Shown here in pieces: positions 1 through 64,000 of a stretch of DNA of 64,000 nucleotides. The stretch comes from a virus. The stretch covers positions 62,001 to 126,000 of the IMG/VR virus record IMGVR_UViG_3300027833_000013, one strand, 5' to 3'. The position numbers were made by a program, and so were the translations under genes. The notes beneath the pieces were generated by a model. It did no database searches, was not told the DNA's origin, and saw only the letters and a list, made by a program, of their open reading frames with translations. How positions within the stretch are numbered: position 1 is the stretch's first letter; each line of letters begins with the position of its first letter.

Positions 1-852
1 TGTTACGTTTACTGGTACAGTTAAAGGAAACGTTTCTACATAAGTTCCTGGTGATATATGTATTGTATCACCACTAGATGCTAATGTAATTGCATGTGCT
101 AAAGTTAGTACCGGATCAAGTTGATGTACACCGTCATTGCTATCACTTCCGTTTTTTGCAACATATACAATATTGCCCTGTGTTGTTGTAATATTAACAC
201 TATTAACAATTGCTGCCGATGCTGTAATATCAGTTGCAGTTACACCATCACTCCAAAGATTTTGCCAACGCTTTGTAGTACTACCTAAGTTATATGTTGC
301 AGTGTCGTCGGGTTCTATATCTGATGTTAATTCACCTGCTAATGTTAAACTGTCAGTATCGTCATTACCTATAACAATATTTCCGTTAGCTGTAATATTG
401 CCTGTTGCATGTAAATTGCCAGTTACATTAGTGTCAGTAAGTAACTCAATAGTTCCTGTCCCGTTTGGCTGTATTTCAACATCAGCATTACTTAGGTAAC
501 TATATATTCTATTAGTTTGTAGTATTAACTGATCAGTTCCTATACCAGTAGCAACTACTCCGGCAGTACCAGTAAATGTAATTGGGCCGCTTAATGAAGA
601 TATACCTAAAGGTGTAACTTGTAAGTTACCTACTTGAACTAAATTAGTTGATCTTAGATTTGTTGCGCGGGCAGTGCCATTTACTGACACTGCTTGAGAA
701 GGTGAAAGAGTATTAACGCCAAGTTTACTATTAACTACGTCAAGTTTAAGTACAGGTGTACTAGCATTTTCATTTCTAAAATCTAGGTTTACATTTTGTC
801 TTAGAAGATTTTCTTCTAAAAGCGGACCACTTATTCTACCTAATTGCGCCAT
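1..852 (-). CDS. Tail-fibre-like protein with pectin-lyase-type segment (partial, C-terminus outside window)
   Basis: The frame is open from an ATG at 852 to the left edge, giving 284 visible codons with no stop. The N-terminus starts MAQLGRISGPLLEENLLRQN. Then come fibre-like beta repeats (VTGNLHATGNITANGNIVIG, near residues 150-170) and a segment typical of the start of a pectate-lyase/DUF1565 right-handed beta-helix: YVAKNGSDSNDG followed by LAHAITLASSGDTIHISPGT (about residues 224-265). Such helices are common in phage fibres and tailspikes, where they bind or cleave surface glycans. Whether this one is an enzyme cannot be told because the rest lies outside the window. The start is supported by AAGGAATT a few bases upstream and a late-type promoter box at 875-882. 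It is last in the leftward fibre cluster. Fibre function is inferred from composition and position. Confidence 0.8.
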   Translation of the reverse strand, partial: MAQLGRISGPLLEENLLRQNVNLDFRNENASTPVLKLDVVNSKLGVNTLSPSQAVSVNGTARATNLRSTNLVQVGNLQVTPLGISSLSGPITFTGTAGVVATGIGTDQLILQTNRIYSYLSNADVEIQPNGTGTIELLTDTNVTGNLHATGNITANGNIVIGNDDTDSLTLAGELTSDIEPDDTATYNLGSTTKRWQNLWSDGVTATDITASAAIVNSVNITTTQGNIVYVAKNGSDSNDGVHQLDPVLTLAHAITLASSGDTIHISPGTYVETFPLTVPVNVT

Positions 853-874
853 ACGAATTCCTTAACTGTTACAG

Positions 875-882
875 TATTTATC
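875..882 (-). promoter_or_regulatory. Late-type box GATAAATA before the partial fibre gene
   Basis: It lies in the 44-bp gap between the cysteine-rich gene and the fibre gene, 23 bp before the ATG at 852. Confidence 0.6.
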
Positions 883-896
883 GGAATTTATGTTGT

Positions 897-1853
897 TTAG
901 CTTTCGATGTATTTCATCCGTACTGCTCCGCTACCGCCGCGCCAGCCGTGATCTCTAACACCTGGGCATGGATTTGAAGCAGGGCCGCCTGAACCATAAG
1001 GTACGTGTTGCTGACAACCCAACATTTCATAACACTGACACGCTCTGTTACCCATCCAACACGAGCCGTGAAACACGCCTGTGGCTGGATTTCTACTTGC
1101 CGCGTTAAGTGCATTTACATATTGATGCATTCCTTGGCCCGACCAACGTGAGTAAGGATTATCGTCTTCAGTAGCGTAAGTTACTGTTGTACCTTTTGTA
1201 CTTATTACGTTTGCCGGCAATGCAACATGGAAGTAGAACATACAAGTACAAGCAGGATAGCATCCAAGGAAACTTGCACAACTATAAGGACCACAGCAAT
1301 TAACATCACCGCCGTATGAACATGGAGTAAATCCTCCACTACACATATTACATACTATTCCACAGTTCGGACCTCTGTTTGTTGTGCAAAATCCTGCCGC
1401 TCTAAAGCAACAGTACATACTAGGTGTTGTTGAGCAAATACTATTTCCGCCTTTGCCACCTTGTACACACATACAACCGTTTGTACTTGAACTAAACCAA
1501 CATACTGCTGAATTTGATCCACATCCTCTGTCACAAAGCGATGAGGCATTTCCGCAAGATTTGCCCATACATCCACAAGCTCTATTGCCCGATGTTACGT
1601 TATATGATTTTTTACCATACGCTGCCGCATTACCAGGAATGCCGTGACCACAGCAACACATTCTAGAACCCGAGCCGCCTGCGCCCCACATTTCTAAGTC
1701 TACTGTTCCGGTTCCCGGTGCAATCCAACAAAAGCCGTGACACATACATCCGTACATTGATCCGTTGTCATATGCCCAAATTTTACCTTGTTCGAGGTTA
1801 CCTTCCGCTTGGGTAAAGTTTTTGCTACCTAGTAACGATTTTAGTGATGCCAT
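897..1853 (-). CDS. Cysteine-hyper-rich, glycine-rich virion surface/fibre protein
   Basis: This 318-aa protein contains 33 cysteines by my count, often as CC, CCC or CxC (SRMCCCGHG, NGCMCVQGG). The frame carries a glycine-rich-domain signature, VDLEMWGAGGSGSRM, at about residues 52-66, and the C-terminus is GGSGAVRMKYIES. Phage receptor-binding tips of the glycine-rich type use similar VWGAGG and GGSG..R segments. Here cysteine seems to fill many positions normally taken by glycine or small residues. No signal peptide or membrane segment is seen. The start has AGGAGAT nine bases upstream and a late box at 1876-1883. It lies between other fibre-like genes, so a distal adhesin or fibre tip is the best guess. 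Metal binding or disulfide/thioether cross-linking is possible; nothing in the sequence decides between them. Confidence 0.75.
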   Translation of the reverse strand: MASLKSLLGSKNFTQAEGNLEQGKIWAYDNGSMYGCMCHGFCWIAPGTGTVDLEMWGAGGSGSRMCCCGHGIPGNAAAYGKKSYNVTSGNRACGCMGKSCGNASSLCDRGCGSNSAVCWFSSSTNGCMCVQGGKGGNSICSTTPSMYCCFRAAGFCTTNRGPNCGIVCNMCSGGFTPCSYGGDVNCCGPYSCASFLGCYPACTCMFYFHVALPANVISTKGTTVTYATEDDNPYSRWSGQGMHQYVNALNAASRNPATGVFHGSCWMGNRACQCYEMLGCQQHVPYGSGGPASNPCPGVRDHGWRGGSGAVRMKYIES

Positions 1854-1874
1854 TTGTACGTATCTCCTGTTATT

Positions 1875-2375
1875 TTATTTATCAAAGTTATGAAGCACTG
1901 TAACTGGCTTACCGATCGGAGGTGCTGACGTAAATCTAATATACCAGCCTGCACCTTTACCTGCTGGATTTTGTATTAAGTCATAGTTTGTAATTGCAAT
2001 TTGAAATACAGTTTCTACTAGCACTAATATGTTTTGTGCGGCTAAAGGAACTGGACTATCATTATCTCCATTGTTTAACGGACCAAAATCAACTTCGCTT
2101 GCATCACCTACACCTAAATTTTGCTGTACAATATTTACAGGCTCTTGTCTTTTTAATTTAGCCCATGTACCGTTTGCATAAGATTCATGCGCCGAAGTTT
2201 CTGTATTATATCTAATCATTCCGTTAGCTGGAAACACTGGACGACTTGCAGTATTACCCATAGGAACTACTACTGCTTGTTCGCCACCTAACTGAACAAT
2301 TTGATTAATGTCATATTTAACACCAACTGCTTTAATGTTTCTTACGCTTGTACTTTGTGCTTTGATTAATCTCAT
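1875..2375 (-). CDS. Putative virion structural protein with fibre-like motif
   Basis: A 166-aa protein beginning MRLIKAQSTSVRNIKAVGVK. It contains GMIRYNTETSAHESYANGTW (about residues 52-71), which resembles the GxIRYNxxTxxxEgYngxxW motif found in many phage tail-fibre and structural proteins of marine T4-like phages. No enzyme motif is visible. It starts three bases after the stop of the upstream 112-aa gene, with GGAAG as a ribosome site inside that gene's end, so the two are probably translationally coupled. A fibre or virion-surface role is inferred from the motif and neighbours. Confidence 0.65.
   Translation of the reverse strand: MRLIKAQSTSVRNIKAVGVKYDINQIVQLGGEQAVVVPMGNTASRPVFPANGMIRYNTETSAHESYANGTWAKLKRQEPVNIVQQNLGVGDASEVDFGPLNNGDNDSPVPLAAQNILVLVETVFQIAITNYDLIQNPAGKGAGWYIRFTSAPPIGKPVTVLHNFDK
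1876..1883 (-). promoter_or_regulatory. Late-type box GATAAATA before the cysteine-rich gene
   Basis: It overlaps the stop codon of the 166-aa gene and lies 23 bp before the ATG at 1853. Confidence 0.55.
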
Positions 2376-2378
2376 TTG

Positions 2379-2717
2379 TTATACTTCCAAGAAGCTTACT
2401 GTTGCGCTCAAGTTAGTAGGAGATTGTGATATCATTACAATTTTGTCACCTGCGTCTAGTACAACCTTTTCACTGTCAAATGTAAACGTTTCGCCGGCAG
2501 GTAATGAAAGATCATTAATTACCATGTTGGCATTACCTTTAGCACTTCCGCTTGCTATAAAGTGCATGTCAAACATTGTTTCGCCATGTTCTAAGTGCAG
2601 TGGGTTAGTTGCTTCGGTATTACATACCATAATTGTTAGTACTGCATACGTTTTACCTGCGGGTACAAGTAATACATTAGTATCAGTACTTCCTATTGCT
2701 GTGCTTGTTATCGCCAT
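2379..2717 (-). CDS. Small putative virion structural protein
   Basis: A 112-aa protein, mostly beta-strand by composition (IGSTDTNVLLVPAGKTYAVL near the start, LSLPAGETFTFDSEKVVLDA near residues 70-89). The PAGxT/PAGET pattern with hydrophobic alternation suggests a small beta-sandwich decoration or fibre-associated protein. No catalytic motif is seen. It sits between two fibre-like genes in one leftward unit, with an AAAAGGAAACG ribosome site. The specific function is unknown to me. Confidence 0.6.
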   Translation of the reverse strand: MAITSTAIGSTDTNVLLVPAGKTYAVLTIMVCNTEATNPLHLEHGETMFDMHFIASGSAKGNANMVINDLSLPAGETFTFDSEKVVLDAGDKIVMISQSPTNLSATVSFLEV

Positions 2718-2729
2718 TTCGTTTCCTTT

Positions 2730-3689
2730 TTAAAACAACATACTCAATAAAAGAGCATTCTGTCTACTTATTATTTCACCTTCTTTAGAAGCACTGTGTT
2801 TGAAAAACAATCCAGTACCACCTGATGCAGGTGCTTTTACGTATACTTTAAGACCATCTGTCGGGATTGCTGGATCAGAGCTTTGTAACGTTAATGTGAA
2901 GTTATCTTTAACTACAACTCCGCCAGTGCCTTGTGATTCTAAAATTAAATCAGTGTCAGATGCAGTAGTTGATATAATATTATCTTGGAATCTAAAGTCT
3001 TCAAACTCAACTCTATTTCCAAAAATTTGACCTTTAGGAATATTATCAATTTGGAAAGTAACTACACTAGGTGCACCACTTACTTCTGTATCTCTAACTT
3101 CTACATATGATTTACTAGCAGAACCTTCTTCTATTCTTCTTTGAAAGGTACTAGTAAGTTGTGTTACAATTGTATCATCAACATATTTTTTGTTAGGAAT
3201 ATCATCATCATCTGTAATTTGTGTTTCATAGTTATTTGTACCAGTAACACTTATTACGCCTGTCCCAGAGTTGATTAAATATAAATTACCGCCGCCAGTT
3301 GATACACTATTAATACGCAGTCCTTGCAAAGTACCTGAAGCATTTACAAAAGTAAATCCTCCAGTTATAGTAGTTTCACTAATTGGATCTACCCATGTAA
3401 CAGTTTCGTCAAATACAAGTTTTGCATCAGGCAAACTGCCTCTGTCTAATTGTATTCCTGATTGAGTAAGTGTAATGCCTGTACCTTGTTCACCTTCATT
3501 AAGTGTAATAATATTATCTTTTAAATTTAAATTTGATGAACTAACTTGCGTTGTGTTACCATTAACTACTAAGTCTCCTGTAATCGTAACAGTGCCTAGT
3601 GCAAGTCCGGTATCTAATGTAATATTACCAGAGGATTGAACTTTAATTTTATAATCACTATTTGGCAAGGCTAAAATTTTAGTAGACAT
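2730..3689 (-). CDS. Tail-fibre-like structural protein
   Basis: A 319-aa protein with an N-terminal fibre signature: GTVTITGDLVVNGNTTQVSS, then LNLKDNIITLNEGEQGTGIT (about residues 32-74). The 'VVNGNTTxVSS.LxxxDNxIxLNxG' pattern is widespread in trimeric fibres of marine myophages. The rest is beta-rich repeats (TDLILESQGTGGVVVKDNFT). The C-terminus, RQNALLLSMLF, is short and hydrophobic. It follows the 153-aa gene after a 65-bp gap containing a strong hairpin (3711-3734). A fibre or baseplate-appendage role is inferred from repeats and position. Confidence 0.75.
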   Translation of the reverse strand: MSTKILALPNSDYKIKVQSSGNITLDTGLALGTVTITGDLVVNGNTTQVSSSNLNLKDNIITLNEGEQGTGITLTQSGIQLDRGSLPDAKLVFDETVTWVDPISETTITGGFTFVNASGTLQGLRINSVSTGGGNLYLINSGTGVISVTGTNNYETQITDDDDIPNKKYVDDTIVTQLTSTFQRRIEEGSASKSYVEVRDTEVSGAPSVVTFQIDNIPKGQIFGNRVEFEDFRFQDNIISTTASDTDLILESQGTGGVVVKDNFTLTLQSSDPAIPTDGLKVYVKAPASGGTGLFFKHSASKEGEIISRQNALLLSMLF

Positions 3690-3710
3690 TTATAATTCCT
3701 ATTGTATTTG

Positions 3711-3734
3711 GAGTGGGGAATTTCTCCCCCACTC
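3711..3734 (-). terminator. Hairpin between leftward genes (possible weak terminator/attenuator)
   Basis: GAGTGGGG at 3711-3718 pairs perfectly with CCCCACTC at 3727-3734 around an 8-nt loop. It lies just past the stop of the 153-aa gene on the minus strand. There is no U-run after it on that strand, so a classical rho-independent terminator is doubtful. Partial termination, processing or mRNA-end protection are alternatives. Confidence 0.45.
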
Positions 3735-3754
3735 TATAAGTCTTCTTAAGATGC

Positions 3755-4216
3755 TTATGCGTCTTCAGTGAAGTCGTCGTCATCAGTTCCGATTAATGTA
3801 TTTTGGTCGCCAGCTTCTTCAACCTGCGCCGCACCATCGGTAGTACTAGTTGCAAAGTTCCAAGGAACACTCTTGCCATCATAAGCATTACTACCTGTAG
3901 CACTTGGTGCTGACAAAGTAGCTTTGCGTCCAGAAATTTTACTTACTGTGTATGTTTCTGCATCGTCCATTTTGAATGAAATAGCCATCTCACCTGCCGC
4001 TAATGCCGCTGGTAATTTACCAGTTGTTAGCGTACAAGTAAATTCGCCTGCTGTTTCAATTTCTTCGCATACAAATTTCTTTGATGCTTTTTGCTTTACA
4101 ATATAACCTTCTTTAACTGCTGTTCCGTTATGAAAGTTTACTTTGATTTCGTTGCCGCCAGATGTAGGACCTACGCCTGCAACTCCAAACAATCTCTTAT
4201 TTAATGGTCTACCCAT
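3755..4216 (-). CDS. Conserved-type phage structural protein, acidic C-terminus
   Basis: A 153-aa protein starting MGRPLNKRLFG, an N-terminus I associate with small structural proteins of marine T4-like phages. The middle is predicted beta (NEIKVNFHNGTAVKEGYIVK). The tail ends in a very acidic stretch (IGTDDDDFTEDA). No enzyme motif is seen. It is first in the leftward fibre unit after the tRNA cassette, with a late-type GATAAATA box at 4304-4311 about 90 bp upstream and TTAGGAGAAAC as ribosome site. It could be a head or tail decoration protein; the function is not established from sequence. Confidence 0.65.
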   Translation of the reverse strand: MGRPLNKRLFGVAGVGPTSGGNEIKVNFHNGTAVKEGYIVKQKASKKFVCEEIETAGEFTCTLTTGKLPAALAAGEMAISFKMDDAETYTVSKISGRKATLSAPSATGSNAYDGKSVPWNFATSTTDGAAQVEEAGDQNTLIGTDDDDFTEDA

Positions 4217-4303
4217 TTGTTTCTCCTAAGTTACGTTCTATGTAATACGCAGTGGGTCAATTCTGCATAAGTCCGTATTATACGGCACGATTTACGACAT
4301 AAG

Positions 4304-4311
4304 TATTTATC
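4304..4311 (-). promoter_or_regulatory. Late-type promoter box GATAAATA
   Basis: Minus-strand GATAAATA lies directly after the tRNA terminator, upstream of the 153-aa structural gene. It matches the T4 late -10 octamer TATAAATA at seven of eight positions. Confidence 0.6.
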
Positions 4312-4320
4312 AGAAAAGAG

Positions 4321-4347
4321 AAAAGGTCCACGCTAGGTGAACCTTTT
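4321..4347 (-). terminator. Terminator downstream of tRNA-Gly, potentially bidirectional
   Basis: AAAAGGT at 4321-4327 pairs with ACCTTTT at 4341-4347, then CAC (4329-4331) pairs with GTG (4337-4339) after one mismatch, with a 5-nt loop. On the minus strand it is followed by a U-rich tract (TTTTCTCTTTTC). On the plus strand T-residues also follow. It sits 6 nt past the encoded CCA of the tRNA. Confidence 0.75.
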
Positions 4348-4353
4348 TTTATA

Positions 4354-4427
4354 TGGAGCGGGTACGGAGAATCGAACTCCGGTCTAAAGGTTGGAAACCT
4401 TCAGCTCTACCATTAAGCTATACCCGC
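4354..4427 (-). tRNA. tRNA-Gly(UCC) with encoded CCA
   Basis: The minus strand folds as a full cloverleaf. Acceptor GCGGGTA (4427-4421) pairs with TACCCGC (4364-4358). The D-arm is GCTT...GAGC. The anticodon stem GAAGG/CCTTT encloses loop TTTCCAA with anticodon TCC. The T-arm is CGGAG-TTCGATT-CTCCG. The discriminator is U, followed by a genomically encoded CCA (4356-4354). It reads GGA glycine codons, which are frequent in the phage structural genes here. It has its own sigma70 promoter (4440-4468) and terminator (4321-4347). Confidence 0.95.
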
Positions 4428-4439
4428 ATAGTTATGTAT

Positions 4440-4468
4440 ATAATAGCACTAATAAAAATGTTTGTCAA
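4440..4468 (-). promoter_or_regulatory. Sigma70-type promoter for tRNA-Gly
   Basis: On the minus strand TTGACA (4468-4463), a 17-bp spacer and TATTAT (4445-4440) lie 12 bp before the tRNA 5' end. The predicted start site leaves only a few nucleotides of leader. The tRNA is therefore transcribed independently of gp23. Confidence 0.8.
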
Positions 4469-4492
4469 CCAGTTAACAAAAAAAAGTCATAA

Positions 4493-4520
4493 AAAAACAG
4501 GACCCGTAGGCCCTGTTTTT
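4493..4520 (-). terminator. Rho-independent terminator of the gp23 unit
   Basis: AAAAACAGG (4493-4501) pairs with CCTGTTTTT (4512-4520), plus CC/GG inside one mismatch and a CGTA loop. On the minus strand it is followed by T-runs (TTTTATGACTTTTTTTT). It starts 17 bp after the gp23 stop codon. Confidence 0.85.
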
Positions 4521-4536
4521 AATTTTAAAGCAAAGT

Positions 4537-5709
4537 TTAGCTAAAGCTAACGTTTGCAGATGTAATAGCAACATTTGCTAAGTAATCAGCGGCATTACCC
4601 AAAGATGATGCTGTGTTTGACAACTCAACATAACCATAACGAGTCATAAAGCTAACTACTGGTTCAAATGTGGACGGATCCATTACTACACCACTTGACA
4701 TCAACGGGATGTATGGGCAATAAAATGCTGGAGCATCTGATTCACTTTGACCTTTATAACCAACAAGCGCCATAGCGTTATCGGCTGCATATGTATCTAC
4801 ATATACACGCATTGCGTTATTCAAAGTACCTACAAACTTAGTGTTTGTTGGAGCTTCAAAAGTTCCTTCAGTTGTACGTGCAAAAGCACTTGTTGTAGCA
4901 GACTGTAGGATTGTTAACGCAAATGGGCTAACAACACAATAGTTACCAGCGCCTCTACGTGTACGCTGAGCGATCAAGTTAGCCGCTCTGTTGATTTGAA
5001 CTGCCAATGCGGCATGCTCGTCACCAACAAATGTTGCTGTACCTGATACAGCGGCTTGGTTGTATGTTTGTACAGCCGTGCCACTTAGCGAACGTAAAGA
5101 AGCAATAACTTCTTGGTCAATCTCAGCAGTAATCTCTTGTGCAAGAGCTGCCATGATTTCAGCTTCGACATCAATGCCGTGCTGTGCTTGTGCGTCCTGA
5201 GCTGATTCAAATGTCCAACGAGCGCTCAACTTACGAGTTTTCGCTTCAACAGTCTGTTTCAAGATCTGGATGCTTAGTTTGTTACCAGCAGTACCTTCAG
5301 ACAAGCTAGTTCCTTGTGCTTTACCAGCATCTGAACCGGCTGCATCACCAGAATAACCAACAGCAATTTTGAATGGGCTTAATGCTTCTTCGCCTGCTGT
5401 TGCATCATCTGCTGTGTCCGAATAACGTACACGTAACGTGTGGATCTGACCCACAGGTCCAGTCATTGGCTGTACGCCAACAAGTTCGTTTGCAATGACC
5501 GTAGGCATTACACGACGAATAACTGGTAGGATTACTCTGTTAAGAGTTGCGACATTACCGGCAGTAGTCGAACCAGCGGCTGATGTTTCAGACAAATACT
5601 TGCGTGTATTTTCTAAAGTTGCTGACATTACAGATTTCTTAGTTCCTGTAAGGCCTTCCATCAATGCTGTTTTCGTCTCTTGCCAGCGACTTTCTAATAG
5701 TTCCGACAT
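4537..5709 (-). CDS. 23: Major capsid protein gp23
   Basis: A 390-aa protein and the main hexameric shell subunit of the head. Recognised from the T4 gp23-like N-terminal region and conserved blocks such as RRVMPTVIANELVGVQPMTG (about 65-84), with the C-terminal block VVMDPSTFEPVVSFMTRYGY. T4 gp23 is longer (521 aa); marine T4-like versions are shorter, as here. A candidate gp21 cleavage site is L39-S40-E41 followed by T42 (consensus L/I-x-E). It lies 10 bp downstream of gp22, with GGAGATAAT as ribosome site, and is followed by a strong terminator, which fits very high late expression. The order gp20...gp21-gp22-gp23 is as in T4. Confidence 0.97.
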   Translation of the reverse strand: MSELLESRWQETKTALMEGLTGTKKSVMSATLENTRKYLSETSAAGSTTAGNVATLNRVILPVIRRVMPTVIANELVGVQPMTGPVGQIHTLRVRYSDTADDATAGEEALSPFKIAVGYSGDAAGSDAGKAQGTSLSEGTAGNKLSIQILKQTVEAKTRKLSARWTFESAQDAQAQHGIDVEAEIMAALAQEITAEIDQEVIASLRSLSGTAVQTYNQAAVSGTATFVGDEHAALAVQINRAANLIAQRTRRGAGNYCVVSPFALTILQSATTSAFARTTEGTFEAPTNTKFVGTLNNAMRVYVDTYAADNAMALVGYKGQSESDAPAFYCPYIPLMSSGVVMDPSTFEPVVSFMTRYGYVELSNTASSLGNAADYLANVAITSANVSFS

Positions 5710-5719
5710 AATTATCTCC

Positions 5720-6814
5720 TTAATTTAATCCAGCTAAACGACGGATGTCAACGACATTTTCGTTTTGCTTTTGTCTACTAACGTTAGTTTCTTCTTTGTT
5801 GCCTGTGATTGCTTTGCCTTCTGTAAGCTGTGCCTTCTTCTTTGCTGGACTATTACCTTCAATAACTGTTGGTAGATACTTGCTAAACGCCGACTTTAGT
5901 TTCGGAGTTTGAACAGATTCCAGTAAGTCTGTCATTATTTCACGTTGTGCTTTGCCTAATGGCGCAATCAAATCGTGCATAATTTCTTTACGTTGAACTG
6001 ACTCGTTAATCTGCTTAATTTCAGCTGTCTTAGCTTCTGAAAGCGTTGTAGTCTTTTCAACAATTGTTTTAGCTTCTGATAGTTGACGATTTTTAGTATC
6101 GATAACTTTCATTAACTTAGCTGTTTCACTTTTTTCGTTTAAGTAGCTATTAGCATACTCAGACGCAAACGATTCAAACAACTTACGACCGAAGTCATTC
6201 TGTCTTGCAACTTCAATATCTTCCTTCAGTGTAGCAATCTCTTTATTCAAGTTCTTGCTTACTGTTTCAGATACTAACTTTGCACTCTTTTCAATAAAGT
6301 TAGTTTTAACCTTATTAAAGTGTGTCTTAGCTTCACGTACTAAACGTACTTTCGTTTCAGCTAGGTCTTTCTTATCTTCAGAAAACTCGTTTATTTCTTT
6401 AGCCAGAGCTTCTACTACAAATTCTTCAAGTTGTCCAAACTTAGTTGACATAACTTTCTGATCTTCGTGTAGTTCAGTTACTTCTTTTCCTAGCTGTTGC
6501 ATAACAAAACCTTTCATTAGGTCTGCGTTTTCACGCATCGCTACTGCATATTTTGCTTTTGCTTCTGCTAGTTGTTTGCGGTCTTCTGCAAACTCAGAAA
6601 TCTCTGCATTAAGACGCTCGGAAAGCATAGAATCAATGGATTCAACCATTTGACCCTTGTCATGCTCATACTTTTTAGCAAACTCTTCACGAAGTTCCGC
6701 AGTTACCTGCATCTTATTCGATTTAATTTTGCTATCCCAAGCTTCTTCTATTTGCGCTCTGATATCTTCAGAAACAACATCGTTTTCAAAGAGTGTTTTC
6801 AGTGCATCTATCAT
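5720..6814 (-). CDS. 22: Prohead scaffolding core protein gp22
   Basis: A 364-aa, highly charged, mostly helical protein with long heptad-like K/E/A/L stretches (LREEFAKKYEHDKGQMVESI near residue 41; ENADLMKGFVMQQLGKEVTE near residue 95). This is typical of the T4 scaffold, which forms the prohead core and is degraded by gp21. The C-terminus ends ENVVDIRRLAGLN. It is longer than T4 gp22 (269 aa), with repeated 'LxKEI.E..EDKK.LAE' blocks in the middle. It lies between gp21 and gp23. A late-type box (6851-6858) sits in the end of gp21, and AGGAGAAAAT precedes the ATG. Identification rests on composition and synteny. Confidence 0.9.
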   Translation of the reverse strand: MIDALKTLFENDVVSEDIRAQIEEAWDSKIKSNKMQVTAELREEFAKKYEHDKGQMVESIDSMLSERLNAEISEFAEDRKQLAEAKAKYAVAMRENADLMKGFVMQQLGKEVTELHEDQKVMSTKFGQLEEFVVEALAKEINEFSEDKKDLAETKVRLVREAKTHFNKVKTNFIEKSAKLVSETVSKNLNKEIATLKEDIEVARQNDFGRKLFESFASEYANSYLNEKSETAKLMKVIDTKNRQLSEAKTIVEKTTTLSEAKTAEIKQINESVQRKEIMHDLIAPLGKAQREIMTDLLESVQTPKLKSAFSKYLPTVIEGNSPAKKKAQLTEGKAITGNKEETNVSRQKQNENVVDIRRLAGLN

Positions 6815-6830
6815 ACTATTTTCTCCTAGT

Positions 6831-7448
6831 TCACTGGAGTTTGCTAATAATATTTATTAGCGATTCCTTAAGATACTTTTGTGCCTTTACATCGTGCTTT
6901 GTTGCCTGTGCTAATTCATATGCCTTCATTCCCCCACGTGCATTCATTAAATGTTCATAAATTGCTGTAGGATACGCACCAGGGGCACTAGGCTGAGCCA
7001 CAATGTCCACAGTGATTATTTCGAAATCGGTTACATCACCGCTTCCGTTAACTTCACCAGAGCCCCTACTGGAAACGCCAAGTTTAACGCCGTTTTCCAA
7101 CATTGTTTTAACTAGCAATCCCATAGGAGTTGGTAATATCTTCATTTTACCATAACCATTTGCATCTTCCATCCACATTTCTGTAATCATGTGAGATACA
7201 CGGTCAAGGTTAATATTAAGGCCTTCCGGATGATCTACTTCCCCAAGAACACTATATCCTCCAGTAACTTGATCGTTAAGAGTTTTGACAGCCCTACCAA
7301 TTTCATTAACGGGATACACACGCTGGTTAGCATTGCGCACACCGCCTTGAATGCAAATACCTTTCATATATAGGTCTTTGCCTTCATTAGCAGATTCTAC
7401 GACGATTTTCGCCTGGTCGAATGTCAAATGTTCTTGAATTAAGTTCAT
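6831..7448 (-). CDS. 21: Prohead protease gp21
   Basis: A 205-aa serine protease of the T4 prohead-protease (herpes-assemblin-like) fold. It processes capsid and core proteins after (L/I)-x-E. Expected catalytic segments are visible: LGEVDHPEG with H73 and VKLGVSSRGSGEV with S126/S127. The early VYPVNEIGRAV block (about 44-54) and IVAQPSAPGAYPTAI near the end match the family. The length matches T4 gp21 (212 aa). It lies between the acidic prohead-core candidate and gp22, with AAGGAAAGC upstream. Confidence 0.95.
   Translation of the reverse strand: MNLIQEHLTFDQAKIVVESANEGKDLYMKGICIQGGVRNANQRVYPVNEIGRAVKTLNDQVTGGYSVLGEVDHPEGLNINLDRVSHMITEMWMEDANGYGKMKILPTPMGLLVKTMLENGVKLGVSSRGSGEVNGSGDVTDFEIITVDIVAQPSAPGAYPTAIYEHLMNARGGMKAYELAQATKHDVKAQKYLKESLINIISKLQ
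6851..6858 (-). promoter_or_regulatory. Late-type promoter box AATAAATA before gp22
   Basis: Minus-strand AATAAATA lies inside the 3' end of gp21, about 37 bp before the gp22 start. It would add late transcription of scaffold and capsid. Confidence 0.45.
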
Positions 7449-7458
7449 CTAGCTTTCC

Positions 7459-8400
7459 TTACTTGCCAATGATCGATTTTTTATCACTAGCTGTTTCGCC
7501 TGCGCCTTTTTTCTCAGCGCCGTGGCCTTTTGACATAGCTTTCATTGCTTTCCCTGCTTTTCCGCCTGGAACGTTTATGTTGCCCATGTTATCTTCTTTA
7601 GCACTTGGGTCAGCTAAGCCGCCTTTTGTACCTTCTGAATTGCTTTCGCCGCCAGCTACTATATTTGCTGATGTGCCATCGCCCATTTTGTTTGCACTTG
7701 CTGTTGGGGATTTAGTGTTTGCACCGTTGTCGCCCATTGTAGCATTTACTTTTTCAACATATTCACGCATTGTTTCAGTTTCTGATTTGTCAGCTTCTTC
7801 GACTTCTTCATCAGTTGCTTCTTCTACGTCAAGATCAAAACTCTCTTCTTCAGGAGCTTCTTCTTCGTCACTGTCGGCTTCGCCTTCAGCATCGTCTGTA
7901 TCGCCTTTTTCGTCATCATCGGAAGCCATATCGGTTCCCATTTCTGCATCAAAAGCCGCTTTTAACTTTTCAATTTCGTCTTGCAAGTCTGCAATGTCGT
8001 CTGCTACGTCACCTTCTGGTGCGTCATCAGCATCATCATCCATGTCCATTGGAGCATCATCGCCTGCTGGCATTTCAAGATCGCCCATCATGTCGTCTAC
8101 TGGATCTGCTTCAACTTCAAACTCGTCTAGGTCAAACCCTTCTTCAAGCTCTTCATCAGACTCATCAACTTCTTCATCTTCGTCTAAATCTTCGTCAGTT
8201 GCTTCGTCAACTTCTTCATCTGTAGTTTCATCAACTTCTTCATCAGTTGCTTCGTCAACTTCTAGATCATCTTCTAAAAGATTCTCATAAATATCTCTGG
8301 ATTTTTCTACTACTATTTCGTGAAATAGTGCTTCCGCTCCAGCGCGGTCTTCGTTAACTAATTTTTCGAGCATTTCCTCGAATTTATTACGGTCTGTCAT
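7459..8400 (-). CDS. Acidic prohead-core candidate (gp67/gp68 position)
   Basis: A 313-aa very acidic protein lying between gp20 and gp21, where T4 has the core genes 67 and 68. Residues 1-45 form a conserved-looking helical head (FEEMLEKLVNEDRAGAEALF, then IVVEKSRDIYENLL). A long Asp/Glu-rich region with tandem VDEATDEE octads follows, then a Gly/Ser/Lys C-terminus. Function as a prohead core (scaffold) component is inferred from position, acidity and the gp68-like N-terminus. A sigma70-type promoter (8421-8449) precedes it, and AGGAGAAG is the ribosome site. The long plus-strand frame opposite it is a shadow of its biased codons. Confidence 0.75.
   Translation of the reverse strand: MTDRNKFEEMLEKLVNEDRAGAEALFHEIVVEKSRDIYENLLEDDLEVDEATDEEVDETTDEEVDEATDEDLDEDEEVDESDEELEEGFDLDEFEVEADPVDDMMGDLEMPAGDDAPMDMDDDADDAPEGDVADDIADLQDEIEKLKAAFDAEMGTDMASDDDEKGDTDDAEGEADSDEEEAPEEESFDLDVEEATDEEVEEADKSETETMREYVEKVNATMGDNGANTKSPTASANKMGDGTSANIVAGGESNSEGTKGGLADPSAKEDNMGNINVPGGKAGKAMKAMSKGHGAEKKGAGETASDKKSIIGK
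8187..8258 (-). repeat. Three 24-bp tandem repeats coding for acidic octads
   Basis: Copies at 8187-8210, 8211-8234 and 8235-8258 have the unit CTTCTTCATCAGTTGCTTCG plus TCAA (plus strand). They encode VDEATDEE/VDETTDEE-type octads in the prohead-core candidate. The first and third copies are nearly identical; the middle one has diverged at a few positions. Confidence 0.85.
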
Positions 8401-8420
8401 TTTTTCTTCTCCTAAAATGA

Positions 8421-8449
8421 AATATATTTACCTACGGGTAGGCTGTCAA
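8421..8449 (-). promoter_or_regulatory. Sigma70-type promoter with palindromic spacer
   Basis: Minus-strand TTGACA (8449-8444), a 17-bp spacer and TATATT (8426-8421) lie 21 bp before the ATG of the acidic core protein. The spacer holds a perfect inverted repeat, CCTAC-GG-GTAGG (8431-8442), a possible operator. Confidence 0.6.
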
Positions 8450-8500
8450 TTGTATTTACTCATAGTATGAAATATAGGTGTATAATAGGCTCAAAATGAG

Positions 8501-9109
8501 TCATTTTATAATATAGTTTCCTACATTAAATGAGTTAGTAAATTCTTTTACTGTTATATGGGTTAAATTTGCAAAATTGCCAAACGGTTCAGGTATAAAT
8601 GAGTCCTTATCTTCTATTACTCTTATATATCTCTTTTCGGGAGATTTCTGCATTACACTACATGTTTGACGTAACCAGTTGCCGAAATACGTTGCAGTAT
8701 CTTCACTTCTTTTGTAATTTGCAGTACTCGAGTATATGTTATTGACCCTCTTGCCTTCAGGTCCGATGCCTTTATAGTCAAACCCTAAAATATAAATTGT
8801 ATCGTGTGCATGCGAAGCCGCAAGATGTAATGCAGTTGGTCCGCTACTCCAACCTAACCCTGGATTAAAATAGTTAAACCCTCTATAAGATTCAAATGAT
8901 TTATTAAAGTTCGTCCATACCTGGCCTTCATGTTGATAACGATTTTGATTAATTTCATTAATCATTTTAATATCAACAGCTATAAGATAGTCCGGTTTGA
9001 ATTCCCTGTATACTGCATTACAAGCATACATTGTTCCGTATTTTTTTAAGGGTTCTAAAGGTATAGAGGATCGGCTAGTGCCGTTGCCCAATACAAACGC
9101 TACGCTCAA
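8501..9109 (-). CDS. Rossmann-type protein resembling DUF115/GT42 sialyltransferase-like families
   Basis: A 202-aa protein starting MSVAFVLGNGTSRSSI, with MYACNAVYREFKPDYLIAVD (about 27-46) and SSGPTALHLAASHAHDTIYI then LGFDY (about 88-112). The pattern 'GNG.S.....L.....yacN....kpdy..avD ... SG..al..A......IyilGfDy' is the layout of CstI/CstII-type (GT42) sialyltransferases and related DUF115/MptE-like proteins. These use a nucleotide-activated donor or bind nucleotides. No equivalent sits here in T4: it interrupts the head operon between the gp20-82aa pair and the core candidate. The stop of the upstream 82-aa gene is 4 bp away. Family assignment is tentative and substrate unknown; glycan modification of the virion or host surface is one possibility. 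Confidence 0.55.
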   Translation of the reverse strand: MSVAFVLGNGTSRSSIPLEPLKKYGTMYACNAVYREFKPDYLIAVDIKMINEINQNRYQHEGQVWTNFNKSFESYRGFNYFNPGLGWSSGPTALHLAASHAHDTIYILGFDYKGIGPEGKRVNNIYSSTANYKRSEDTATYFGNWLRQTCSVMQKSPEKRYIRVIEDKDSFIPEPFGNFANLTHITVKEFTNSFNVGNYIIK

Positions 9110-9112
9110 TTA

Positions 9113-9361
9113 TTATACTCCGCCGGCCTCTGCGTTAGCCGATAGTCCATACATTTGTCTAACAAATAACAATTCTTTCTCTTGTTCTTCAGTATGTAGT
9201 TCTGCGGCTTTCCTTACGCGATTAATCTGACGTAGTGTAAGTCTAGTTTTGCGTGTATCATCAAGATCTACGGGAGAGTCGTCAAGGTCAGCTTCGTAAC
9301 GCTTGTCGTCGACTGGATCAACAGTTTCTTTGTCAAAGTAAAATAGTTCACGTAGTATCAT
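9113..9361 (-). CDS. Small charged protein downstream of portal (possible gp67-like core protein)
   Basis: An 82-aa protein: an acidic N-terminal half (DDKRYEADLDDSPVDLDDTR, about 18-37) then a basic helix (TRLTLRQINRVRKAAELHTE, about 39-58). It sits directly after gp20, the position of T4 gene 67 (80 aa, prohead core). No clear sequence match to gp67 can be claimed by eye. No convincing Shine-Dalgarno site precedes the ATG, and a TATAAATA box (9367-9374) ends only 5 bp before it, which would give a leaderless or very short-leader transcript if used. Confidence 0.6.
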   Translation of the reverse strand: MILRELFYFDKETVDPVDDKRYEADLDDSPVDLDDTRKTRLTLRQINRVRKAAELHTEEQEKELLFVRQMYGLSANAEAGGV

Positions 9362-9366
9362 ATAGT

Positions 9367-9374
9367 TATTTATA
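9367..9374 (-). promoter_or_regulatory. Late-type box TATAAATA at gp20 stop
   Basis: A perfect T4 late octamer on the minus strand overlaps the gp20 stop codon. It is so close to the next ATG (9361) that transcription would start at or near the start codon. It may be functional or a chance result of the stop context. Confidence 0.4.
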
Positions 9375-11106
9375 CAGTTGCGCCAGTATCTGCGCCTGCA
9401 TCTCCTGTTGCTGTGTCTGCTGTGTCAATGTCCAGGCCGCCGTCTACTGGCGCTTCATCTGCTGGTGCTTCATCTTCCATACTGCCCATGTCGCCGGCTA
9501 TTCCAGCACCACTAATACCAGCAGTTCTCATTTCGCCTTCTGCGTCAGCAGGTAATGTTTGTAAGTTTTCGTCATTTTCTTCTTTCCACAAACGTTCATT
9601 CTCAGCTACTTCTTCAGCACTTAATCCTAAGAAACGTTGTAATGCAAAACGATTAGAAATATAAGGTATAGCACTCATCTGTGTATATGTAGGTACACGA
9701 GCATTATCAATTTCACTTTGTCTATAGCTTGCAAAGTTTTGTGGTGGTTGAAAACGTAAATCAAACATTGCAGTATCAACATTAATACCTTTTTCAAGTA
9801 TATAACGTTTAAACTCTTGATTTAATTGCTCAACAACTAAGTTTTGTAGTCGTTCGCAATATGTGTTAAAGCGAAGTTCTTGAATATATGCTGTACCTAC
9901 TCTGCCGTCATTGTATTGTGCCGCGCTGTCATCAGCCCCTGTAGGTAGATAGCTGGAAGGAATTCGTAAGCCGCGTACGAGCTTATTAGTAAAATATCTA
10001 AGGTCATCAATTTCTCCAAGGTTAGTACCGCCTGGCAATGTTTCAACTTTTGATCCACGTCCTTCAGCAGTTTGCGGGAAGAAGTAATCTTCGTTCATTG
10101 ATAAAGGATTATAACTACTGTCTATAACATTAGTTCCTCCGCCTGTAGCACTTGGGATTCTGCGTTGGTGAATCTCAGTTTTTACACGCTCGACAAACTG
10201 CATCGCTAAGTGCGATGGCATGTTGCCAACATCAACATAGAACACCCTGCGTTCTGGAGCACGTTGTACTCTGTAGATGATAATAGCATCCTCTAGTAAT
10301 TCTTTTTGCTTGTATACTTTAAACACAGTTTCTAATAAGCTGTTACCAAATGGGTAGTTATTGTCTAATCCTTCTGATAAACTTAAATGTATAACATTAT
10401 CTGAGTCTACTGATAGTTCGCCGTCTTCAGTGCTGAATCTTGATCCAGATGCAGTAGGTGTATTACCTGCCATCCCTCTAACGCTTCCAGTACTGCCTAC
10501 AGCACCGCCGCCGCCATTAATTGTTCCGCTTGTTACATGCGGAGTAGTTGCAACCATATCTTTAAAGTTTAGATTAAAGTTTTTAATAACGTATTGTTCA
10601 GGAGTTTTACCGCTACTTTCGTTTACAATAATTCTACTAACGTTTGCACTATCTACATGAAACAATTTTTTAGTTTCTGGATCTCTTACAAAAAATTGAT
10701 CACCGTACTTAAACACGTTGCGTAATATTCTAAACATACGTGTTTCAAATTTGTTTAATTTGCACCATTGCTGTAAGTATTGTTGAATAATAGTTGTTTC
10801 TGAATTTGTAGATTTCTTTTTGAAGTCAATAGTAAATGGCGTTCTATTTTGTGTGTTTTGCTGTGAGCAAAACTCTGCTAATATGTCAAGGGCCGCATTA
10901 ACTTCTGAATCCATATCCATAGTATTATACTGTCCGTAACGTTCAACTCTATTAGGACTGCCTACATATACATCTGGCAAGTAGGAACTATACTTCGTTG
11001 TGGCAGGTCCGGGAGTAGAACCGTTGCGGCCTCCACCCAACGGCGAATAACTTCCGCCCATGTTGTCGCCTGTTTGTACAGGAGTAAAGTATTTTTTCCA
11101 ACTCAT
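9370..11106 (-). CDS. 20: Portal vertex protein gp20
   Basis: A 578-aa dodecameric portal through which DNA is packaged and the tail is joined. T4 gp20-like features include YGQYNTMDMDSEVNAALDIL (about 57-76), LYRVQRAPER-type text (IIYRVQRAPERRVFYVDVGN, about 275-294) and LRIPSSYLPTGADDSAAQYN (about 384-403). Length is close to T4 gp20 (524 aa). The extra length includes a Gly/Ser-rich insert (NGGGGAVGSTGSVRGMAG, near residue 200) and an Asp/Ala-rich C-terminal tail. It is first of the head genes on this strand after the tape-measure gene, with AAGGAAAATAACACG upstream of the ATG. Confidence 0.95.
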   Translation of the reverse strand: MSWKKYFTPVQTGDNMGGSYSPLGGGRNGSTPGPATTKYSSYLPDVYVGSPNRVERYGQYNTMDMDSEVNAALDILAEFCSQQNTQNRTPFTIDFKKKSTNSETTIIQQYLQQWCKLNKFETRMFRILRNVFKYGDQFFVRDPETKKLFHVDSANVSRIIVNESSGKTPEQYVIKNFNLNFKDMVATTPHVTSGTINGGGGAVGSTGSVRGMAGNTPTASGSRFSTEDGELSVDSDNVIHLSLSEGLDNNYPFGNSLLETVFKVYKQKELLEDAIIIYRVQRAPERRVFYVDVGNMPSHLAMQFVERVKTEIHQRRIPSATGGGTNVIDSSYNPLSMNEDYFFPQTAEGRGSKVETLPGGTNLGEIDDLRYFTNKLVRGLRIPSSYLPTGADDSAAQYNDGRVGTAYIQELRFNTYCERLQNLVVEQLNQEFKRYILEKGINVDTAMFDLRFQPPQNFASYRQSEIDNARVPTYTQMSAIPYISNRFALQRFLGLSAEEVAENERLWKEENDENLQTLPADAEGEMRTAGISGAGIAGDMGSMEDEAPADEAPVDGGLDIDTADTATGDAGADTGATV

Positions 11107-11123
11107 CGTGTTATTTTCCTTAT

Positions 11124-13622
11124 TTAGAAGCTACCTGAAGCTTCTCTAAAGCCTGTTCTATTGATAGTATTAGTTAATCTTGTAACTTCTATTAGTGTAT
11201 CTAGCTTAGTATTTAGTAGGGTTAGCTGATCTGAGCTACCTGTTCCGGCAGTGCCAGCAGTGCCGCTAGGCATTGTTGTATTACCTGCGTTATTGCCATT
11301 AGTGAACGGTAACCAACTGTTATCCTTAGTTAGCTCGTCGTTTATTTTTTCAAAAGAGTTACCAAGGCGTTCCATTTGATCGGCATATAATCTTAAACTA
11401 CTAACGTCTAAATCGTCACCAAATTTTGACAACGCTTCTAATGCAGTTCCGCTTAATTTTACATTCTCAATAGCTGTTGCATCAATGTTTTTAAACTTAT
11501 TAAGTCCTTCGACAATTTTATCAAAAGGTGAGTCAGCGCCAAAGAAACTAGTAATACTTTCTAGTACTCCGCCAGCAGTTAGTGATATTAGTGCAGGTCC
11601 TAGTAATCCTAATGATGTAGCAATTTCTGCAAAGTTTGTGGCTCCCTTCATGTTAGCCATTTTTTCAACACCTGCGGCAATCTTTTCAACGCCGTCTCCG
11701 GCTAAGTTAATGCCGTTTCCTGCAAGTGTTATTGCGGCGCCAGTACCAATAAGCATAGCTGTAAATACTGCGGCACCAATTGCTACTGGTCCGTTTGCAA
11801 ACATTCTAAACACTGAAGTAAGTGCTCTAAATCCTAGCGTAATAAGCCCACCGGCTGCAAGCAATCCGCCCAATGATGTTAATCCAGCTAAAAGAGCTGG
11901 GCCTGCAAGCATGCCTAAGAATTCACTTAACGCACCGCCTTCACGTTCGCCTGTTGCTTGTTGATCATGATCCGGTCCTTCCATTGCTCTTTTACCAAAT
12001 ATAACATCTTTAGCTAAGTTCATCAGTCCTGACATAGCTGTTGATATATGTGGAGATATTAGCTCACCAAGTTTACTTAATCCTGTTGATAGGTAGCCTC
12101 CTATAGTTTCCATTAAGTTACCTTCTTTAAAAGATTTAAGTAAATCACTCATCACAGTTGATATTCCTTCAACTACTGCATTTAGTCCGCCAGGACCATC
12201 ATCAGTAACAACACCATTAAATGCTGTTGTTAACGAACTCATCGCTGCCTGTACTGTATCAAAGACACCTGATGTAATTAATGCATCAGTAATACTATTT
12301 CTTAACTTAGTTACAGTGTTACTAAACAATAATGACTGTCTTGACCTTTCAGCTTCTTTATCAGCTTCTAGTGCTTTTGCCGCAATTTCTGCTTCTGTTA
12401 GTGCTACAACTGTGTTGCCTAACCCTAATAGTCTTGATTGTGTTTGGGCAAATACATCGCCATCAGCGGCCATTGCCGCAAGTACTAACTTTTCCGCATC
12501 AGTCTTGTTAATCATTACCTGCCTAGCTTTTTCCATTTCTATCGCCATTTGTTCCGCGGCTCCAGGAACTCCATCATGCAGGGCTTTGGCTGCGGCTGCG
12601 ATACCTGGGTTTAGATTTAGTAGGGCATTACCTGCTTCAGTATAAGGTATACCACCAGTAGCAATCATTTCTGTAACTGCTTCGCCAAGTTCCGCATCTC
12701 TTGATGTTAACATTGCTACTGTACTTTTAATTGCTAGTTGGGCTTGGGAACTCATTGTAGACATCACTAAAGCAAGCCTATCATCTCGAGCGGCGGCGTC
12801 CATCTGATCTTGTACTTCTTGTCTTGACTTGCCTGTAATTTTTGCAAGTTTGTCAATTTCTTTAATGTACGCCTGGGCAGATGCCGCGCCTGCCGCAGAT
12901 GTTAGCCCTTGAGTTCGTCCTAATCGTTGCTGTTGCCTCATGTAGCCAGCTGTAAATTCACCAACTTCTTCCATTTGCATACCCATAAGCAAAAATTGAT
13001 TAGCACTTTGAGATACTTGACTTTGCAATGCTACAAACATTTTAGCACCGTTACCAGCAGTGCCTCCTAGTTTTGCAAGGCCTTCACTATTGTTAGATAA
13101 GACAGTTTGGAAAGATTCAAAACTCATTCCGGTTTTTGTGGCTTGAAGTTTTGCTTCAAACAGAGAACCACCTAGGTCGATACCTACATTAGATAACTCT
13201 CTAAACGCATCAATTTGATTATCTAATACACTTACTAATAATTGGCCTACTCCGCCTATTACACCGCCAAATATAGGAATTGCACTTAGTGCGCCTGTTA
13301 TATGTTGTGTAAAGTCACTAAGTTTATCACCACCAAGCAATGCTTCACTTGCTAGGCCTTTTACCGCACCTGTAATCTGTGAAAAGCCTCTAGATAGTGC
13401 ATTGCCAGAACTATTTGCCGCTTCTTCTAATTCTTCTAATTCTTTAGTAGTTTTACCTGACTGTTTGGCTAATTCGTGTAAGTTGCCCGCGGCTTTGTTA
13501 TTGCCGCCTGAGGCACCTTTCCCTTCCATTACTTTTAATAATCGAACTAGTGTTGCTTCGGAGGCAGCGTTATTTAATTCTACTTCTTCTTGCCCAATCG
13601 TACCTGTTACTTTTTCAGCCAT
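11124..13622 (-). CDS. Tape-measure-like tail protein
   Basis: An 832-aa protein, predominantly helical and Ala/Gly-rich. Hydrophobic stretches occur near the N-terminal third (ITGALSAIPIFGGVIGGVGQ) and near residues 560-640 (MLAGPALLAGLTSLGGLLAA, IGAAVFTAMLIGTGAAITLA). That is typical of tape measures, which set tail length and insert in the host membrane during ejection. I place the start at the ATG at 13622 (MAEKVTG), with AGGAAACC upstream; the open frame extends to 13733, but that N-terminal extension is poor and overlaps the divergent promoter region. A late TATAAATA box (13682-13689) fits this start. The T4 counterpart would be gp29, but similarity is only in general character. At about 1.5 A per residue it would suit a tail of roughly 120 nm. 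Confidence 0.7.
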   Translation of the reverse strand: MAEKVTGTIGQEEVELNNAASEATLVRLLKVMEGKGASGGNNKAAGNLHELAKQSGKTTKELEELEEAANSSGNALSRGFSQITGAVKGLASEALLGGDKLSDFTQHITGALSAIPIFGGVIGGVGQLLVSVLDNQIDAFRELSNVGIDLGGSLFEAKLQATKTGMSFESFQTVLSNNSEGLAKLGGTAGNGAKMFVALQSQVSQSANQFLLMGMQMEEVGEFTAGYMRQQQRLGRTQGLTSAAGAASAQAYIKEIDKLAKITGKSRQEVQDQMDAAARDDRLALVMSTMSSQAQLAIKSTVAMLTSRDAELGEAVTEMIATGGIPYTEAGNALLNLNPGIAAAAKALHDGVPGAAEQMAIEMEKARQVMINKTDAEKLVLAAMAADGDVFAQTQSRLLGLGNTVVALTEAEIAAKALEADKEAERSRQSLLFSNTVTKLRNSITDALITSGVFDTVQAAMSSLTTAFNGVVTDDGPGGLNAVVEGISTVMSDLLKSFKEGNLMETIGGYLSTGLSKLGELISPHISTAMSGLMNLAKDVIFGKRAMEGPDHDQQATGEREGGALSEFLGMLAGPALLAGLTSLGGLLAAGGLITLGFRALTSVFRMFANGPVAIGAAVFTAMLIGTGAAITLAGNGINLAGDGVEKIAAGVEKMANMKGATNFAEIATSLGLLGPALISLTAGGVLESITSFFGADSPFDKIVEGLNKFKNIDATAIENVKLSGTALEALSKFGDDLDVSSLRLYADQMERLGNSFEKINDELTKDNSWLPFTNGNNAGNTTMPSGTAGTAGTGSSDQLTLLNTKLDTLIEVTRLTNTINRTGFREASGSF

Positions 13623-13649
13623 ATATTTCGGTTTCCTATTAAGTACGCA

Positions 13650-13657
13650 TATAAATA
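13650..13657 (+). promoter_or_regulatory. Late promoter TATAAATA for gp26
   Basis: A perfect T4 late octamer on the plus strand 43 bp before the gp26 ATG. Its transcript would run over the oppositely oriented box at 13682-13689. Confidence 0.7.
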
Positions 13658-13681
13658 TAAGAGATACATACTTGTATAATG

Positions 13682-13689
13682 TATTTATA
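13682..13689 (-). promoter_or_regulatory. Late promoter TATAAATA for the tape-measure gene
   Basis: A perfect late octamer on the minus strand 60 bp before the ATG at 13622. It faces the plus-strand box at 13650-13657, so the two leaders overlap in antisense. Confidence 0.7.
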
Positions 13690-13700
13690 CGGAGAATGAA

Positions 13701-14591
13701 ATGACAGAATTTAACGATTCGGGTATGACCCAAATGACAGCGCCGGGTGCTAACCCTTTAAAGAAATATTTTAGACAACCAAAGTTATATATTACGTTGC
13801 CTAGCAAAGGAAAATGGTATCCTAGCGGTACAATAGAAATGTTAGAAAATGGTGACTTAGCGGTCTTTGCTATGACCGCTAAAGACGAACTAACTTTAAA
13901 AACTCCTGATGCATTACTTAACGGCCAAGCAACTGTTGAGATAATACAAAGTTGTGTGCCCGGTATTAAAAATGCTTGGGCTGTTCCAAGCATTGACATT
14001 GATGCTTTGCTAATCGCTATACGTATTGCTACATATGGCGAAAATATGGATATCACAGTAACTCCGCCAGGATCTGAAGAAGAGAAATCATTTGCACTGA
14101 ATCTCAGAGAACTATTAGACACTATGGGACAATTTGATTTTGAGGAAGACGTTCCGTCGTTAGGAGAATTCCAAGTTAAGATTAGACCAGTAACTTATAA
14201 AGAGTTTACATCGGCATCATTAACTACATTTGAAGAAGAAAGAATGTTTAGAATTGTTAATGATGGTGAGATGGAGCAAGAAGAAAAGCTATCTCAATTC
14301 GGAAAAACGTTTAATAAAATTAGAGATCTAACTGTTGGTATGATTACAGATAGCATTGTATCAATTGCAGTTGACGATATGATTGTAACTGATAGGATGC
14401 ATATTACTGATTTCATTAGTAATGCAGACAAAGCGGTGTTTGATACCATTACTACACACATCGATAATGAAAAAAAGAAACATGCTATTAAGCCATTAAA
14501 AGTACAGTCAGAGCCTGAGGACATTGCAAATGGTGCTCCAGAAACTTACACAGTTCCAATTGCATTTGATCAATCAAATTTTTTCGCCTAA
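13701..14591 (+). CDS. 26: Baseplate hub subunit gp26
   Basis: A 296-aa protein of the T4 baseplate gp26 family. It carries the family's LPSKGKWYPSG segment near residue 33 and a charged helical C-terminal region. Typical blocks are AVFAMTAKDELTLKTPDALL (about 54-73) and IIQSCVPGIKNAWAVPSIDI (about 80-99). Longer than T4 gp26 (208 aa). ACGGAGAATGAA precedes the ATG, and a perfect late box lies upstream. The gene's last codons form a slippery run (A-AAT-TTT, 14576-14582) directly before the TAA at 14589, and the -1 frame stays open for 77 more codons. The 0-frame product may therefore be only one of two products. Confidence 0.88.
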   Translation: MTEFNDSGMTQMTAPGANPLKKYFRQPKLYITLPSKGKWYPSGTIEMLENGDLAVFAMTAKDELTLKTPDALLNGQATVEIIQSCVPGIKNAWAVPSIDIDALLIAIRIATYGENMDITVTPPGSEEEKSFALNLRELLDTMGQFDFEEDVPSLGEFQVKIRPVTYKEFTSASLTTFEEERMFRIVNDGEMEQEEKLSQFGKTFNKIRDLTVGMITDSIVSIAVDDMIVTDRMHITDFISNADKAVFDTITTHIDNEKKKHAIKPLKVQSEPEDIANGAPETYTVPIAFDQSNFFA

Positions 14592-14621
14592 GGATCGTCG
14601 ACTGGCCAGTTGATCGAATCC
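14576..14621 (+). promoter_or_regulatory. Putative programmed -1 ribosomal frameshift signal
   Basis: Slippery heptamer A-AAT-TTT (14576-14582, in the gp26 frame), or overlapping T-TTT-TTC (14579-14585), is followed by a stem: GTCGACT (14597-14603) with AGTTGAT (14608-14614) around a GGCC tetraloop, extended by GGAT (14592-14595) with ATCC (14618-14621). The spacer is 9 or 6 nt, and the gp26 stop lies between slip site and stem. Confidence 0.65.
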
Positions 14622-14815
14622 TAGAAGAAATTAGAGATTTAGAAGGCCAAGCAAAAGAGTTTCGTCATACAATATTAAAGATAATGTGGTATATGCGAGG
14701 TAGTATTTCAATGGACGAAGCGTTTATGCTTTCAACTGAAGATCGAGAAATTATTAACGACATAATTAAATCTAATTATGAAGATACTAAGAAGTCTGGA
14801 ATGCCTCTAATTTAA
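14582..14815 (+). CDS. -1 frame extension of gp26 (frameshift product; gp51-like candidate)
   Basis: In the -1 frame of gp26, codons from 14582 to the TAA at 14813 encode a helical, charged segment: VDWPVDRILEEIRDLEGQAK, then KIMWYMRGSISMDEAFMLST. There is no ATG, GTG or TTG before an internal ATG at 14684, although the 38 codons before it look coding. The frame opens after a TGA at 14567, just before the slippery run. Slippage at A-AAT-TTT would give a 371-aa gp26 fusion. Small proteins following gp26 in marine T4-like phages have been annotated as gp51-like hub-assembly proteins; this segment resembles that type, but the match is from memory. Internal initiation at 14684 (43 aa) is the main alternative. 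Confidence 0.65.
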   Translation, partial: FRLRIVDWPVDRILEEIRDLEGQAKEFRHTILKIMWYMRGSISMDEAFMLSTEDREIINDIIKSNYEDTKKSGMPLI

Positions 14816-15426
14816 CTAGTTGCTGGTCCAACTGTTGGTGCTTTAGTACCCGATAACTGTGCTTTAATCTGATCTGCAATGCCAGATTTTTTAATTTCAT
14901 CTGCAATGCCGCCTATCATCTTAGTAGTTAGTGCGGCGCCAACAGCCCTAGGTGCCATTTTAGCAGTAGAATTATTTACCCATTGAGCACCTGCCCAAAC
15001 ATAAGTTTCACCGTCGTCGCCAGTTTCTAATTGCCCAGCACCTTTAGCTACTTTAATTTTTGGATTGGGCTTAGTGTTATTTTGTGTTTGGCCGTATTTA
15101 CTAAGTTTTTCATCTTTGTTTAGGTCTTTAAAGTTTTCACTACCTTCTGCACGTTTGATAAGTTTTTCAAGTTGTTGCACCATTACTGGATCGGACATTA
15201 TAGCTTCTAATCCCTTTGCAAAGGGTGCAATTTGTTTTGCTAAGTTAGCAGGTAATGCTTCGCCTTTAGAAACTTTATCCATTGCCTTACTCATTGTGCC
15301 TCCAGACCCTTTACCGCCTAACTTTTGTGCCATGCGTTTAGCACCTTGTGCAACTTTTTTTAGTTTGTCGTTAGGTGCTTCATTAAGAGTTTGTAATTCT
15401 AAATTAGTAATATCATTGACGTTCAT
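14812..15426 (-). CDS. Probable internal head protein A with cleavable capsid-targeting leader
   Basis: A 204-aa, lysine-rich protein. Its N-terminus MNVNDITNLELQTLNEAPND carries L14-N15-E16 followed by A17, an exact gp21 (L/I)-x-E cleavage context. T4 internal proteins have short leaders of this kind (MKTYQEFIAE then A). The remainder is basic and helical early (KLKKVAQGAKRMAQKLGGKG) with an Ala/Gly-rich second half. The neighbouring 193-aa gene has the same MNVxDI start and E-A-P junction. Its ATG overlaps that gene's stop (TAATG), so they are coupled. It ends convergently on the gp26 extension with a 4-bp overlap. Packaging and injection with DNA is inferred from the leader only; the function in the cell is unknown. 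Confidence 0.65.
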   Translation of the reverse strand: MNVNDITNLELQTLNEAPNDKLKKVAQGAKRMAQKLGGKGSGGTMSKAMDKVSKGEALPANLAKQIAPFAKGLEAIMSDPVMVQQLEKLIKRAEGSENFKDLNKDEKLSKYGQTQNNTKPNPKIKVAKGAGQLETGDDGETYVWAGAQWVNNSTAKMAPRAVGAALTTKMIGGIADEIKKSGIADQIKAQLSGTKAPTVGPATS

Positions 15427-16007
15427 TATAACATCCCCGCTAGTGCTTTTTTATGCGCAACAGATAAGTTATTAATTTTATTTTGAAGCTCTGCAGGAAT
15501 TTTGGCAGGCTTTCCTGTTGCATTTGCTTTTGTTCCCGGACCGTTATTAGTAGTTCCGGGCTTTGTGCCTTTACCAACAGTCGACTTCATTCCTGTTTTA
15601 GCTTGCGCTTTGTTTAGTATTCCTGCTTTAGGATCTGCTTGAGTAGGTGCCGCTGCCGCATTGCCGCCAGTAAGTTTATTACGTGCCGCTTGCTTTAATA
15701 CGTCCATTACAGTTTTCTTATCTATAATTCCTTTAGGTAGCTGAACTCCGCCAGCAGATAAATTATTTTGTTTCATAAACGCGGCAAAATCAGTATCGGA
15801 CATATTTTTATCATTCTTGCCATTAATACCTTGCCATGTTTTTAATGTCTTGTATAATGCGTTTGCTTCTTTACCCATTTGGGCACTTCCTGCCATACGT
15901 TCAGCACCAGGCAATTTACCAACAGCGCCTTTAACTGCATTACCAATGCCACTAGTAGGAGCTTCGCTAATTTTTTTATCTTCATTTAAAATATCATAAA
16001 CGTTCAT
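15426..16007 (-). CDS. Probable internal head protein B with cleavable capsid-targeting leader
   Basis: A 193-aa basic protein beginning MNVYDILNEDKKISEAPTSG. Two (L/I)-x-E sites are visible: L7-N8-E9 and I13-S14-E15 followed by A16. The leader resembles T4's MKTYQEFIAE targeting sequence in length, aromatic position and acidic end. The body is Gly/Ala/Lys-rich (NAVKGAVGKLPGAERMAGSA), with a Gly/Thr/Asn/Lys linker (KGTKPGTTNNGPGTKANATG) and a helical C-terminus ending HKKALAGML. High lysine suits DNA binding inside the capsid. A late-type ACTAAATA box (16037-16044) lies 30 bp upstream and TAAGGACTACTC is the ribosome site. The paired arrangement with the 204-aa gene suggests a shared role. 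Confidence 0.65.
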   Translation of the reverse strand: MNVYDILNEDKKISEAPTSGIGNAVKGAVGKLPGAERMAGSAQMGKEANALYKTLKTWQGINGKNDKNMSDTDFAAFMKQNNLSAGGVQLPKGIIDKKTVMDVLKQAARNKLTGGNAAAAPTQADPKAGILNKAQAKTGMKSTVGKGTKPGTTNNGPGTKANATGKPAKIPAELQNKINNLSVAHKKALAGML

Positions 16008-16036
16008 GAGTAGTCCTTAATAATATACTATAAGTG

Positions 16037-16044
16037 TATTTAGT
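16037..16044 (-). promoter_or_regulatory. Late-type box ACTAAATA before internal-protein pair
   Basis: The minus-strand box lies 30 bp before the ATG at 16007. The CTAAATA variant is the same as the one before gp48 (20954-20961), supporting a shared recogniser. Confidence 0.5.
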
Positions 16045-16327
16045 AGTTAGTGTATTAACTTCGTTAATACAAGTTATCGCTAACGCTCAAACTACTTACA
16101 CTTCGTTTTGATTAAATAATTTATAAATGAATTATAATTGCATTATTACGAATGTAATAATGTTTAAGTTTCATGTAGATTGTTTTAGTCAGACGGAACC
16201 TGTTTAAGGGTTCCATCTAATCTTGAGCTTCATGTGAGTCCGTCACAGCCGAGACATTGGAAGTAGGTAATTGTTTATACACAAAGTACAATGGGCTCTG
16301 ACCTTTCCCAACCTACGTCGACATTAT

Positions 16328-16362
16328 GTTGCTTATAATATACAATGTACATTATATGTAAC
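16328..16362. repeat. Long imperfect hairpin
   Basis: GTTGC-T-TATAAT-A-TAC pairs with GTA-C-ATTATA-T-GTAAC around AAT, with three mismatched positions and one G-U pair. It sits in the middle of the non-coding region and its function is unknown. Confidence 0.6.
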
Positions 16363-16566
16363 AATATTCCCTCGCTTCGTTCCTATTGCTAAAGAGTTTT
16401 TATGTACTGTGTTTGTGTTTTTCGACTGCCAACAATGCAATCTATATCAACCAGTGAGCCCAATTTGTTTGGTGGCTTCCTCCCTCTGGGGAGTCGATCA
16501 ATATGTACGTGTGCTTCTATACGAGAGCTTTTTCCACAGCGGTATTTCTAATCTGGCCCGCTAACC

Positions 16567-17001
16567 TTATGTGTTGGAATGTTTTGCCTGTAAATGTTCT
16601 TTAAGAATTTTTGATCCGCCAACTCTAACATTTATGATACCGTTGTAGTATTCATCTGTTTCAAGTACTCTGCGTTCAAACTGCTCTCGTGCCTCTAAGT
16701 AACTTGCTATGCCTCTGCTAGGACAAATATGAATAATTTCTCTTATGAAATGTTCTTCGCCTAACTCTAAAACGTCTGCATTAAGTCTATCACTGGAACC
16801 GTAATAAGTTTGCCAGTCACTTTCTTTAGTACTACGTCTTTTGTTTTTCTTGCCTTTGAGTGGTTTCTTTGTTACTTTGAATTTTGCTAGTTTTTTGCCT
16901 ACGTATTTCATGCCATTGACTTTGTTTGTTATCAAGTAAACAAATGCTTCACAACCTTCTGGTAGTTCGTCTATTGTTTCGCCTTGATAAGTCCATTGCA
17001 T
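16567..17001 (-). CDS. GIY-YIG-like endonuclease
   Basis: A 144-aa protein. FVYLITNKVNGMKYVGKKLA (about residues 20-39) fits a degenerate GIY...YIG pair (VYL ... YVG), and other family landmarks follow in order: WQTYYGSS, R in FIREIIHI, E in ASYLEAREQF and N in YYNGIINVR. GIY-YIG nucleases cut DNA as homing or repair enzymes (T4 Seg proteins, I-TevI). This compact form lacks an obvious DNA-binding domain, apart from a basic insert, KKPLKGKKNKRRSTK. It lies in the gp47-gp46 early operon, 14 bp after the small gene, so a role in DNA processing is at least as likely as homing. The 559-bp non-coding region follows its stop. Confidence 0.7.
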   Translation of the reverse strand: MQWTYQGETIDELPEGCEAFVYLITNKVNGMKYVGKKLAKFKVTKKPLKGKKNKRRSTKESDWQTYYGSSDRLNADVLELGEEHFIREIIHICPSRGIASYLEAREQFERRVLETDEYYNGIINVRVGGSKILKEHLQAKHSNT

Positions 17002-17015
17002 ACAGATACTTACCG

Positions 17016-17222
17016 CTATTTGCCTTTTTCTGCCGCCTTTTTGGCTTTATACTTATCGTTGATCTCATCGCCTCTTATTTTAGCATGTTTTCTTATTTCT
17101 CTCAACCACTTTCTGCTTTCAGCATGTGTTCTATGAGACTCACGAGCTTCAAACTTTTCGTTCGCAGTAAAATAAGATAGATATGCCTTTACAAGCATGT
17201 CATGTGCATCATCTTCGATCAT
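17016..17222 (-). CDS. Small charged protein downstream of gp46
   Basis: A 68-aa, highly charged helical protein (ARESHRTHAESRKWLREIRK, about 26-45, then a Lys-rich C-terminus KAKKAAEKGK). It overlaps the end of gp46 by four bases (ATGA arrangement) and so is translationally coupled to the nuclease subunit. I do not recognise a family. The helix and basic tail would suit nucleic acid or protein binding; its place in the operon suggests a link to gp46/47 recombination, but that is only context. Confidence 0.65.
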   Translation of the reverse strand: MIEDDAHDMLVKAYLSYFTANEKFEARESHRTHAESRKWLREIRKHAKIRGDEINDKYKAKKAAEKGK

Positions 17223-18991
17223 TCTATAATCTCAATATCATTTTCATATGATGTAAATCCGTTTTCCTTAACAACTTTCATTACGTTATTAACTCTTCCA
17301 ATAAGCTCATCCTTGTGAGAGATAAGAAATACATTCTTTTCGCCTTCTCTAGCCATCTTCTTAAGGACACCTAACGAATTTTCAACACCAGCAGTGTCCA
17401 TACCACTATCAATAAGTTCATCAATAAATAATAAGTTAATCTTTTGATATAAACTTTCCCAAACGTCACGGAATGCAAAACTCATACCTAAGATAAGTCT
17501 GTTACGTTCTCCGCGTGACAAGTTATCAAAGTCTAAGTCTTGACCTAACTGAGTAATTTCAACATTTAAGTCATTTAAGAATACTACTTGATGTGGTAAG
17601 CCGAGTTTGTCAAGATACATTGAAAGTCTATTGTTAAGATACATCAAGTTCTGATCAATAATCTTTTTACGGATAAAACTATCTTTATTAGTAAGAAGTT
17701 TTAATAAGAAGTCTTGGTGTTCTTTAAAACTAGTAAGCTCGTTTACTATATTCCAGTTAATCTCTTGCATTGCACTATTGTTTAATTCATCAATTTGTGC
17801 TTGATAAGGGTCTAATTCTTGTTCTTTACTATTTAATGCTTGCTTTAAGCTATCTACGTTAGTCCTATGGTCGTATGCTTCTTTAGCAGTATCATAAAAT
17901 GTAGTAGGCTTACCGTTAATATCACCGATATCACCGAGCCCTTTTGTAACATCGTTTACTTTAATAGTAATCTCAGACTGATACGCAATAGCATCAACAA
18001 GTTCTTTAGATTTACGTTCTGCAATCTCTGCCTTTTTGTCTGCATGTAGCTCTTGACCACATGTATAACATGTTGCATCGTCTAGTTCTGCAATGTCTTT
18101 ATTTGCCTTTTCAACAGTCTTGTCGGCACGTACTAATGCTGGTTCTAATGTACTTAATTCTTTTTTAAGAGCCAAAATAGCATTGTTATGCTGTGTCCAA
18201 TTAGACAACTTTTCATGCGACTCTAGTTCAGTGTTAATATCTAAGTGTTCTAGTTGATCGATGCCTAATTGTAGTTTTTTTACGTCTTGTTCATTTTTAG
18301 AAAGCCATGCACGTTGTGTACTTTGTAAACTCTCAATAGTTCCGCCGATCTTTTCATTAGCACTTTGGATAGCATTAATTTTTAATGTTTCTTCTTGGAT
18401 AGCATCTTTAGTTTTCTTAGTTTGTTCTTTAAGTGTATCGGCTTTTTCACTAAGGATGGTAATACCAAGTAGTTGTTCAATAATTGCACGTTGGTCGTTC
18501 TGCCGCATACTTAAAAATGGTTCAGTATAGGTGTTTAGTGCAAGTATATGCTTAAACATATCGTGACTCATGTCAAGCAAGTCGTTAATAAACTCCTGAG
18601 TCTTGCGACTGTCACCTTGTGACTCGTCTGTCATCTCTTGTTCGTGCTCATCAACATAAAACTTTAGTACATTAGGTGAACGTCCGCGCTCGATACGATA
18701 GTCAACATTGTTTTTTTCAAAATGCAGTGTAACAAGCATGCCTTTTGAGTTTGTTTTGTTGATTAAGTTGTTTTTCTTAATGTTAGTAAGTGCAGTACCG
18801 TACAATGCATAAGACAATGCATTAATGATAGTAGTTTTACCAGTACCGTTACGTGATCCACTATCGTCGCCTCCTTGATCTAAGTTTTCGCCTAGAACTA
18901 GTGTTAGGTTGTCTTTGTCAAAGTCTACGGCTTGGGTCTGATTGCCTACACTCATAAAGTTACGTACTGTAAGGTCTTTAATTTTTATCAT
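17219..18991 (-). CDS. 46: Recombination endonuclease subunit gp46 (Rad50-like ATPase)
   Basis: A 590-aa ABC/SMC-type ATPase that partners gp47 to resect DNA ends for recombination-dependent replication and host DNA breakdown. The Walker A motif GSRNGTGKTT is at 45-54. Long coiled-coil arms flank a zinc hook CYTCGQEL near residue 308. The ABC signature LSRGERNRLILGM is near 490 and Walker B LLFIDELIDSGMD near 525. Length matches T4 gp46 (560 aa). The start overlaps the gp47 stop by four bases (ATGA), so the two subunits are made coupled. Early transcription from the promoter at 20026-20054 is likely. Confidence 0.97.
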   Translation of the reverse strand: MIKIKDLTVRNFMSVGNQTQAVDFDKDNLTLVLGENLDQGGDDSGSRNGTGKTTIINALSYALYGTALTNIKKNNLINKTNSKGMLVTLHFEKNNVDYRIERGRSPNVLKFYVDEHEQEMTDESQGDSRKTQEFINDLLDMSHDMFKHILALNTYTEPFLSMRQNDQRAIIEQLLGITILSEKADTLKEQTKKTKDAIQEETLKINAIQSANEKIGGTIESLQSTQRAWLSKNEQDVKKLQLGIDQLEHLDINTELESHEKLSNWTQHNNAILALKKELSTLEPALVRADKTVEKANKDIAELDDATCYTCGQELHADKKAEIAERKSKELVDAIAYQSEITIKVNDVTKGLGDIGDINGKPTTFYDTAKEAYDHRTNVDSLKQALNSKEQELDPYQAQIDELNNSAMQEINWNIVNELTSFKEHQDFLLKLLTNKDSFIRKKIIDQNLMYLNNRLSMYLDKLGLPHQVVFLNDLNVEITQLGQDLDFDNLSRGERNRLILGMSFAFRDVWESLYQKINLLFIDELIDSGMDTAGVENSLGVLKKMAREGEKNVFLISHKDELIGRVNNVMKVVKENGFTSYENDIEIIE

Positions 18992-19998
18992 AGTTCGTTA
19001 TAAATATCCATTAGCATCTTCTTATCGAAGTTGTCTGAGTCAATTGCATTAATTTCTCCTGCAACAATTTGATCTACGCTTTCGAATTGTGCAATGTCTA
19101 GTTCTGTATTAATGTCTTCTAACTGTTTTTGTGGAATTAAACTAATTTCACGACAGTTGTAAGTATTAATAAACGTTTCTTTAATAAAACTTGCCTCTTC
19201 AAAGCTAATAGGCAAGTCTAAGTTAACACGTAGATACATATTAGGTTTAATAATTGTATCTGCTTCGTCGATTAATTGACTTAGTTTAATAGTACGGTAC
19301 TTGGGACAGTCAGGCCAGTTAAGGTATACTGGCTCAGCATCGTTTTCTCTATCGAGTATCATCATACCACGGTCATCATCCCATGCATCTGCATAGTTGT
19401 GCGGAAACGCATTACCTAAGTAATGTACCACGCCTTGTTGCTGACGTTTATGGAAGTGTCCACTAAAAACATAAGACTGATTAGCAAAGTCTTCTGCTCT
19501 AAGCTCTCCGTGGTCGGGCATCTGTACCATAGCGTTCATATAGAAGCTAGGTAGCTCAAAATGCCCAAATATATATTTGCTTTTTAGCTTTTTAAGTTTC
19601 TTCCATTCGTCGCCTACTAACCAAGGCACAATAGTAACATCCTCGATTGTTGTAAGTTCGTCGATAAATGTAATACCTGGAATATGTTTTGCAAATGCAG
19701 TACTATTAACGTCACGCTTGTCTTTATAATACAAGTCGTGGTTACCATCAAAGAAGAAGAACTGCTCAAAGGCAGCTCCTAGCTTCTCCATACAACGGAT
19801 AGTAGCATCCATAGTTGTAAGATTTAAACTGTTTCTATTATGGTGCCAATCACCACAAAAAATACCAGTCTCACAACCGTTGGTTTTTGCTTGTTCAATA
19901 TACCAATCAACAAAGTCTTCACAATCTTGATTGTGCATCTTGCTATTACCTTTTAATCCCAAGTGGATGTCGGTAAAGACTGCGGCTTTTTTAAACAA
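18988..19998 (-). CDS. 47: Recombination endonuclease subunit gp47 (Mre11-like nuclease), TTG start
   Basis: A 336-aa calcineurin-like metallophosphoesterase with the Mre11 motif set: FTDIHLG (D10, H12), GIFCGDWHHNR (near 46-56), FFFDGNHDLYY (near 96-106), IFGHFEL and FSGHFHKRQQ (near 180). Together with gp46 it forms the Mre11-Rad50-type complex. Length equals T4 gp47 (339 aa). The start codon appears to be TTG at 19998: the frame has no ATG near the N-terminus, the conserved motif begins ten residues in, and AGAGGA lies seven bases upstream. It has its own sigma70 promoter within the region just after gp55. Confidence 0.95.
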   Translation of the reverse strand: MFKKAAVFTDIHLGLKGNSKMHNQDCEDFVDWYIEQAKTNGCETGIFCGDWHHNRNSLNLTTMDATIRCMEKLGAAFEQFFFFDGNHDLYYKDKRDVNSTAFAKHIPGITFIDELTTIEDVTIVPWLVGDEWKKLKKLKSKYIFGHFELPSFYMNAMVQMPDHGELRAEDFANQSYVFSGHFHKRQQQGVVHYLGNAFPHNYADAWDDDRGMMILDRENDAEPVYLNWPDCPKYRTIKLSQLIDEADTIIKPNMYLRVNLDLPISFEEASFIKETFINTYNCREISLIPQKQLEDINTELDIAQFESVDQIVAGEINAIDSDNFDKKMLMDIYNEL

Positions 19999-20025
19999 AT
20001 TTACGTCCTCTATGATTCAACTAAC

Positions 20026-20054
20026 ATTATACAACAAAATCTCAATAAGATCAA
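20026..20054 (-). promoter_or_regulatory. Sigma70-type promoter for gp47-gp46 operon
   Basis: Minus-strand TTGATC (20054-20049), a 17-bp spacer and perfect TATAAT (20031-20026) lie between the gp55 stop and the gp47 TTG start, with the -35 just outside the gp55 coding end. Confidence 0.7.
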
Positions 20055-20058
20055 TGAC

Positions 20059-20895
20059 TTATTTGGAAGATTTCATTTTATCGGTTTCTCGTTTCTGCTC
20101 TGCTTCCCATTGTCCTTGATTTTGTCTAGTAAAGCTAGGATTCATATTGTTCATTTCTAGAATGTCATCACGGATGTTCTGCGCACGTTTTTCAATATTA
20201 ATAACACGTACAAAACTATTAGTAACTGCGGCAGTGTAATATGCAAACGGATTATCCGACTTAGATTCATCAAACTGTAAACCAATTTGTGCTAATTGTA
20301 GAATAGCTTGTCCGCGCATTTCGTCGTTGTATGTGTAACCACGTACATTGCCTCGAGTAGCATAACGATCACAAAGTTTCATCCACATCATAGCAAGTTT
20401 ATTAGTTGCCTTTCCGTGTGTTTTGTCAAAATGTCCATTTTCCATGCCACCTGCCCAATGACTCTTTCCTACTAATATTAAATCACCGTCATCATTGTAC
20501 TTGTAATGATGAAAAGGTGGAAAATTAAGTTTTGTTTTAGTATCGGCAATAGTTTTTGGGTTCTTTTTACGTCCGGGCTCTTCTGGAATATGATCAAACG
20601 TCATTACACGGAAGATCAATTCTTCCTTAGTAATTGTTTTATAATCTACTTCGCATTCTGCTTGTTTAACTTTATGTCCCAAGCCTTTTCTCCGCTCAAA
20701 TTCAGCAGTCGACATTTTCTTTGCTTTAGCACGTTTAGCTTCAGCAACTGTTAGTCTATTAATTTTTCCAATATCAAGTACAATAAGATCAAACATAGCA
20801 TGTGATTCTTCTGTAAAACTACAGAATGTACTTTTTGATTTATGTATTTCTTTTAATATATCTTTGTTATTTAGGTAATTTACACGTCTAGCCAT
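20059..20895 (-). CDS. 55: Late sigma factor gp55
   Basis: A 278-aa sigma factor of the T4 gp55 type, which directs host RNA polymerase to TATAAATA late promoters. The conserved core is in the C-terminal half: KATNKLAMMWMKLCDRYATR (about 161-180), MRGQAILQLAQIGLQFDES (about 190-208) and SDNPFAYYTAAVTNSFVRVI (about 212-231), the last matching the gp55 'NPFAYYT' block. It is clearly longer than T4 gp55 (185 aa). The first about 150 residues hold extra Lys/Arg-rich sequence (TVAEAKRAKAKKMSTAEFER). It has a consensus sigma70 promoter, so it is made early. A short gp33/gp45-binding tail cannot be assigned by eye. Confidence 0.92.
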   Translation of the reverse strand: MARRVNYLNNKDILKEIHKSKSTFCSFTEESHAMFDLIVLDIGKINRLTVAEAKRAKAKKMSTAEFERRKGLGHKVKQAECEVDYKTITKEELIFRVMTFDHIPEEPGRKKNPKTIADTKTKLNFPPFHHYKYNDDGDLILVGKSHWAGGMENGHFDKTHGKATNKLAMMWMKLCDRYATRGNVRGYTYNDEMRGQAILQLAQIGLQFDESKSDNPFAYYTAAVTNSFVRVINIEKRAQNIRDDILEMNNMNPSFTRQNQGQWEAEQKRETDKMKSSK

Positions 20896-20918
20896 TACTT
20901 CTCCAAGTTATAAGATGT

Positions 20919-20944
20919 TACATACATTATAATATACATACATT
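20919..20944 (-). repeat. Direct repeat flanking the gp55 -10 box
   Basis: A perfect 10-bp direct repeat TACATACATT (plus strand) at 20919-20928 and 20935-20944, 16 bp apart. One copy lies in the promoter spacer, the other overlaps the -10 and start site. It may be a regulator binding site. Confidence 0.55.
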
Positions 20945-20954
20945 AAAAAGTCAA
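20926..20954 (-). promoter_or_regulatory. Sigma70-type promoter for gp55
   Basis: Minus-strand TTGACT (20954-20949), a 17-bp spacer and perfect TATAAT (20931-20926). The start site would be about 25-30 bp before the gp55 ATG, which has TTGGAGAAGTA as ribosome site. Confidence 0.85.
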
Positions 20955-20961
20955 CTAAATA
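20954..20961 (+). promoter_or_regulatory. Late-type box ACTAAATA for the baseplate operon
   Basis: A plus-strand ACTAAATA sits 22 bp before the gp48 ATG and touches the gp55 -35 hexamer on the other strand. GAAGGAGATATT is the ribosome site between. Confidence 0.6.
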
Positions 20962-20982
20962 ACACTATAAGAAGGAGATATT

Positions 20983-21837
20983 ATGCCAGGTCGAAATCCA
21001 TTTACAAGTTTACAAGAAACTTTTGGTAGTGCTATTAATGTTGTAAGTACATTAAAAAGAACAGTAGACACTGTATCTGCGTTTGCCGACAACCCTTTAG
21101 GATTTATGAAAAACATTCGTAGTGCAAACCTCCAACCAGATGCAATGCCAACGTTTAAATCAAATACTAGTGCTATAGTTAAAAGTCCTAGAGGCGAAAA
21201 CGACTGGCGTGTAAGTTTAAGCGTTCCGCCTATAATGAAAGGAATGCCCAAAACATTATTACAGCCTTTAGTTAACACAAATAATAGAATGGTATTTCCT
21301 TTTACGCCGTCTATTATATTTTCTCATTCTGCAAGCTACAATGCATTGCAACCTACACATACTAATTATCCATTTTTTAACTATCAAAGTTCAGCTGTGG
21401 ACGCTATAACTATTGCAGGCGACTTTTTTGTTGAAAATGCAGAAGATGCAGAGTATTGGGTTGCGGCAGTTACTTATTTGCGTACTGTAACTAAAATGTT
21501 TTATGGCACCGGCGCGAATTTAGGTAATCCTCCGCCAATTATTAAACTAAATGGGTACGGAGAGTTTGTTTTTAACAATGTGCCGTGTGTAGTAACTGCA
21601 TTTAATATTGATTTACCGCAAGACGTGGATTATATTAAAACTACAATGGGAGGATCAACAACACCTGGCAATCATCATGCTGATCCTGTAACTACTGAAG
21701 GTGCCGATACATGGGTTCCAGCACAAAGTTTAATATCAGTAACAGTACAACCAATATACAGTAGAGCTAGACAAGCTGAATTTAATTTAAACGATTTTGT
21801 TAGTGGTAAACTAATAACAGGTAAAGGAATGATTTAA
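20983..21837 (+). CDS. 48: Baseplate tail-tube cap gp48 (gp48/gp54 family)
   Basis: A 284-aa protein that in T4 sits on the baseplate hub and nucleates the tail tube. The family core is visible in PPPIIKLNGYGEFVFNNVPC (about 183-202) followed by VVTAFNIDLPQDVDYIKTTM, and WVAAVTYLRTVTKMFYGTG upstream of it. T4 gp48 is 364 aa and the related gp54 is 320 aa; this shorter form could be either. I favour gp48 because gp53 follows, as in marine T4-like phages. The stop overlaps the gp53 start (TAATG). It is first gene of the long rightward late unit. Confidence 0.82.
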   Translation: MPGRNPFTSLQETFGSAINVVSTLKRTVDTVSAFADNPLGFMKNIRSANLQPDAMPTFKSNTSAIVKSPRGENDWRVSLSVPPIMKGMPKTLLQPLVNTNNRMVFPFTPSIIFSHSASYNALQPTHTNYPFFNYQSSAVDAITIAGDFFVENAEDAEYWVAAVTYLRTVTKMFYGTGANLGNPPPIIKLNGYGEFVFNNVPCVVTAFNIDLPQDVDYIKTTMGGSTTPGNHHADPVTTEGADTWVPAQSLISVTVQPIYSRARQAEFNLNDFVSGKLITGKGMI

Positions 21838-22139
21838 TGGCAAGTTATAATAATTCTAGTCCGTGGGCAAATACAAAGGTTGTAGATCAAAGATATTTAG
21901 GATTGTTTCAAATCCGTCCTGTTCCTAAAGAAAGTGACGATGTATTATATGAAATTGAATCTCAATATACTCATAGGCCAGATTTATTAGCTTACGATCT
22001 ATACGGAAGTACAAAATTGTGGTGGGTATTTGCGCAAAGGAATATGGACACAATTAAAGACCCAATTTATGATATCGAAGCAGGCGTAGAAATTTATCTA
22101 CCAAAAGGACCTTCATTAAAACGCTTGTTAGGAATTTAA
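21837..22139 (+). CDS. 53: Baseplate wedge subunit gp53
   Basis: A 100-aa protein with the gp53/LysM-like core: KVVDQRYLGLFQIRPVPKES, YTHRPDLLAYDLYGSTKLWW and VFAQRNMDTIKDPIYDIEAG, ending in IYLPKGPSLKRLLGI. In T4, gp53 (196 aa) staples neighbouring wedges in the baseplate. This half-length form retains only the core domain, as is usual in marine T4-like phages. It is coupled to gp48 by a TAATG junction and followed three bases later by the large hub candidate. Confidence 0.93.
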   Translation: MASYNNSSPWANTKVVDQRYLGLFQIRPVPKESDDVLYEIESQYTHRPDLLAYDLYGSTKLWWVFAQRNMDTIKDPIYDIEAGVEIYLPKGPSLKRLLGI

Positions 22140-22142
22140 AAG

Positions 22143-25100
22143 ATGCCACCTAATTTTAACGGACTGCGTAACAACATTGCTAGAAAAGTAAATTCAATTA
22201 AAGAATTGGTACCGGATATTTCATCAACGTTAGAAGGTGAAGTTTCTAAATTCACAAATGAACTAGCTTCTTTTGATTTTACTAAATCTGCAATAAACGT
22301 ATTAGGCATAAATGACGGTACTGCGGTTTCAAGTCTACTTAGTAAACTTAATGGACCGGGAGCAACAGCAGACTCTTTTAATTTTAAAAGCAATTTAAGT
22401 GCAAAACCTGGTCCAATTGGCACTACAAATAAGCCTGGAGAATTAGTTCCAGGTCAGAGTCCCGGTCCGTGGGCAAATGAACTTGAAGGCTTTGCTAGTA
22501 TGAATTGTTTAATGACACTTTCGGCATTAACTAAAGACGAAGTAAATGACCCTGATGGTACATATAGAAAATCCGGTGTTGCTGAAAATAGAATAATTTG
22601 TAGGAGCGGCGGCTCCGGTACTAAGAAAGTTAAAACTGCATACGAAAAGGTACTAGGAAAGACCCTAGAATTTTTCCTAGATGATTTAGAATTTAAATCA
22701 ATAATGGTGGCAGACAACGATGCTAGAAATTCTAATGTAACAACCCTAGCGTTTGAAGTTACTGAACCTTATAGTATGGGATTATTTTTAAATACTCTTA
22801 AGGCTGCGGCAACTTTAGGCGGCTATGCAAACTATATCGAAGCTACATACATGCTAACACTAGAATTTGTCGGTACGGACGAAGAGGGCAACATGGGAGT
22901 TGCTCCTTATTCTAGGAGATTTCTTCCAATTAAACTTAAGACTGTTAGGCTTAAAGTATCCGGCTCCGGCTCTGTCTACGCATGTACAGCATACTTGTCA
23001 AATGAACAAGCAATGCAAGATGCAGTACAGCAAGTAAAAACGGATATTGCAGTAACAGGAGCTACAGTTAGAGAACTATTGCAGTCAGGCGGCCAAAGTC
23101 TAACTACTATACTAAACACTAGATTGCTTGACATGCAAGATAAGGGACAAGTAAACGTTGCAGACCAATATGTTATTGTGTTTCCAGAAGACCGCACAAG
23201 TGCGACTGGAAGGCCTTCGGCTGCATCTAGCAATAGCTCTTCTGGAGCAACTATAAATCCATATGGATCTATGGCAGATGGTGAATTTGGCGGAATGGCT
23301 AGCTCTTCAAATCAATTAACACGAGCAGAATTAACAGAACAGTATAGATCTATTACAGGTGATAACGAAGGAGAAGTGCCACTAAATTACGACCAATATA
23401 TTAATAGTATTTCTGGCATTGTTAGATCGTCCACTGAATTTGGTTCTGCATTTAAAGATTATGCTAATAGTGATTTTGCAACAAATATAATTGGCCAAGC
23501 TGCCATTATTAATAATCCAGTTGAAGCAGGTCAGTCTCCGATGGGATCAATGCAGTATTCTCAAGAAAATATTGACAGGTACCCTATTTTCTCAAGAGGC
23601 TCAGCAGAATTACAAACTAGTGGCACTAATAGAATGTTTAAGTTTAGAGCAGGTGCACGAATACAAGATATAATCGAAGAAGTACTGTTAGTTAGTTCAT
23701 ATGGACAAGCACTTGCTGGACAACTTTCAGACATTACAAACCCTACAGGAATGGTTCAGTGGTACAGGATTGAAGCAGATACTTACACTGTTCCAGAAAA
23801 CACAGAAGTGCTTAGAACCGGCACAAGTCCTAACATTTATGTGTATAGAGTTGTGCCTTATATGGTGCATTCTAGCGTGTTTAGTAACCCAGCAACTCCG
23901 GCAGTTGGTATAGGAGCGTTAAAAGCTGAAGCGGCAAAAGAATATGAATATATTTACACTGGCAGAAATAAAGATATTTTAGATTTTGAGATTGATTATA
24001 GGTTTGCCTTCCAAGCAGGCGCTTTAGCAGATTCTGCGTCAAGTTCAGCTCAACAGCGACAAGGCAGTGCTGTGCAATCAACACCTAACCCACATTCTTC
24101 ATCTTATACAGCTGGTGGTGAATCAGCCGCTGAGTTTGTACCTGTGGAAGGTATGGTCTCACAAGTCGAAGTTATCAATGCAGGAGCAATAGCAGGCGGC
24201 GGCTCTGAAATAAGCAATGCAGAAATAAGCATCGCACGAAATTTTAATGACAGATTAGTTAACAGTAAAAATGATTTGCTAATGGCCGAACTAACAATTA
24301 TTGGTGATCCCTTTTATCTTAGTGATAACGGCGCAGGAAATTATCATGCCGGCGACACTTCGTATACTAATATGACCGAAGACGGCACGGCAAACTATTC
24401 CAACGGCCAGGTACACATTAATATATTATTTAGAACTCCGGTTGATATTGATGAAGATGTAGGAAATTATACATTTCCTGAAGACTTGCTATTAGTTGAA
24501 TCATTTAGCGGATTGTATATGGTTAAAACAGTTATGTCAACTATTAGTAAAAACCAATTTACTCAAACCCTATCACTGAATCGAGTTTTAAATCAGCAAG
24601 AGTCATCTACTACTGCAAATACTGGTATAATGGTTAGTACTACTGACGCAAGAGAATCATTAAATGAACGAGCACTTGACGTACAACGTATTGCAAGTGC
24701 GGCAATAAGTGAATTGAATTTTCCATCTAATATAATTGCATATCAAGACGAGTTAGCACAATTACTACCAAAAGTGCAGGAACTCGGAACTATAGCAGAA
24801 CAAGCCAAAGCCGCGTTAAATACTGATGAACTAGCACTATTTGGCAAAGTAGGTGAATTGGCAGAATCGCTAGAAGCTAGTATGGGCAACTTTGATATTG
24901 GCCAAGTCGGCCTTGACTTTGAAAATATTGAGCAAACATTAGGTCAATTTACAGGAATTAATTTGGATACTATTAAAACAAGTACATTACCTTCGTTAGG
25001 TACTATTGGCGCAAGTGTGTTACCATCCATACCGTTGCCAGGTGTAGGGTCATTAAATGCGGCAGCAAGTTTTGCACAGTCAAGAGGCGCAAGTGAATTA

Positions 25101-25262
25101 AATGCCTTAAATAGCAATCTAAGAGATAACATAGGCGGAGCAACAAGTGCTTTAACTGGACCACTTAGAACGATAGAGTTACCGGCCGTTAATTTGCCTA
25201 ATGTAGATTTAGGCGGCCAGCGGGTATTTAACACGCTAACTAATAGATGGGAAAGCTTCTAA
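22143..25262 (+). CDS. Large baseplate structural protein (probable hub component, gp27-equivalent)
   Basis: A 1,039-aa protein. The N-terminal ~140 residues are low complexity and helical. Beta-rich blocks follow (DDLEFKSIMVADNDARNSNV and EATYMLTLEFVGTDEEGNMG, about 180-250), then a Ser-rich linker, a second folded region containing PVDIDEDVGNYTFPEDLLLV and YMVKTVMSTISKNQFTQTLS, and a helical, Ala/Leu-rich C-terminus. The late block VESFSGLYMVKTV...F.Q.L.L is the kind of strand seen in hub proteins. No clear T4 homologue can be named by eye. Its slot between gp53 and the gp5-type protein, and the absence of a gp27 gene in this window, suggest the hub. Its stop overlaps the next ATG. Confidence 0.7.
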   Translation: MPPNFNGLRNNIARKVNSIKELVPDISSTLEGEVSKFTNELASFDFTKSAINVLGINDGTAVSSLLSKLNGPGATADSFNFKSNLSAKPGPIGTTNKPGELVPGQSPGPWANELEGFASMNCLMTLSALTKDEVNDPDGTYRKSGVAENRIICRSGGSGTKKVKTAYEKVLGKTLEFFLDDLEFKSIMVADNDARNSNVTTLAFEVTEPYSMGLFLNTLKAAATLGGYANYIEATYMLTLEFVGTDEEGNMGVAPYSRRFLPIKLKTVRLKVSGSGSVYACTAYLSNEQAMQDAVQQVKTDIAVTGATVRELLQSGGQSLTTILNTRLLDMQDKGQVNVADQYVIVFPEDRTSATGRPSAASSNSSSGATINPYGSMADGEFGGMASSSNQLTRAELTEQYRSITGDNEGEVPLNYDQYINSISGIVRSSTEFGSAFKDYANSDFATNIIGQAAIINNPVEAGQSPMGSMQYSQENIDRYPIFSRGSAELQTSGTNRMFKFRAGARIQDIIEEVLLVSSYGQALAGQLSDITNPTGMVQWYRIEADTYTVPENTEVLRTGTSPNIYVYRVVPYMVHSSVFSNPATPAVGIGALKAEAAKEYEYIYTGRNKDILDFEIDYRFAFQAGALADSASSSAQQRQGSAVQSTPNPHSSSYTAGGESAAEFVPVEGMVSQVEVINAGAIAGGGSEISNAEISIARNFNDRLVNSKNDLLMAELTIIGDPFYLSDNGAGNYHAGDTSYTNMTEDGTANYSNGQVHINILFRTPVDIDEDVGNYTFPEDLLLVESFSGLYMVKTVMSTISKNQFTQTLSLNRVLNQQESSTTANTGIMVSTTDARESLNERALDVQRIASAAISELNFPSNIIAYQDELAQLLPKVQELGTIAEQAKAALNTDELALFGKVGELAESLEASMGNFDIGQVGLDFENIEQTLGQFTGINLDTIKTSTLPSLGTIGASVLPSIPLPGVGSLNAAASFAQSRGASELNALNSNLRDNIGGATSALTGPLRTIELPAVNLPNVDLGGQRVFNTLTNRWESF

Positions 25263-27970
25263 TGCCACCAAACAATAACCAAAACAATTTAAGATCTAAA
25301 CAACATATTGATCCTAGTTCACCGGGACCGTTTGAAGCTATTGTAGTTAATCATTTAGATCCTCACTATATGGGAACACTTCAAGTTGAACTATTAAAAC
25401 AGACAGGAGCAGGTAATCAACCTGAGCGATCAGGACAAATGATCGAAGCTAGATATTTAAGTCCGTTTTACGGCGTTACACCAACTGGAGCAACATCTGG
25501 AAATGAAGGATATAAAAATTCTCAAAAATCATATGGCTTTTGGGGAGTGCCGCCTGATATTGGAACTACAGTTTTAGTAATTCTTGTAGAACAAAGTTTG
25601 TCTAAAGCATTTTGGATAGGGTGTGTACAAGAAGAAAATATGAACTTTATGGTGCCAGGGTATGCTGGTACAGATAATTTATCTGATTACGGTAACCGAG
25701 CACCGTCAGCAGAATATAACAAACAGTTACAATCTGTAAAACTTAAAGATGCTACCAAATATAAAAAACCAGTACATGTTGATCTTGCAAGGTCATTAAT
25801 CCGGCAAGGATTAATATCTGACGATGTTAGAGGAATAACTACTTCAAGTGCTAGACGAGAAGTTCCTAGTGCTGTTTTTGGAATAAGCACTGGCGGCCCA
25901 GTAGACAAACGCACAGGTGCACCAAAAAGTGAAGTAGGACCAGTTGGTCAAAAAACTAATATACATACACATAGACTAGGTGGTTCGTCGTTTGTAATGG
26001 ATGACGGTGACGACAAGTTTATAAGAAAAGGTAAAGCAGAAGATACTCCAATGGAGTATGTAAGTTTAGAGGCAGGCGAAGTTGGCGGTGATCCCACATT
26101 ACCTGCTAATGAACTGTTGCGATTAAAAACTCGTACAGGCCATCAAATACTTTTGCACAATACTGAAGATTTAATTTACATTGGAAATGCAAAAGGTACA
26201 GCCTGGATTGAACTTACATCAAATGGTAAAATAGATATCTTTGCCGCAGATAGTATAAGTGTGCATACACAAGTTGATATGAATTTTACAGCAGATCGAG
26301 ATATAAATTTTGTTGCAGGACAAAACTTAAATATGGTAGTTGGACAAGACATCAAAGCTACTACAGGTTCTAATATGAATTTTGTTGTAGGTAAAAATGC
26401 TATGTGGAATGTAGGTGATAGTTACGATGTTGCCTCAGGCGGAAGTATATCGCAATATGCAGAAGGAAATTCTACATATACGTCAACTGGAAATGCCAAC
26501 TTTTTATCAGGAGCAGAAGTATTTATTGGTTCATCTGGCGGCAACGTCAACTTAGATGCTTGCAATAGTTTGAAGATAAATGCAGACCAAGAAGGTCATA
26601 TACATATTGGAACTGATTTACATATTACATCTAAAGGTGAAACAGACATCAAATCTACAGGCGAAATGGCTGTACAAAGTACTGCGGCTATGCGAATACA
26701 CAGCGAAGCAACATTAGATATACTTGGTGCTACTACAACTAAAGTTTCATCAACTGGTACATTAGATATTAATGGCGGTACTGCAATTAAGATGACAGGA
26801 TCATCAATTGACTTAAATGGACCATCTCCGGCGTCATTGGCAACGGCAGCCGGTGCAGAAACTGCGTTAGTTCCGGCAGCACCAACACCGCTTGCACCCG
26901 AACCAGCATCAGTAGCAGAACAAGCATCAAGAATACCACAGCACGAACCGTGGTATGAACACGAAAACTTAAATCCAACATTATATACTCCGGATAAAAC
27001 TAGAGCAAACACTGAACAACTTCCAACATTTGTGCCTCGTACTCCTGATACATTTGCTAAGTCAATTGGTACACCTATATTTGGCGCACCCCCAGTTGTG
27101 TCTAATAGAAGAAATTCTACGGGCGAGGTAGGTGTAACAACCCCTACTTCATATTACGGAGCATCTAGCACACCAGCGTATGACTCGCAGGAGTCATTAG
27201 GAATATCTCCTGCACCCGGTGCACCAGCATCTAGTGACATACGAGAACGAGCTAGAGTATTAGCATCAGCTATGCGAGCTGTAGGATTTACTGACGACGA
27301 AACGTTATTATCAATAATTGCAGTTTGTCATACTGAAAGTAGATTGCTACCTGCAGAAGAACTAAGTTATGGTAATAATACTAATAGCTATATTAGAAGT
27401 ATATTTAAAACAGCAACTAGGGGAGTTAGTGAAGCCGAACTTACTGCGGCCAAGTCTACAAAAACTTCTTTCTTTGAATTAGTATACGGTAACAATAATG
27501 CAAAAGGACGTGAACTAGGAAATCAATTTGATGGTGACGGTGGTGCATTTATTGGAAGAGGAATTATACAATTAACTGGCCGAGCAAATTATGAAAGATA
27601 CGGCAAAGCCGCAGGGCTTATTGACGAAGCATTAGTTGATGGACCCGACGGTACAAACAAAAACCCGAACGGCGTTACTGTAATTGCTAATCCTAGTTTA
27701 TTGGCTACTGATTTTGTAACAAGTTGTAACGTAGCCGCACAATATCTTAAAGATAGATACCGTCCTAATAGAGGCAGGGGAATATTAGGTGATCTAAGAC
27801 TATGTATTAATGCAGGCGGATATGATCATGCATATCCTAAAGACTTGCAATTTTTAAACGCAATTGATGCAACTTGGATACAAGAACCTCTACCTGAATC
27901 AGTACAAGGCATTGACGATAATGTTACTAACGCAGGCGGAACGCAAGAAAGAAGAAAAGGACCATTTTAA
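25262..27970 (+). CDS. 5: Baseplate hub spike gp5-type protein with C-terminal GH19-like lytic domain
   Basis: A 902-aa protein. Residues about 15-140 are the gp5-type OB-fold (FEAIVVNHLDPHYMGTLQVE; FWGVPPDIGTTVLVILVEQS). Residues about 310-520 are repetitive beta-helix text (NFTADRDINFVAGQNLNMVV; HITSKGETDIKSTGEMAVQS). A Pro/Ala linker follows. From about 655 a GH19 chitinase-like domain appears: IIAVCHTESRLLP with the probable catalytic Glu near 689, then GAFIGRGIIQLTGRANYERY near 765. It should pierce the outer membrane and cut peptidoglycan. T4 gp5 has a GH24 lysozyme between OB-fold and helix; here it is a different fold at the end. I start at 25262 (TAATG overlap, GGGAAAG upstream), not the ATG five codons earlier. 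Confidence 0.88.
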   Translation: MPPNNNQNNLRSKQHIDPSSPGPFEAIVVNHLDPHYMGTLQVELLKQTGAGNQPERSGQMIEARYLSPFYGVTPTGATSGNEGYKNSQKSYGFWGVPPDIGTTVLVILVEQSLSKAFWIGCVQEENMNFMVPGYAGTDNLSDYGNRAPSAEYNKQLQSVKLKDATKYKKPVHVDLARSLIRQGLISDDVRGITTSSARREVPSAVFGISTGGPVDKRTGAPKSEVGPVGQKTNIHTHRLGGSSFVMDDGDDKFIRKGKAEDTPMEYVSLEAGEVGGDPTLPANELLRLKTRTGHQILLHNTEDLIYIGNAKGTAWIELTSNGKIDIFAADSISVHTQVDMNFTADRDINFVAGQNLNMVVGQDIKATTGSNMNFVVGKNAMWNVGDSYDVASGGSISQYAEGNSTYTSTGNANFLSGAEVFIGSSGGNVNLDACNSLKINADQEGHIHIGTDLHITSKGETDIKSTGEMAVQSTAAMRIHSEATLDILGATTTKVSSTGTLDINGGTAIKMTGSSIDLNGPSPASLATAAGAETALVPAAPTPLAPEPASVAEQASRIPQHEPWYEHENLNPTLYTPDKTRANTEQLPTFVPRTPDTFAKSIGTPIFGAPPVVSNRRNSTGEVGVTTPTSYYGASSTPAYDSQESLGISPAPGAPASSDIRERARVLASAMRAVGFTDDETLLSIIAVCHTESRLLPAEELSYGNNTNSYIRSIFKTATRGVSEAELTAAKSTKTSFFELVYGNNNAKGRELGNQFDGDGGAFIGRGIIQLTGRANYERYGKAAGLIDEALVDGPDGTNKNPNGVTVIANPSLLATDFVTSCNVAAQYLKDRYRPNRGRGILGDLRLCINAGGYDHAYPKDLQFLNAIDATWIQEPLPESVQGIDDNVTNAGGTQERRKGPF

Positions 27971-28738
27971 ATGTGTAATGTTTTTATACCAGAAGGTAAA
28001 GTTGTACGCCCAGGTACAATACAAGATTTAACTTCAGAAAGTGCATCGTTAGATTCGCAAGCATTTAATTATACAGGCGAAGCATCAAATCTTGAAGGCG
28101 ATTATCCAGGATCAATTGGCGGCCTAAATTCAAATTCTGGATCACCTATTGCATATGCTAATCCGGGCCCTGTTCCTAGCGGCCCTGGATACTTAAAAAT
28201 GAAAGCGTTACTTGATAATGTAATTTCAGCAGATTGGAAAGAAAAAGGCCGCCCGGGAAATCCTAATATCTTAGCCTGTTATGATGCTTGCGGACTATCT
28301 TATGATCGAGATACTGGATCAAGTGCTTATTATTGGTGTGCGGCATTTGTAAGTTATATACTAAAAACAGCAGGTATCCAAAGTCTAAGCTCAATGAGTA
28401 GTCAAGCATATCGAAATTATGGATCTGAAGTAGACTGGAGAACATTAGATAAAATTCGATATTTAGATATAGTAGTTTTTAAGTCTAAAACAAGAACCGG
28501 AGGACATATTGGATTTATTGTTGGTGCAGATGCAACGACTAATAAACTTAAAGTGTTAGGCGGAAACCAAGGAGACGATGCAAAAGTAACAACTTACAGT
28601 GTTGAAACCTCTAAACAGTATGTTATTAACATAAAGCGTAACTGGAACGTTCCTGCAGAATATGACAAGCCATTATTTGGCGAAAATAAATTAGATATAG
28701 ACGCTGTTTCAACAGGCACAAACAGCACTACAGTATAA
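27971..28738 (+). CDS. CHAP/NlpC-type peptidoglycan hydrolase
   Basis: A 255-aa protein with a disordered Ser/Gly/Pro N-terminus (about 1-75) and a cysteine-peptidase-like domain. SSAYYWCAAFVSYILKTAG places a nucleophile-type Cys near residue 123; RTGGHIGFIVGAD places a His near 178; KVLGGNQGDDAKVTTYSVE completes the usual layout of the CHAP/TIGR02594 phage family. These enzymes cut amide bonds in peptidoglycan. No signal peptide is visible, so it is probably a virion-bound partner of the preceding GH19-type hub protein. It starts directly after that gene's stop, inside the baseplate operon. An endolysin role is less likely because no holin is nearby. Confidence 0.82.
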   Translation: MCNVFIPEGKVVRPGTIQDLTSESASLDSQAFNYTGEASNLEGDYPGSIGGLNSNSGSPIAYANPGPVPSGPGYLKMKALLDNVISADWKEKGRPGNPNILACYDACGLSYDRDTGSSAYYWCAAFVSYILKTAGIQSLSSMSSQAYRNYGSEVDWRTLDKIRYLDIVVFKSKTRTGGHIGFIVGADATTNKLKVLGGNQGDDAKVTTYSVETSKQYVINIKRNWNVPAEYDKPLFGENKLDIDAVSTGTNSTTV

Positions 28739-28739
28739 G

Positions 28740-28747
28740 GCTAAATA
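28740..28747 (+). promoter_or_regulatory. Possible late box GCTAAATA before gp25
   Basis: The box ends five bases before the gp25 ATG, giving almost no leader. It may serve downstream genes or be fortuitous. Confidence 0.3.
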
Positions 28748-28751
28748 TAGT

Positions 28752-29201
28752 ATGAGCACATTAGAAAAGGATATGTACGAAAGAATTAAGGTGACTGGAG
28801 CAAAGAAAGCTCCATCACAGCCTAATTCTGCACGAGCATATAGAGGGTTAAGTACAACAAACCCAAATAACGCTTCGTCTACATTGTACGATCTTGCATT
28901 AATTAAGCAAGACTTAATAAATCACTTTCATATAAGACAAGGTGAAAAATTAGAAAACCCTGAGTTTGGTACAATTATATGGGAAGTGTTATTTGAACCA
29001 ATGACAGATGATTTAAAAGGCGCTATTGCAAAAAATGTCACTGATATTGTAAATTACGATCCGAGAGTTCAGGTAGATCTAGTAACTGTTGATGCATTTG
29101 AAACAGGTATTCAAATTGAATTAGACTTAACATATCTTCCTTACAACATATCTGAATCTATGCGCTTAACATTTGATGAAAGCAATGGATTAATATCGTA
29201 A
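28752..29201 (+). CDS. 25: Baseplate wedge subunit gp25
   Basis: A 149-aa protein of the gp25/W-like family that primes sheath assembly at the baseplate. Conserved text: LALIKQDLINHFHIRQGEKL (about 53-72), ENPEFGTIIWEVLFEPMTDD (about 74-93), with the family EFG...W...F pattern. About 50 N-terminal residues (MSTLEKDMYERIKVTGAKKA) precede the usual core, so it is slightly longer than T4 gp25 (132 aa). The ribosome site is weak (AAGG 11 bases upstream), so translation from the next Met at 28773 is possible. Confidence 0.93.
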   Translation: MSTLEKDMYERIKVTGAKKAPSQPNSARAYRGLSTTNPNNASSTLYDLALIKQDLINHFHIRQGEKLENPEFGTIIWEVLFEPMTDDLKGAIAKNVTDIVNYDPRVQVDLVTVDAFETGIQIELDLTYLPYNISESMRLTFDESNGLIS

Positions 29202-29226
29202 ATTATATACGCACTTATCCTAAACT

Positions 29227-29234
29227 AATAAATA
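29227..29234 (+). promoter_or_regulatory. Late-type box AATAAATA before gp6
   Basis: The box lies 25 bp upstream of the gp6 ATG, with GTGAAGGAAACC as ribosome site in between. Spacing and sequence match the other late candidates. Confidence 0.6.
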
Positions 29235-29259
29235 CTGTGAGTGAAGGAAACCATAAACT

Positions 29260-32200
29260 ATGTCAACTACAGATAGACAAAACAGGTTATTAGTAGCCGA
29301 AAATTGGAAGCGTATATACCAAAGTTTTCGCAATGCTGATTTTCAAAGCTACGACTTTGATAACCTAAGAAGAACAATGATAGCATACCTTAGGACTAAT
29401 TATCCTGAGGATTTTAACGATTATATCGAGTCTAGCGAATATCTTGCGCTGATAGATTTAATTGCATTTTTAGGCCAAAATATTTCCTTCCGTATTGACC
29501 TAAATGCAAGAGAAAACTTTTTAGAATTAGCAGAGCGTAGAGAATCAGTTCTCCGTTTAGCACGGTTACTTTCTTACAACCCAAAACGTAACCAAGCGGC
29601 CCAGGGACTTTTAAAAGTAACAAGTGTTTCAACAACTGAAGAGGTTGTAGACAGTAATAACTTTAATTTAGCAAATCAACAAATACAATGGAACGACCCA
29701 ACTAACACAGATTGGTATGAGCAATTTATTAAAGTAATGAATTCTGCACTACCTGCTAATGGAACTTTTGGACGCCCACTTAAAAAAGAAATTGTCGACG
29801 GTGTTCCAAATGAACAGTACAGATTTAATGCTGTTAATACTGACATTCCGACATACGGATTTACTAAAACAGTACAAGGAAAATCACTACAATTTGAGGT
29901 AGTGTCTACAGATTTAAATACTGATACAAAAAACGCTGAAGAAGAAATTCCGTTGACTGCAAATAGTTTTGCGTATCTTTATAAAGACGATAGTCGCGGA
30001 CCTGCAAGTAGTAATACTGGATTCTTTTGTACTTTCAAACAAGGCTCATTAGATAGCGGACAATTTGTAGTTAATACTCCGACAACTAATCAAGTAATTG
30101 ATATCGATGCGGCAAACATTAATAACGATGATGTTTGGCTTTACAAGTTAGATGCATCTGGACAAGAGTCAGAATATTGGACAAAGGTTGATGCTGTTGA
30201 AGGCAACAATATTATCTATAATAGTGTTAGTAAAAAAATTAGATCAGTTTACAGTGTACTTACTCGAGTAAGTGATAGAATTAGTTTAGTGTTTTCAGAC
30301 GGTACATTTGGAGAACTACCACAAGGCGTATTTAAAGTATTTTACCGTACTAGTAATAATCAAAGTTATGTAATTAAACCAACCGACATGACAGGAATTC
30401 AAATTAAAGTCCCTTATTTAAGTAGAAGTAATACTGTTGAAACAATTACGCTTAATTTAGAATTAAAATATACTGTTGCTAATAGTTCTACAAGCGAAAC
30501 TAACGAAAGCATTAAGCAAAATGCACCTTCGACTTATTATACCCAAAATAGAATGGTAACAGCAGAAGACTACAACGTTGCTCCGTTAGGCATAAGTCAA
30601 GACATTATTAAAGTAAAATCAGTTAATAGATTTGCAAGTGGAATTAGTAGATATTATGATTTGTTAGATGCAACTGGAAAATATAGTAGTACAAATTTGT
30701 ATGCAAATGACGGCATTATATATAAAGAAAATTTAGTTAATAAAGATAGCTTTACCTATATAACACAAACAGACATTGAAAGTGCTATTACAAATAAAAT
30801 AGAACCTATTTTAAAAGATCGAAGAGTTTTAAATTATTACCTAACAAACTTTACAAAAGTTATTACATCTGATTTAAAAGCAGAGTGGGTACAAACTACT
30901 AGCGACACTAATAGAGGGACAGGACACTTAATAGACGAAAGTGATGTAAAGTACAAAGTTGGTACTTTTACAGCAAACAACCTGCGCTTACTAGAAGCAG
31001 GGTCGCTTCTTAAGTTTGAAGCCCCAACAGGTTACCACTTCTTAGTAGGTGATAAGACAACATTAATTGCAGGAGCAGTCGGCGCACCTAATACACTAAT
31101 GTATAAGTGGGTAAAAGTAATTAGTGTAAATGGCGACGGTACTACAAACACTACATCGGGCCTAGGACCTATTGTGCTTAACGATAGTATTCCGACACAG
31201 GCGCTATTAACAGAAATTAGACCTAAACTAACTACAAGTATTAATGATTCAGTTAAAGTACAAATTATTGACCAAGCATTTGCAAATAATACATTTGGAC
31301 TGCGCTATGATGTTGGTACTAGACAGTGGAGACTTATTACTGAAGTAAACTTAGATACAATTAGTGATTTTAGTACAGGAAAAACCGGCGATGTTAGCAG
31401 TCAAAACTTAGATGCAAGTTGGTTATTATGGTTTAAAACTGACGGCGAAAAATACAATATTACATATCGGGCAATGCGTTATGTATATGAAAGTGATAAC
31501 GAAATTAAATTCTATTACGATAGCAGTGATAAAATTTATGATAATAAAACTGGTAAAATTATTAAAGATAAAATTCAAGTATTAAGTATTAATACACAGC
31601 CTATGTTAACTTTACCGTTTACATCTGACTACAATTTTGAAATTACAAAAGAATATAGAGATGCCGACGGCTATGTAGATTCAAAGAAAGTAGAAATATC
31701 ATTCTTTGATGCTGATGATGACGGCGTAGTTGATAATCCAGGATCGTTTGTTGACATTGTTAATGAAACTGTTTCCCCTACTACAAAGTATATATTTCAA
31801 AAGAAATACACTACAACCGACGGTGTTGAAGATTATCAATATGTAACACAAACGTCACAAAACATATTAGTGCTTACATCTGAATCGGCTATAGGAGCAT
31901 ATAGTTCTTATGATGCATTAACTATCTTTTTCGCAATTGACACAGGGTTATTCAAACAGTTATCGTCAGATAAACTTTTACTAACGCAAATATCAAATTT
32001 TAAAGCATTTATTGGTAGAGCAGATTTAAAATTTAGATATGTACATGCCGCAGATAATAACAAGCGGATTGATCCTAGTAGTACCAACTTAATAGACACG
32101 TACTTGTTAACAAGATTGTATGACACCAGTTACAGAAAATGGCTAAATGGTGATCTTACAACAAAGCCATTACCGCCTAGCAGTGATCAACTGTATAGAA

Positions 32201-32736
32201 GTTACGGCGCTGAGTTAGATAAGATTAAAAGTATTAGTGACGAAGTAATATACCATCCAGTAAAGTACAAAATACTTTTTGGATCAGCCGCGGAGAATAG
32301 TTTGCAAGCAACGTTTAAAATTGTTAAAAATACAGAAACTGTATCCAACGATAATGAAGTAAAGTCAAATGTAATTAATGCAATGAATGAATATTTTAGT
32401 TTGGAAAACTGGGAGTTTGGTGAATCATTTTACTTCTCAGAACTCTCAACTTACATAATGAATCAACTTGCACCTTCAATTAGTTCTATAGTAATTGTTC
32501 CAAGCGACGACTTACTATCATTTGGATCGTTGTATGAAATAAACTCAGAATCTGATGAAATTTTCATAAGTGGTGCAACTGTAGAAAATGTAGAAATAAT
32601 AGATACTATTACTGCAACTAAACTAAAATCCTCAGGCACTGTTATTACAGCAAGCACTGAAGTTTCAAATACTGGAATACAAAGTTCGAGTACTGCATAT
32701 ACGTCCACTATCAACACCGGAGGCTCGAGCTACTAA
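29260..32736 (+). CDS. 6: Baseplate wedge subunit gp6
   Basis: A 1,158-aa protein. The N-terminus carries the wedge signature: MIAYLRTNYPEDFNDYIESS and LIDLIAFLGQNISFRIDLNA, then ENFLELAERRESVLRLARLL (about 83-102), as in gp6/J-like proteins. Downstream are SDRISLVFSDGTFGELPQGV (about 342-361) and SSTSETNESIKQNAPSTYYT (about 407-426), also typical. In T4 gp6 (660 aa) dimerises to form the inner ring of the baseplate. This form is nearly twice as long; the extra sequence is mainly a beta-rich insertion between about residues 530 and 900. The stop overlaps the next start (TAATG), coupling it to the giant gene. Confidence 0.93.
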   Translation: MSTTDRQNRLLVAENWKRIYQSFRNADFQSYDFDNLRRTMIAYLRTNYPEDFNDYIESSEYLALIDLIAFLGQNISFRIDLNARENFLELAERRESVLRLARLLSYNPKRNQAAQGLLKVTSVSTTEEVVDSNNFNLANQQIQWNDPTNTDWYEQFIKVMNSALPANGTFGRPLKKEIVDGVPNEQYRFNAVNTDIPTYGFTKTVQGKSLQFEVVSTDLNTDTKNAEEEIPLTANSFAYLYKDDSRGPASSNTGFFCTFKQGSLDSGQFVVNTPTTNQVIDIDAANINNDDVWLYKLDASGQESEYWTKVDAVEGNNIIYNSVSKKIRSVYSVLTRVSDRISLVFSDGTFGELPQGVFKVFYRTSNNQSYVIKPTDMTGIQIKVPYLSRSNTVETITLNLELKYTVANSSTSETNESIKQNAPSTYYTQNRMVTAEDYNVAPLGISQDIIKVKSVNRFASGISRYYDLLDATGKYSSTNLYANDGIIYKENLVNKDSFTYITQTDIESAITNKIEPILKDRRVLNYYLTNFTKVITSDLKAEWVQTTSDTNRGTGHLIDESDVKYKVGTFTANNLRLLEAGSLLKFEAPTGYHFLVGDKTTLIAGAVGAPNTLMYKWVKVISVNGDGTTNTTSGLGPIVLNDSIPTQALLTEIRPKLTTSINDSVKVQIIDQAFANNTFGLRYDVGTRQWRLITEVNLDTISDFSTGKTGDVSSQNLDASWLLWFKTDGEKYNITYRAMRYVYESDNEIKFYYDSSDKIYDNKTGKIIKDKIQVLSINTQPMLTLPFTSDYNFEITKEYRDADGYVDSKKVEISFFDADDDGVVDNPGSFVDIVNETVSPTTKYIFQKKYTTTDGVEDYQYVTQTSQNILVLTSESAIGAYSSYDALTIFFAIDTGLFKQLSSDKLLLTQISNFKAFIGRADLKFRYVHAADNNKRIDPSSTNLIDTYLLTRLYDTSYRKWLNGDLTTKPLPPSSDQLYRSYGAELDKIKSISDEVIYHPVKYKILFGSAAENSLQATFKIVKNTETVSNDNEVKSNVINAMNEYFSLENWEFGESFYFSELSTYIMNQLAPSISSIVIVPSDDLLSFGSLYEINSESDEIFISGATVENVEIIDTITATKLKSSGTVITASTEVSNTGIQSSSTAYTSTINTGGSSY

Positions 32737-35700
32737 TGGCTTATAATGATGACCAAAACGAATATCCACTTCCAGTTAATGGCAAATCTAATAGAAAGTC
32801 TGCGGAGTTACTTCCGAGATACTTCCGTACTGAGACAAATACTAAGTTTTTAAACGCAACATTAGATCAGGTTACTACGCCTGGCACTGCAAAAAAACTT
32901 AATGGGTATTATGGCAGAAAAACTGCAAATGCATATTCTCCTAAAGATATCTATTTAGGAGATGTTACAGCTCAACGAGAAACTTATCAGTTAGAACCGT
33001 CGTTAATATCTAAAGACTTACTCGGCAATGTATTATTTTATAAAGATTATAATGATTTTAGAAATCAACTTAGTGTATTAGGCGGTAGTGTATCAAATGA
33101 AAGTTTATTAAACAGCCAAGAGTACTATGCATGGAACCCTAATTTAGATTGGGATAAACTTGCTAACTTTAGAGAATATTACTGGTTACCAAATGGTCCT
33201 GCAAACGTAACAGTCTTTGGCCAAAATGATGATGTAACTAGTACGTACACAGTTTCAAGTGTAGATAATTTAGGCAATAGAGGATACACATTTAACGGTA
33301 ATTTAACACAAAATCCAACATTAGAATTATATAGAGGTCAAACTTACATATTTGATATAGATGCCGCTGGGTTGCCACTTACTTTCAGAACATCGAGAGC
33401 TATCGAAAGCGATAACGAGTATGCAATCGGCATAACTAATTCAGGAACTGATACTGGATCGATTACGTTTACTGTGCCACTTGAAGCACCAGACAGATTA
33501 TACTATGTTGCCCAAACAGATATTAATACTGGTGGAACAATTAGAATTGCAGATATAGAATCAAACACTTCTATAGATGTTGCAACTGATATTTTAAATA
33601 AAAAAACATACACTACTGCAAATGGATTTGCATTAATGAATGGTATGAAAATTAAGTTTGAAGGAACTGTTACTCCTGAAATATATGCAACCAATACCTG
33701 GTATGTTGAAGGTGTCGGTGACAAGATTAAATTAATTAAAGATACTGATCTTACTATTCCGCAAGCATATTCCGCAGACATCAATGTATTGTTTGATGCT
33801 AATCCTTTTGATAATTTACCTTATAGTAGAGCAAACTCTTATAGTGCAACAAAAGATTATATTGTTATTAATCGTAGTTCACCTGATAAAAGTGCTTGGG
33901 CAAGAAACAACAGATGGTTCCACAAATCAGTGCTTGAAAAAACAGCTGAACTAAATGGTGAAGTATTTAACATTGATCAAAGTGCAAGAGCAAAGCGTCC
34001 TATTATTGAATTCAATGCAGGACTAAAATTATTTGAATTTGGTACAGAAGCCAAAACAGAAAATGTAGATTTAATTGATACTTTTACTACTGATGTATTT
34101 TCTACAATCAACGGCAAAGAAGGTTATAGCATTGACGGCGTTGATATTACTGACGGTATGCGCATATTGTTTACAGCGGATACCGACCTGCTTGTAAAAG
34201 ATAAGATATACAAAGTTAAATTTATTAAACATAATTCAACAGTAGCGCAAATAGCGTTAATAGAAGAATCGGATACTCTTCCTATTGCTAATCAAGTTGC
34301 ACTAATAATTGCTGGTACTAATGCCGGTAAACAATATTATTATAACGGCTATGCTTGGAAATTAGCACAATATAAGTCTACTGCAAATCAACCCCCGTTA
34401 TTTGAGATATTTGATGATTTAGGATATAGTTATACTGATTCATCAACGTATCCAGTAAGTGATTTTATAGGTAATAAACTGTTTAGTTATAAAGTAGGAA
34501 CTGGAAAGGCTGATATCGAATTAGGTTTTCCTATTACATATAAGTCACTTGAAAATGTAGGCGATATAACGTTTGATTTTAATTTAGTAACAGATTCATT
34601 TAATTATCAAATTAATAATACTCCGTTATCTAAAAACACAGACGTTGGATTCTGTAAAGTATATACTGACATTACTAGTTTTGAATATTGCAATGGATGG
34701 GCAACGACAAAAACTAACACAGTTCAAAAAGTTATTAGGCAATATGATGTTGCTACTGCACAGGCAGATTTTGCAATCGATGTTTATGACAAAAGCGGTA
34801 CACTAACTGACTTAACAGTTGCCGTACAAGTAAACAGTGCTTGGAGATTTGACTATACGCTTGTAACTGTAGACAATGTAAAAACTGTTAGATTTGCAAT
34901 AGCAATACCTGCAAACAGTAGTGTTGTAATTAAAACTAATAGCAACACTATTAAAAATGCTAACGGCTATTATGAATTTCCGCATGCAATGGAAAAGAAT
35001 CCACAGAATGAAAATCTTAGTTCCTTTACACTCGGCGAAGTAAACGATCATGTATTTTCAATGCTTGAAGACTTGCCGGGATTTGCAGGAACATTTCCTG
35101 GACCGAGCAACCTTGGCAATTTAGGAAACATAAATCCGTATGGTAAAAAGTTTCTACAGTATGCCGGATCTGCCAACATATCTGCTTATCACATTACAGA
35201 CAAAGATGCAAACATAATCAAAGCAATTGATCATGCAAGGCGCGAATATAGAAAGTTTAAAAGATCATTTATGCAAGTAGCAGAAACTCTTGGATATGAT
35301 GGCCCGACTAAACAACACGTTGATTTAGTATTAAAAGAAGTTAATAAAGATAAAACAAAAACAGACTCGTATCACTTTAGTGACATGGTACCATATGAAG
35401 GTGCAAAGCGTTTAGAATTCACAGTTTATGATACAGAAAATACTTTCTTTTCACTAAGTGAAAAATTTAGTTTAGATACGTTATCATCTAAAGCATTATT
35501 GGTATATCAAAATGGTACACAGTTAATTCATAATAAAGATTACACATTCAATTTAGATGGATTTGTTGTAATTACTGCAACTAAAGCAAAAGACGATTTA
35601 ATAGAAATATATGAATTTGGCAACACAGACGGCTGCTACGTACCTTCGACTCCTAGTAAGTTGGGATTATTTCCAACGTTTTATCCTACATTAATTTCTG

Positions 35701-38700
35701 ATAGTACGTATCAAACAGCTACTAATATAATACAAGGGCATGACGGTAGTAAAACTGTTGCATACAACGATTACAGAGACGATTTGTTATTGGACCTTGA
35801 AAAGAGAATATTTAACAATATTAAAGCAAAGTATGATACTACTAGATTAGATATTAACGACTTTGTACCAGGAAACGATAGAAATACTAAATTTACTAGT
35901 GTACAAGTTAATAATGGAATGATGTTTGACTTTGTGCAATGGACTGAAAGTTTAGGTAATATTGATTATTCTAGTAGTAGTGATTTTTACAGTAGAGATA
36001 ATAGCTTTACTTGGAACTATTCTCAAATGGCATCTTGGGACGGCACGTCTCTAAGAGGATTTTGGAGAGCAGTTTATAAAAGTGCTTATGACACAGATCG
36101 TCCTCATACACACCCTTGGGAAATGCTAGGATTTAGTATTATGCCCACATGGTGGGAAGCACAATATGGACCAGCACCGTATACAAGTGATAACTTAGTA
36201 TTATGGGAAGATTTACAAGAAGGTAGAGTAAATGTTCCAGGTGCATCTATAAAAATTATTAACAAATATAAAAGAAGTAACTTATTAAAGCATATTCCTG
36301 TTAACAACAGTGGTCAACTGTTAAGTCCACAAGACTCGGGATACACATCAGGAGTTGTATCAAACATAGATGCATCGTTTACATTTGGTGACGAAGCACC
36401 GGCTGAAACTGCTTGGAGACGTAGTGGCGAATATCCGTTTAGTTTAATTAAGTCTTGGGTGTTAAATCAACCTAATAAAGTAATTGGTTTAGGGTTTGAT
36501 ACGTCAAGAATGAAAAAATCTATTGCAGGACAATGGATATACACAAACTCGGGTAAAGCTATATCTCCAAAAGATATATTATATCCTAATACAATAACAG
36601 ACTCTAACGAAGTACTTACAAGTGGATTAGTTAACTATGTTATTGATTATTTAACTTCGGAAGCAACATCTGACGTTGCAACATATAAGTCAAAATTTAG
36701 TTTAATTAAAAATCAATTAGGTATTAAACTAGGGTCGTTTACTGACAATGAAAAACTAAGATTTATATTAGATAGCAGAACTCCGTTTAACAAAGGTAAT
36801 GTATTTCTTCCTAAAGAAAATTATAATATTTTCCTTAATAAAAGCTCACCGCTAACTGTTGCATCTTATAGTGGCGTAATGGTCGAAAAAGCACCTAAAG
36901 GATTTATTGTCCGTGGGTATGATAGTACTAACCCTATATTTAAATACACTATACCAAAAACGTCTGCTACTGATCCGACAATTACTGTTGGTGGTATATC
37001 AGAAGCATTTCTTGATTGGGATGCAGGAAAGAGATACTTAACAGGTTCCAATATAAAGCACAATAATGTATTTTATAGAGTAATAGATACTCATACTAGT
37101 GGCAACACATTTGACACTGAATACTTTCAAAAAATAGCACAACTTCCATTGACAGGCGGAGTAACAGCGTTATATAGGCGCACATTTGAAAATACTGATA
37201 CAACAGTACCATACGGCACAATACTAGATACTGTACAAGATGTAGTTGACTTTTTACTTGGATACGAAAATTATTTAACATCACAAGGTTTTGCGTTTGA
37301 TTATTATAATACAGAGCAACAGGTTGTAGAAGATTGGAAATTAAGTACAAAAGAATTTATGTATTTTACAACACAGAATTGGTCAGCTGGCACTGTAATA
37401 TCTCTAAGTCCGGCAGCAACACGATTGCGCTTTAAATCAAATTATGCAGTTGTAGACGACTTATACGATAGCTTCTATAACTATAGCATATTAAATGCAA
37501 ATGGTCAAAAGGTACCTGAAACTGTTACTAGATTAAACAGAGAAGATGGTGTATTCCAGATGCAGTTAAGAGATTCTGTAGACGGAATATACCATGCTGT
37601 ACTACCGCAAGTGCAATTTGAACACGTTGCTGTCTTAGATAACGTATCAGATTTTAAAGACGTAATTTATAGTCCTGCTACGGGATATCGACAAGAGCGT
37701 ATTAAGGTATTAGGATATGTTGCTTCGGGTTGGAACGGAAGTTTAAACATTCCAGGCTTTGTATTTGATAACGCAGAAGTTACTGAATGGGAATCATGGA
37801 CTGATTATGCAATAAGCAGTGTTGTAAAATATAAAGAATTTTATTATAGTGCAAGAGTTGATATTACTGGCAATGAAGCATTTGATTCTGCAGTTTGGGT
37901 TCGTTTAGATAAACGCCCAGAATCAAAATTAATGCCAAACTTTGATTATAAAATTAATCAATTTGCAGACTTTTATGATCTTGATTCAGACAATTTTGAT
38001 TCCGAACAGCAGAAAATGGCACAGCATCTAATAGGTTATCAAAAGCGTCAGTATTTAGAAAATATTATTAACGATGACGTTAGTCAGTATAAATTCTATC
38101 AAGGAATGATTGCTGACAAGGGCACACGTAATAGTATTGATAAATTATTTGATAGTTTAGCAAGTGCTGACAAAGACAGTGTTGACTTTTATGAAGAATG
38201 GGCAATTAAGTCAGCACAGTACGGAGCAAGTACAGGGTTTGAAGAAATTGAATATCAGTTAGATGAATCTAAGTTTAAATTAGAACCACAACCTATTGAG
38301 TTGGTTGATGTAGTACCAACAGCAACAACTGATTTGACTTATAGAATACCACATCATGACGTGTTCTTAAAACCAACAAATTACGAAACAACTAGACTAC
38401 CGACAAAATTTTTAGATACTGAATATGTAAAAACAGTTGGATACGTTACCGGAGATGATGTTAATAGAGCAGTAAATAGCCCTGCAGGCATATTAGCTTT
38501 CAACCCAGCAGAACTTGATAAAGGCGCATATGTTTGGGTATCGAGTAATAGCCAGTCTTGGGACGTACTAAAACATGTAAACAGTGACATTATAATTAAT
38601 ACTGTTTCAGTAGACGGTCCGACAGTATCACTATCATGTGATAAGACAGTGGCTCTTGAAGTTGGTGATATTATTGGCCTTTACAATGTTGATCAAATTG

Positions 38701-41700
38701 TCGGAACTGATTCAGCACCAACAGTTACTGAAGCGTTTTACACTGTTTCAGATGTTTACAATAATACAATTGAAATTACTTCAGATAATGCTGATTGGCA
38801 AAAAGTTGAAACACTAACTAACATCAACGGAATAATTACAAAATTTATATCTCAGCGTGTTGCTACATTAGCAACAGCAAATGATTTAAGTACTACTAAT
38901 TTAAAGTCTTTAGAGGTTATATGGGTAGACGATGACGATACTGGCAAGTGGAGAGTAATTAAAAATTCTCCAGTATATTCACAAGCACAGACACTTAAAA
39001 GTTCTTTGTCATTAGACAGTACTCAGCATAACTTTGGACATAGTATTGCTGTAAACAAATCTAATACGTTGTTAGCAGTTGGTATTCCTGATAAAGGCAA
39101 TGGCGAAGTACATGTGTTTAAGCGCAGTAGTGATGCAAACAATTTAGTATTTGATCAAACTATTACAGCACCAACGTCATACGTTGATACATATGACGGT
39201 AGTACTGAAGTTACATCTCAGAAGTTCGGCGAGAGTGTTTCATTTAGTCCAGATGGCAAATATTTAATTATTGGTTCTCCGCATGCAAGTAACGTAAAAA
39301 CTGCATACAAAGGCGACTACGTTCCCGGAAGTGACTATAACAAAAATGAAATTATTAAGTTTGGACCCAACTTGTTTAAAGCAGTTGCGGTAATTGACGG
39401 AGCAGTTGATTCTATTCCATATACAACATTTGATTCGTATCCGAATTTAGTGTCAGAGACTGATAGTACTACACTTAACTTATTACAAACAGGCAACTAT
39501 AAACTTAATAGCAAGCCTAATACTACACATATACTAGTTAGAGCACCTAAGGAAGCATACGAAGGTTCAAAAACTGGCGACAATATTGTATTAAAGTGGA
39601 ACAACTACAGTAACATAAACACACAAGGATGCAATGTATCAGTTGAGCCGTTTGATGGACAGTTCCCTGAAATTACAGGCGCATTATTGTCTGACATTCA
39701 TCCTATTGTAGCAAAAGTAGAAAACGTATTATATATTGCAAACTTTCAAAACTTACCAGGCATAGGACAAACAGTAAACAGTGCAGTTGCAAGTGGGACA
39801 GTTTCTTATGTAGGTGACAGTGACGGCGCTGCCGTTGTATATGTTTCTGACGTTAATGGTACATTTGCAGAAACAGGACAAATAGCAATTGGTAATATTG
39901 CAATTGGAGATTATACAGAAGATTATCAAAATCCGACAGCAGAAGTTGGCGGATATTGGATGATAACTACCCCTGCATACGAAACAGCGGCAGATAGTTC
40001 AAATGTATTTACTGATCCAGGACACGGATTAATATATCAAGACATTATTAAGCAAGACTCTGCTAGAACACCTAACTATTATTACAATATACAAGACACT
40101 ATTCAAGCTATTGGGGCAAAGGTATCTGCAAATGATCAGGCTTCGTTTATTGAAAGCTTCACATATGAAGGTGACCCAAATGAAGTATTTGCTGTACAGG
40201 AATCTAACAAATGGGCAATACGTGTTCCTAAAGCATTTTCAGATACTAAAACAGCCGGCGATCAATTTTATCTTTTCTTAGATGATCAGAGTGGAATAGT
40301 TGATTTAGCAGGTACTGCATTTACTTTTGATATTACAAACAAGCAACATACTATTAATGAAGTGCTTGACGGCTACATTGATTTTGTGTTTGACAACTTT
40401 AGTACAGTAACACAGTTACCGTTTGAACCTGCAATAGGCGACATAGTACGTGATGCATCCAGCGGTGCAACGGCTGAAGTAGCATTTTACAAAAGACAAT
40501 TTAATGACATACGAATTTATGTTAAAAATGTTACAGGTGCCTGGAGCTTAGGCGACACTTACGGACAAACAGCAGACATTATTAGAAATGGCACGCCAAA
40601 CAGAACAATGGGCGAAATCAAAGCAGTATCACTTGGCTCTTCAGAAGTTGGCAAGATTTTTGTTATTGAAGAAACTAGTAATTTTGCAAGTGTTGCAACT
40701 ACACAACTACTTGATAAAGAATACTGGATTTACGATGAAATTATATTACAGGGTATTGCAAGAAGTGCAAACGTACCGTCAAGTAATAACAATGATTGGA
40801 AACAAGTTAACAACATTCTTGCAAGTAATTCATCAAATGCATCTGCAAGCGGACTACTACAAGAAGGTATGATATCTGTTTATACATTAAATGAAATAGC
40901 ACAATTTGATTATGATAGTTCGTATGTAATACCAGAAAGACAAAATTATAAAAGATTTGGCGACGAAATACAAATAACACAAACTGGTACTGGAGTAAAG
41001 GCATTATACAGAGTTGCAGTAGCTTCCGGCGGAAACGCTACAGAATCTAACCCGGGTAGCATACATTTTATTAAACACGGATCGTCTAATACTGTAGGAA
41101 ATACATACGAAACATACCAATGGCAGTTAGACATTAATCCTTTGTTTAAAGGACAATTTACTTCAACAGTGTTTTACAAAGTAAATGAAATTGTTAATTA
41201 TAACGGCATTTTATATAGTGCAAAAATTAACATTGCAAGCGGATCGGCATTTGTGCCAAGTAGTTGGACAGAACTATCTAACACAACTACGCATGTTGGA
41301 TATATTCCTAGTACTCCGGAACAGCTATTGATAGGCGAAGACATTTACTCACCAGAGGGCGGAATTAGAGACTTTGCTCAAAAGTTTGATCAAGACGACG
41401 CAGGCGAAGTATTAATTACAAGTACTAAAATACAAGGTAATGATAGTACAGGCGAAAGAGCAGTTAATGTATATAGACAAGTTAATGGACAATTTACTAT
41501 ATCACAAACAATTACATCACCGTATATTGACGTAAGTACAGATACTCTTACAGGATATGCTGATGCAATAGCAATTAGTGCAGATGGTACTATGATTGCA
41601 ATAGGCGAACCGTATAACAATTCAATTGAAATTCAGCAAGGTAAAGTGTATCTTTATAAATTAACTAACGGTACATTTACATTATCACAGACATTGTTCA

Positions 41701-44700
41701 GTCACAATAATGAAGTAGCAGAACAATTTGGCAGTGCTGTTGGATTTGATGGCAATCAGTTAGCAGTAACATCGTTACAAGGCGACATTGAGATAGCTAC
41801 AACATACGATGCCGATACAACATACTTTGATAATAAGTTTACTAACTTTAAGAAAGTAAACATGGATAGCGGAGTTATTTACATATATGAAAGAATTAAC
41901 AATACTCTAGTATATGCAGAACAATTTATATTTGATGATTATGATTCAATGTTGTTTGGTAAAAATTTATTAGTAAGTAATAACCATGTGTATGCAAGTA
42001 TGCCTAGAATGACAGACTATACTACATATCAAGGTATGGTTGTTGATTATAGAAAAGTATTGGGTAAAACAGCATGGGTTACACACAGAAGCCCATTAGA
42101 TCAAGTTGACTTAACTAATATAAAAAGTGCATTCCTGTATAACACTAAAACTAATACATTAATTTCAGATATTGATATTATTGATCCAGTACAAGGAAAA
42201 ATTCCAGGCACAGCAGAACAAGAATTAAGCTTCAAAACATATTACGATCCGGCATCTTACAATGTAGGAGATGCTAGTGTTGTAGTAGATAAATTAGCAA
42301 GTTGGACCAACAATACAGTAGGCAAATTATGGTGGGATTTAAGTGCAGTTAAGTACTACAACTACTACCAAAATGATATTACATACCAGACTAACTTTTG
42401 GGCAGAAGTATTTCCAGGCACATCTATTGATGTGTATGAGTGGGTAGAATCAAATATTATTCCAAGTGAATGGGATTCGATAGCAGATACAGAACAAGGC
42501 ATTGCATCTGGTATAAGTGGATTAAGCAAGTACGGCGATACGATATACAGTCAAGCACTAGTATGGGACAACATTGCCGCAACGTCAACAGTAAAATACT
42601 TCTTCTGGGTGCTAAACAAGCGTACAATTCCAAATGTAGATTTTAGATTATTATCAGCACAACAAGTACAGACGCTTATTAAAGACCCTGCAGGTTCGGG
42701 ATATAAATTTGCCGCACTTATGTCTAAAGATAGATTTGCGTTGTTTAACGTATCTAATTTAATTAATAATAAAGATGTTGCACTTAATATACGTTATTGG
42801 ACTACAGAAAATAAAAATCAAAACGTACATAATGAATATCAATTAATATCACAGGGTGTTGCAAATAGCAAACCTAATAAAGATATTGAACGCAAATGGT
42901 TTGATAGTTTAATTGGGTATGATATTAAAGATAGACTAGTTCCAGATCCTTCTTTAAGTGTTAAAACAAAATATGGAATTCAAGACAGGCCAAGACAGGG
43001 TATATTTGTAAACCGTGAAGAAGCCCTAAAGCAAGTGGTTGAAAGAGTTAACGATACTTTGAAAAAACATATTATTGTTGATGAATTTGATATTAGTAAT
43101 TTAGTTAAGAGTGATCCAGCACCTGCCAATAGTACATTATTGTTTGATGCAGTAATTGAAACATTTGAAGATTTACAGTTCTTGGGAATAGCAAACAAAA
43201 CAATACCGACATTAACACCTACTATTACTGATGGAGAAGTTGTACAAGTATTAATTACTGCAACTGGTAGAGGATACATTGATCCTTCATATGTTAGCGG
43301 GACTAGAAAAGGTCCAAAAATTACTGTTAACGGTATTGGCACAGGAGCAGAAGTTGAATGTACATTAAATGAACTAGGACAGATTGCTACTGTTAATATT
43401 ATTAACGCAGGTGAAGGGTACGATGAAAATACAACACTAACTGTAAGAAATTTTGCCGCTTTAGTTACAACAGATTCAAATGTTTCAAATAAGTGGAGCA
43501 TATACGATTTAGTTGATAATAAGTGGGTAAGACGTGTAAGTCAGCGTTATGATACAAACTTATACTGGAAATATGCAGACTGGTATGCACCAGGGTATAA
43601 TAACTTTACGGCAGTGGTTGATTTAATCTCAGCAAGTTATTTGTTAGATAGTTTAGTTGATAACGACATTGGTGACACAGTAAAAATTGAGAACGTCGGA
43701 TCCGGCGGTTGGCTATTACTTGAAAAAATTGATAACCAGATTAATGTTGATTACACTGTGAACTATAAGACAGTTGGCAAACAAAATGCAACTATACAAT
43801 TTATTGATACGTTATATAATGTTAGTAAAAGTAAAATAGGATTTGATAGTAATAACTATGATACTGTGTTCTTTGATGCACAGCCTGTTACTGAAACTAG
43901 AATAATACTTGAAACAATTAGAGATAATTTGTTTGTTGATAATTTAGAAGCAGAGTATAATACATTATTCTTGGCTAGTGTCAGATATGCATTCAGTGAA
44001 CAACCAAATATTGACTGGGCGTTTAAAACTAGCTTTGTAAAAGCACAACATAACTTAGGTGATCTTGCACAAAAAGTTACATTTAAAAATGATAACTTAG
44101 AAAGCTATCAAACTTATATAAACGAAGTCAAGCCATATAAAACTAAGGTTAGAGAATACGTAAGTTCGTTTACTAATACAGACCTTACTAGTACTACAAC
44201 TGCTGACTTTGATTTATCACCCAAGTATGATGTTGCAGAAGGCAAGATAACAGCGTCTAATGCAAAAGTATCAAGCACTAATGTTTATGGTGAAAGAGAT
44301 GTATCTTCATATCCAGACAAACATTGGTTTGATAATGTTGGTTACAAAATTACAAGTGTTGATATTGGTAATAAAGGAACTGCATATACATTGCCCCCAG
44401 TAGTTAAGTTTGAAGGCGGCGGCGGCACAGGTGCTACTGCAAAGGCGTTCTTAAATAATGGTAAGTTAAGTGAAATAAAAATATTAACACAAGGTAGTGG
44501 ATATATTAGCGCACCAACAGTAGTACTTGACGGTGGCCTGAGTGATACAGGAACAATTGGCAGGGCAACTGCAATACTAGGCAATGGCGTAGTTAGAGGT
44601 ACTAAAGTTTCGTTTAAATTTGATAGAGTAAGCGGAGTACCTTATATTACTACACTAGCTACAACAGAAACTTTTAATGGAACTGGTAGTAAATTTAACT

Positions 44701-47537
44701 TTGATCTTAAATGGCCAATGGATAGAAAAATAACAAACACAATCGTTGTTGTTTCTAATATTGAACTATTGAGAAGTGAATACACATTTACTAATATTAA
44801 AGATACTACTAAGGGGTATGATAGAAATATAGGAAGAATATCATTTACTACTCCTCCTAAATTAGGAACAGCAATATCTATTACCTATACTAAAGACACG
44901 AATTTACTAGATGCACAGGATAGGATATCTTTATTATACAATCCGACTACTGGTATGGTAGGACAAGACATTTCACAATTAATGGACGGGATTGATTATG
45001 GCGGTGTTGAGATCAAGAGCTTTGGTTTTGAAGGCAGTGCAGGCTTTGATACTGATCCGTTCTTTACACAAACCTTTGATACTTATGATAATACGTATGA
45101 GGATTTAGTCTTTCAACTAGATGGTTCAACTGCTACACTAATATGGACAACTCCATTAGAAGACGGAGTAATATATAACGTTTATAAAAACAATGTGCGC
45201 ATTGATGATCAGTATTATAACGATTCAAGCGAAGCAACTAATCCAAATGCTAAAATGCTTAGTATTGTCGGTGACGGCACTCAAGTAGAATTAAATATAC
45301 AAGATGCAGGAATAACTGGTGTAGACACTGACACGTTTATTATTAGAAAAACTACTAGTGACGGTAGCTTTAAACCTGACACAACTTCTTATGATACACT
45401 ACTCGATGGCGGCACTACATTATACGATACTGCTAGGGGCATTGACGCCGCAGAAATAGTAGTTGATGGTGACGGATTTGTTACACAAACAACTAATAAA
45501 GGTCCTGAAGAATTAGTACCTGGACAAGTATTAGATACATTAGATCTAAAAGTTGTACATAGGCCAGTTGAAGGCGGCAGTACAATTTATAGTGATGTAT
45601 ATTGGACAGACGGCACTACTGCTACATTTAACTTAGGCGGCCATCCAAATTCAGCAGATGCTGTTTTTGTAAGAATTGACAATGTTAAAGTTGCATCAAC
45701 ACAATACACAGTAGATTATGTAACTAATACAATTACATTTACAACACCTCCAGCTACAAGAAAATTGTTAAACACCATTGTATTAGGGTCTGCAGGCCAA
45801 AAGATATTAGATATTAATACATTTACTGGAGACGGAAGTACAATAGAGTTTATTACTAATGTAGAATGGCAAACAGGAATGACAAACTTTGTTAATATTA
45901 ACGGAGTATCGCAAGAAGTTACTGTTTTCTCAGCAGAAAGTAGTTATGGTGTTGACGAAGGTTACGCAGGACTAAGATTTACAACTGCACCTGCACTTGA
46001 TGCAGTAATTGATTATGGATTGTTTTACGCAACAGGTACTAACTTTAGTCAAGTTGCAAGTCAGACATTTGTAGCAGACGGTAGCACATTGACATATGCT
46101 CTTGTAAATCCACCAATAGGTAATAATCCAGTTGCTAATCAAACAATTGTTAAAGTTAACGGAACAATATTAGATGCAGGATATAGTGATAGACATGTTA
46201 TTAGCGCCAACGTACTACAATATCAATTACAGAATTGGCAGCTAGGATTAAACACGATTAGAGGCCAAGACATTGAAATTTACTTAGACGGCATTAAGTT
46301 AGTTAGGAATATCCAATACAAATGGGATTCTGCTAGTAATATAGTTAATATGACAGCTAACGTAGCAACTGCTGGACAAATACTTGATGTGTTCTTAATA
46401 GCTGATGGTGCATATGCATTTGGATATGTAGGAATTGAAGCCGGAGTAGATAGTTCAACTAAGTTTATTTCAACTCCTGGTACCATATACTTTGACACTG
46501 CTCCTGGAATAGATGCTGTTGTTGAAATAACTACATTTAGTAATCACGACATTCAAGATATTGAAAGAATTAAGTATAATGTAATTAGTAGAACTTCAGT
46601 ATCAGAGGGTACTGTAGACTTCCAAGAATATACATTATTAACAAACGGATTTGTAAAATTACGCAAGCCTGTTAACGATTCGAGATATGTTTGGGTAATA
46701 TTAAATGGAATACAACTAACCCCGGCAACTGATTATTATGTAACTGAAGATCAAATGCATATTAAAATTGTTAAAGCCATTAGTGCAAATGACATTGTTG
46801 AATTAATTCACTTTACTGCTACTCCGACTAGCCAAAAGTTTGGATTTAGACAATTTAAGGATGTGCTCAATCGTGTTCACTACAAGCGGATGGATGAAAC
46901 GAATAAGTATATGTTAAGCCAACCACTTAATTGGTATGACTTAAAAATTGAACTTTTAGATGCAACCGGGTTGCCGACCCCTAACAAGACATCGAAAATA
47001 CCAGGAGTGGTGTTTATTGATGGTGAGAGAATTGAGTACTTTGTGAAACAAAATAATACTTTAAGACAAATACGTAGAGGAACGCTTGGAACTGGTGTAA
47101 GTACACTATACCCTGCAGGAACTTCTGCAACGGAACAAAGTATTGGCCAAACAATTCCTTATACAGACGAAACACTTACACAAGTACTTACAGCAGACGG
47201 TACGTCTACTGCGTATGTATTAGATTTTATACCTAATAATGTAAATGAATTTGAAGTATTTGTTGCAGGCAAGCGTCTAAGAAAGAACGCAATATCAATC
47301 TTTAACCCAATTCTTGACTTAGATAGTCCCGAGGGCGACGAAACGGCAAACGCTGAGTTTAGCGTAGACGGTAATACTAGTACGTTAACACTTAGTGTTG
47401 CGCCATTAGAGAATCAAAAAATTATTATTATAAGAAAACTAGGCAAACTTTGGACAGACGCCGGAACTAGCCTAACTAGACAAGAAAATGACATTGCGAG
47501 GTTCCTTCGAGCGAAAGTTACGGAGCTAGTCAAATAA
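32736..47537 (+). CDS. Giant baseplate/virion protein with gp7-like position and interrupted FG-GAP-type propeller
   Basis: An unbroken 4,933-codon frame. The N-terminus (LPVNGKSNRKSAELLPRYFR; then NSQEYYAWNPNLDWDKLANF near 125-145) is of the type following gp6 in marine T4-like phages, at the T4 gp7 position. FG-GAP/propeller-like repeats appear near 2101 (HNFGHSIAVNKSN), 2161 (KFGESVSFSPDGKYLIIGSP), 2941 (YADAIAISADGTMIAIGEP), 2995 (EQFGSAVGFDGNQLAVTSLQ) and 3070, with a ~700-residue insertion between the second and third. Two glycine-rich repeats (GRGYIDPSYV near 3515; GSGYISAPTVVLDGG near 3925) follow. C-terminal repeats resemble fibre-attachment sheets, ending in RFLRAKVTELVK. T4 gp7 is 1,032 aa. 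It may merge gp7 with other wedge or fibre parts, since gp8-gp10 are not seen here. Confidence 0.8.
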   Translation: MAYNDDQNEYPLPVNGKSNRKSAELLPRYFRTETNTKFLNATLDQVTTPGTAKKLNGYYGRKTANAYSPKDIYLGDVTAQRETYQLEPSLISKDLLGNVLFYKDYNDFRNQLSVLGGSVSNESLLNSQEYYAWNPNLDWDKLANFREYYWLPNGPANVTVFGQNDDVTSTYTVSSVDNLGNRGYTFNGNLTQNPTLELYRGQTYIFDIDAAGLPLTFRTSRAIESDNEYAIGITNSGTDTGSITFTVPLEAPDRLYYVAQTDINTGGTIRIADIESNTSIDVATDILNKKTYTTANGFALMNGMKIKFEGTVTPEIYATNTWYVEGVGDKIKLIKDTDLTIPQAYSADINVLFDANPFDNLPYSRANSYSATKDYIVINRSSPDKSAWARNNRWFHKSVLEKTAELNGEVFNIDQSARAKRPIIEFNAGLKLFEFGTEAKTENVDLIDTFTTDVFSTINGKEGYSIDGVDITDGMRILFTADTDLLVKDKIYKVKFIKHNSTVAQIALIEESDTLPIANQVALIIAGTNAGKQYYYNGYAWKLAQYKSTANQPPLFEIFDDLGYSYTDSSTYPVSDFIGNKLFSYKVGTGKADIELGFPITYKSLENVGDITFDFNLVTDSFNYQINNTPLSKNTDVGFCKVYTDITSFEYCNGWATTKTNTVQKVIRQYDVATAQADFAIDVYDKSGTLTDLTVAVQVNSAWRFDYTLVTVDNVKTVRFAIAIPANSSVVIKTNSNTIKNANGYYEFPHAMEKNPQNENLSSFTLGEVNDHVFSMLEDLPGFAGTFPGPSNLGNLGNINPYGKKFLQYAGSANISAYHITDKDANIIKAIDHARREYRKFKRSFMQVAETLGYDGPTKQHVDLVLKEVNKDKTKTDSYHFSDMVPYEGAKRLEFTVYDTENTFFSLSEKFSLDTLSSKALLVYQNGTQLIHNKDYTFNLDGFVVITATKAKDDLIEIYEFGNTDGCYVPSTPSKLGLFPTFYPTLISDSTYQTATNIIQGHDGSKTVAYNDYRDDLLLDLEKRIFNNIKAKYDTTRLDINDFVPGNDRNTKFTSVQVNNGMMFDFVQWTESLGNIDYSSSSDFYSRDNSFTWNYSQMASWDGTSLRGFWRAVYKSAYDTDRPHTHPWEMLGFSIMPTWWEAQYGPAPYTSDNLVLWEDLQEGRVNVPGASIKIINKYKRSNLLKHIPVNNSGQLLSPQDSGYTSGVVSNIDASFTFGDEAPAETAWRRSGEYPFSLIKSWVLNQPNKVIGLGFDTSRMKKSIAGQWIYTNSGKAISPKDILYPNTITDSNEVLTSGLVNYVIDYLTSEATSDVATYKSKFSLIKNQLGIKLGSFTDNEKLRFILDSRTPFNKGNVFLPKENYNIFLNKSSPLTVASYSGVMVEKAPKGFIVRGYDSTNPIFKYTIPKTSATDPTITVGGISEAFLDWDAGKRYLTGSNIKHNNVFYRVIDTHTSGNTFDTEYFQKIAQLPLTGGVTALYRRTFENTDTTVPYGTILDTVQDVVDFLLGYENYLTSQGFAFDYYNTEQQVVEDWKLSTKEFMYFTTQNWSAGTVISLSPAATRLRFKSNYAVVDDLYDSFYNYSILNANGQKVPETVTRLNREDGVFQMQLRDSVDGIYHAVLPQVQFEHVAVLDNVSDFKDVIYSPATGYRQERIKVLGYVASGWNGSLNIPGFVFDNAEVTEWESWTDYAISSVVKYKEFYYSARVDITGNEAFDSAVWVRLDKRPESKLMPNFDYKINQFADFYDLDSDNFDSEQQKMAQHLIGYQKRQYLENIINDDVSQYKFYQGMIADKGTRNSIDKLFDSLASADKDSVDFYEEWAIKSAQYGASTGFEEIEYQLDESKFKLEPQPIELVDVVPTATTDLTYRIPHHDVFLKPTNYETTRLPTKFLDTEYVKTVGYVTGDDVNRAVNSPAGILAFNPAELDKGAYVWVSSNSQSWDVLKHVNSDIIINTVSVDGPTVSLSCDKTVALEVGDIIGLYNVDQIVGTDSAPTVTEAFYTVSDVYNNTIEITSDNADWQKVETLTNINGIITKFISQRVATLATANDLSTTNLKSLEVIWVDDDDTGKWRVIKNSPVYSQAQTLKSSLSLDSTQHNFGHSIAVNKSNTLLAVGIPDKGNGEVHVFKRSSDANNLVFDQTITAPTSYVDTYDGSTEVTSQKFGESVSFSPDGKYLIIGSPHASNVKTAYKGDYVPGSDYNKNEIIKFGPNLFKAVAVIDGAVDSIPYTTFDSYPNLVSETDSTTLNLLQTGNYKLNSKPNTTHILVRAPKEAYEGSKTGDNIVLKWNNYSNINTQGCNVSVEPFDGQFPEITGALLSDIHPIVAKVENVLYIANFQNLPGIGQTVNSAVASGTVSYVGDSDGAAVVYVSDVNGTFAETGQIAIGNIAIGDYTEDYQNPTAEVGGYWMITTPAYETAADSSNVFTDPGHGLIYQDIIKQDSARTPNYYYNIQDTIQAIGAKVSANDQASFIESFTYEGDPNEVFAVQESNKWAIRVPKAFSDTKTAGDQFYLFLDDQSGIVDLAGTAFTFDITNKQHTINEVLDGYIDFVFDNFSTVTQLPFEPAIGDIVRDASSGATAEVAFYKRQFNDIRIYVKNVTGAWSLGDTYGQTADIIRNGTPNRTMGEIKAVSLGSSEVGKIFVIEETSNFASVATTQLLDKEYWIYDEIILQGIARSANVPSSNNNDWKQVNNILASNSSNASASGLLQEGMISVYTLNEIAQFDYDSSYVIPERQNYKRFGDEIQITQTGTGVKALYRVAVASGGNATESNPGSIHFIKHGSSNTVGNTYETYQWQLDINPLFKGQFTSTVFYKVNEIVNYNGILYSAKINIASGSAFVPSSWTELSNTTTHVGYIPSTPEQLLIGEDIYSPEGGIRDFAQKFDQDDAGEVLITSTKIQGNDSTGERAVNVYRQVNGQFTISQTITSPYIDVSTDTLTGYADAIAISADGTMIAIGEPYNNSIEIQQGKVYLYKLTNGTFTLSQTLFSHNNEVAEQFGSAVGFDGNQLAVTSLQGDIEIATTYDADTTYFDNKFTNFKKVNMDSGVIYIYERINNTLVYAEQFIFDDYDSMLFGKNLLVSNNHVYASMPRMTDYTTYQGMVVDYRKVLGKTAWVTHRSPLDQVDLTNIKSAFLYNTKTNTLISDIDIIDPVQGKIPGTAEQELSFKTYYDPASYNVGDASVVVDKLASWTNNTVGKLWWDLSAVKYYNYYQNDITYQTNFWAEVFPGTSIDVYEWVESNIIPSEWDSIADTEQGIASGISGLSKYGDTIYSQALVWDNIAATSTVKYFFWVLNKRTIPNVDFRLLSAQQVQTLIKDPAGSGYKFAALMSKDRFALFNVSNLINNKDVALNIRYWTTENKNQNVHNEYQLISQGVANSKPNKDIERKWFDSLIGYDIKDRLVPDPSLSVKTKYGIQDRPRQGIFVNREEALKQVVERVNDTLKKHIIVDEFDISNLVKSDPAPANSTLLFDAVIETFEDLQFLGIANKTIPTLTPTITDGEVVQVLITATGRGYIDPSYVSGTRKGPKITVNGIGTGAEVECTLNELGQIATVNIINAGEGYDENTTLTVRNFAALVTTDSNVSNKWSIYDLVDNKWVRRVSQRYDTNLYWKYADWYAPGYNNFTAVVDLISASYLLDSLVDNDIGDTVKIENVGSGGWLLLEKIDNQINVDYTVNYKTVGKQNATIQFIDTLYNVSKSKIGFDSNNYDTVFFDAQPVTETRIILETIRDNLFVDNLEAEYNTLFLASVRYAFSEQPNIDWAFKTSFVKAQHNLGDLAQKVTFKNDNLESYQTYINEVKPYKTKVREYVSSFTNTDLTSTTTADFDLSPKYDVAEGKITASNAKVSSTNVYGERDVSSYPDKHWFDNVGYKITSVDIGNKGTAYTLPPVVKFEGGGGTGATAKAFLNNGKLSEIKILTQGSGYISAPTVVLDGGLSDTGTIGRATAILGNGVVRGTKVSFKFDRVSGVPYITTLATTETFNGTGSKFNFDLKWPMDRKITNTIVVVSNIELLRSEYTFTNIKDTTKGYDRNIGRISFTTPPKLGTAISITYTKDTNLLDAQDRISLLYNPTTGMVGQDISQLMDGIDYGGVEIKSFGFEGSAGFDTDPFFTQTFDTYDNTYEDLVFQLDGSTATLIWTTPLEDGVIYNVYKNNVRIDDQYYNDSSEATNPNAKMLSIVGDGTQVELNIQDAGITGVDTDTFIIRKTTSDGSFKPDTTSYDTLLDGGTTLYDTARGIDAAEIVVDGDGFVTQTTNKGPEELVPGQVLDTLDLKVVHRPVEGGSTIYSDVYWTDGTTATFNLGGHPNSADAVFVRIDNVKVASTQYTVDYVTNTITFTTPPATRKLLNTIVLGSAGQKILDINTFTGDGSTIEFITNVEWQTGMTNFVNINGVSQEVTVFSAESSYGVDEGYAGLRFTTAPALDAVIDYGLFYATGTNFSQVASQTFVADGSTLTYALVNPPIGNNPVANQTIVKVNGTILDAGYSDRHVISANVLQYQLQNWQLGLNTIRGQDIEIYLDGIKLVRNIQYKWDSASNIVNMTANVATAGQILDVFLIADGAYAFGYVGIEAGVDSSTKFISTPGTIYFDTAPGIDAVVEITTFSNHDIQDIERIKYNVISRTSVSEGTVDFQEYTLLTNGFVKLRKPVNDSRYVWVILNGIQLTPATDYYVTEDQMHIKIVKAISANDIVELIHFTATPTSQKFGFRQFKDVLNRVHYKRMDETNKYMLSQPLNWYDLKIELLDATGLPTPNKTSKIPGVVFIDGERIEYFVKQNNTLRQIRRGTLGTGVSTLYPAGTSATEQSIGQTIPYTDETLTQVLTADGTSTAYVLDFIPNNVNEFEVFVAGKRLRKNAISIFNPILDLDSPEGDETANAEFSVDGNTSTLTLSVAPLENQKIIIIRKLGKLWTDAGTSLTRQENDIARFLRAKVTELVK

Positions 47538-47540
47538 ATA
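47533..47540 (+). promoter_or_regulatory. Late-type box AATAAATA
   Basis: It overlaps the stop codon of the giant gene (CAAATAAATA) and lies 21 bp before the ATG at 47562. Confidence 0.55.
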
Positions 47541-47561
47541 CATATAGCAGTGAGAGACAAA

Positions 47562-48167
47562 ATGACAGATAAATTAAATGATACATCAGGAATAGCAGTC
47601 CAAGGACACATTAAAATAAGTGATCCTAAAACTGGCGAAGTATATGTTGACAAGCGCAATGCAATTCATTATGAAAATATGAGTCTTGCACTTGCTGAAA
47701 GTTTAGCTAATGCAGGTAAAGGACCCATTTACGAAATGAGTTTTGGTAATGGCGGCACTAGTGTCGACCCAACTGGCATTATTACATATTTAACGCCTAA
47801 TAGTACAGGAACAAATGCTAGTTTATACAATCAAACATTTACTAAAGTAGTAGATGATTTAAGTACAAACAACACAGATCCTGTAAGAAACAAATTAGAA
47901 ACTAGGCACGTAAGTGGTACTAATTATACAGATATAATTGTAACGTGTTTGCTTGATTACGGCGAGCCGTCGGGCCAAGATGCATTTGATACTGCAACAG
48001 ATGCTTCGAGTACATATGTGTTCGACGAATTAGGATTAAAAAGCTATGATCCGGCGGGCGCAGGCAAATTAATTACACATGTAATTTTCCATCCTGTACA
48101 AAAATCATTAAATAGACTTATACAAATTGATTATACTGTACGAGTCCAAAGTTTGTCAGGAGCATAA
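47562..48167 (+). CDS. Conserved-type phage structural protein between giant protein and fibres
   Basis: A 201-aa protein from the ATG at 47562 (MTDKLNDTSGIAVQG), preceded by GAGAGAC. A GTG four codons earlier is less likely because it falls within the leader. Visible blocks: VQGHIKISDPKTGEVYVDKR (about 13-32), KGPIYEMSFGNGGTSVDPTG (about 53-72) and a beta-rich C-terminus. I associate this type with a small structural protein encoded before the fibre genes in marine T4-like phages. No enzyme motif is seen. It probably acts as a connector or baseplate component. Confidence 0.7.
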   Translation: MTDKLNDTSGIAVQGHIKISDPKTGEVYVDKRNAIHYENMSLALAESLANAGKGPIYEMSFGNGGTSVDPTGIITYLTPNSTGTNASLYNQTFTKVVDDLSTNNTDPVRNKLETRHVSGTNYTDIIVTCLLDYGEPSGQDAFDTATDASSTYVFDELGLKSYDPAGAGKLITHVIFHPVQKSLNRLIQIDYTVRVQSLSGA

Positions 48168-48171
48168 TTAA

Positions 48172-50199
48172 ATGGCATATACTATTAACTTTACAGATTT
48201 TACAAATAAAGGTAGCATTACAGTTGAAGACAATACCTTAAATGTACAAACTAGTTTAAGTTTTCCTGGAAGACAGACTACTGCTTACGGTACTGCACTT
48301 AACGAAAACTTTTTACATATATTAGAAAATTTTGCAAACGTAACTGCACCAAGTAACCCTGTTGAAGGACAAATTTGGTACGATAATACTCCAGGTAGTG
48401 AACAGTTAAAAGTATACGACTCAACTCAATGGGTTGCATCCGGTGGCTTAAAGAAAGCACTAACATCGCCAGAGGCAGCAAACAGCGTAGTTGGTGATTT
48501 ATGGGTAGACACTGATAACCAACAGTTATATTTGTTCACTGGCTCTGGATGGGTATTAGTTGGTCCAGACTTTAGCGGAGGCCTTACTACAGGAGCACAA
48601 TCAGTTGAAATAGTAGGACAAGATAACATTGTGTACAATGCAGTACAAGTTGAAGTTGCGGCTAAACCAGTAGCAATAATTTCAACAGATAGTTTTACTC
48701 CTAAGGCAGTAATTAGTGGGTTTTCACAAATACAGCCGGGGATTAACTTATCTAACACAAATATTTCAGGTGACGGTATACCAAAGTTTGTAGGGCCTGC
48801 AGACCAAGCAGAAAACTTATTAGTTGGTACTACTAAAGTACCGGCAGCAAACTTTTTAAGAAGCGATGCAGTAAGTACAACAAACTTTCAAATTAAAATT
48901 AAAAATGATTCCGGACTATTATTAGGTAGCGGCAATCAGCTTGCACTTGAAGTAGAAGGCGAAGCTGGGGTAATTACACATAACACAAGTGGCAGTAATA
49001 TTGATATTAGAGTTAACAATTCTGGCACAACACAAACAGCAATTAGAATTGATTCAAATACAAACGTTGGAATTAACAACACTGCACCTGCAGAAAGTTT
49101 AGATGTAACCGGAAATATTAAGTTAAGTGGAAACGTATTTGTAGATGGCACTACAGCAAGTTCGAACTTTGGAAATGGCGCATTAGTTGTTAAAGGCGGT
49201 GTTGGCATTGCAGGCAATTTAAACGTTGGCGGCACATTTGATATTGACGGAATACTTACTACACAGAATGTAGCACCAGATTCGCCAAACGTAAGGAATA
49301 TTGGTAACACAGCAAACAAATATTTAGGTATATATGCAACTACATTTAACGGAAACTTGCTTGGTAATGTAACAGGTACAGTTAGTGGCAGAGCAGGTAG
49401 TGCTGATAAATTAGCAAGTAGTACAAACTTTCAAATGACAGGCGAAGTTATTGCTAATCAATTAGTATTTGACGGCCAAACAGGCGGCAGTACAAAGGTA
49501 TTTACGACTTCGGTATCAAACGCATTCATTAGTAATAAGACAAGTACAAATAACACTGTATCTGATGACGAATTCCTATTAAACCGAACAACAGGCACAA
49601 CTGGTCTTTATAGAGTTAGTAGAAATACACTATTAGCAAGTGTACCAACTAACCCAGTAGGTGTGTTAATGCCATACGCTGGTAGAACAGCACCTGCACA
49701 TTGGCTACTTTGTGATGGTTCAGAAGTACTACAATCAGATTATCCATTTTTGTTTACATTAATTGGGTTTGATTATAAGCAATCTAACTTGTTAAGCGAT
49801 AACGGCGTATTAAAATTTGCATTACCTGATTTAAGAGGCCGTAGTGCAGTTGGTTTAGATAATATGGGCGGCGATGCCGCAGGCAGAGTTACTGGATTAC
49901 GTGGTTCAGAAATTGGTAACAGTGCTGGTACAGAAGATGTAACAATTGGACTTAATAATCTACCAGAACACGAACACGATTTAGTTGTTGAGGGAACACA
50001 ATTTTACGCAATACTTGATGCGGCAAAAGGTGCAGAAAGTCCTGCTTCATCTATTACATACGACTCCCCAACAGGAAGCGGCCAAGGGCAAGCTGTTTCA
50101 ACTAGTGGCGGAGTAGCAGGCACAACGGGCACAGCAATAGATACAATGAATCCGTTTATGTCGATGAATTATATTATCTACACTGGAAACATAACATGA
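48172..50199 (+). CDS. Tail fibre with C-terminal tail-collar domain (fibre paralogue 1)
   Basis: A 675-aa protein. The N-terminal module (SLSFPGRQTTAYGTALNENF, FANVTAPSNPVEGQIWYDN, then SVVGDLWVDTDNQQLYLFTG) recurs in the next two genes and probably attaches to the same baseplate site. The middle has beta-repeat fibre text (LDVTGNIKLSGNVFVDGTTA). The C-terminus is a tail-collar domain: VGVLMPYAGRTAPAHWLLCD near 495, FALPDLRGRSAVGLDNMGGD near 545, LNNLPEHEHDLVVEG near 595, then MNPFMSMNYIIYTGNIT. This is the layout of T4 gp12-type short fibres and many receptor-binding fibres; HEH residues bind metal in gp12. The stop overlaps the next start. Confidence 0.85.
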   Translation: MAYTINFTDFTNKGSITVEDNTLNVQTSLSFPGRQTTAYGTALNENFLHILENFANVTAPSNPVEGQIWYDNTPGSEQLKVYDSTQWVASGGLKKALTSPEAANSVVGDLWVDTDNQQLYLFTGSGWVLVGPDFSGGLTTGAQSVEIVGQDNIVYNAVQVEVAAKPVAIISTDSFTPKAVISGFSQIQPGINLSNTNISGDGIPKFVGPADQAENLLVGTTKVPAANFLRSDAVSTTNFQIKIKNDSGLLLGSGNQLALEVEGEAGVITHNTSGSNIDIRVNNSGTTQTAIRIDSNTNVGINNTAPAESLDVTGNIKLSGNVFVDGTTASSNFGNGALVVKGGVGIAGNLNVGGTFDIDGILTTQNVAPDSPNVRNIGNTANKYLGIYATTFNGNLLGNVTGTVSGRAGSADKLASSTNFQMTGEVIANQLVFDGQTGGSTKVFTTSVSNAFISNKTSTNNTVSDDEFLLNRTTGTTGLYRVSRNTLLASVPTNPVGVLMPYAGRTAPAHWLLCDGSEVLQSDYPFLFTLIGFDYKQSNLLSDNGVLKFALPDLRGRSAVGLDNMGGDAAGRVTGLRGSEIGNSAGTEDVTIGLNNLPEHEHDLVVEGTQFYAILDAAKGAESPASSITYDSPTGSGQGQAVSTSGGVAGTTGTAIDTMNPFMSMNYIIYTGNIT

Positions 50200-52010
50200 G
50201 CTATAAATTAAATAAAACAGACGGAACTTTACTTGTAGATTTAATAGACGGATCGATAGATACAGCTAGTACATCACTTTCGCTAGTAGGCAGGAACTAT
50301 TCAGGATTTGGTGAAATAATAAATGAAAACTATATTAAGTTATTAGAGAGTTTTTCAAATTCATCAAGTCCACTTAACCCTATTGCAGGACAAGTTTGGT
50401 GGGACACATCAGATGCTAGATTAAAAGTATATACAGGAACAGCATTTAATCCAGTTGGTGCTCCGTTTGTGCAATCTTCACAGCCTAGCATGGTTGCTGG
50501 CGATTTATGGATTAACAATAACGAAGATCAGCTGTATTTCTTTGATGGTGCAGGTGTTCCTACACTAGCAGGACCAGCATATTCGTCACAACAAGGTAAG
50601 TCGGGCTTTATAATAGTATCAAGACTTGATACACAGAGCAGGAATAGAACATGTGCTGACTTATATGTTGGTGGAACGTTAATGGCTGTAATGAGTGCTA
50701 TTGAATTTACTCCTGCAACAGCGATTTCTGGTATAACTGGCAATGTTAAAAAAGGTATTAATGTTATTGATACTAATTCTTCAACAGGATTTACGTATCA
50801 AGGAGTTGCAGACAAAGCACTAAACTTAATCAAGGCAGATGGTACTTCTGTTAGTGCAGACAGTTTCCTTTCATCAATAGCAGACGGTTCAACAACCGGA
50901 TCATTGCAAGTATTAAACTCCAATGGTATTACAGTAGGACCAAATGCTAATCAGATTATGAAAATAGTCGGTAATAGCTTTGTTACAGAAAATGCTAGAA
51001 TTGATGATGACTATATTATTAAAGTTACTAGTTCTGCGGCAGGATCACAATCTATTGATGCAGTTCATATTGATACATCTAATAAGCGTGTCGGTATATT
51101 TCAATCTACTCCGTTACATACATTAGACGTAACAGGCGATATGCGTGTTACCGGTAACTTAATTGTTGAAGGAGCAAGCGCAAGCATTGACGTTTCGACA
51201 TTAAGAGTTGAAGACAAACAAATAGAACTTGCTATTACAAGTGATAGTACATTACTAAATGATGCAGGCGTTGATGATGCAGGCATACTAGTTAGAGTAA
51301 CTGGTGATGATAAGAGTTTTACTTGGAAGAATGCAACTAAAGCATGGACTTCGTCAGAGCACATGGACATTGTAACAGGCAAGTCATATAAAATTGGCGG
51401 AACTAATGTATTATCAGCAACAACACTAGCTAGTAGTGTAACAAGTGCAACAGGATTAACTACTGTTGGTACATTAGGTAACTTACAAATTGACAATACT
51501 AATATTAATGATGCTACTATTACAACAACTGCATTAGGATTAACAATTACTAGTGCCGATACTATTACTATTAGCAACAGTAGAAGAATTACTGGCGTAG
51601 GTGCGCCATCGGTTGGAGCAGACGTTACGAACAAAACGTATGTAGATCAGCAAATTGCAGGCTCTTCTATTGCGTTTGGTTTAGACATTACTGGATTGAA
51701 CGATACACAGATAGCACTAATCATTAATGACTTAGTTCCGGCAAGTGGCGTATCAAATGGCACAGTAGCTAGAATACACGGCACATCACTCGGCGGAGCA
51801 AATGTTACAGGTATTGATGTTACGGCAGTAACGACTAAATCATTCATAACAGTTGATAAAAACGGAACTGAAAATCAATCCGTTTTACAAGACATTGGAT
51901 TCACTAATGCAACAGGTACAGTAAGCGTAACAGTTACACGAAGTTTGAAGCAATTTATTACCTCCGGTGGTAATTGGACATTTGATCAAAACTTAACAAG
52001 TAGCGTGTAA
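50196..52010 (+). CDS. Tail fibre (paralogue 2)
   Basis: A 604-aa protein. It repeats the N-terminal module of the preceding gene (SLVGRNYSGFGEIINENYIK, SNSSSPLNPIAGQVWWDTSD, then VAGDLWINNNEDQLYFFDG). The middle has HTLDVTGDMRVTGNLIVEGA near 308 and a DVTNKTYVDQQIAGSS segment near 475. Its C-terminus differs from both neighbours: no tail-collar or ADLAEKY-type domain, ending TSGGNWTFDQNLTSSV. It starts in a 4-bp ATGA overlap with the first fibre. It probably forms another fibre segment or an alternative fibre on the same attachment point. Confidence 0.8.
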   Translation: MSYKLNKTDGTLLVDLIDGSIDTASTSLSLVGRNYSGFGEIINENYIKLLESFSNSSSPLNPIAGQVWWDTSDARLKVYTGTAFNPVGAPFVQSSQPSMVAGDLWINNNEDQLYFFDGAGVPTLAGPAYSSQQGKSGFIIVSRLDTQSRNRTCADLYVGGTLMAVMSAIEFTPATAISGITGNVKKGINVIDTNSSTGFTYQGVADKALNLIKADGTSVSADSFLSSIADGSTTGSLQVLNSNGITVGPNANQIMKIVGNSFVTENARIDDDYIIKVTSSAAGSQSIDAVHIDTSNKRVGIFQSTPLHTLDVTGDMRVTGNLIVEGASASIDVSTLRVEDKQIELAITSDSTLLNDAGVDDAGILVRVTGDDKSFTWKNATKAWTSSEHMDIVTGKSYKIGGTNVLSATTLASSVTSATGLTTVGTLGNLQIDNTNINDATITTTALGLTITSADTITISNSRRITGVGAPSVGADVTNKTYVDQQIAGSSIAFGLDITGLNDTQIALIINDLVPASGVSNGTVARIHGTSLGGANVTGIDVTAVTTKSFITVDKNGTENQSVLQDIGFTNATGTVSVTVTRSLKQFITSGGNWTFDQNLTSSV

Positions 52011-52011
52011 C

Positions 52012-52019
52012 GATAAATA
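52012..52019 (+). promoter_or_regulatory. Late-type box GATAAATA before fibre paralogue 3
   Basis: It begins directly after the stop of paralogue 2 and lies 25 bp before the ATG at 52044, with AAAGGGTTAAA between as a modest ribosome site. Confidence 0.6.
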
Positions 52020-52043
52020 TAATAGACAAAGGGTTAAAAACAC

Positions 52044-53513
52044 ATGGCATACACAATTAATAGATACGCAGGTACTACTTTAGCTACTGTACAAGACGGA
52101 ACAGTAGATGCAACTTCCGATTTACGGTTTGTAGGTAAGAACTATGCAGGTTACGGTGAAATACAGAATGAAAACTTCTTATTCTTACTTGAAAATTTTA
52201 GTGGAGCATCACAACCACCAAAGGCTATATCAGGACAAGTTTGGTATGACAGTGCAGTACAAAAATTAAAGTTTTATAATGGTACTAAATTTAAAAATAC
52301 CGGCGGAGCAGAAGTATCGGCGACACAGCCAGTTGGATTAACATCAGGCGACTTTTGGTGGGATAGTGGTAACAATCAGTTATATGCATATGACGGAACA
52401 TCATTTATATTAGTAGGACCACAAAGTACAGGTAGTGGCGTTACACAGATGCAAAGTAAAACTGTTAAAGATACTACGTCAACAAATAGAAGTGTTATTG
52501 CCGCGACAATTAACGATGAAGTAGTTTATTTAATCAGTAGTATTGAATTTACTATTGATAGTACAGATGCATCAAATGCAATTACAGGATTTGATGTAGT
52601 TAAGAAAGGCCTTACTTTAATTAACACTACAGTGGCCACAAACGGAGTTACAAGTTCTGATCATGTGTATCATGGCACGTCATCAAACGCATTAAGATTA
52701 GGTGGAAATTTAGCAAGTGATTACTTACTAAGTTCTTCAGGTTCATTTACAGATGTTGTACGTTTTGCAGATACTGGATATTCAGTAGGCGATAGTAATG
52801 ATTTGCTTATTAAAATTGAAAATGGTAATGACGGTGTAATTGGCAACCAAGTGGGCACTAACAGTATTATTAAAATAAAAGCTAATAATGCATCAGGTTC
52901 ATTAACTCATTCTGCAACATTTACAGCATTAGGAATGACCCCTGCAAGTACTAACGCATTTGACATCGGAGCGTCGGGCAATGTATGGGCTAACGTTTAT
53001 GCAACAAACTTACAAGGTAATGCAACAACTGCAAGTGCTTTAAAATTAAGCGGAACTGTATATACTCCAAATGCTTCGGCAATTGCAAATACAGCGGCAA
53101 TTAGAGATGCATCAGGTAACTTAACAGCAAACTTATTCCAAGGCATTGCAACACAAGCACGTTATGCTGACTTAGCAGAGAAATACACAACAACAGAAGA
53201 ATTGCCAGCAGGTACAGCAGTAGCAGTAGGCGGCGAAGCAGAAGTTCAACCAGCAGTAGCAAGTAATCATTGCATTGGAGTTGTTTCAACTGATCCGGCA
53301 TACATGATGAACAGTGAAGCAGAAGGTCAATATATTGGACTTAAAGGACGTTTACCAGTAAGAGTAAAAGGCCTTGTTAAAAAAGGCCAAGCTGTATATG
53401 CATTAGACAATGGTGTATGTACTACACTTTCAACAACGGCACTGGTAGGAATTGCACTTGAGTCAAGTGATGACATAAACGAAAAATTAATCGAGTGTGT
53501 TTTAAAAGTATAA
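52044..53513 (+). CDS. Tail fibre (paralogue 3) with ADLAEKY-type C-terminal domain
   Basis: A 489-aa protein. The N-terminal module again: RFVGKNYAGYGEIQNENFLF, SGASQPPKAISGQVWYDSAV, then TSGDFWWDSGNNQLYAYDG. The C-terminal third starts ARYADLAEKYTTTEELPAGT near 372 and continues with CIGVVSTDPAYMMNSEAEGQ and GLKGRLPVRVKGLVKKGQAV. This domain is common at fibre C-termini, and related forms in other phages act as intramolecular chaperones or autoproteolytic G2-type domains. Whether it self-cleaves is not clear from the sequence. It is read from a late box 25 bp upstream and is probably co-expressed with the two preceding fibres. Confidence 0.8.
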   Translation: MAYTINRYAGTTLATVQDGTVDATSDLRFVGKNYAGYGEIQNENFLFLLENFSGASQPPKAISGQVWYDSAVQKLKFYNGTKFKNTGGAEVSATQPVGLTSGDFWWDSGNNQLYAYDGTSFILVGPQSTGSGVTQMQSKTVKDTTSTNRSVIAATINDEVVYLISSIEFTIDSTDASNAITGFDVVKKGLTLINTTVATNGVTSSDHVYHGTSSNALRLGGNLASDYLLSSSGSFTDVVRFADTGYSVGDSNDLLIKIENGNDGVIGNQVGTNSIIKIKANNASGSLTHSATFTALGMTPASTNAFDIGASGNVWANVYATNLQGNATTASALKLSGTVYTPNASAIANTAAIRDASGNLTANLFQGIATQARYADLAEKYTTTEELPAGTAVAVGGEAEVQPAVASNHCIGVVSTDPAYMMNSEAEGQYIGLKGRLPVRVKGLVKKGQAVYALDNGVCTTLSTTALVGIALESSDDINEKLIECVLKV

Positions 53514-53516
53514 ATA
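53509..53516 (+). promoter_or_regulatory. Late promoter TATAAATA
   Basis: A perfect late octamer overlapping the stop codon of fibre paralogue 3, 36 bp before the next ATG (53552), with AAGTAAGGAAGAAT as ribosome site. Confidence 0.7.
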
Positions 53517-53551
53517 GTTATATACGTATATATAAAAGTAAGGAAGAATAA

Positions 53552-54448
53552 ATGGCGGTAGGCGACTTAATTACAGCGGCACGATATAATAACGCACAAG
53601 CGCGGGTGGCTGCGATTATGGGAGTTGGTGCCACTACTGAAGGATACGGACAAACGTTAGAAAGTTCTCAAGTTAGTACTGCATTAACAGTAACAGCAGA
53701 ACATATTAATGATTTGTATACTGATATTATTAGCGGCAGAATACACCAAACTGGTGCTACTCCTAACAGTATAACACAAATTGTTGTAGGCAATACTATT
53801 GCTGATGCAACTAGTGATGATCCAGACGGAACTGCCAAAGGCTTCCAAGATTACGAAGACTTAATAGCAATACTTGAAGCATCGCCAGGTAGATTTGCAC
53901 TAAGTGCATCACAATCGACTAGCGGAACTGGTGTTACTAGTTCTAGAACAGCACAGTGGAACACAGATGTGTCGACTGTTGTGCGTGTTGATTTTTCATC
54001 ATCGGATGCACGTAGAAATTATTTTAATGCCGGTAGCACAATTAAGTTTGAAGCATCATTAACAAGTCAAAGCGGATCAAAATCTAACGATTGGGCAAGT
54101 ATGTTAACTAATATGGGCACAATTGCAATGGGGTATACTGCTACTACTACAACTGGTACAGGAACAACTAGTTCAATTGGCAATTTTGATCTAACTGGAA
54201 CTAATCAAGTAATATTCCGTAAGCCAGGAACAGGTGTTTACTCTGCAAACGATTATTATGTTTATGCAAAAGCAAACTCAGCTACACAATTAGAATTTAC
54301 AATACTATTCCAAGAAGAAGCGGCAGGTAATCCAAATATCGACGAACAAGTAAACGGTACACTAACTAGTACAGTTAAGTTTACTCGAGCAAGTGGATCA
54401 TATGTTACTACACCAGCACCGAGCTTTGTTACTGTAACTTCACTTTAA
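53552..54448 (+). CDS. Putative virion structural protein closing the late fibre module
   Basis: A 298-aa protein. The N-terminal half is helical (MAVGDLITAARYNNAQARVA, EHINDLYTDIISGRIHQTGA); the C-terminal half is beta-rich with VVRVDFSSSDARRNYFNAGS near 145 and TGVYSANDYYVYAKANSATQ near 228. The 'ARRNYFNAGxxI.F' phrase is one I know from small structural proteins of marine myophages. No enzymatic motif is seen. It is read from its own late promoter. The next gene is separated by a sigma70 promoter, so this is the last gene of the late unit. Confidence 0.7.
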   Translation: MAVGDLITAARYNNAQARVAAIMGVGATTEGYGQTLESSQVSTALTVTAEHINDLYTDIISGRIHQTGATPNSITQIVVGNTIADATSDDPDGTAKGFQDYEDLIAILEASPGRFALSASQSTSGTGVTSSRTAQWNTDVSTVVRVDFSSSDARRNYFNAGSTIKFEASLTSQSGSKSNDWASMLTNMGTIAMGYTATTTTGTGTTSSIGNFDLTGTNQVIFRKPGTGVYSANDYYVYAKANSATQLEFTILFQEEAAGNPNIDEQVNGTLTSTVKFTRASGSYVTTPAPSFVTVTSL

Positions 54449-54451
54449 CCA

Positions 54452-54480
54452 TTGACAACCTTAACTTTTTAGTATATACT
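54452..54480 (+). promoter_or_regulatory. Sigma70-type promoter of the glycosyltransferase/radical-SAM operon
   Basis: Perfect TTGACA (54452-54457), a 17-bp spacer and TATACT (54475-54480) lie 24 bp before the ATG at 54505. A perfect 7-bp inverted repeat (54474-54491) overlaps the -10 and start site. Confidence 0.85.
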
Positions 54481-54491
54481 ATACAGTATAT
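54474..54491. repeat. Operator-like inverted repeat at the -10/+1 of the accessory operon
   Basis: ATATACT (54474-54480), spacer ATAC, AGTATAT (54485-54491). It is placed where a repressor would block host polymerase; it could also form a weak hairpin at the transcript 5' end. Confidence 0.5.
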
Positions 54492-54504
54492 CTAAGGAGT
54501 AACT

Positions 54505-54840
54505 ATGGACGAACGACTAGAAAAAGCATTAGCTGTTAGTAAAGCATTAGAAACACATCAAAATCAAAAAAATATTCTTCATAAGCAGTATAAAGATAAT
54601 TTACTCTATTACTTTGATGGACATAAAGTTAGTGTAGACCTTTCTTTAATTAGTTACTGTACTAATAGAACAGGACCTGTAGTTATTATAGACGATAACA
54701 AGACTCCGACACTTATTGATAACGTTGAAGAATTTAATAAAAAAATAACAGCAATGTACGACACTGCAACACGTAAATACCTTGTTGAATTTAAAAAGAT
54801 TAAATCAAAAAGGTCAGTAGAGGAATTAATCGACCTATGA
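54505..54840 (+). CDS. Small protein of unknown function, first gene of accessory operon
   Basis: A 111-aa protein with a charged helical start (MDERLEKALAVSKALETHQN), a central beta region (LLYYFDGHKVSVDLSLISYC, about 32-51; TGPVVIIDDNKTPTLID, about 55-71) and a basic helical C-terminus (FKKIKSKRSVEELIDL). No known motif is seen. Its ribosome site, CTAAGGAGTAACT, is strong and its stop overlaps the next ATG by four bases. Its lead position suggests an accessory or regulatory role for the enzymes that follow, but nothing in the sequence shows it. Confidence 0.65.
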   Translation: MDERLEKALAVSKALETHQNQKNILHKQYKDNLLYYFDGHKVSVDLSLISYCTNRTGPVVIIDDNKTPTLIDNVEEFNKKITAMYDTATRKYLVEFKKIKSKRSVEELIDL

Positions 54841-55685
54841 CTCAAGGCGTATTGTTATTTGCATATAATTCTAAACATATGGATTATACAAAACAAGCTA
54901 TATATTGTGCAAAACTTATCAAAGAATACCTTGGTAAGGAAGTTGCACTAGTAACTGATAACGAAGAATATATTCAACGTCAATATCCGTTTTATACAAA
55001 GTATATAGATCATGTTATTACAACTGGTCATGAGGATAATGTACAAGAGCGTGTGTACAATGACGGACTGTATCACAGTGATCGCCAACGTTGGTATAAT
55101 ACTAATAGAAGCTCATGTTTTGAATTGACTCCGTTTGACGAAACACTTGTAATAGATACAGATGTTTTAATTTTTAATGACGAATTAAATAGATGCTTTG
55201 ACTCGACAGAAGATTTTCTAATATCTAAAGATTATAACTTTGTTGATATGAAGCGCGACTATTCAGAGTTTAATAAAGTGTCTGATACAACATGTGATAT
55301 GTTTTGGGCAACTGCATTTTATTTTAAAAAAACTGCATTTACAAATGTATTTTTTGATCTTATCGAACACATTAAAGAAAATTGGCATTTCTATAGACTA
55401 GTATATGAAGTTGTAGAAGTTAAGTTTAGAAACGATTATGCATTTAGCATAGCAATACATATGCTTCGAGGCATGAAAGACGCAACTTGGCCATCCCGTG
55501 TTCCTGCAAGCATTTGGATTACTGTAGATAAAGACATACTACATTCAATAAACGATACTAAATTAACCGTGTTATTACACAAAGAATACGACTATCAAGC
55601 AAGTGCAATTTGTGATGCTAATGTACACGTAATGAATAAGTTTTCATTAGAACGTTGCATTGACAAGGTATTTGAAAATGAGTAA
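54837..55685 (+). CDS. GT-A-fold glycosyltransferase-like protein 1
   Basis: A 282-aa protein. It begins with a nucleotide-binding-type strand (TQGVLLFAYNSKHMDYTKQA) followed by VALVTDNEEY, then a DxD-type metal/sugar-nucleotide motif, LVIDTDVLIF with D107 and D109. A YNTNRSS block precedes it, and MFWATAFYFKKTAFTN and FRNDYAFSIAIHML follow, where GT8-like enzymes have acceptor and second aspartate segments. No signal peptide or membrane helix is visible, so it acts in the host cytoplasm. The 279-aa neighbour has the same plan. Donor and acceptor are unknown. Overlap with the preceding gene is 4 bp, with the next 8 bp. Confidence 0.75.
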   Translation: MTQGVLLFAYNSKHMDYTKQAIYCAKLIKEYLGKEVALVTDNEEYIQRQYPFYTKYIDHVITTGHEDNVQERVYNDGLYHSDRQRWYNTNRSSCFELTPFDETLVIDTDVLIFNDELNRCFDSTEDFLISKDYNFVDMKRDYSEFNKVSDTTCDMFWATAFYFKKTAFTNVFFDLIEHIKENWHFYRLVYEVVEVKFRNDYAFSIAIHMLRGMKDATWPSRVPASIWITVDKDILHSINDTKLTVLLHKEYDYQASAICDANVHVMNKFSLERCIDKVFENE

Positions 55686-56517
55686 CGGTGTATGTTTACT
55701 AGCACAAAATAACGATACTACTGATTATATTAGACAAGCCTACGCACTTGCATTAAGCATTATTGCAAAGTCTCCTAAACAAAAAGTAAGCCTTATTACT
55801 AATGACAGTGTGCGTGACAAATACAGAAAAGTATTTGATCAAATCATTCCTATTCCTTGGGACGATAGTGCAACTAAAAGTAACTGGAAAATTGAAAATA
55901 GATGGAAAGTTTATCATGCAACACCTTACAGAAATACTATAGTATTTGATGTTGACATGCTAGTATTAGAGGATTTAGACATATACTGGAATCAGTTACA
56001 AAAAAATAATGTTGATCACGATATACTTTTTACTACGCAAGTGGTCAATTATAGGAACGAGCCTGTAACAAGTAGGTATTATAGAAAAACATTTGATGCA
56101 AACAACTTGCCTAATTTATATTCAGGAATGTATTACTTTAAAAAAGCAGAAACTACAAAACAATTTTTTGGCTTGCTAAAAACTGTTATGTGGAATTGGG
56201 GCGACTTTTACAAGATCAGTCTAAGTAAAATACCTCAAGAATGGTGTAGCTTTGATGTGTGTACTGCAATAACTGCAAAGTTATTAGATAGGACATACAC
56301 TATCGGAGACAACAATAATATTCTTGAGTTTACCCATATGAAATCGAGATTACAGAATGTTGATATTGATGATAAATGGACTAAGTCTCTTTTTGTAGAT
56401 TTTAATAAAGATCTTAATTTAATAGTTGGCGGAATTAAGCAGTCAGGAATATTTCATTATGTTGAAGATGAATTCTTAACAGACGAAATAGTTAGTATAC
56501 TAGAGGAAGCAATATGA
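55678..56517 (+). CDS. GT-A-fold glycosyltransferase-like protein 2
   Basis: A 279-aa protein starting at the ATG at 55678 (MSNGVCLLAQNNDTTDYIRQ). An in-frame ATG six codons upstream lies deeper in the previous gene. It shares the plan of the preceding protein: VSLITNDSVRDKY, then TIVFDVDMLVLEDL with D91 and D93, LYSGMYYFKKAETTKQFFGL near 147 and EWCSFDVCTAITAKLL near 190. The FDxD motif suits a metal-dependent nucleotide-sugar transferase. Two adjacent paralogues may add different sugars in sequence. It is translationally coupled on both sides. Confidence 0.75.
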   Translation: MSNGVCLLAQNNDTTDYIRQAYALALSIIAKSPKQKVSLITNDSVRDKYRKVFDQIIPIPWDDSATKSNWKIENRWKVYHATPYRNTIVFDVDMLVLEDLDIYWNQLQKNNVDHDILFTTQVVNYRNEPVTSRYYRKTFDANNLPNLYSGMYYFKKAETTKQFFGLLKTVMWNWGDFYKISLSKIPQEWCSFDVCTAITAKLLDRTYTIGDNNNILEFTHMKSRLQNVDIDDKWTKSLFVDFNKDLNLIVGGIKQSGIFHYVEDEFLTDEIVSILEEAI

Positions 56518-57140
56518 GTTACTATGCGTATTACAATGAAAAATGCGAAGTTACACAGATATCTAATGAGCCAGATCTGTCTACGAACGACATGTATATT
56601 TTAATTGATGAAGAAATGTTTATTGCATTTGCTAATGAAAAAATTAATTATATCAATTATAAAGTTATAAGCGGAAAGTTAACACTTAAAGCAGAAATTG
56701 AATTAGAAAAATATACTGACTCAAGAATCCCAATTGAACTTACTGATACATTAATAGAAAACTGCATGGTAGTAACACAAGATAAAAAAAATAAACATTG
56801 GTTTGCACAGTGTTATCTTAGTAGTGATGTTATAGAAAACTTTCTACTTATGCCAAAAGAACAAATTGAAAAAAAGATATTTACATTTTATGTAACAGCA
56901 AAAGACAACAGATTTATTTTACTTGATACAATAAAAATACCTGCAAAGTTTGTCCTCACAAAGAATGAAGGATGGCACACTGAAGCAACTAGTGCAGATA
57001 CTGGAGATGTGGTTGAAGTATTTACTGCACCGGCGTATACTATACCTAATATAGACAAAGAAATAGTAACTCAGGATGTTAGATTACTCGTCAGAAGAGA
57101 CTTTTTAACCTATCATCATAAAGTAGGAGAACTTACATGA
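56514..57140 (+). CDS. Unknown protein in the accessory operon
   Basis: A 208-aa protein that I do not recognise. The N-terminal part (MSYYAYYNEKCEVTQISNEP; DMYILIDEEMFIAFANEKIN) looks like a small beta-sheet domain of the type seen on phage-encoded accessory proteins. The middle and C-terminal parts are beta-rich (VIENFLLMPKEQIEKKIFTF near 120; IVTQDVRLLVRRDFLTYHHK near the end). No cysteine cluster or catalytic motif is visible. It overlaps both neighbours by ATGA junctions and is therefore expressed with the glycosyltransferases. A binding or scaffolding role is a guess. Confidence 0.6.
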   Translation: MSYYAYYNEKCEVTQISNEPDLSTNDMYILIDEEMFIAFANEKINYINYKVISGKLTLKAEIELEKYTDSRIPIELTDTLIENCMVVTQDKKNKHWFAQCYLSSDVIENFLLMPKEQIEKKIFTFYVTAKDNRFILLDTIKIPAKFVLTKNEGWHTEATSADTGDVVEVFTAPAYTIPNIDKEIVTQDVRLLVRRDFLTYHHKVGELT

Positions 57141-58057
57141 AAATTATAGATTATGATATTATATACTTGTCATACGACGAGCCAAACGCAGAAAAAAACT
57201 ATGCAGACCTATTAAGTAAAGTGCCTTGGGCAAAACGGGTGCATGGTGTAGAAGGCAGTGATGCCGCACACAAAGCATGTGCAAACCTAAGTGAAACAGA
57301 TCGTTTTATTACAGTAGATGGCGACAACATTATTAATGCAGAGTTTTTAGGACAAGAACTTGACTTTGATGATCATGCAGATTTAGAACACAGTGTAATT
57401 AGTTGGTGCGGCAGGAATATAATTAACGGATTAATGTACGGCAATGGTGGATTAAAATGTTGGCCAAAGCAGTATGTGTTAGATATGAAAACACATGAAA
57501 ACGCAGAAGCAGACAACCCGCATGCACAAGTTGACTTTTGCTGGGATCTAAAATACATACAGCAAAACAGTTGGTATAGCGATGTACATAATAATGAAAC
57601 TGCACTACAAGCATGGAGGGCAGGGTTCCGTGAAGGTGTTAAGATGTCATTAGATCAAGGAGTGCGACCAACTAAAGAAGCTTTCTTACAAGGCCATTGG
57701 AAAAACTTACATAGGTTGTGGGTGTGGTTAATGGCAGGCGCTGATGTAGAAAATGGACTATGGGCTATTTATGGTGCTCGAGAAGGATTATATATGACAA
57801 TGTGTACAGATTGGGATTATGTACAAGTTAGGGATTTTGAATATTTAAACGAGTACTGGAATAAAACAGTTAGTGTATATATAAATGACGACAACTTGTT
57901 AGAATCAATTCAACGGTTAGGCAACAGTCTTATTGATGAATTAGAAATACCCATTGCTAAGAATCCTTTAGATGCACAACAAAGTAAGTTCTTTAAAGAA
58001 GTTTACCAGAATCCGAGTAGGAATGCACGACAACAGTTTGTGATTGATCCTGAATGA
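57137..58057 (+). CDS. GT2-like glycosyltransferase candidate
   Basis: A 306-aa protein. Its start IIDYDIIYLSYDEPNAEKNY and WAKRVHGVEGSDAAHKACAN (about 31-50) match the opening of GT2-type nucleotide-diphospho-sugar transferases, and DRFITVDGDNIINAEFL (about 55-71) supplies the D-x-D equivalent DGD. The block HAQVDFCWDLKYIQQNSWYS near 135 and many Trp residues later (HWKNLHRLWVWLMAGADVEN) are unusual for the family. Similar proteins occur in marine myophages. No membrane segments are seen. It sits between the unknown 208-aa protein and the first radical SAM gene with ATGA overlaps on both sides. Substrate unknown. Confidence 0.7.
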   Translation: MKIIDYDIIYLSYDEPNAEKNYADLLSKVPWAKRVHGVEGSDAAHKACANLSETDRFITVDGDNIINAEFLGQELDFDDHADLEHSVISWCGRNIINGLMYGNGGLKCWPKQYVLDMKTHENAEADNPHAQVDFCWDLKYIQQNSWYSDVHNNETALQAWRAGFREGVKMSLDQGVRPTKEAFLQGHWKNLHRLWVWLMAGADVENGLWAIYGAREGLYMTMCTDWDYVQVRDFEYLNEYWNKTVSVYINDDNLLESIQRLGNSLIDELEIPIAKNPLDAQQSKFFKEVYQNPSRNARQQFVIDPE

Positions 58058-59424
58058 GTAACGAACAACGTATAGAAGAATTAAAACTAAAAAAAGATCT
58101 AATAAATTCTGTTAGTTGTAGTTTCTGTACGGCTAAGTGGTTACAAACAACCCTTATGTTACAAAATGGATATAACCATAGTTGCCATCACCCGGCACCG
58201 CATAAAATTCCATTAGAAGAAATAGAAGCAGATCCCGCAGCCTTGCACAATAGTAAGTTTAAAAAAGAACAACGTGCTATGATGTTAAAAGGTGACCGCC
58301 CTTCGGAATGTGATTACTGTTGGAAGATTGAAGATTTAGACAAAGATTATTTTTCAGACAGACATTATAAAACAGCAGACAACTGGGCATGGGACAGATT
58401 TGAAGATATTGCTAAAAGCAATCCACAAGATAATGTATATCCTAGTTACTTAGAAGTTAGTTTTTCAAATGCTTGTAATTTTGCATGTGCTTACTGCTCG
58501 CCTGAAATTAGCAGTAAGTGGATGGAAGATATAAAACAAAACGGTGAGTATCCGGACGGTGCTCATAACTTAGATTATTTAAAGCAAGCTGGAAAATTTC
58601 CATATGCAAACAACGAAGACAATCCGTATGTAACAGCATTTTGGAAATGGTTTCCTGATGCACTTCCGCATTTAAAAGTTCTACGTATTACAGGCGGCGA
58701 ACCTACAATGAGTAAAGATACTTGGAAGTTATTAGATTACATAATTAATAATCCACAACCTCAATTAGAAATTGCAGTTAATACAAATTTAAATGTTCCA
58801 GCAAAGCTAATAGATAAATTAATATACTATAGCGGCGAGCTTGAAGGTAAACTTAAAAAGTTTGACATATACACAAGTGCTGAAGCAGTTGGTGACCAAA
58901 ATGATTATGTAAGAGATGGGATGAATTACAAAGTTTGGATGACTAATGTACATCGTATGTTGTATGAAACTAATAGTACTGTAGCAATAATGACAACTAT
59001 TAATATTTTAAGTTTGCCTAGCTTTGCTAAATTTATACAAGACGTTATGGAACTTAGAAAAGATTACAATTTAAATTTTGAACACAATAGAATTCCGTTA
59101 AGCATTAACTATCTTAGATGGCCTTTGCATTTACAAACTATACTATTAGATAAAGAACAACGTGTAAAGTACGCTAATGAAATTGAGAGTACATGCGAGT
59201 CTTGGCTCAAATATTACAGTAAAGAAAAATATGCTAGAATTTACTTAGAAGAATTTGATCAAATAAAACGGTTGTGTAACTATCTTAGAAACACAGAACC
59301 AGCTATTCAGTATCGTGGTAACTTTTGCAGATATATACATGCATACGATAAGCGTCGAAACAAAAACTTTAAAGATACTTTTCCAGAGTACTCAACATTA
59401 TTAGAGGATTGGCATGCCAGCTAA
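58054..59424 (+). CDS. Radical SAM protein 1 with N-terminal auxiliary cysteine cluster
   Basis: A 456-aa protein. The canonical CxxxCxxC is CNFACAYC (C141, C145, C148), with LRITGGEPTMSKDTW (GGEP) near 222. An N-terminal cysteine set, C22, C25, C44 (SCHHP), C86 and C89 (SECDYCWKIED), comes before the radical SAM core; twitch/SPASM enzymes usually hold auxiliary iron-sulfur cysteines after it. These enzymes cleave SAM to start radical chemistry on peptides, sugars or small molecules. Here they follow glycosyltransferases, so sugar or peptide modification is plausible. It is about 40% alike by eye to the next gene in its first 150 residues. The 11-bp overlap with the next gene couples them. 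Confidence 0.88.
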   Translation: MSNEQRIEELKLKKDLINSVSCSFCTAKWLQTTLMLQNGYNHSCHHPAPHKIPLEEIEADPAALHNSKFKKEQRAMMLKGDRPSECDYCWKIEDLDKDYFSDRHYKTADNWAWDRFEDIAKSNPQDNVYPSYLEVSFSNACNFACAYCSPEISSKWMEDIKQNGEYPDGAHNLDYLKQAGKFPYANNEDNPYVTAFWKWFPDALPHLKVLRITGGEPTMSKDTWKLLDYIINNPQPQLEIAVNTNLNVPAKLIDKLIYYSGELEGKLKKFDIYTSAEAVGDQNDYVRDGMNYKVWMTNVHRMLYETNSTVAIMTTINILSLPSFAKFIQDVMELRKDYNLNFEHNRIPLSINYLRWPLHLQTILLDKEQRVKYANEIESTCESWLKYYSKEKYARIYLEEFDQIKRLCNYLRNTEPAIQYRGNFCRYIHAYDKRRNKNFKDTFPEYSTLLEDWHAS

Positions 59425-60859
59425 AGAAGATGAAACATTGCTACAGTACAGGCAACGTATAATAGATCCAAAGAGTACTAGCTTCTGTGGTGCAAAATGG
59501 TTTAATGCAACTACTTGGTTAGGTAGTGGCACAACTGCTAGTTGTCACCACCCGCCGGCACATCAGATTCCATTAGAAGAAGTAGAAGAAAACTACACAG
59601 CAATTCACAACACTAAACATAAGAAAGAGATGCGTAGGCAAATGCAAACGGGCGAACGCCCTGCAGAGTGCGAGTATTGTTGGAAAATGGAAGATATGAA
59701 AAAAGATGCAGTAAGTGATCGCACCTTTAAAACTATTATCTATACTGACGAAGAACTACAGGCTGCATATGATGCAGACTGGAATGAAAACACAGGTCTT
59801 AAAACGTTTGAAATTGCGTTTGATAGAACTTGTAACTTAGCGTGTTCGTATTGCAATGCTAGTTTTAGTACTACATGGGCAAAAGATATTAATAAGAATG
59901 GTCCTTATGAAAACTTAGTCAGTGATGGCGCAGGTGCGTTTAAACACAATGGTGATTGGGCCGCTCCGTACGATAATGATGCAGACAATCCTTATATACA
60001 GGCATTTTGGAAATGGTGGGATAACGGCCTTGCAGATAGTTTAGATGAACTACGCATTACAGGTGGCGAACCACTAATGAGCGGCAACACTTGGAAACTA
60101 TTTGATTGGTATTCTAAACAGAAATCAGATATGCGATTTGCTATTAACTCGAACTTAATTGCAAAAGAAAGCATTATTAATAAGTTGATTGAAAAAGCCC
60201 AAGGAATTAAAAAGTTCCACATTTATACTAGCTGTGAAGCAGTTGGTGAACAGGCTGAATACATCCGGGACGGGTTAGTTTACGATCAATGGGTAAACAA
60301 CGTAACACGTATTTTAGATGAAACTGACGTAGAGCTACATTGCATGATGACTATTAATAGTTTATGCTTGTTTAGTATTACAGAATTTCTTGATCAAATC
60401 TATACGCTAAAAGAACGTACAGGAACAAAAACGCCGACAGTAAGTTTAAACTTATTACGTTTTCCAAGTTTCCAAAGTCCTTTAGCATTGCCAGTACATC
60501 TTAAAGATTATTGCTACAATAAACTAAATGATTGGTATAACGTAAACAAGCACAAAGCGTTATGGCACGAGCATGAAAAAGCAAGCATCGAACGTTTAAT
60601 AGATTATCTAGTTACTGTAGATGCTCCGCATAGACGCACGAGCAATCCTGTAACACTATGGCGCGACTTTAAAACATTTTATCAGCAATATGATGTACGT
60701 AGAAATAAAAACATAAACGTGTTTCCAAAAATCCTAACAGATTGGATAGAAAGTATTCCTGATACAGATGCAAGTATTACAGAACTTGCAGAAAAAGAAG
60801 GATGGATATTAAATCCTGATAATAAGAATATTGCCAAAGGACTAGCAACATATGACTAA
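59414..60859 (+). CDS. Radical SAM protein 2 (paralogue of the preceding)
   Basis: A 481-aa protein with the same plan: N-terminal C25, C44 (ASCHHPPAHQIPLEE), C86 and C89 (AECEYCWKMED), then CNLACSYC (C140, C144, C147) and LRITGGEPLMSGNTW. In place of the first copy's CxxC it has only SFCGAKW, so one cysteine is absent. The TSCEAVGEQAEYIRDGLVYD block after residue 270 mirrors SAEAVGDQNDYVRDGMNYK in the first copy. Tandem duplication with divergence is evident. The two may act on different positions of one substrate or form a heterodimer. The C-terminus adds an extra segment ending GWILNPDNKNIAKGLATYD. Confidence 0.88.
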   Translation: MPAKEDETLLQYRQRIIDPKSTSFCGAKWFNATTWLGSGTTASCHHPPAHQIPLEEVEENYTAIHNTKHKKEMRRQMQTGERPAECEYCWKMEDMKKDAVSDRTFKTIIYTDEELQAAYDADWNENTGLKTFEIAFDRTCNLACSYCNASFSTTWAKDINKNGPYENLVSDGAGAFKHNGDWAAPYDNDADNPYIQAFWKWWDNGLADSLDELRITGGEPLMSGNTWKLFDWYSKQKSDMRFAINSNLIAKESIINKLIEKAQGIKKFHIYTSCEAVGEQAEYIRDGLVYDQWVNNVTRILDETDVELHCMMTINSLCLFSITEFLDQIYTLKERTGTKTPTVSLNLLRFPSFQSPLALPVHLKDYCYNKLNDWYNVNKHKALWHEHEKASIERLIDYLVTVDAPHRRTSNPVTLWRDFKTFYQQYDVRRNKNINVFPKILTDWIESIPDTDASITELAEKEGWILNPDNKNIAKGLATYD

Positions 60860-62105
60860 AGATAATTTTTGTGTAGCACCGTGGATGCATTTACACGTTA
60901 TTAACGATGGCCGGGCATTTCCTTGTTGTCAAACACCTTTAGAAGATAAACATGCATATGGCAATGTAAGAGAAACTGCAATACATGATATCTTAAACAG
61001 TACTAAAGCTAAAGGCATGCGCAAAGATATGTTAACAGGTGTGCCATTACCTTCTAGTTGTGAGCGATGCACATCTAAAGAAAAGCACGGATTTGGTAGT
61101 ATGCGCACTGGCATGAATCAAAAGTGGTTACCTCAAGTACAAGACGAAGTAGACGCAACTCATGCAGACGGAACAATAGACAATCCTGTAATTAAAAATT
61201 GGGATTATAGATTTAGTAACTTTTGTAATCTTGCTTGTCCAACTTGCGGTCCATTGTTCAGTACACAATGGCATGCTGATTATAAAAAATTATTTCCTGA
61301 CTATCCAATGACCGAAAAGGCACTAGTTGATCTAAAAGATGCAGATTTATTTTGGAGTGATTTTTCAAAATATGCTAACCATGCAAAAGAAATTCATATT
61401 GCAGGCGGCGAACCATTTATGATGCCCGAAAATAATAAAGTGTTAACTGCATTAGAACAAGAAGAAAATTACGATATTGCAATACGATATAGTACAAACT
61501 GTACAGTATTAAAGCAAGGAAAAGAAAATATTCTAGACCGATTACAGAAGTTTAGTTATATACATCTTAGTTGTAGTATTGATGCCGCAGGCGATGCTTT
61601 CGAATACATTCGATATAAAGGTAAGTGGGACGTTGTTTTAAATAATTTAAAAGAAATTAGACAAAGTGGCCACAACTATTGGATTCATCCTACAGTAAGT
61701 ATATTAAATATTTTTAGAATTACAGAGTTGCACGAAGAACTTTGGAACGCAGATATTATACCAGCAAAACGAGTACATTATAATGCCGACGGAACTGGTG
61801 CAGAATTTCACATAGAAAACTACTGGGTTGACAGGATGCACTTTAATCCATTATTTGTTCCTGAATATTATAGTATGACAATAATGCCAGCACACCTTAA
61901 AGAGCAGGCCGCCGATAAAATTACAACTTATGGCAAACGACTAGAGAAGGAACATAGTATTCCGTTCCATGGCTGGCAAGCCTTAATTGATTTTATGTAT
62001 CAGGCAGATGACAGTCATTTGTATGATGAATTTTTAAGTAAAACACACAATTTAGATAAATTACGTGGCAATGATTTTTATAAAATTAACAAGGAATTTA
62101 AATAG
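60852..62105 (+). CDS. Radical SAM protein 3 (twitch-type)
   Basis: A 417-aa protein. It begins with the 'FCxxPW...G...PCC' form: NFCVAPWMHLHVINDGRAFP (C7), then C25, C26 (PCCQTP) and C70, C73 (SSCERCTSKE), before CNLACPTC (C125, C129, C132) and IHIAGGEPFMMPENN near 195. This variant is the commoner phage/bacterial type annotated as twitch-domain radical SAM. It is more distant from the two preceding genes than they are from each other. The SCSIDAAGDAFEYIRYKGKW block near 240 matches the SAEAVGD...YVRDG block in copies 1 and 2. It overlaps copy 2 by 8 bp and the SGNH gene by one base. Confidence 0.88.
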   Translation: MTKDNFCVAPWMHLHVINDGRAFPCCQTPLEDKHAYGNVRETAIHDILNSTKAKGMRKDMLTGVPLPSSCERCTSKEKHGFGSMRTGMNQKWLPQVQDEVDATHADGTIDNPVIKNWDYRFSNFCNLACPTCGPLFSTQWHADYKKLFPDYPMTEKALVDLKDADLFWSDFSKYANHAKEIHIAGGEPFMMPENNKVLTALEQEENYDIAIRYSTNCTVLKQGKENILDRLQKFSYIHLSCSIDAAGDAFEYIRYKGKWDVVLNNLKEIRQSGHNYWIHPTVSILNIFRITELHEELWNADIIPAKRVHYNADGTGAEFHIENYWVDRMHFNPLFVPEYYSMTIMPAHLKEQAADKITTYGKRLEKEHSIPFHGWQALIDFMYQADDSHLYDEFLSKTHNLDKLRGNDFYKINKEFK

Positions 62106-63106
62106 TGAGTAAAAAAAGTAAGCTAGAAAAGGTATCTCAATCGCAACTAGCAAAGACCATAGTAACGAACAAGACAATACAGAAAGATAATTACGACAGT
62201 CCTGGTAGCGATTGGGATAATGTTTCCCACTTAGGGGTTGATCATCTAGATACATCAGCAGTTTCACCTTTTCGAGTTAAATCATTTGATGATCTTAGAA
62301 ACTATGGCCCGTGGCAACCACTGCACCTATTAAGAAAACGTGCAGGCGAAACTCGTGAGAATGTATCATTCGATGTGCCCTGGGTACACGAAACTGAAAT
62401 TCCATATCTTAAAGAACAGCCTTGGAAATATAGAATAAATGAATACGGATTTAGAGACGAATGGAAATTTAAAACTAAACGTGCAAACATAGGCTACTTT
62501 GGATGCAGTATGACATATGGTGAAGGCGTCGATACCCCAGATCTATGGAGTACTCATATAACAAATGCGTATAAGTTAACAGGGTTAAACTTTGGTGTAG
62601 GCGGCGCCGGTCCTTTGCGTGTAGCAAGAACATTTGCCGCAGTACAGCAAACAATGAAATTAAAGTATGCTATAATAATGCTACCACAAATCTCAAGAGT
62701 AGAACTATGGCAATACAACAATTATCAGCAACCAAAACAGCATCCTAGATTACATACTATAAACTTAATTCCTAATTTTCCACCTAGTCCTACAGATTTT
62801 ACGGGAGGAGATGACGTGTATAATGATTACTTTAAAGTTATGACAGATGAACAATCAATTAGTCAGTGTGTACAAGCGTGTAATTGGATAACTCAAACAG
62901 CAAGAGCAAACAAGACTCGGGTACTATTCTGTTCTTGGGATCCGTTTAGTTTATGGGCTATGCACAATGCAGGAGTTCCTAATTTGCATAATAAAATGTT
63001 TAAAAGGCTAGACTTAGGTAGAGATCAAATGCACCCGGGCCCGGAGTCTAATTTACAATTTAGTAAAAGTATAAGAAGGTGGATAGATGCTAACCCTTGG
63101 CTTTAG
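62105..63106 (+). CDS. SGNH/GDSL-type hydrolase
   Basis: A 333-aa protein from a GTG start at 62105 that overlaps the previous TAG. After about 105 residues of helical lead-in comes KYRINEYGFRDEW, then the nucleophile block NIGYFGCSMTYGEGV with S135. The Gly-type block LNFGVGGAGPLRVART follows near 158, and D307-x-x-H310 (GRDQMHPGPES) near the end completes an SGNH layout. Such enzymes are esterases or acyltransferases that often remove or add O-acetyl groups on glycans. No signal peptide is visible. Its place after glycosyltransferases and radical SAM genes suggests trimming of a glycan or glycolipid product. Confidence 0.8.
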   Translation: MSKKSKLEKVSQSQLAKTIVTNKTIQKDNYDSPGSDWDNVSHLGVDHLDTSAVSPFRVKSFDDLRNYGPWQPLHLLRKRAGETRENVSFDVPWVHETEIPYLKEQPWKYRINEYGFRDEWKFKTKRANIGYFGCSMTYGEGVDTPDLWSTHITNAYKLTGLNFGVGGAGPLRVARTFAAVQQTMKLKYAIIMLPQISRVELWQYNNYQQPKQHPRLHTINLIPNFPPSPTDFTGGDDVYNDYFKVMTDEQSISQCVQACNWITQTARANKTRVLFCSWDPFSLWAMHNAGVPNLHNKMFKRLDLGRDQMHPGPESNLQFSKSIRRWIDANPWL

Positions 63107-64000
63107 AAATATACACGGCGTTAGTACTAGTATTAATTTACTGCCAGATAACACCGAAACATCATTAGTATGGCAATCTGCATTAGACACTTTATTAGAA
63201 ACGCACAATGATAAAATATTTCAAAAGAACTTTAGTCTATTAGGACATCCTACACATAATAGATCTAAACAGCACATGATAAATGATCTAGAACGAAGTG
63301 TTAACATTGTAAACATACATACAGAATACGAAATTGACGAAGACTTTTCTACATTTGATCAAGAAACATTAAACAGATTGCATCATCATTTTGAAATATT
63401 ACAAGGACAACTTTGGAACCCCAGTTCATTTTTAACTACAGCGTCTGGAGAAGTGCGGTGTGCAATATGTTATTTAAATCATTGCTGTCATGAACTAGAA
63501 GCATATTATGATTCGTATGAAAAGGAATATACTAACTATAACGGTTATTTTTACTATAACTTGTTAGGTATAACAGATAGAACTGACATGCCGCTAGGAA
63601 TAAAAAAGCAATTTACTACTGACATAACTGACGGCATGGTATATTTACATTATGCTCAAACAGGTAAAACTTGGTACGAAGCATACTTAGATAACGATTT
63701 AGAAATAGACCCTAGCAATATATCAGAACATAGGGTTATCACAGGCGAATTTAATTTATACTCTGGACCAGGGTTTAGTTTTCCAACAGACAGTAATTTT
63801 ACATCATGGTTAGAATCAAAAAATGTAGATCCTAATGATTCTGATTTAGCATTAGGATATGCACCAGTTGCAACAGTAGATGTACCATATACTGAACTAC
63901 AAGAAATATTAAAAGAATACGATGACTTTCATAGTATTGAATTTAATGGTAAAAAAATTGAATATAACTATAGACATACCGACCTAGAGTATGTTATAAT
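63087..64000 (+). CDS. Unknown protein, partial (runs off right edge)
   Basis: The frame is open from the ATG at 63087 to the window end, 304 codons with no stop, overlapping the SGNH gene by 20 bp. It starts MLTLGFRNIHGVSTSINLLP. Visible text includes HNRSKQHMINDLERSVNIVN near 58 and LNRLHHHFEILQGQLWNPSS near 94, and VRCAICYLNHCCHELEAYYD near 122, which holds four cysteines and His residues that could bind metal. I recognise no family. It continues the accessory operon without a gap. Reading frame and codon use fit its neighbours. Confidence 0.7.
   Translation, partial: MLTLGFRNIHGVSTSINLLPDNTETSLVWQSALDTLLETHNDKIFQKNFSLLGHPTHNRSKQHMINDLERSVNIVNIHTEYEIDEDFSTFDQETLNRLHHHFEILQGQLWNPSSFLTTASGEVRCAICYLNHCCHELEAYYDSYEKEYTNYNGYFYYNLLGITDRTDMPLGIKKQFTTDITDGMVYLHYAQTGKTWYEAYLDNDLEIDPSNISEHRVITGEFNLYSGPGFSFPTDSNFTSWLESKNVDPNDSDLALGYAPVATVDVPYTELQEILKEYDDFHSIEFNGKKIEYNYRHTDLEYVI

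Follow-up and report, generated by a model that had tools for sequence, protein, structure and literature searches.

A coupled gene pair with predicted T4-type capsid-targeting leaders in a variable late gene slot of an uncultured marine phage

The gene pair and its surroundings

The window, a 64,000-base stretch of the 169,459-base record (G000) of an uncultured marine T4-like phage, carries two adjacent minus-strand genes, ORF2 and ORF1 (Table 1). Both proved genuine at the coordinates first assigned to them, and their TAATG coupling, an overlap of one base, was confirmed. ORF2 begins MNVYDILNEDKKISE-AP and ORF1 MNVNDITNLELQTLNE-AP, with the predicted sites ISE15-AP and LNE16-AP, so that the proposed (L/I)xE followed by Ala near the N-terminus is present in both. 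The two leaders are acidic, 15–16 residues long, and end in (L/I)xE before Ala-Pro; the initial annotation had likened them to the leader of the T4 internal proteins, MKTYQEFIAE-A. Across the genome, (L/I)xE-A occurs at 0.0006 per residue, or in about 0.9% of proteins within 15 positions, and 3 of 153 ORFs carry it at residues 5–22. Because the site stands on two adjacent genes and is kept in their relatives, it is more than chance.

Table 1. Positions of the gene pair, its flanking elements and the head genes in the window
Feature	Position	Strand	Remark
gp23-like major capsid protein	4537..5709	-	candidate cut LSE41-T
gp22-like scaffold	5720..6814	-	8 (L/I)xE(A/G/S) sites
gp21-type prohead protease (Peptidase_S77)	6831..7448	-	PF03420, E 1e-22
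gp20 portal	9370-11106
gp26-type baseplate gene	13701..14591	+	borders locus on other side
ORF1, 204 aa	14812..15426	-	short form of 640-780-aa leader-bearing partner protein
ORF1 C-terminal YxWxGAQW domain	14851..15069	-	common to large partner proteins
ORF1 leader MNVNDITNLELQTLNE	15379..15426	-	predicted cut after E16
ORF2, 193 aa	15426..16007	-	family present in RaK2-like jumbo phages (phrog_16152, misnamed Hsp70)
ORF2 leader MNVYDILNEDKKISE	15963..16007	-	cut predicted after E15, with E9 as second candidate
Late-type promoter box CTAAATAC	16036..16043	-	36 nt before ORF2 start
Hairpin 2, 9-bp perfect stem TGTATTAAC/GTTAATACA	16051..16071	-	stems covary across relatives
Hairpin 1 GTTTGAGCGTTAGCGATAAC, near-invariant loop GAGCGNNAGCGA	16073..16092	-	conserved element
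SegE-like GIY-YIG endonuclease gene (PF19835, E 9e-33)	16567..17001	-	borders locus in most relatives

Two further features ascribed to the pair stood only in part. Both proteins do start with MNVxDI, but this is not a conserved unit, as close ORF1 relatives begin MQVTQI; the wider family has the N-terminus M(K/N/R)(I/V)xx(I/V), and a search of the 169-kb record for MNVxDI found it on these two genes only. The Lys/Ala/Gly-rich bodies, which had been taken to suit packaging with DNA, are indeed basic in the mature proteins (pI 10.3 and 9.8), but the jumbo-phage homologues of ORF2 are mostly neutral or acidic; basicity is therefore lineage-specific and weak evidence for DNA packing. AlphaFold gave low-confidence models of the two ORFs (mean pLDDT 56 and 49). 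Foldseek found no match to them at E <= 0.001 and VIA-align returned unrelated EF-hand and carrier-protein folds (Z <= 5.5), results that were taken as uninformative.

A late-type box upstream of the pair was also confirmed. ORF2 does not have the strict T4 late box TATAAATA but the variant CTAAATAC; boxes of this class, (A/C/G)TAAATAC, show enrichment upstream of the genes of the window (9/23, P 7e-8), and those relatives that were checked keep the box at -35 to -45.

T4-like head genes encoding gp23, a gp22-like scaffold, the gp21 protease and the gp20 portal lie in the same window. The number of sites in the scaffold compares with 1.2 expected and was reached in 0 of 5000 shuffles, and the candidate cut of gp23 is N-terminal to the conserved shell domain. 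Beside the portal gene, an 832-aa protein (11124-13622, minus strand) has hydrophobic stretches and a weak match to phrog_14121, a virion structural protein; its size in relatives ranges from 831 to about 1190 aa. Elsewhere, in the tail or baseplate region, a single open reading frame of 4933 aa occupies positions 32736-47537 of the plus strand.

Conservation in marine relatives

Megablast of the window DNA against the phage collection gave no relatives, and direct tblastn found none for ORF2 and only weak motif matches for ORF1. As direct searches performed poorly, relatives were approached through closer metagenomic sequences. With a portal probe from a marine relative, the nearest cultured matches were jumbo phages of the RaK2-like, Atu_ph07-like and PA5oct-like kinds.

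Close relatives retain the coupled pair with both sites intact, at identities of 69-72% for ORF2 and about 53% for ORF1. More distant ones retain ORF2 next to a partner of 640-780 aa or of 144 aa. The site xE-(A/K/V)P is present in all 45 non-redundant marine ORF2 relatives, with E and P invariant, while the leader differs in sequence and length; at locus L026 a far longer leader ends in the same kind of site, IDE-AP. Position P3 is more relaxed (L 14, V 13, I 10, T 5, A 3), being L, I or V in 37/45, with strict L or I in only 24/45.

The large ORF1 partner likewise starts MKLxEVT...LxE-(G/S) in 43/43 non-redundant sequences, its site being L(T/N/K/Q)E-(G/S). Around residue 160 these proteins have a hydrophobic segment rich in Gly and Ala, and mid-protein another LxE-A site; viral contigs contain over 100 relatives (L042:5630-7633, L031:162-2327, L060-L139), and no Pfam or PHROG family matches them. 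The ORF1 leader resembles theirs, and in one branch ORF1 has its C-terminal YxWxGAQW domain in common with the large proteins (57% identity).

A two-hairpin element and a variable slot

Upstream of ORF2 and its late box lies a conserved element of two hairpins, of which hairpin 1, a 20-mer, is kept even where protein identity is only 35%. In relatives, hairpin 2 has a stem of 8-9 bp and follows 5-6 nt past hairpin 1. At least 7 perfect pairs were found in 35 of 36 sequences, with 14 different stems, against 0.5 sequences expected; these were counted by a custom script on sequences obtained partly via ORF2 relatives, and simple mononucleotide shuffling served as the control. The element occurs once in the window and at most once per locus checked (L025, L026, L063-L138, L140-L219). 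An Rfam search of it returned no credible match, and it is possible that it acts as a structured RNA, a terminator or an exchange site.

Scanning viral contigs with hairpin 1 alone gave at least 120 stretches, 80 of which were kept. Among these 80, hairpin 2 is present in 78 and a SegE-like gene precedes in 57. Among the matches listed, a leader of the form M(K/N/R)(I/L/V/F)...(L/I/V)xE opens 46 of the 63 following genes, against 1 of 262 other genes at the same loci. The following genes form 16 sequence clusters among those matches, and the leader is found in 8/16 as against 1/34 control clusters (P 2e-4), on a clustering by BLAST at 1e-5 that may keep some mutual distant relatives apart. Several further clusters look leader-like and miss the strict pattern. 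Since no protein sequence was used in sampling by the element, this result is independent of the leader claim. The frequency of leaders and the number of clusters among the matches listed therefore place the pair in a slot that is expressed late and varies in the leader-tagged proteins it contains, and the bordering SegE-like gene hints at endonuclease-linked exchange.

A family shared with jumbo phages

ORF2 matches phrog_16152 (PHROG E 5e-5, profile-profile E 2e-17, BLAST E 8e-8), with homology across the conserved helical region that joins it to the RaK2-like gp558/ORF048 family. Members include RaK2 ORF048, 121Q gp558, GAP32_205, CBB_211 and protein 387 of Vibrio phage 2.275.O. A site of the form (L/I/M)xE marks the leader boundary in 18 of 18 aligned marine and jumbo homologues; P1' in the jumbo proteins is mostly R or D, and their downstream partner is without an N-terminal leader. 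PHROG labels ORF2 as 'Hsp70 heat shock protein' and ORF1 as 'DNA primase'; neither name was adopted, since they have no Pfam support and rest on low-complexity matches.

The family is syntenic among RaK2-like jumbo phages and adjoins virion proteins, between gp4-like and ATPase genes and near tail-tube genes. Compared with that block (RaK2 ORF047-ORF051, 121Q gp557-gp561, CBB_210-214), the marine phage has a homologue of ORF048/gp558/CBB_211/GAP32_205 in ORF2, a neighbour with Y/W-G-x-W domains after it, and gp4-like and ORF047-like genes elsewhere in the record. It differs in that the pair lies beside gp46/SegE-like and gp26 genes, and in that the jumbo homologues mostly lack its basic character. 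Positions 7292-9460 of G000 carry the gp4-like and gp557-like genes, and ORF2 is found at 77426-78007, within a pair spanning 76.8-78.0 kb. The pair thus occupies a different place, relocated some 68 kb from the post-gp4 position next to gp557- and gp559-like genes that the jumbo family holds. The case for homology between ORF1 and gp559 is no more than suggestive: the pairwise profile comparison of the Y/W-G-x-W domain gave E 0.017, recurring at the same motif, and a Vibrio phage protein gave E 3e-4. For the gene at 6105-7295 of G000, homology to RaK2 ORF050 or 121Q gp560 was sought and none was found.

Direct evidence for ORF2 homologues in virions is mixed. The records of 121Q, CBB, BF and XaC1 label them structural proteins. 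By mass, the phAPEC6 virion list holds gp270c, gp268c and gp267c, equivalent to 121Q gp557, gp559 and gp560, and misses the gp558 position, which would be gp269c (PMC7247149); the published CBB list holds 210, 213 and 214 and misses CBB_211 and CBB_212. Small or low-copy proteins may escape such lists. Literature on the virion status of the GAP32 and RaK2 homologues offered no usable protein list.

Probable gp21-processed head-interior proteins

We consider it probable that ORF2 and ORF1 are head-interior proteins processed by gp21. Expressed late, each would be drawn into the prohead core by an N-terminal leader of 15–16 residues, of the T4 capsid-targeting type, and the gp21-type protease would then cut after (L/I)xE and release the mature protein beside the DNA. 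The pair would probably be packed with the DNA and possibly ejected with it, ejection into the host being the weaker of these suggestions. Their slot is bounded by the SegE-like gene and the two-hairpin element on one side and by convergent gp26-type baseplate genes on the other, and in related marine phages differing leader-tagged proteins stand there. The leaders, the protease, late expression and the variable slot fit head-packed cargo, and a structural role in the head interior would agree with the conservation of ORF2 in jumbo phages. Both roles are compatible, since T4 IPIII helps assembly and is also carried in the head (PMC9026906).

The pair would be a variant of the T4 internal-protein strategy. 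In T4, the propeptide of an internal protein has 10-19 residues, directs it to the core and is cut off by gp21 (PMC9026906); both ORFs carry predicted propeptides within this range ending in (L/I)xE, conserved in relatives, and the phage encodes a gp21-family S77 protease. As with IPI, IPII and IPIII, the mature proteins are small and basic, a property not conserved in the jumbo homologues, and the complement varies among relatives. Unlike the T4 proteins, the marine genes form a coupled pair in a defined slot, their leaders have 15-16 residues against 10, and ORF2 is conserved across distant phage groups. Pfam and PHROG gave no match of either protein to a T4 internal-protein family; the T4 proteins diverge quickly. 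The ejection proteins of phiKZ and SPN3US also have N-terminal propeptides, an xxE cut and a related prohead protease, and are packaged with DNA, as the marine pair may be. Propeptides of phiKZ-like phages, however, often exceed 100 residues and carry the motif (S/A)xE, unlike the marine pair in both length and motif (PMC5694885).

The pair might instead consist of conserved parts of head assembly or of an inner body (core), cleaved by gp21 as scaffold-like proteins are and playing no role in the host after injection, a reading we regard as possible though doubtful. The synteny of the ORF2 family beside virion proteins in RaK2-like phages, the inner body or internal rod of 121Q and phAPEC6 (PMC5646251, PMC7247149), and the mass match of the downstream homologue gp559 to a virion protein would all suit it. 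An obligate core part, on the other hand, would hardly be replaced by differing proteins in marine relatives or range from 144 to about 780 aa as ORF1 does, and neither the phAPEC6 nor the CBB virion list includes the ORF2 homologue. It is unlikely that the (L/I)xE sites arose by coincidence or have a folding role, in ordinary tail, neck or non-virion proteins: the motif is short and the jumbo homologues lie near tail-tube genes, but retention in 45/45 and 43/43 sequences and the excess of leaders at element-sampled loci, among the matches listed, argue against it.

A role as injected effectors countering host defence, like T4 IPI, was proposed in the initial annotation and now appears very unlikely. 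The proteins are leader-tagged, small and basic, and their locus is variable, as such effectors might be. They match no defence or counter-defence model in PADLOC, Pfam or NCBIfam, however, and the family of ORF2 is of structural type and broadly conserved, being kept across jumbo phages of several host genera, rather than of a fast-changing anti-restriction type; T4 internal proteins are poorly conserved (PMC9026906).

Going beyond head-interior proteins processed by gp21, we tentatively suggest that marine T4-like phages might set aside a slot for exchangeable cargo proteins that are packaged in the head. The covarying two-hairpin element beside the SegE-like homing endonuclease would mark this slot, perhaps steering the exchange or expression of the cargo, and whatever protein came to stand there would gain a gp21-cleavable leader for packing and host delivery.

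The analysis ties to prohead processing a family misnamed 'Hsp70' in jumbo-phage records, and exact mature N-termini can be predicted for many uncultured marine phages. Together, the hairpin element and the leader give a sequence handle by which candidate head-delivered proteins can be catalogued without cultivation. The phrog_16152 label 'Hsp70 heat shock protein', for which support was not found here, has spread into RefSeq and recent records (RaK2, PBECO4, GAP32, CBB, Kaldavass). The homologue of 121Q gp557 in G000 (L011:7292-7855, minus strand) carries a T4-like leader, MRSFTEVLLE-S, and is a further candidate for a gp21-processed head protein.

Follow-up and report, generated by a model that had tools for sequence, protein, structure and literature searches.

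A glycosyltransferase and radical SAM gene cluster behind the tail fiber genes of an uncultured, probably marine T4-like phage

Described systems and the present locus

The host recognition cluster (HRC) of pelagimyophages is a variable region with a mean length of 44.6 kb that lies beside the tail fibers, between VrlC and gp14; in these T4-like marine phages it contains GT8 enzymes together with radical SAM cassettes, has been described as hypervariable and non-syntenic, and has been proposed to change the host surface (Zaragoza-Solas et al. 2020, PMC7029224). Nishimura et al. 2017 (PMC5332604) reported T4-like genomes of environmental viruses that carry IscU/ATC and as many as 12 radical SAM genes; the accessible part of that paper views these genes as users of Fe-S clusters supplied by the phage's own assembly proteins and describes no operon, glycosyltransferase core, or pathway. 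The phage considered here resembles that genome in having 12 radical SAM matches, and it also has an IscU/NifU_N gene. A third related system is the virion glycosylation of mycobacteriophages, in which phage-encoded glycosyltransferases modify phage proteins (Freeman et al. 2023, as cited in PMC12619734). Phage-encoded glycosyltransferases are common to both systems, but a protein target is putative here.

The window, a stretch of 64,000 nucleotides (positions 62,001 to 126,000 of IMG/VR record IMGVR_UViG_3300027833_000013), derives from an uncultured T4-like phage, probably a marine one; a major head protein and a portal of the T4 type were found. In a preliminary description, positions 54452–64000 were read as an operon of at least ten genes that looks like a complete pathway. 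All ten ORFs are present and their nine junctions within the window overlap by 4, 8, 4, 4, 4, 11, 8, 1, and 20 bp, in agreement with the 1–20 bp given there, but the operon has ~43 genes, its tenth gene (g10) leaves the window, and the run continues to record position 152337. The ten genes are therefore the 5' quarter of a tightly overlapping cluster of 35.8 kb (34 of 41 junctions overlap) and not a complete pathway. This one ordered set of enzymes occupies 35.8 of 169 kb, about one-fifth of the phage genome, it holds all 12 radical SAM genes that a family search found in the phage, and pieces of it are found again in hundreds of contigs from uncultured viruses. Just upstream lies a virion structural gene of 4933 aa (phrog_10938); neither VrlC nor gp14 was recognized.

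The cluster resembles an HRC in combining tail fibers and GT8s in a large region by T4-like structural genes. Unlike the HRC as described, its core and backbone are colinear and only slots vary. Its sigma70 promoter is conserved, its g1-GT8-GT8-GT-A core is invariant, the radical SAM genes have a defined slot, the downstream backbone is ordered, and a peptide gene (g12b) is conserved. The cluster stands where an HRC would, without being merely hypervariable. The earlier suggestion that the system may be undescribed holds in part, because GT8/radical SAM cassettes in fiber-linked HRCs have been known since 2020 (PMC7029224), whereas a literature search found no description of this ordered pathway or of g12b. 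Gene order appears to be conserved across hundreds of uncultured phages. The seven module proteins searched had no close relative in 50,697 GenBank phage records; sequenced phage isolates lack these genes in any close form. A cellular origin in SAR11 was rejected; the sole matches of g5 in that order come from a phage-like contig that was binned with a Pelagibacter MAG, and the other 196 SAR11-order genomes have no g5 relative.

Fiber genes, promoters, and glycosyltransferase core

The fiber region, the promoters, and the first core genes are as follows.

48172–50199, + strand: tail collar/tail fiber-type protein upstream of the module (PHROGs tail fiber/collar families, E 2e-19)
50196–52010, + strand: fib_n3, virion structural/fiber protein (phrog_6002, E 4e-14)
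52044–53513, + strand: fib_n2, tail fiber protein (phrog_19602 tail fiber, E 3e-18; syntenic)
53509–53516, + strand: TATAAATA, motif of the T4 late-promoter type ahead of fib_n1 (exact motif search)
53552–54448, + strand: fib_n1, last fiber-type gene before the module
54452–54480, + strand: sigma70-type promoter of the cluster, a host-type sequence, TTGACA-17-TATACT
54505–54840, + strand: g1, conserved small protein of 111 aa, fold like DUF4376 tail-fiber chaperones (AF2 and Foldseek)
54837–55685, + strand: g2, GT8 (glycogenin-like) glycosyltransferase
55678–56517, + strand: g3, GT8 (glycogenin-like) glycosyltransferase
57137–58057, + strand: g5, GT-A-fold glycosyltransferase (GT2-like) at the left edge of the radical SAM slot (AF2 and Foldseek)

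The invariant core consists of fiber genes, the small protein with the fiber-chaperone fold, two GT8s, and two GT-A enzymes. Among loci found with g5, g1, g2, and g3 are each present in 58 of 59 scorable loci and fib_n1 lies upstream in 56; among those found with g6, g1 and fib_n1 occur in 39 of 41 and g2 and g3 in all 41. Further upstream, fib_n3 is kept in many homologous loci. The distances of the fiber gene, g1, g2, and g3 correlate with one another (r 0.67–0.85), as do those of g6 and g7 (r = 0.96), although such correlations are partly expected from physical linkage. The fib_n1 product has 26–27% identity to a PA5oct-like phage protein.

The site at 54452–54480 is the best promoter-like site in a 14-kb scan (11/12 matches), but the consensus scan taken alone is not above chance (45 sites versus 59 expected) and would suggest a chance promoter. 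This is ruled out by conservation: of 72 non-redundant homologous loci, 52 have a site with at least 11/12 matches upstream of g1, each with a spacer of 17, whereas 0.75% of random 85-mers reach this score, and the same test upstream of g2, g3, g6, g7, and g12 gave 0. The proposal that the unit has its own sigma70-type promoter is thereby substantiated, and we infer that the cluster would be transcribed from the start of infection. Of 69 loci, 26 carry the exact TATAAATA motif upstream of fib_n1 (background 0.35%), and in some loci (e.g. L054, L057, and L059) a late-type motif takes the place of the sigma70 site.

The model of g1 (pLDDT 91) matches viral DUF4376 proteins in Foldseek at E values of 2e-4 to 1e-3, and its best TM score, 0.83, is to a phage protein without a name. 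DUF4376 chaperones (V22 gp27 and A5 gp9; PMC7289586, PMC10579305) are like g1 in predicted fold and in location directly 3' of a fiber-type gene, as seen in Alteromonas phage V22 (PMC7289586), but g1 heads a sigma70 operon of enzymes and has no sequence similarity to DUF4376 (Pfam family and V22 gp27). It is therefore not classed as a DUF4376 protein despite the similarity in fold.

We assign g2 and g3 to GT8 because their profiles resemble GT8 structures and because of a DxD motif, which is invariant in g2 (Asp107 and Asp109). In searches of the PDB, both profiles match glycogenins only (E 0.007 for g2 and 1e-6 for g3), over just the first ~110 residues, and do not match LPS enzymes such as LgtC. 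The two proteins are paralogous (hhalign E 2e-32), and the start of g3 is most likely ATG 55678 and not TTG 55660. For g5, a sequence profile gave no significant match in the PDB, but the model (pLDDT 88) matches GT2 and HddC-type GT-A folds in the PDB with probabilities of 0.9–1.0, at TM scores of just 0.2–0.35, as well as viral glycosyltransferases, and Asp61 and Asp63 form an invariant acidic motif of the DxD type. The g11 product, a paralogue of g5 (32% identity), is on that basis a predicted GT-A enzyme, and g5-g11 or g5-g11-g12 form a single ORF in at least 8 loci with a nearly empty slot. These comparisons show g2, g3, g5, and g11 to be a conserved core of predicted glycosyltransferases.

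Radical SAM slot and downstream backbone

The contents anticipated for the ten genes were recovered: two paralogous GT8s, one GT-A-fold enzyme, three twitch-domain (N_Twi_rSAM) proteins, and an SGNH protein, the last identified by motif. The remaining genes of the ten are listed here.

56514–57140, + strand: g4, 208 aa, optional gene (in 15/80 loci of the g6 scan)
58054–59424, + strand: g6, twitch-domain radical SAM enzyme (NF033640, E 1e-96)
59414–60859, + strand: g7, twitch-domain radical SAM enzyme paired with g6 (NF033640, E 6e-90)
60852–62105, + strand: g8, twitch-domain radical SAM enzyme (NF033640, E 3e-104; Pfam SPASM and Radical_SAM)
62105–63106, + strand: g9, SGNH-type hydrolase/acyltransferase by motif, fold putative, GTG start
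63087–64000, + strand: g10, 315 aa in full (record 125087–126034), leaves the window, family not assigned

In g6, g7, and g8 the CxxxCxxC motif and four twitch cysteines are invariant, and these three proteins, like g16 and g17, score far over the NCBIfam cut-off for NF033640. The HMM of this family carries no assigned reaction; in the cluster its members form the tandem pairs g6-g7 and g16-g17, and among bacteria the nearest relatives found form arrays in Bdellovibrio-like predators. The g5-g11 slot ranges from 19 bp to 9.8 kb with 0–6 radical SAM matches inside, and many phages have the glycosyltransferase core without the slot genes; this variable position rules out the radical SAM genes as an essential core. 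Cassette exchange is apparent in loci L010–L012, where g5-g6-g7 are 97–99% identical as against 74–88% for g1-g4. The SGNH catalytic blocks of g9 (GCS with Ser135, Asn162, and Asp307-xx-His310-Pro-Gly) are invariant in 21 homologues; Pfam gave no match above cut-off, and a single-protein scan of viral contigs found none because the family is too diverged. A g10 sequence profile gave no significant match in the PDB; homologues occur in 13 of 144 Bdellovibrio-class genomes, and in at least two loci (L110/L203 and L209) one lies beside a g6-like radical SAM gene. Further along the cluster, g30-g32 were considered as viperin and rejected, with scores far under the cut-off.

The downstream backbone consists of g12, g12b, g14, g16-g18, g21, g23, and g31. 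Across 30 loci, including one on a contig of 519 kb, 688 of 699 pairs keep the same order, and 205 of 206 genes are on the same strand. It includes a hidden 78-aa gene, g12b, which is extremely conserved: among 35 diverse phages identity is mostly 70–86% and never below 61%, 22 columns are invariant, pN/pS is 0.15, and there are at least 475 viral matches. Searches of the PDB with g12b returned spurious matches only, and the sole GenBank match, in Rhizobium phage Y68 (E 0.6), has replication genes as neighbors and was judged to be chance. A g14-type radical SAM gene lies within 4 kb downstream of g12b in 66 of 69 loci, and the next start usually overlaps the g12b stop. Thus g12b resembles the precursors of RiPP precursor/radical SAM-SPASM maturase pairs in being small, conserved, and translationally coupled to a radical SAM/SPASM gene, but differs in having no named family, in being conserved over most of its length, and in lying inside a phage glycosyltransferase cluster.

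Possible products of the cluster

The cluster product is probably a modified glycan or glycopeptide for host recognition or exclusion, and a surface or virion glycoconjugate is the favored type. We tentatively prefer the reading that this is a biosynthetic cluster tied to the fiber region whose product alters a host envelope glycan. The glycosyltransferases would assemble a glycan on an acceptor in the cytosol or the inner membrane. Tailoring would fall to the radical SAM, PLP, 2-oxoglutarate-type, methyl, and acyl enzymes, and the small peptide g12b, modified by the radical SAM/SPASM protein g14, may form part of the product. Synthesized as soon as infection begins, the product would change the envelope glycan bound by competing phages or by the phage's own progeny, which would explain both the co-inheritance with fiber genes and the varying tailoring steps. 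The distribution of sigma70 sites at the cluster and late motifs at the preceding fiber gene supports this reading, and the same role was proposed for the GT8s of pelagimyophage clusters (PMC7029224). It should be noted, however, that the GT8 profiles match glycogenin, which glycosylates protein, and not LgtC, and that no flippase, polymerase, or membrane glycosyltransferase of the serotype-conversion type was seen in the cluster. By hydropathy, nearly all of the g1-g42 proteins look soluble, with one clear membrane segment, in g35, no multi-pass membrane protein, and no gtr operon of flippase GtrA and bactoprenol glycosyltransferase GtrB.

Alternatively, the glycosyltransferases and radical SAM enzymes may modify the adjacent fiber or another virion protein, with g1 as fiber chaperone, and so change adsorption or shielding. 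This is possible but rather doubtful. The near-invariable position directly behind the fiber genes, the correlated GT8 and fiber distances, the glycogenin-like GT8s, and the lack of clear membrane enzymes in the module are in its favor, as are the chaperone-like fold of g1, given the gene directly 3' of the V22 fiber (PMC7289586), and the glycosylated virions of mycobacteriophages (cited in PMC12619734). The late-type motif in loci such as L054, L057, and L059 also fits decoration of the virion better than an envelope glycan. However, most loci have a sigma70 promoter and not the late motif of the fiber genes, and g1 lacks sequence similarity to DUF4376. In addition, the tailoring part is, to our knowledge, far larger than in known virion glycosylation loci, and we know of no radical SAM tailoring in the mycobacteriophage system.

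A less likely reading takes g12b as the precursor of a RiPP-like peptide or of a cofactor derived from a peptide: its maturation by g14 and further radical SAM enzymes, with sugars added by the glycosyltransferases, would yield a small molecule directed at the host or at competitors. The conservation of g12b, its proximity to g14-type genes, and the ordered multi-enzyme backbone are consistent with such a product, but no transporter or peptidase was recognized in the cluster, many loci have the glycosyltransferase core without slot genes, and g12b is conserved over most of its length. Most RiPP precursors are not, and those of the PQQ and mycofactocin type would be the exception. The most specific form of the proposal, an ordered early pathway, shared by hundreds of uncultured phages, in which the near-invariant g12b peptide of ~75 residues is matured by g14 and interchangeable twitch radical SAM pairs and glycosylated by the GT8/GT-A core, to give a glycosylated RiPP-like product that would be specific to phages, serve in host recognition, exclusion, or envelope remodeling, and be without counterpart in sequenced phage isolates, is similarly unlikely as a whole. 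If a glycoconjugate or radical-modified peptide is made, the pathway would in our judgement be one of the most extensive biosynthetic routes yet known from phages; it would also offer new radical SAM chemistry and a concrete, testable mechanism of host recognition or competitor exclusion in widespread uncultured T4-like and some jumbo phages; the g12b-g14 and g6-g7 pairs are small enough for direct testing.

It is improbable that the region is simply a hypervariable island for host recognition that collects unrelated auxiliary genes lacking a common pathway. Cassette exchange is real, slot size and content vary, and HRCs have been described in these terms (PMC7029224), but the colinearity of the backbone already weakens this explanation, and the gene fusions and overlapping junctions also weigh against it; ordered synteny and fusions instead bear out the earlier suggestion of a coordinated pathway as opposed to scattered genes. 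Synthesis or attachment of a hypermodified DNA base is the least probable reading, since the cluster is linked to fibers and not to replication genes, its glycosyltransferases are of the GT8/glycogenin type, and the QueE-like gene that might suggest it lies outside the cluster, although QueC-like PP-loop genes occur within the island and phage glycosyltransferases can glycosylate DNA (reference cited in PMC12619734). The QueE-like gene, elsewhere in the phage, matches phrog_2076 (E 3e-49).

Extent of the cluster and its promoters

The virus, whose whole record comprises 169,459 bp (the window covers 62001-126000, and adding 62000 to a window position gives the record position), is classed as a T4-like phage from PHROG matches of its structural genes, among them those for the major head protein (phrog_138, E 3e-103), the portal (phrog_213, E 2e-113) and the baseplate wedge (phrog_10646). 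To the preliminary description, a run of at least ten mostly overlapping genes at window 54452-64000, among them genes for glycosyltransferases (GTs), radical SAM proteins and an SGNH hydrolase, looked like a complete pathway with its own sigma70 promoter. All ten ORFs are present and every junction between them overlaps, but they are a fraction of a 35.8-kb run that extends to record position 152337 and holds 42 listed genes (g1-g42, numbered from window 54505) and one hidden small gene, g12b. The packing is operon-like: 34 of the 41 junctions overlap, a single gap (212 bp, between g12 and g13) exceeds 25 bp, and only g32 is on the minus strand. All 12 matches from two radical SAM family searches of the phage fall inside the cluster; a QueE-like gene outside it was missed by both searches and matched by phrog_2076.

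Genes of the phage outside the cluster (L008 is a region of this phage)
window 32736-47537, plus strand, virion structural gene of 4933 aa (phrog_10938)
L008:5065-5484, minus strand, IscU/NifU_N Fe-S scaffold gene (E 2e-53)
L008:8577-9473, minus strand, QueE-like gene (phrog_2076, E 3e-49)
L008:14935-16458, minus strand, TGT/DpdA-like gene (motif only)

The scaffold gene is a plausible supplier of Fe-S for the 12 radical SAM enzymes, and the QueE-like and TGT/DpdA-like genes point to a possible 7-deazaguanine DNA modification in this phage.

The proposed sigma70 promoter is supported by conservation: of 72 non-redundant homologous regions, 52 match TTGACA-17-TATACT at 11 or more of 12 positions (0.75% of random 85-mers do), all 52 with a spacer of 17 bp and with the site 47-58 bp ahead of g1. 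Upstream of fib_n1, the adjoining fibre-type gene, a sigma70 site is found in 1 of 69 loci and the exact T4 late motif TATAAATA in 26 of 69 (background 0.35%). With the sigma70 site before g1 and the late motif before fib_n1, the predicted promoter type changes exactly between these two genes, a conserved switch from late type to host type. Some loci (e.g. L054, L057 and L059) have TATAAATA-like motifs in place of the sigma70 site.

Core, slot and backbone

Two independent viral scans, one with g6 as query and one with a g5 profile (at least 598 viral matches), agree on the architecture of the cluster, and the comparison of gene neighborhoods proposed in the preliminary description revealed conserved co-occurrence, fib_n1, g1, g2 and g3 being near-constant in both sets. 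When only loci that reach far enough upstream are counted, 58 of the 59 in the g5 set have g1, as many have g2 and as many g3, and 56 have fib_n1; in the g6 set, all 41 loci have g2 and g3, and g1 and fib_n1 are each found in 39. The interval between g5 and g11, by which the GT core (g2, g3, g5 and g11) encloses a slot, is as short as 19 bp in some loci and up to 9.8 kb long in others, and contains 0 to 6 radical SAM matches (none in 35 of 96 intervals). Where the slot is near-empty, a single ORF may encode both g5 and g11 (L165, L174, L181, L191, L198 and L201), and natural g5-g11-g12 fusions are found at L172:7950-11300 (1117 codons) and L182:7992-11165 (1058 codons). Because they are fused in some phages, the enzymes encoded by g5, g11 and g12 would be expected to act together.

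Pairwise protein distances, in which kinship is uncorrected and physical linkage adds to r, group the fibre gene with g1-g2-g3 (r 0.67-0.85) and set apart a g6-g7 block (r 0.96); g5 and g6 correlate at r 0.54 despite their physical overlap. In L010-L012, g5-g6-g7 are 97-99% identical to those of the phage studied and g1-g4 74-88%, a contrast that, at the level of sequence, is the mark of recent cassette exchange. Other g6-g7 loci (e.g. L044-L047 and L062-L067) make up a second group, which is without g1-g5 and has more radical SAM genes behind different flanks.

Downstream, a scan with g21 gave 30 loci, in which g11-g12-g14-g16-g17-g18-g21-g23-g24-g31 keep the order of the studied phage in 688 of 699 pairs and the matching strand in 205 of 206 genes. 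The g5/g11 family is on 14 of 20 backbone contigs and the g2/g3 family on 11 (both copies on 10, a single partial match on one), the 519-kb contig being included in each case; these are lower bounds because the contigs are fragments. A third block, g34-g40, is intact in four loci. The core module or the backbone is also found on contigs of jumbo phage size (L080, 424,529 bp; L081, 523,836 bp; L252, 518,643 bp, from the g21 scan), implying movement between very different phage lineages.

Enzymes and possible products

The g2 and g3 proteins are paralogues (hhalign E 2e-32) whose profiles match nothing but glycogenin (GT8) among PDB structures; the g5 protein is modelled with confidence (pLDDT 88) as a GT-A fold, and g11 is its GT-A paralogue. 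The g6, g7 and g8 proteins belong to NF033640 (twitch radical SAM) and are probably active enzymes, since neither the CxxxCxxC nor the twitch cysteines vary across alignments of 22, 21 and 9 sequences, respectively. The SGNH residues of g9 are also invariant.

Other predicted enzymes of the cluster
g12, methyltransferase-like (sequence inspection; no significant Pfam match)
g13, g28, QueC-like PP-loop
g14, g16-g18, g24, g27, g30-g32, radical SAM
g20, g22, methyltransferases
g21, PLP enzyme (weak match)
g23, HxD...H pattern as in 2-oxoglutarate oxygenases (by eye only)
g25, g26, nitroreductase
g33, Asp/Asn hydroxylase
g36, class IV aminotransferase
g38, flavin halogenase (E 8e-75)
g39, IMPDH/GMPR
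g40, AMP-binding

We infer that g2, g3, g5 and g11 would assemble a glycan, which the radical and other enzymes may tailor. A change of the host surface is our tentative first choice of role, because the host-type promoter, the linkage to fibre genes and the exchangeable tailoring fit it. Decoration of the virion, which we consider rather unlikely, would fit the protein-type GT8s, the loci with a late motif and a chaperone-like g1. The confident model of g1 (pLDDT 91) resembles DUF4376 phage proteins, one of which, encoded directly downstream of the fibre gene in Alteromonas phage V22, is an experimentally shown fibre chaperone (PMC7289586, PMC10579305), but the likeness is one of predicted fold and the sequence of g1 shows no DUF4376 membership.

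A peptide product, less probable still, would fit the pairing of g12b with g14.

L006:12647-12883 (record 127646-127882; window-equivalent 65646-65882, just past the window end), g12b, 78 aa, TTG start

The g12b gene has at least 475 viral matches and is under purifying selection (pN/pS 0.15, with synonymous sites near saturation); its identity is 70-86% in most of 35 diverse phages, falling to 61% for the most distant one, and 22 alignment columns do not vary. Its upstream neighbor is g12 in 71 and g11 in 8 of 79 loci, the next start usually overlaps its stop by 8 or 4 bp, and a g14-type radical SAM/SPASM gene lies within 4 kb downstream in 66 of 69 loci. Searches of the PDB and of GenBank phages gave no relative. 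In layout the pair is like a RiPP precursor beside its maturase, and g14 would be a candidate maturase of g12b.

Earlier accounts and distribution

The host recognition cluster of pelagimyophages was named by Zaragoza-Solas et al. 2020 (PMC7029224), who recorded GT8s and radical SAM cassettes in it; a T4-like environmental genome with 12 radical SAM genes was described by Nishimura et al. 2017 (PMC5332604). The open-licence papers searched gave no earlier account of four features, which are apparently new against them: conservation of the promoter, a fixed GT core that has a defined slot for cargo, a backbone of constant order, and the g12b-g14 pair.

Of the cluster proteins searched against 50,697 GenBank phage records, g1 (a homologue as query), g3, g5 and g11 had no match, and g7/g8 gave only ∼25% matches, in Vibrio phages. 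The g38 halogenase differs in having relatives, at ∼30%, among cyanophages and in HTVC008M. The g5 family was not found in 196 SAR11-order genomes, leaving out a Pelagibacter MAG with a phage-like contig. Contigs with the fibre-GT-radical SAM module in Verrucomicrobia, Rickettsiales, Pelagibacter and Betaproteobacteria MAGs (L093, L097, L098 and L099) are evidently mis-binned phage DNA.

Cellular relatives of g7 (26-55% identical) are nearly all from Bdellovibrio-like predators, where they form radical SAM arrays or stand singly, in either case with no GT core. Chromosomal contigs of Bdellovibrio-like MAGs (L090-L122, e.g. L092:10001-19677) carry up to six or seven tandem twitch radical SAM genes. 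In at least two predator loci (L110/L203, at L110:10010-12322, and L209), a g10 homologue adjoins a g6-like radical SAM gene; both families are also together in the phage cluster, and the predator loci link g10 to radical SAM enzymes independently.

Follow-up and report, generated by a model that had tools for sequence, protein, structure and literature searches.

The SPASM signature, CX9-15GX4C-CX2CX5CX3C-C, comprises seven cysteines, and its first half constitutes the ‘twitch’ (PMC6231123). Both anSME and SuiB possess a full SPASM, with two auxiliary clusters, and the twitch of SkfB packs next to core strand β1 (PMC6231123); in all three of these peptide/protein maturases the auxiliary-cluster domain is C-terminal, as is the twitch of BtrN (2-deoxy-scyllo-inosamine dehydrogenase, 4m7s/4m7t), whose substrate is a free aminocyclitol. 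A twitch at the N-terminus is recorded in the name of the NCBIfam family NF033640 (‘N_Twi_rSAM’, in full ‘twitch domain-containing radical SAM protein’). The searched literature mentions neither NF033640 nor an N-terminal twitch, no characterised member was found in that literature or in the PDB, and no solved structure in the PDB covers the full length of the family.

Marine phages rich in radical SAM genes have already been published (Nishimura 2017; Zaragoza-Solas 2020). In pelagimyophages and cyanomyophages the ‘host recognition cluster’, a variable island of the structural region, carries radical SAM cassettes alongside genes for tail fibres and GT8-type transferases (PMC7029224), whilst TARA_ERS488813_N000010, a T4-like marine genome of 183 kb, has 12 radical SAM genes along with genes for Fe-S assembly (PMC5332604).

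The window analysed here, 64,000 nucleotides in length, represents bases 62001-126000 of a 169,459-base IMG/VR record, which derives from an uncultured tailed phage, probably of marine origin (the latter suggested by parallels with published marine T4-like genomes). The whole record contains 12 Radical_SAM matches, five of them above the N_Twi cut-off, and can be likened by gene content to TARA_ERS488813_N000010, as both combine 12 radical SAM genes with Fe-S genes, here a NifU_N/IscU-like scaffold lying beyond the island downstream of our three genes; the accessible part of the published account resolves neither the N_Twi family nor the gene pair described below (PMC5332604). As in the host recognition cluster, tail fibres, putative glycosyltransferases and radical SAM genes sit by the baseplate module, with baseplate, virion structural and tail-fibre genes (PHROG matches) upstream of the radical SAM region. 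However, the baseplate wedge is nearest to that of jumbo phages such as SCTP-2, Atu_ph07 and RaK2 (~36% identity). The published cluster is flanked by VrlC and gp14; here a 4933-aa ORF encodes a virion structural protein (phrog_10938).

Domain order and cysteines

The three ORFs, referred to as c1, c2 and c3, and their motifs are as follows:

58054..59424, + strand: c1, N_Twi_rSAM, 456 aa, first gene of the c1-c2 pair (NF033640, 324 bits; AF2 pLDDT 92)
58126..58320, + strand: c1 N-terminal twitch, C25-X13-G39-X4-C44...C86-X2-C89, a predicted four-cysteine auxiliary Fe-S site (invariant, 72/72 or 74/74)
58474..58497, + strand: c1 radical SAM CX3CX2C, C141/C145/C148 (invariant, 74/74 homologues)
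59414..60859, + strand: c2, N_Twi_rSAM, 481 aa (NF033640, 302 bits), directly 3' of c1
59486..59680, + strand: c2 N-terminal twitch, C25-X13-G39-X4-C44...C86-X2-C89 (invariant, 59/59 homologues)
59831..59854, + strand: c2 radical SAM CX3CX2C, C140/C144/C147 (invariant, 59/59 homologues)
60852..62105, + strand: c3, N_Twi_rSAM of another branch, 417 aa (NF033640, 349 bits; Pfam SPASM at residues 7-74, 42 bits; AF2 pLDDT 92)
60870..61070, + strand: c3 N-terminal twitch, C7-X12-G20-X4-C25(C26)...C70-X2-C73 (invariant, 42/42; aligns to the BtrN C-terminal twitch, E 3.3e-6)
61224..61247, + strand: c3 radical SAM CX3CX2C, C125/C129/C132 (invariant, 42/42 homologues)

All three are almost certainly members of N_Twi_rSAM, in which the twitch lies ahead of the partial TIM barrel: they score about two-fold above the curated cut-off of 170 bits and cover nearly the whole profile, a threshold exceeded in none of the control genomes (0/14), and in c3 Pfam finds the SPASM-type domain first and Radical_SAM at residues 120-276. 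The domain order is genuine, yet it is already what the name of this catalogued, uncharacterised family records; an earlier note on this DNA, which had taken an auxiliary domain before the core to be unusual, was right about the layout; that the order is unrecorded is not supported, since it defines NF033640. No tested feature separates c1, c2 and c3 from that model as seen here, to which strict c1-c2 pairing and a distribution over viruses and Bdellovibrionota come as additions from outside.

The auxiliary-type cysteines that had been noted before the core in each ORF are where they were said to be (C22/C25/C44/C86/C89 in c1, C25/C44/C86/C89 in c2 and C7/C25/C26/C70/C73 in c3). When aligned across homologues from 80 viral loci (n = 72 or 74 for c1, 59 for c2 and 42 for c3), four N-terminal cysteines proved invariant in the c1 and c2 sets, and all five in that of c3; judged from these alignments, the layout is not chance. 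Position 22 of c1, by contrast, holds a cysteine in no more than 29 of the 72 homologues compared and is therefore probably no cluster ligand. We accordingly ruled it out as a fifth ligand and, as it also falls outside the twitch signature, the suggestion that c2 had lost a ligand, or that c1 and c2 had diverged in cluster content, does not hold.

Each ORF displays the twitch motif CX9-15GX4C...CX2C, as C-X13-G-X4-C in c1 and c2 and C-X12-G-X4-C in c3, each plus CX2C. A full SPASM with two auxiliary clusters was rejected, as CX5CX3C and the seventh cysteine after CX2C are both absent; in the c1, c2 and c3 alignments, no cysteine beyond the core triad is conserved throughout. Nor is the twitch a C-terminal extension of the core, in the style of BtrN, MoaA and SkfB, but rather an N-terminal domain. 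The twitch of BtrN has the same signature: a profile of the N-terminal region of c3 and its relatives gave two matches at E ≤ 1 among PDB sequences, both of them BtrN, meeting its C-terminal twitch (4m7s residues 164-261) with four cysteines in register (E 3.3e-6). The residues so aligned are C169/C187/C232/C235, which we take to be the ligands of the BtrN auxiliary cluster. Four cysteines fully ligate that cluster (PMC9012708). The profile match to BtrN indirectly favours the idea that the N-terminal cysteines come together in space. As the invariant cysteines of c1 and c2 fit the twitch motif, the site predicted for c2 is the one predicted for c1.

In AF2 models of c1 and c3 (mean pLDDT 92 each) the cores match anSME, SkfB, MoaA, BlsE and others, including SuiB, with Z of 10-14, although sequential structure aligners are blind to a permuted domain and these are matches of the core only. 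In BFVD, models predicted for phage proteins align with that of c1 nearly end to end (best TM 0.79/0.86). With the twitch of SkfB sitting beside β1, we infer that a front-placed twitch could dock there with little change in geometry.

The c1-c2 pair and its surroundings

The genes overlap by 11 nt (c1/c2) and 8 nt (c2/c3), and belong to a series of overlapping frames that starts at 54505 and continues beyond the end of the window, which suggests a single operon. The neighbouring genes are:

52044-53513, + strand: tail-fibre protein (PHROG tail fiber, 3e-18)
53552-54448, + strand: fibre/virion-like protein; family in 44 loci around c1-c2, syntenic upstream
54505-54840, + strand: 111-aa protein; family in 43 loci around c1-c2, syntenic upstream
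54837-55685 and 55660-56517, + strand: two putative GT8-like transferases (DxD motifs), conserved in order in fibre-type viral loci
56514-57140, + strand: 208-aa protein, its frame overlapping its neighbours, conserved in order in fibre-type viral loci
57137..58057, + strand: putative GT-A-like glycosyltransferase (DGD motif; no Pfam match), overlapping c1 by 4 nt
62105..63106, + strand: SGNH/GDSL-like protein next to c3, by its GCSMTYGEG motif (no Pfam match)
63087..63998, + strand: 315-aa partner in the c3 submodule, extending beyond the window; family in 20 loci

A fresher result than the domain order is that c1-c2 is a unit conserved across many viruses, beside tail-fibre and sugar-transfer genes. 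A c2-type gene lies directly 3' of the c1-type gene in all 79 viral loci with a readable next gene (79/79), overlapping it by 8 to 20 nt in 70 of these, over a range of 98% to 44% identity and in contigs of up to 524 kb. Two layouts recur; in one, which many loci share and which resembles the host recognition cluster, a fibre gene is followed by the 111-aa protein, two putative GT8s, a ~200-aa protein, a putative glycosyltransferase (in most such loci a homologue of 57137..58057), c1 and c2, and in the other, tandem arrays hold up to ~7 N_Twi genes without fibre genes. At one viral locus (L035), c2 is split into two frames. N_Twi genes above the cut-off were present in each of 15 large viral records searched (15/15), with 2 to 14 family matches per record, some of which fall short of the cut-off and are generic radical SAM cores. 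Among isolated phages, tblastn found no relatives of c1, and those of c3 were confined to 16 Vibrio records, at ~25% identity. A single-sequence scan of viral contigs with c3 likewise returned no relatives, as such a scan reaches only close ones; c3-like genes were later found beside c1-c2. Homologues of c3 travel with the SGNH-like gene, and at L048 both occupy one 699-aa frame, which could reflect genuine fusion or the loss of a stop.

Downstream of our three genes, Pfam identifies an island of further radical SAM enzymes with QueC-like, methyltransferase-like and nitroreductase-like proteins, a class IV aminotransferase, a tryptophan halogenase, an IMPDH-like enzyme and an AMP-binding enzyme. 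A DSGGFQ motif suggested DpdA/TGT for the final ORF of the record, an assignment dropped for want of any Pfam or PHROG match (0 of either).

In bacteria, a pattern-based genome scan gave at least 61 loci with strong matches (L097-L157), of which, among the matches listed, 48/61 bear Bdellovibrionota-type titles. Genes nearby encode, among others, group 1 glycosyltransferases, an ABC transporter and a carbamoyltransferase, as well as PqqD, an S74-chaperone protein and a prepilin-like protein; among the matches listed, the N_Twi_rSAM genes often stand beside surface-polysaccharide genes, and homologues of the putative glycosyltransferase at 57137..58057 occur near the N_Twi_rSAM genes of two Bdellovibrionota loci (L122, L153). 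PqqD (Pfam, 59.5 bits) lies near a bacterial N_Twi_rSAM gene in at least nine loci, several of which (L131, L136, L150) also carry the prepilin-like and S74-chaperone proteins.

c1 and c2 are 38% identical and have SCHHP and EC(D/E)YCWK in common; FastTree puts them in one 31-row clade, 14 rows of which are bacterial, with c3 elsewhere, its deep forks being unsure on account of long branches. This bears out the earlier view of c1 and c2 as paralogues with common CHHP and ECxYCWK motifs, and of c3 as a different branch. The c2-type proteins are joined in the tree by nine bacterial rows, and at one bacterial locus (L139) c1- and c2-type genes adjoin; Bdellovibrionota loci with both types imply that the duplication is older than the viral radiation sampled here.

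A proposed model and its alternatives

To the family, domain order, cysteine conservation, pairing and context observed above, our model adds a presumed cluster, a reaction type and a substrate. By homology, the CX3CX2C cluster would cleave SAM, and the 5'-deoxyadenosyl radical would abstract a substrate hydrogen; the second electron would then pass to the N-terminal cluster, probably ligated by four cysteines, much as has been proposed for BtrN and observed for AuxI of SuiB (PMC9012708). The net outcome would be a two-electron oxidation, either a dehydrogenation or a cross-link. We suggest that c1 and c2 might act as a matched pair, performing two successive steps or forming a heteromer, with c3 partnering the neighbouring SGNH-like protein, and that the target during infection is most likely a carbohydrate important in host recognition, whether it belongs to the host surface or decorates the fibres of the phage itself. 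Taken as a whole, glycan substrate included, we give this paired, BtrN-like tailoring of a surface or fibre glycan roughly an even chance of being correct.

It is the neighbouring genes that lead us to favour a glycan, with a fibre or peptide as its main rival: fibre and putative glycosyltransferase genes lie directly upstream of c1-c2, the bacterial relatives keep company with glycosyltransferases, an ABC transporter and a carbamoyltransferase, and comparable islands in other phages, in which radical SAM cassettes occur together with GT8s, go by the name of host recognition clusters (PMC7029224). Viral arrays with no fibre or glycosyltransferase genes near c1-c2 (L051-L054, L071, L089-L096) count against it, and the PqqD-like, peptide-binding partner of bacterial relatives points instead to a peptide.

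Most characterised SPASM/twitch enzymes do act on peptides or proteins and, with core folds akin to those of SkfB, anSME and SuiB, fibre genes adjoining c1-c2 in the phage, and PqqD beside bacterial relatives (in several loci with prepilin-like and S74-chaperone proteins), it is conceivable, if somewhat unlikely, that c1-c2 and the array are RiPP-like maturases of a fibre protein or small peptide, catalysing cross-linking, epimerisation or a Cys-to-formylglycine-type oxidation. However, a PqqD-type RRE is absent from 11/11 viral records (which may be fragments), no separate N-terminal RRE is seen, the N-terminus being the twitch, unsystematic inspection around c1-c2 brought no conserved short precursor ORF to light, and the c1/c2 clade of the tree does not include the bacterial genes linked to PqqD.

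That the genes serve a pathway, encoded by the whole island, to a soluble small molecule resembling an antibiotic or cofactor seems to us improbable; the halogenase, aminotransferase, nitroreductases, QueC-like and AMP-binding enzymes would suit such a pathway, and BtrN itself makes an aminocyclitol (PMC9012708), but c1-c2 is conserved though the neighbouring island genes differ between loci. It is very improbable that the three are transient passengers, functionless in the phage: island gene content is highly variable among relatives, and c2 is divided at L035, but the pair persists in every testable viral locus, across 44-98% identity, and none of its cluster cysteines varies.

Returning to the oxidation of host-recognition glycans, the broader proposition of a strict front-twitch pair, shared by giant/T4-like phages and predatory Bdellovibrionota, that performs a new radical modification of such glycans or of adhesive fibres is one that we consider unlikely as it stands. 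Irrespective of this, the front twitch is a natural domain permutation, which would test auxiliary-cluster position against chain order in the disposal of the second electron, and the strictly kept c1 and c2 are a clear first pair for expression. Finally, the studies that counted ocean-phage radical SAM genes left their purpose open (PMC5332604, PMC7029224); should the substrate prove to be a surface glycan or fibre, the purpose of these many genes would be explained.

Genes downstream of the window

Two stretches of the same viral record, L014 and L015, lie downstream of the window and carry the following genes:

L014 5148-6515 (record 148147-149514), + strand, tryptophan halogenase-like gene, in the island (Pfam, 253 bits)
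L014 15065-15484 (record 158064-158483), - strand, NifU_N/IscU-like scaffold gene
L015 1577-2473 (record 161576-162472), - strand, QueE-like radical SAM protein (phrog_2076, 169 bits)

The scaffold gene is ~81% identical to its counterpart in phage C48C1 (Kyanoviridae), and NifU_N was found in three of the 11 radical-SAM-rich viral records that were searched. GCNFRCMNFG replaces the CX3CX2C triad in the QueE-like protein. After the halogenase-like gene come an IMPDH-like gene and a short AMP-binding one.

The structural ORF and tRNA of the window

window 32736-47537, 4933-aa ORF, matching PHROG family phrog_10938 (virion structural protein) in four stretches with 1031 bits

This ORF is possibly a baseplate protein of the VrlC type; VrlC lies at one flank of the host recognition cluster in marine T4-like phages. 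The sole tRNA of the window is a tRNA-Gly (tcc) at 4354-4427, on the - strand.

N_Twi_rSAM genes in other loci

Among other viral loci, a copy-3-type radical SAM protein with N-terminal twitch (N_Twi_rSAM) is joined in-frame to an SGNH-like protein of the kind encoded beside copy 3, giving 699 aa (L048 4625-6724), and the copy 2 homologue of one viral contig is made up of two frames (L035 7367-8888), reflecting either assembly error or decay.

In predatory bacteria (L131, L136, L150 and others), N_Twi_rSAM is adjoined by PqqD, S74-chaperone and prepilin-like genes. A 126-aa stand-alone SPASM/twitch-only protein is encoded at L115 1775-2152 (Pfam SPASM, 47.7 bits) and also in other Bdellovibrionota loci; this family, with seven members at six loci near N_Twi_rSAM genes, often adjoins another radical SAM gene, and may represent a split auxiliary-cluster protein.
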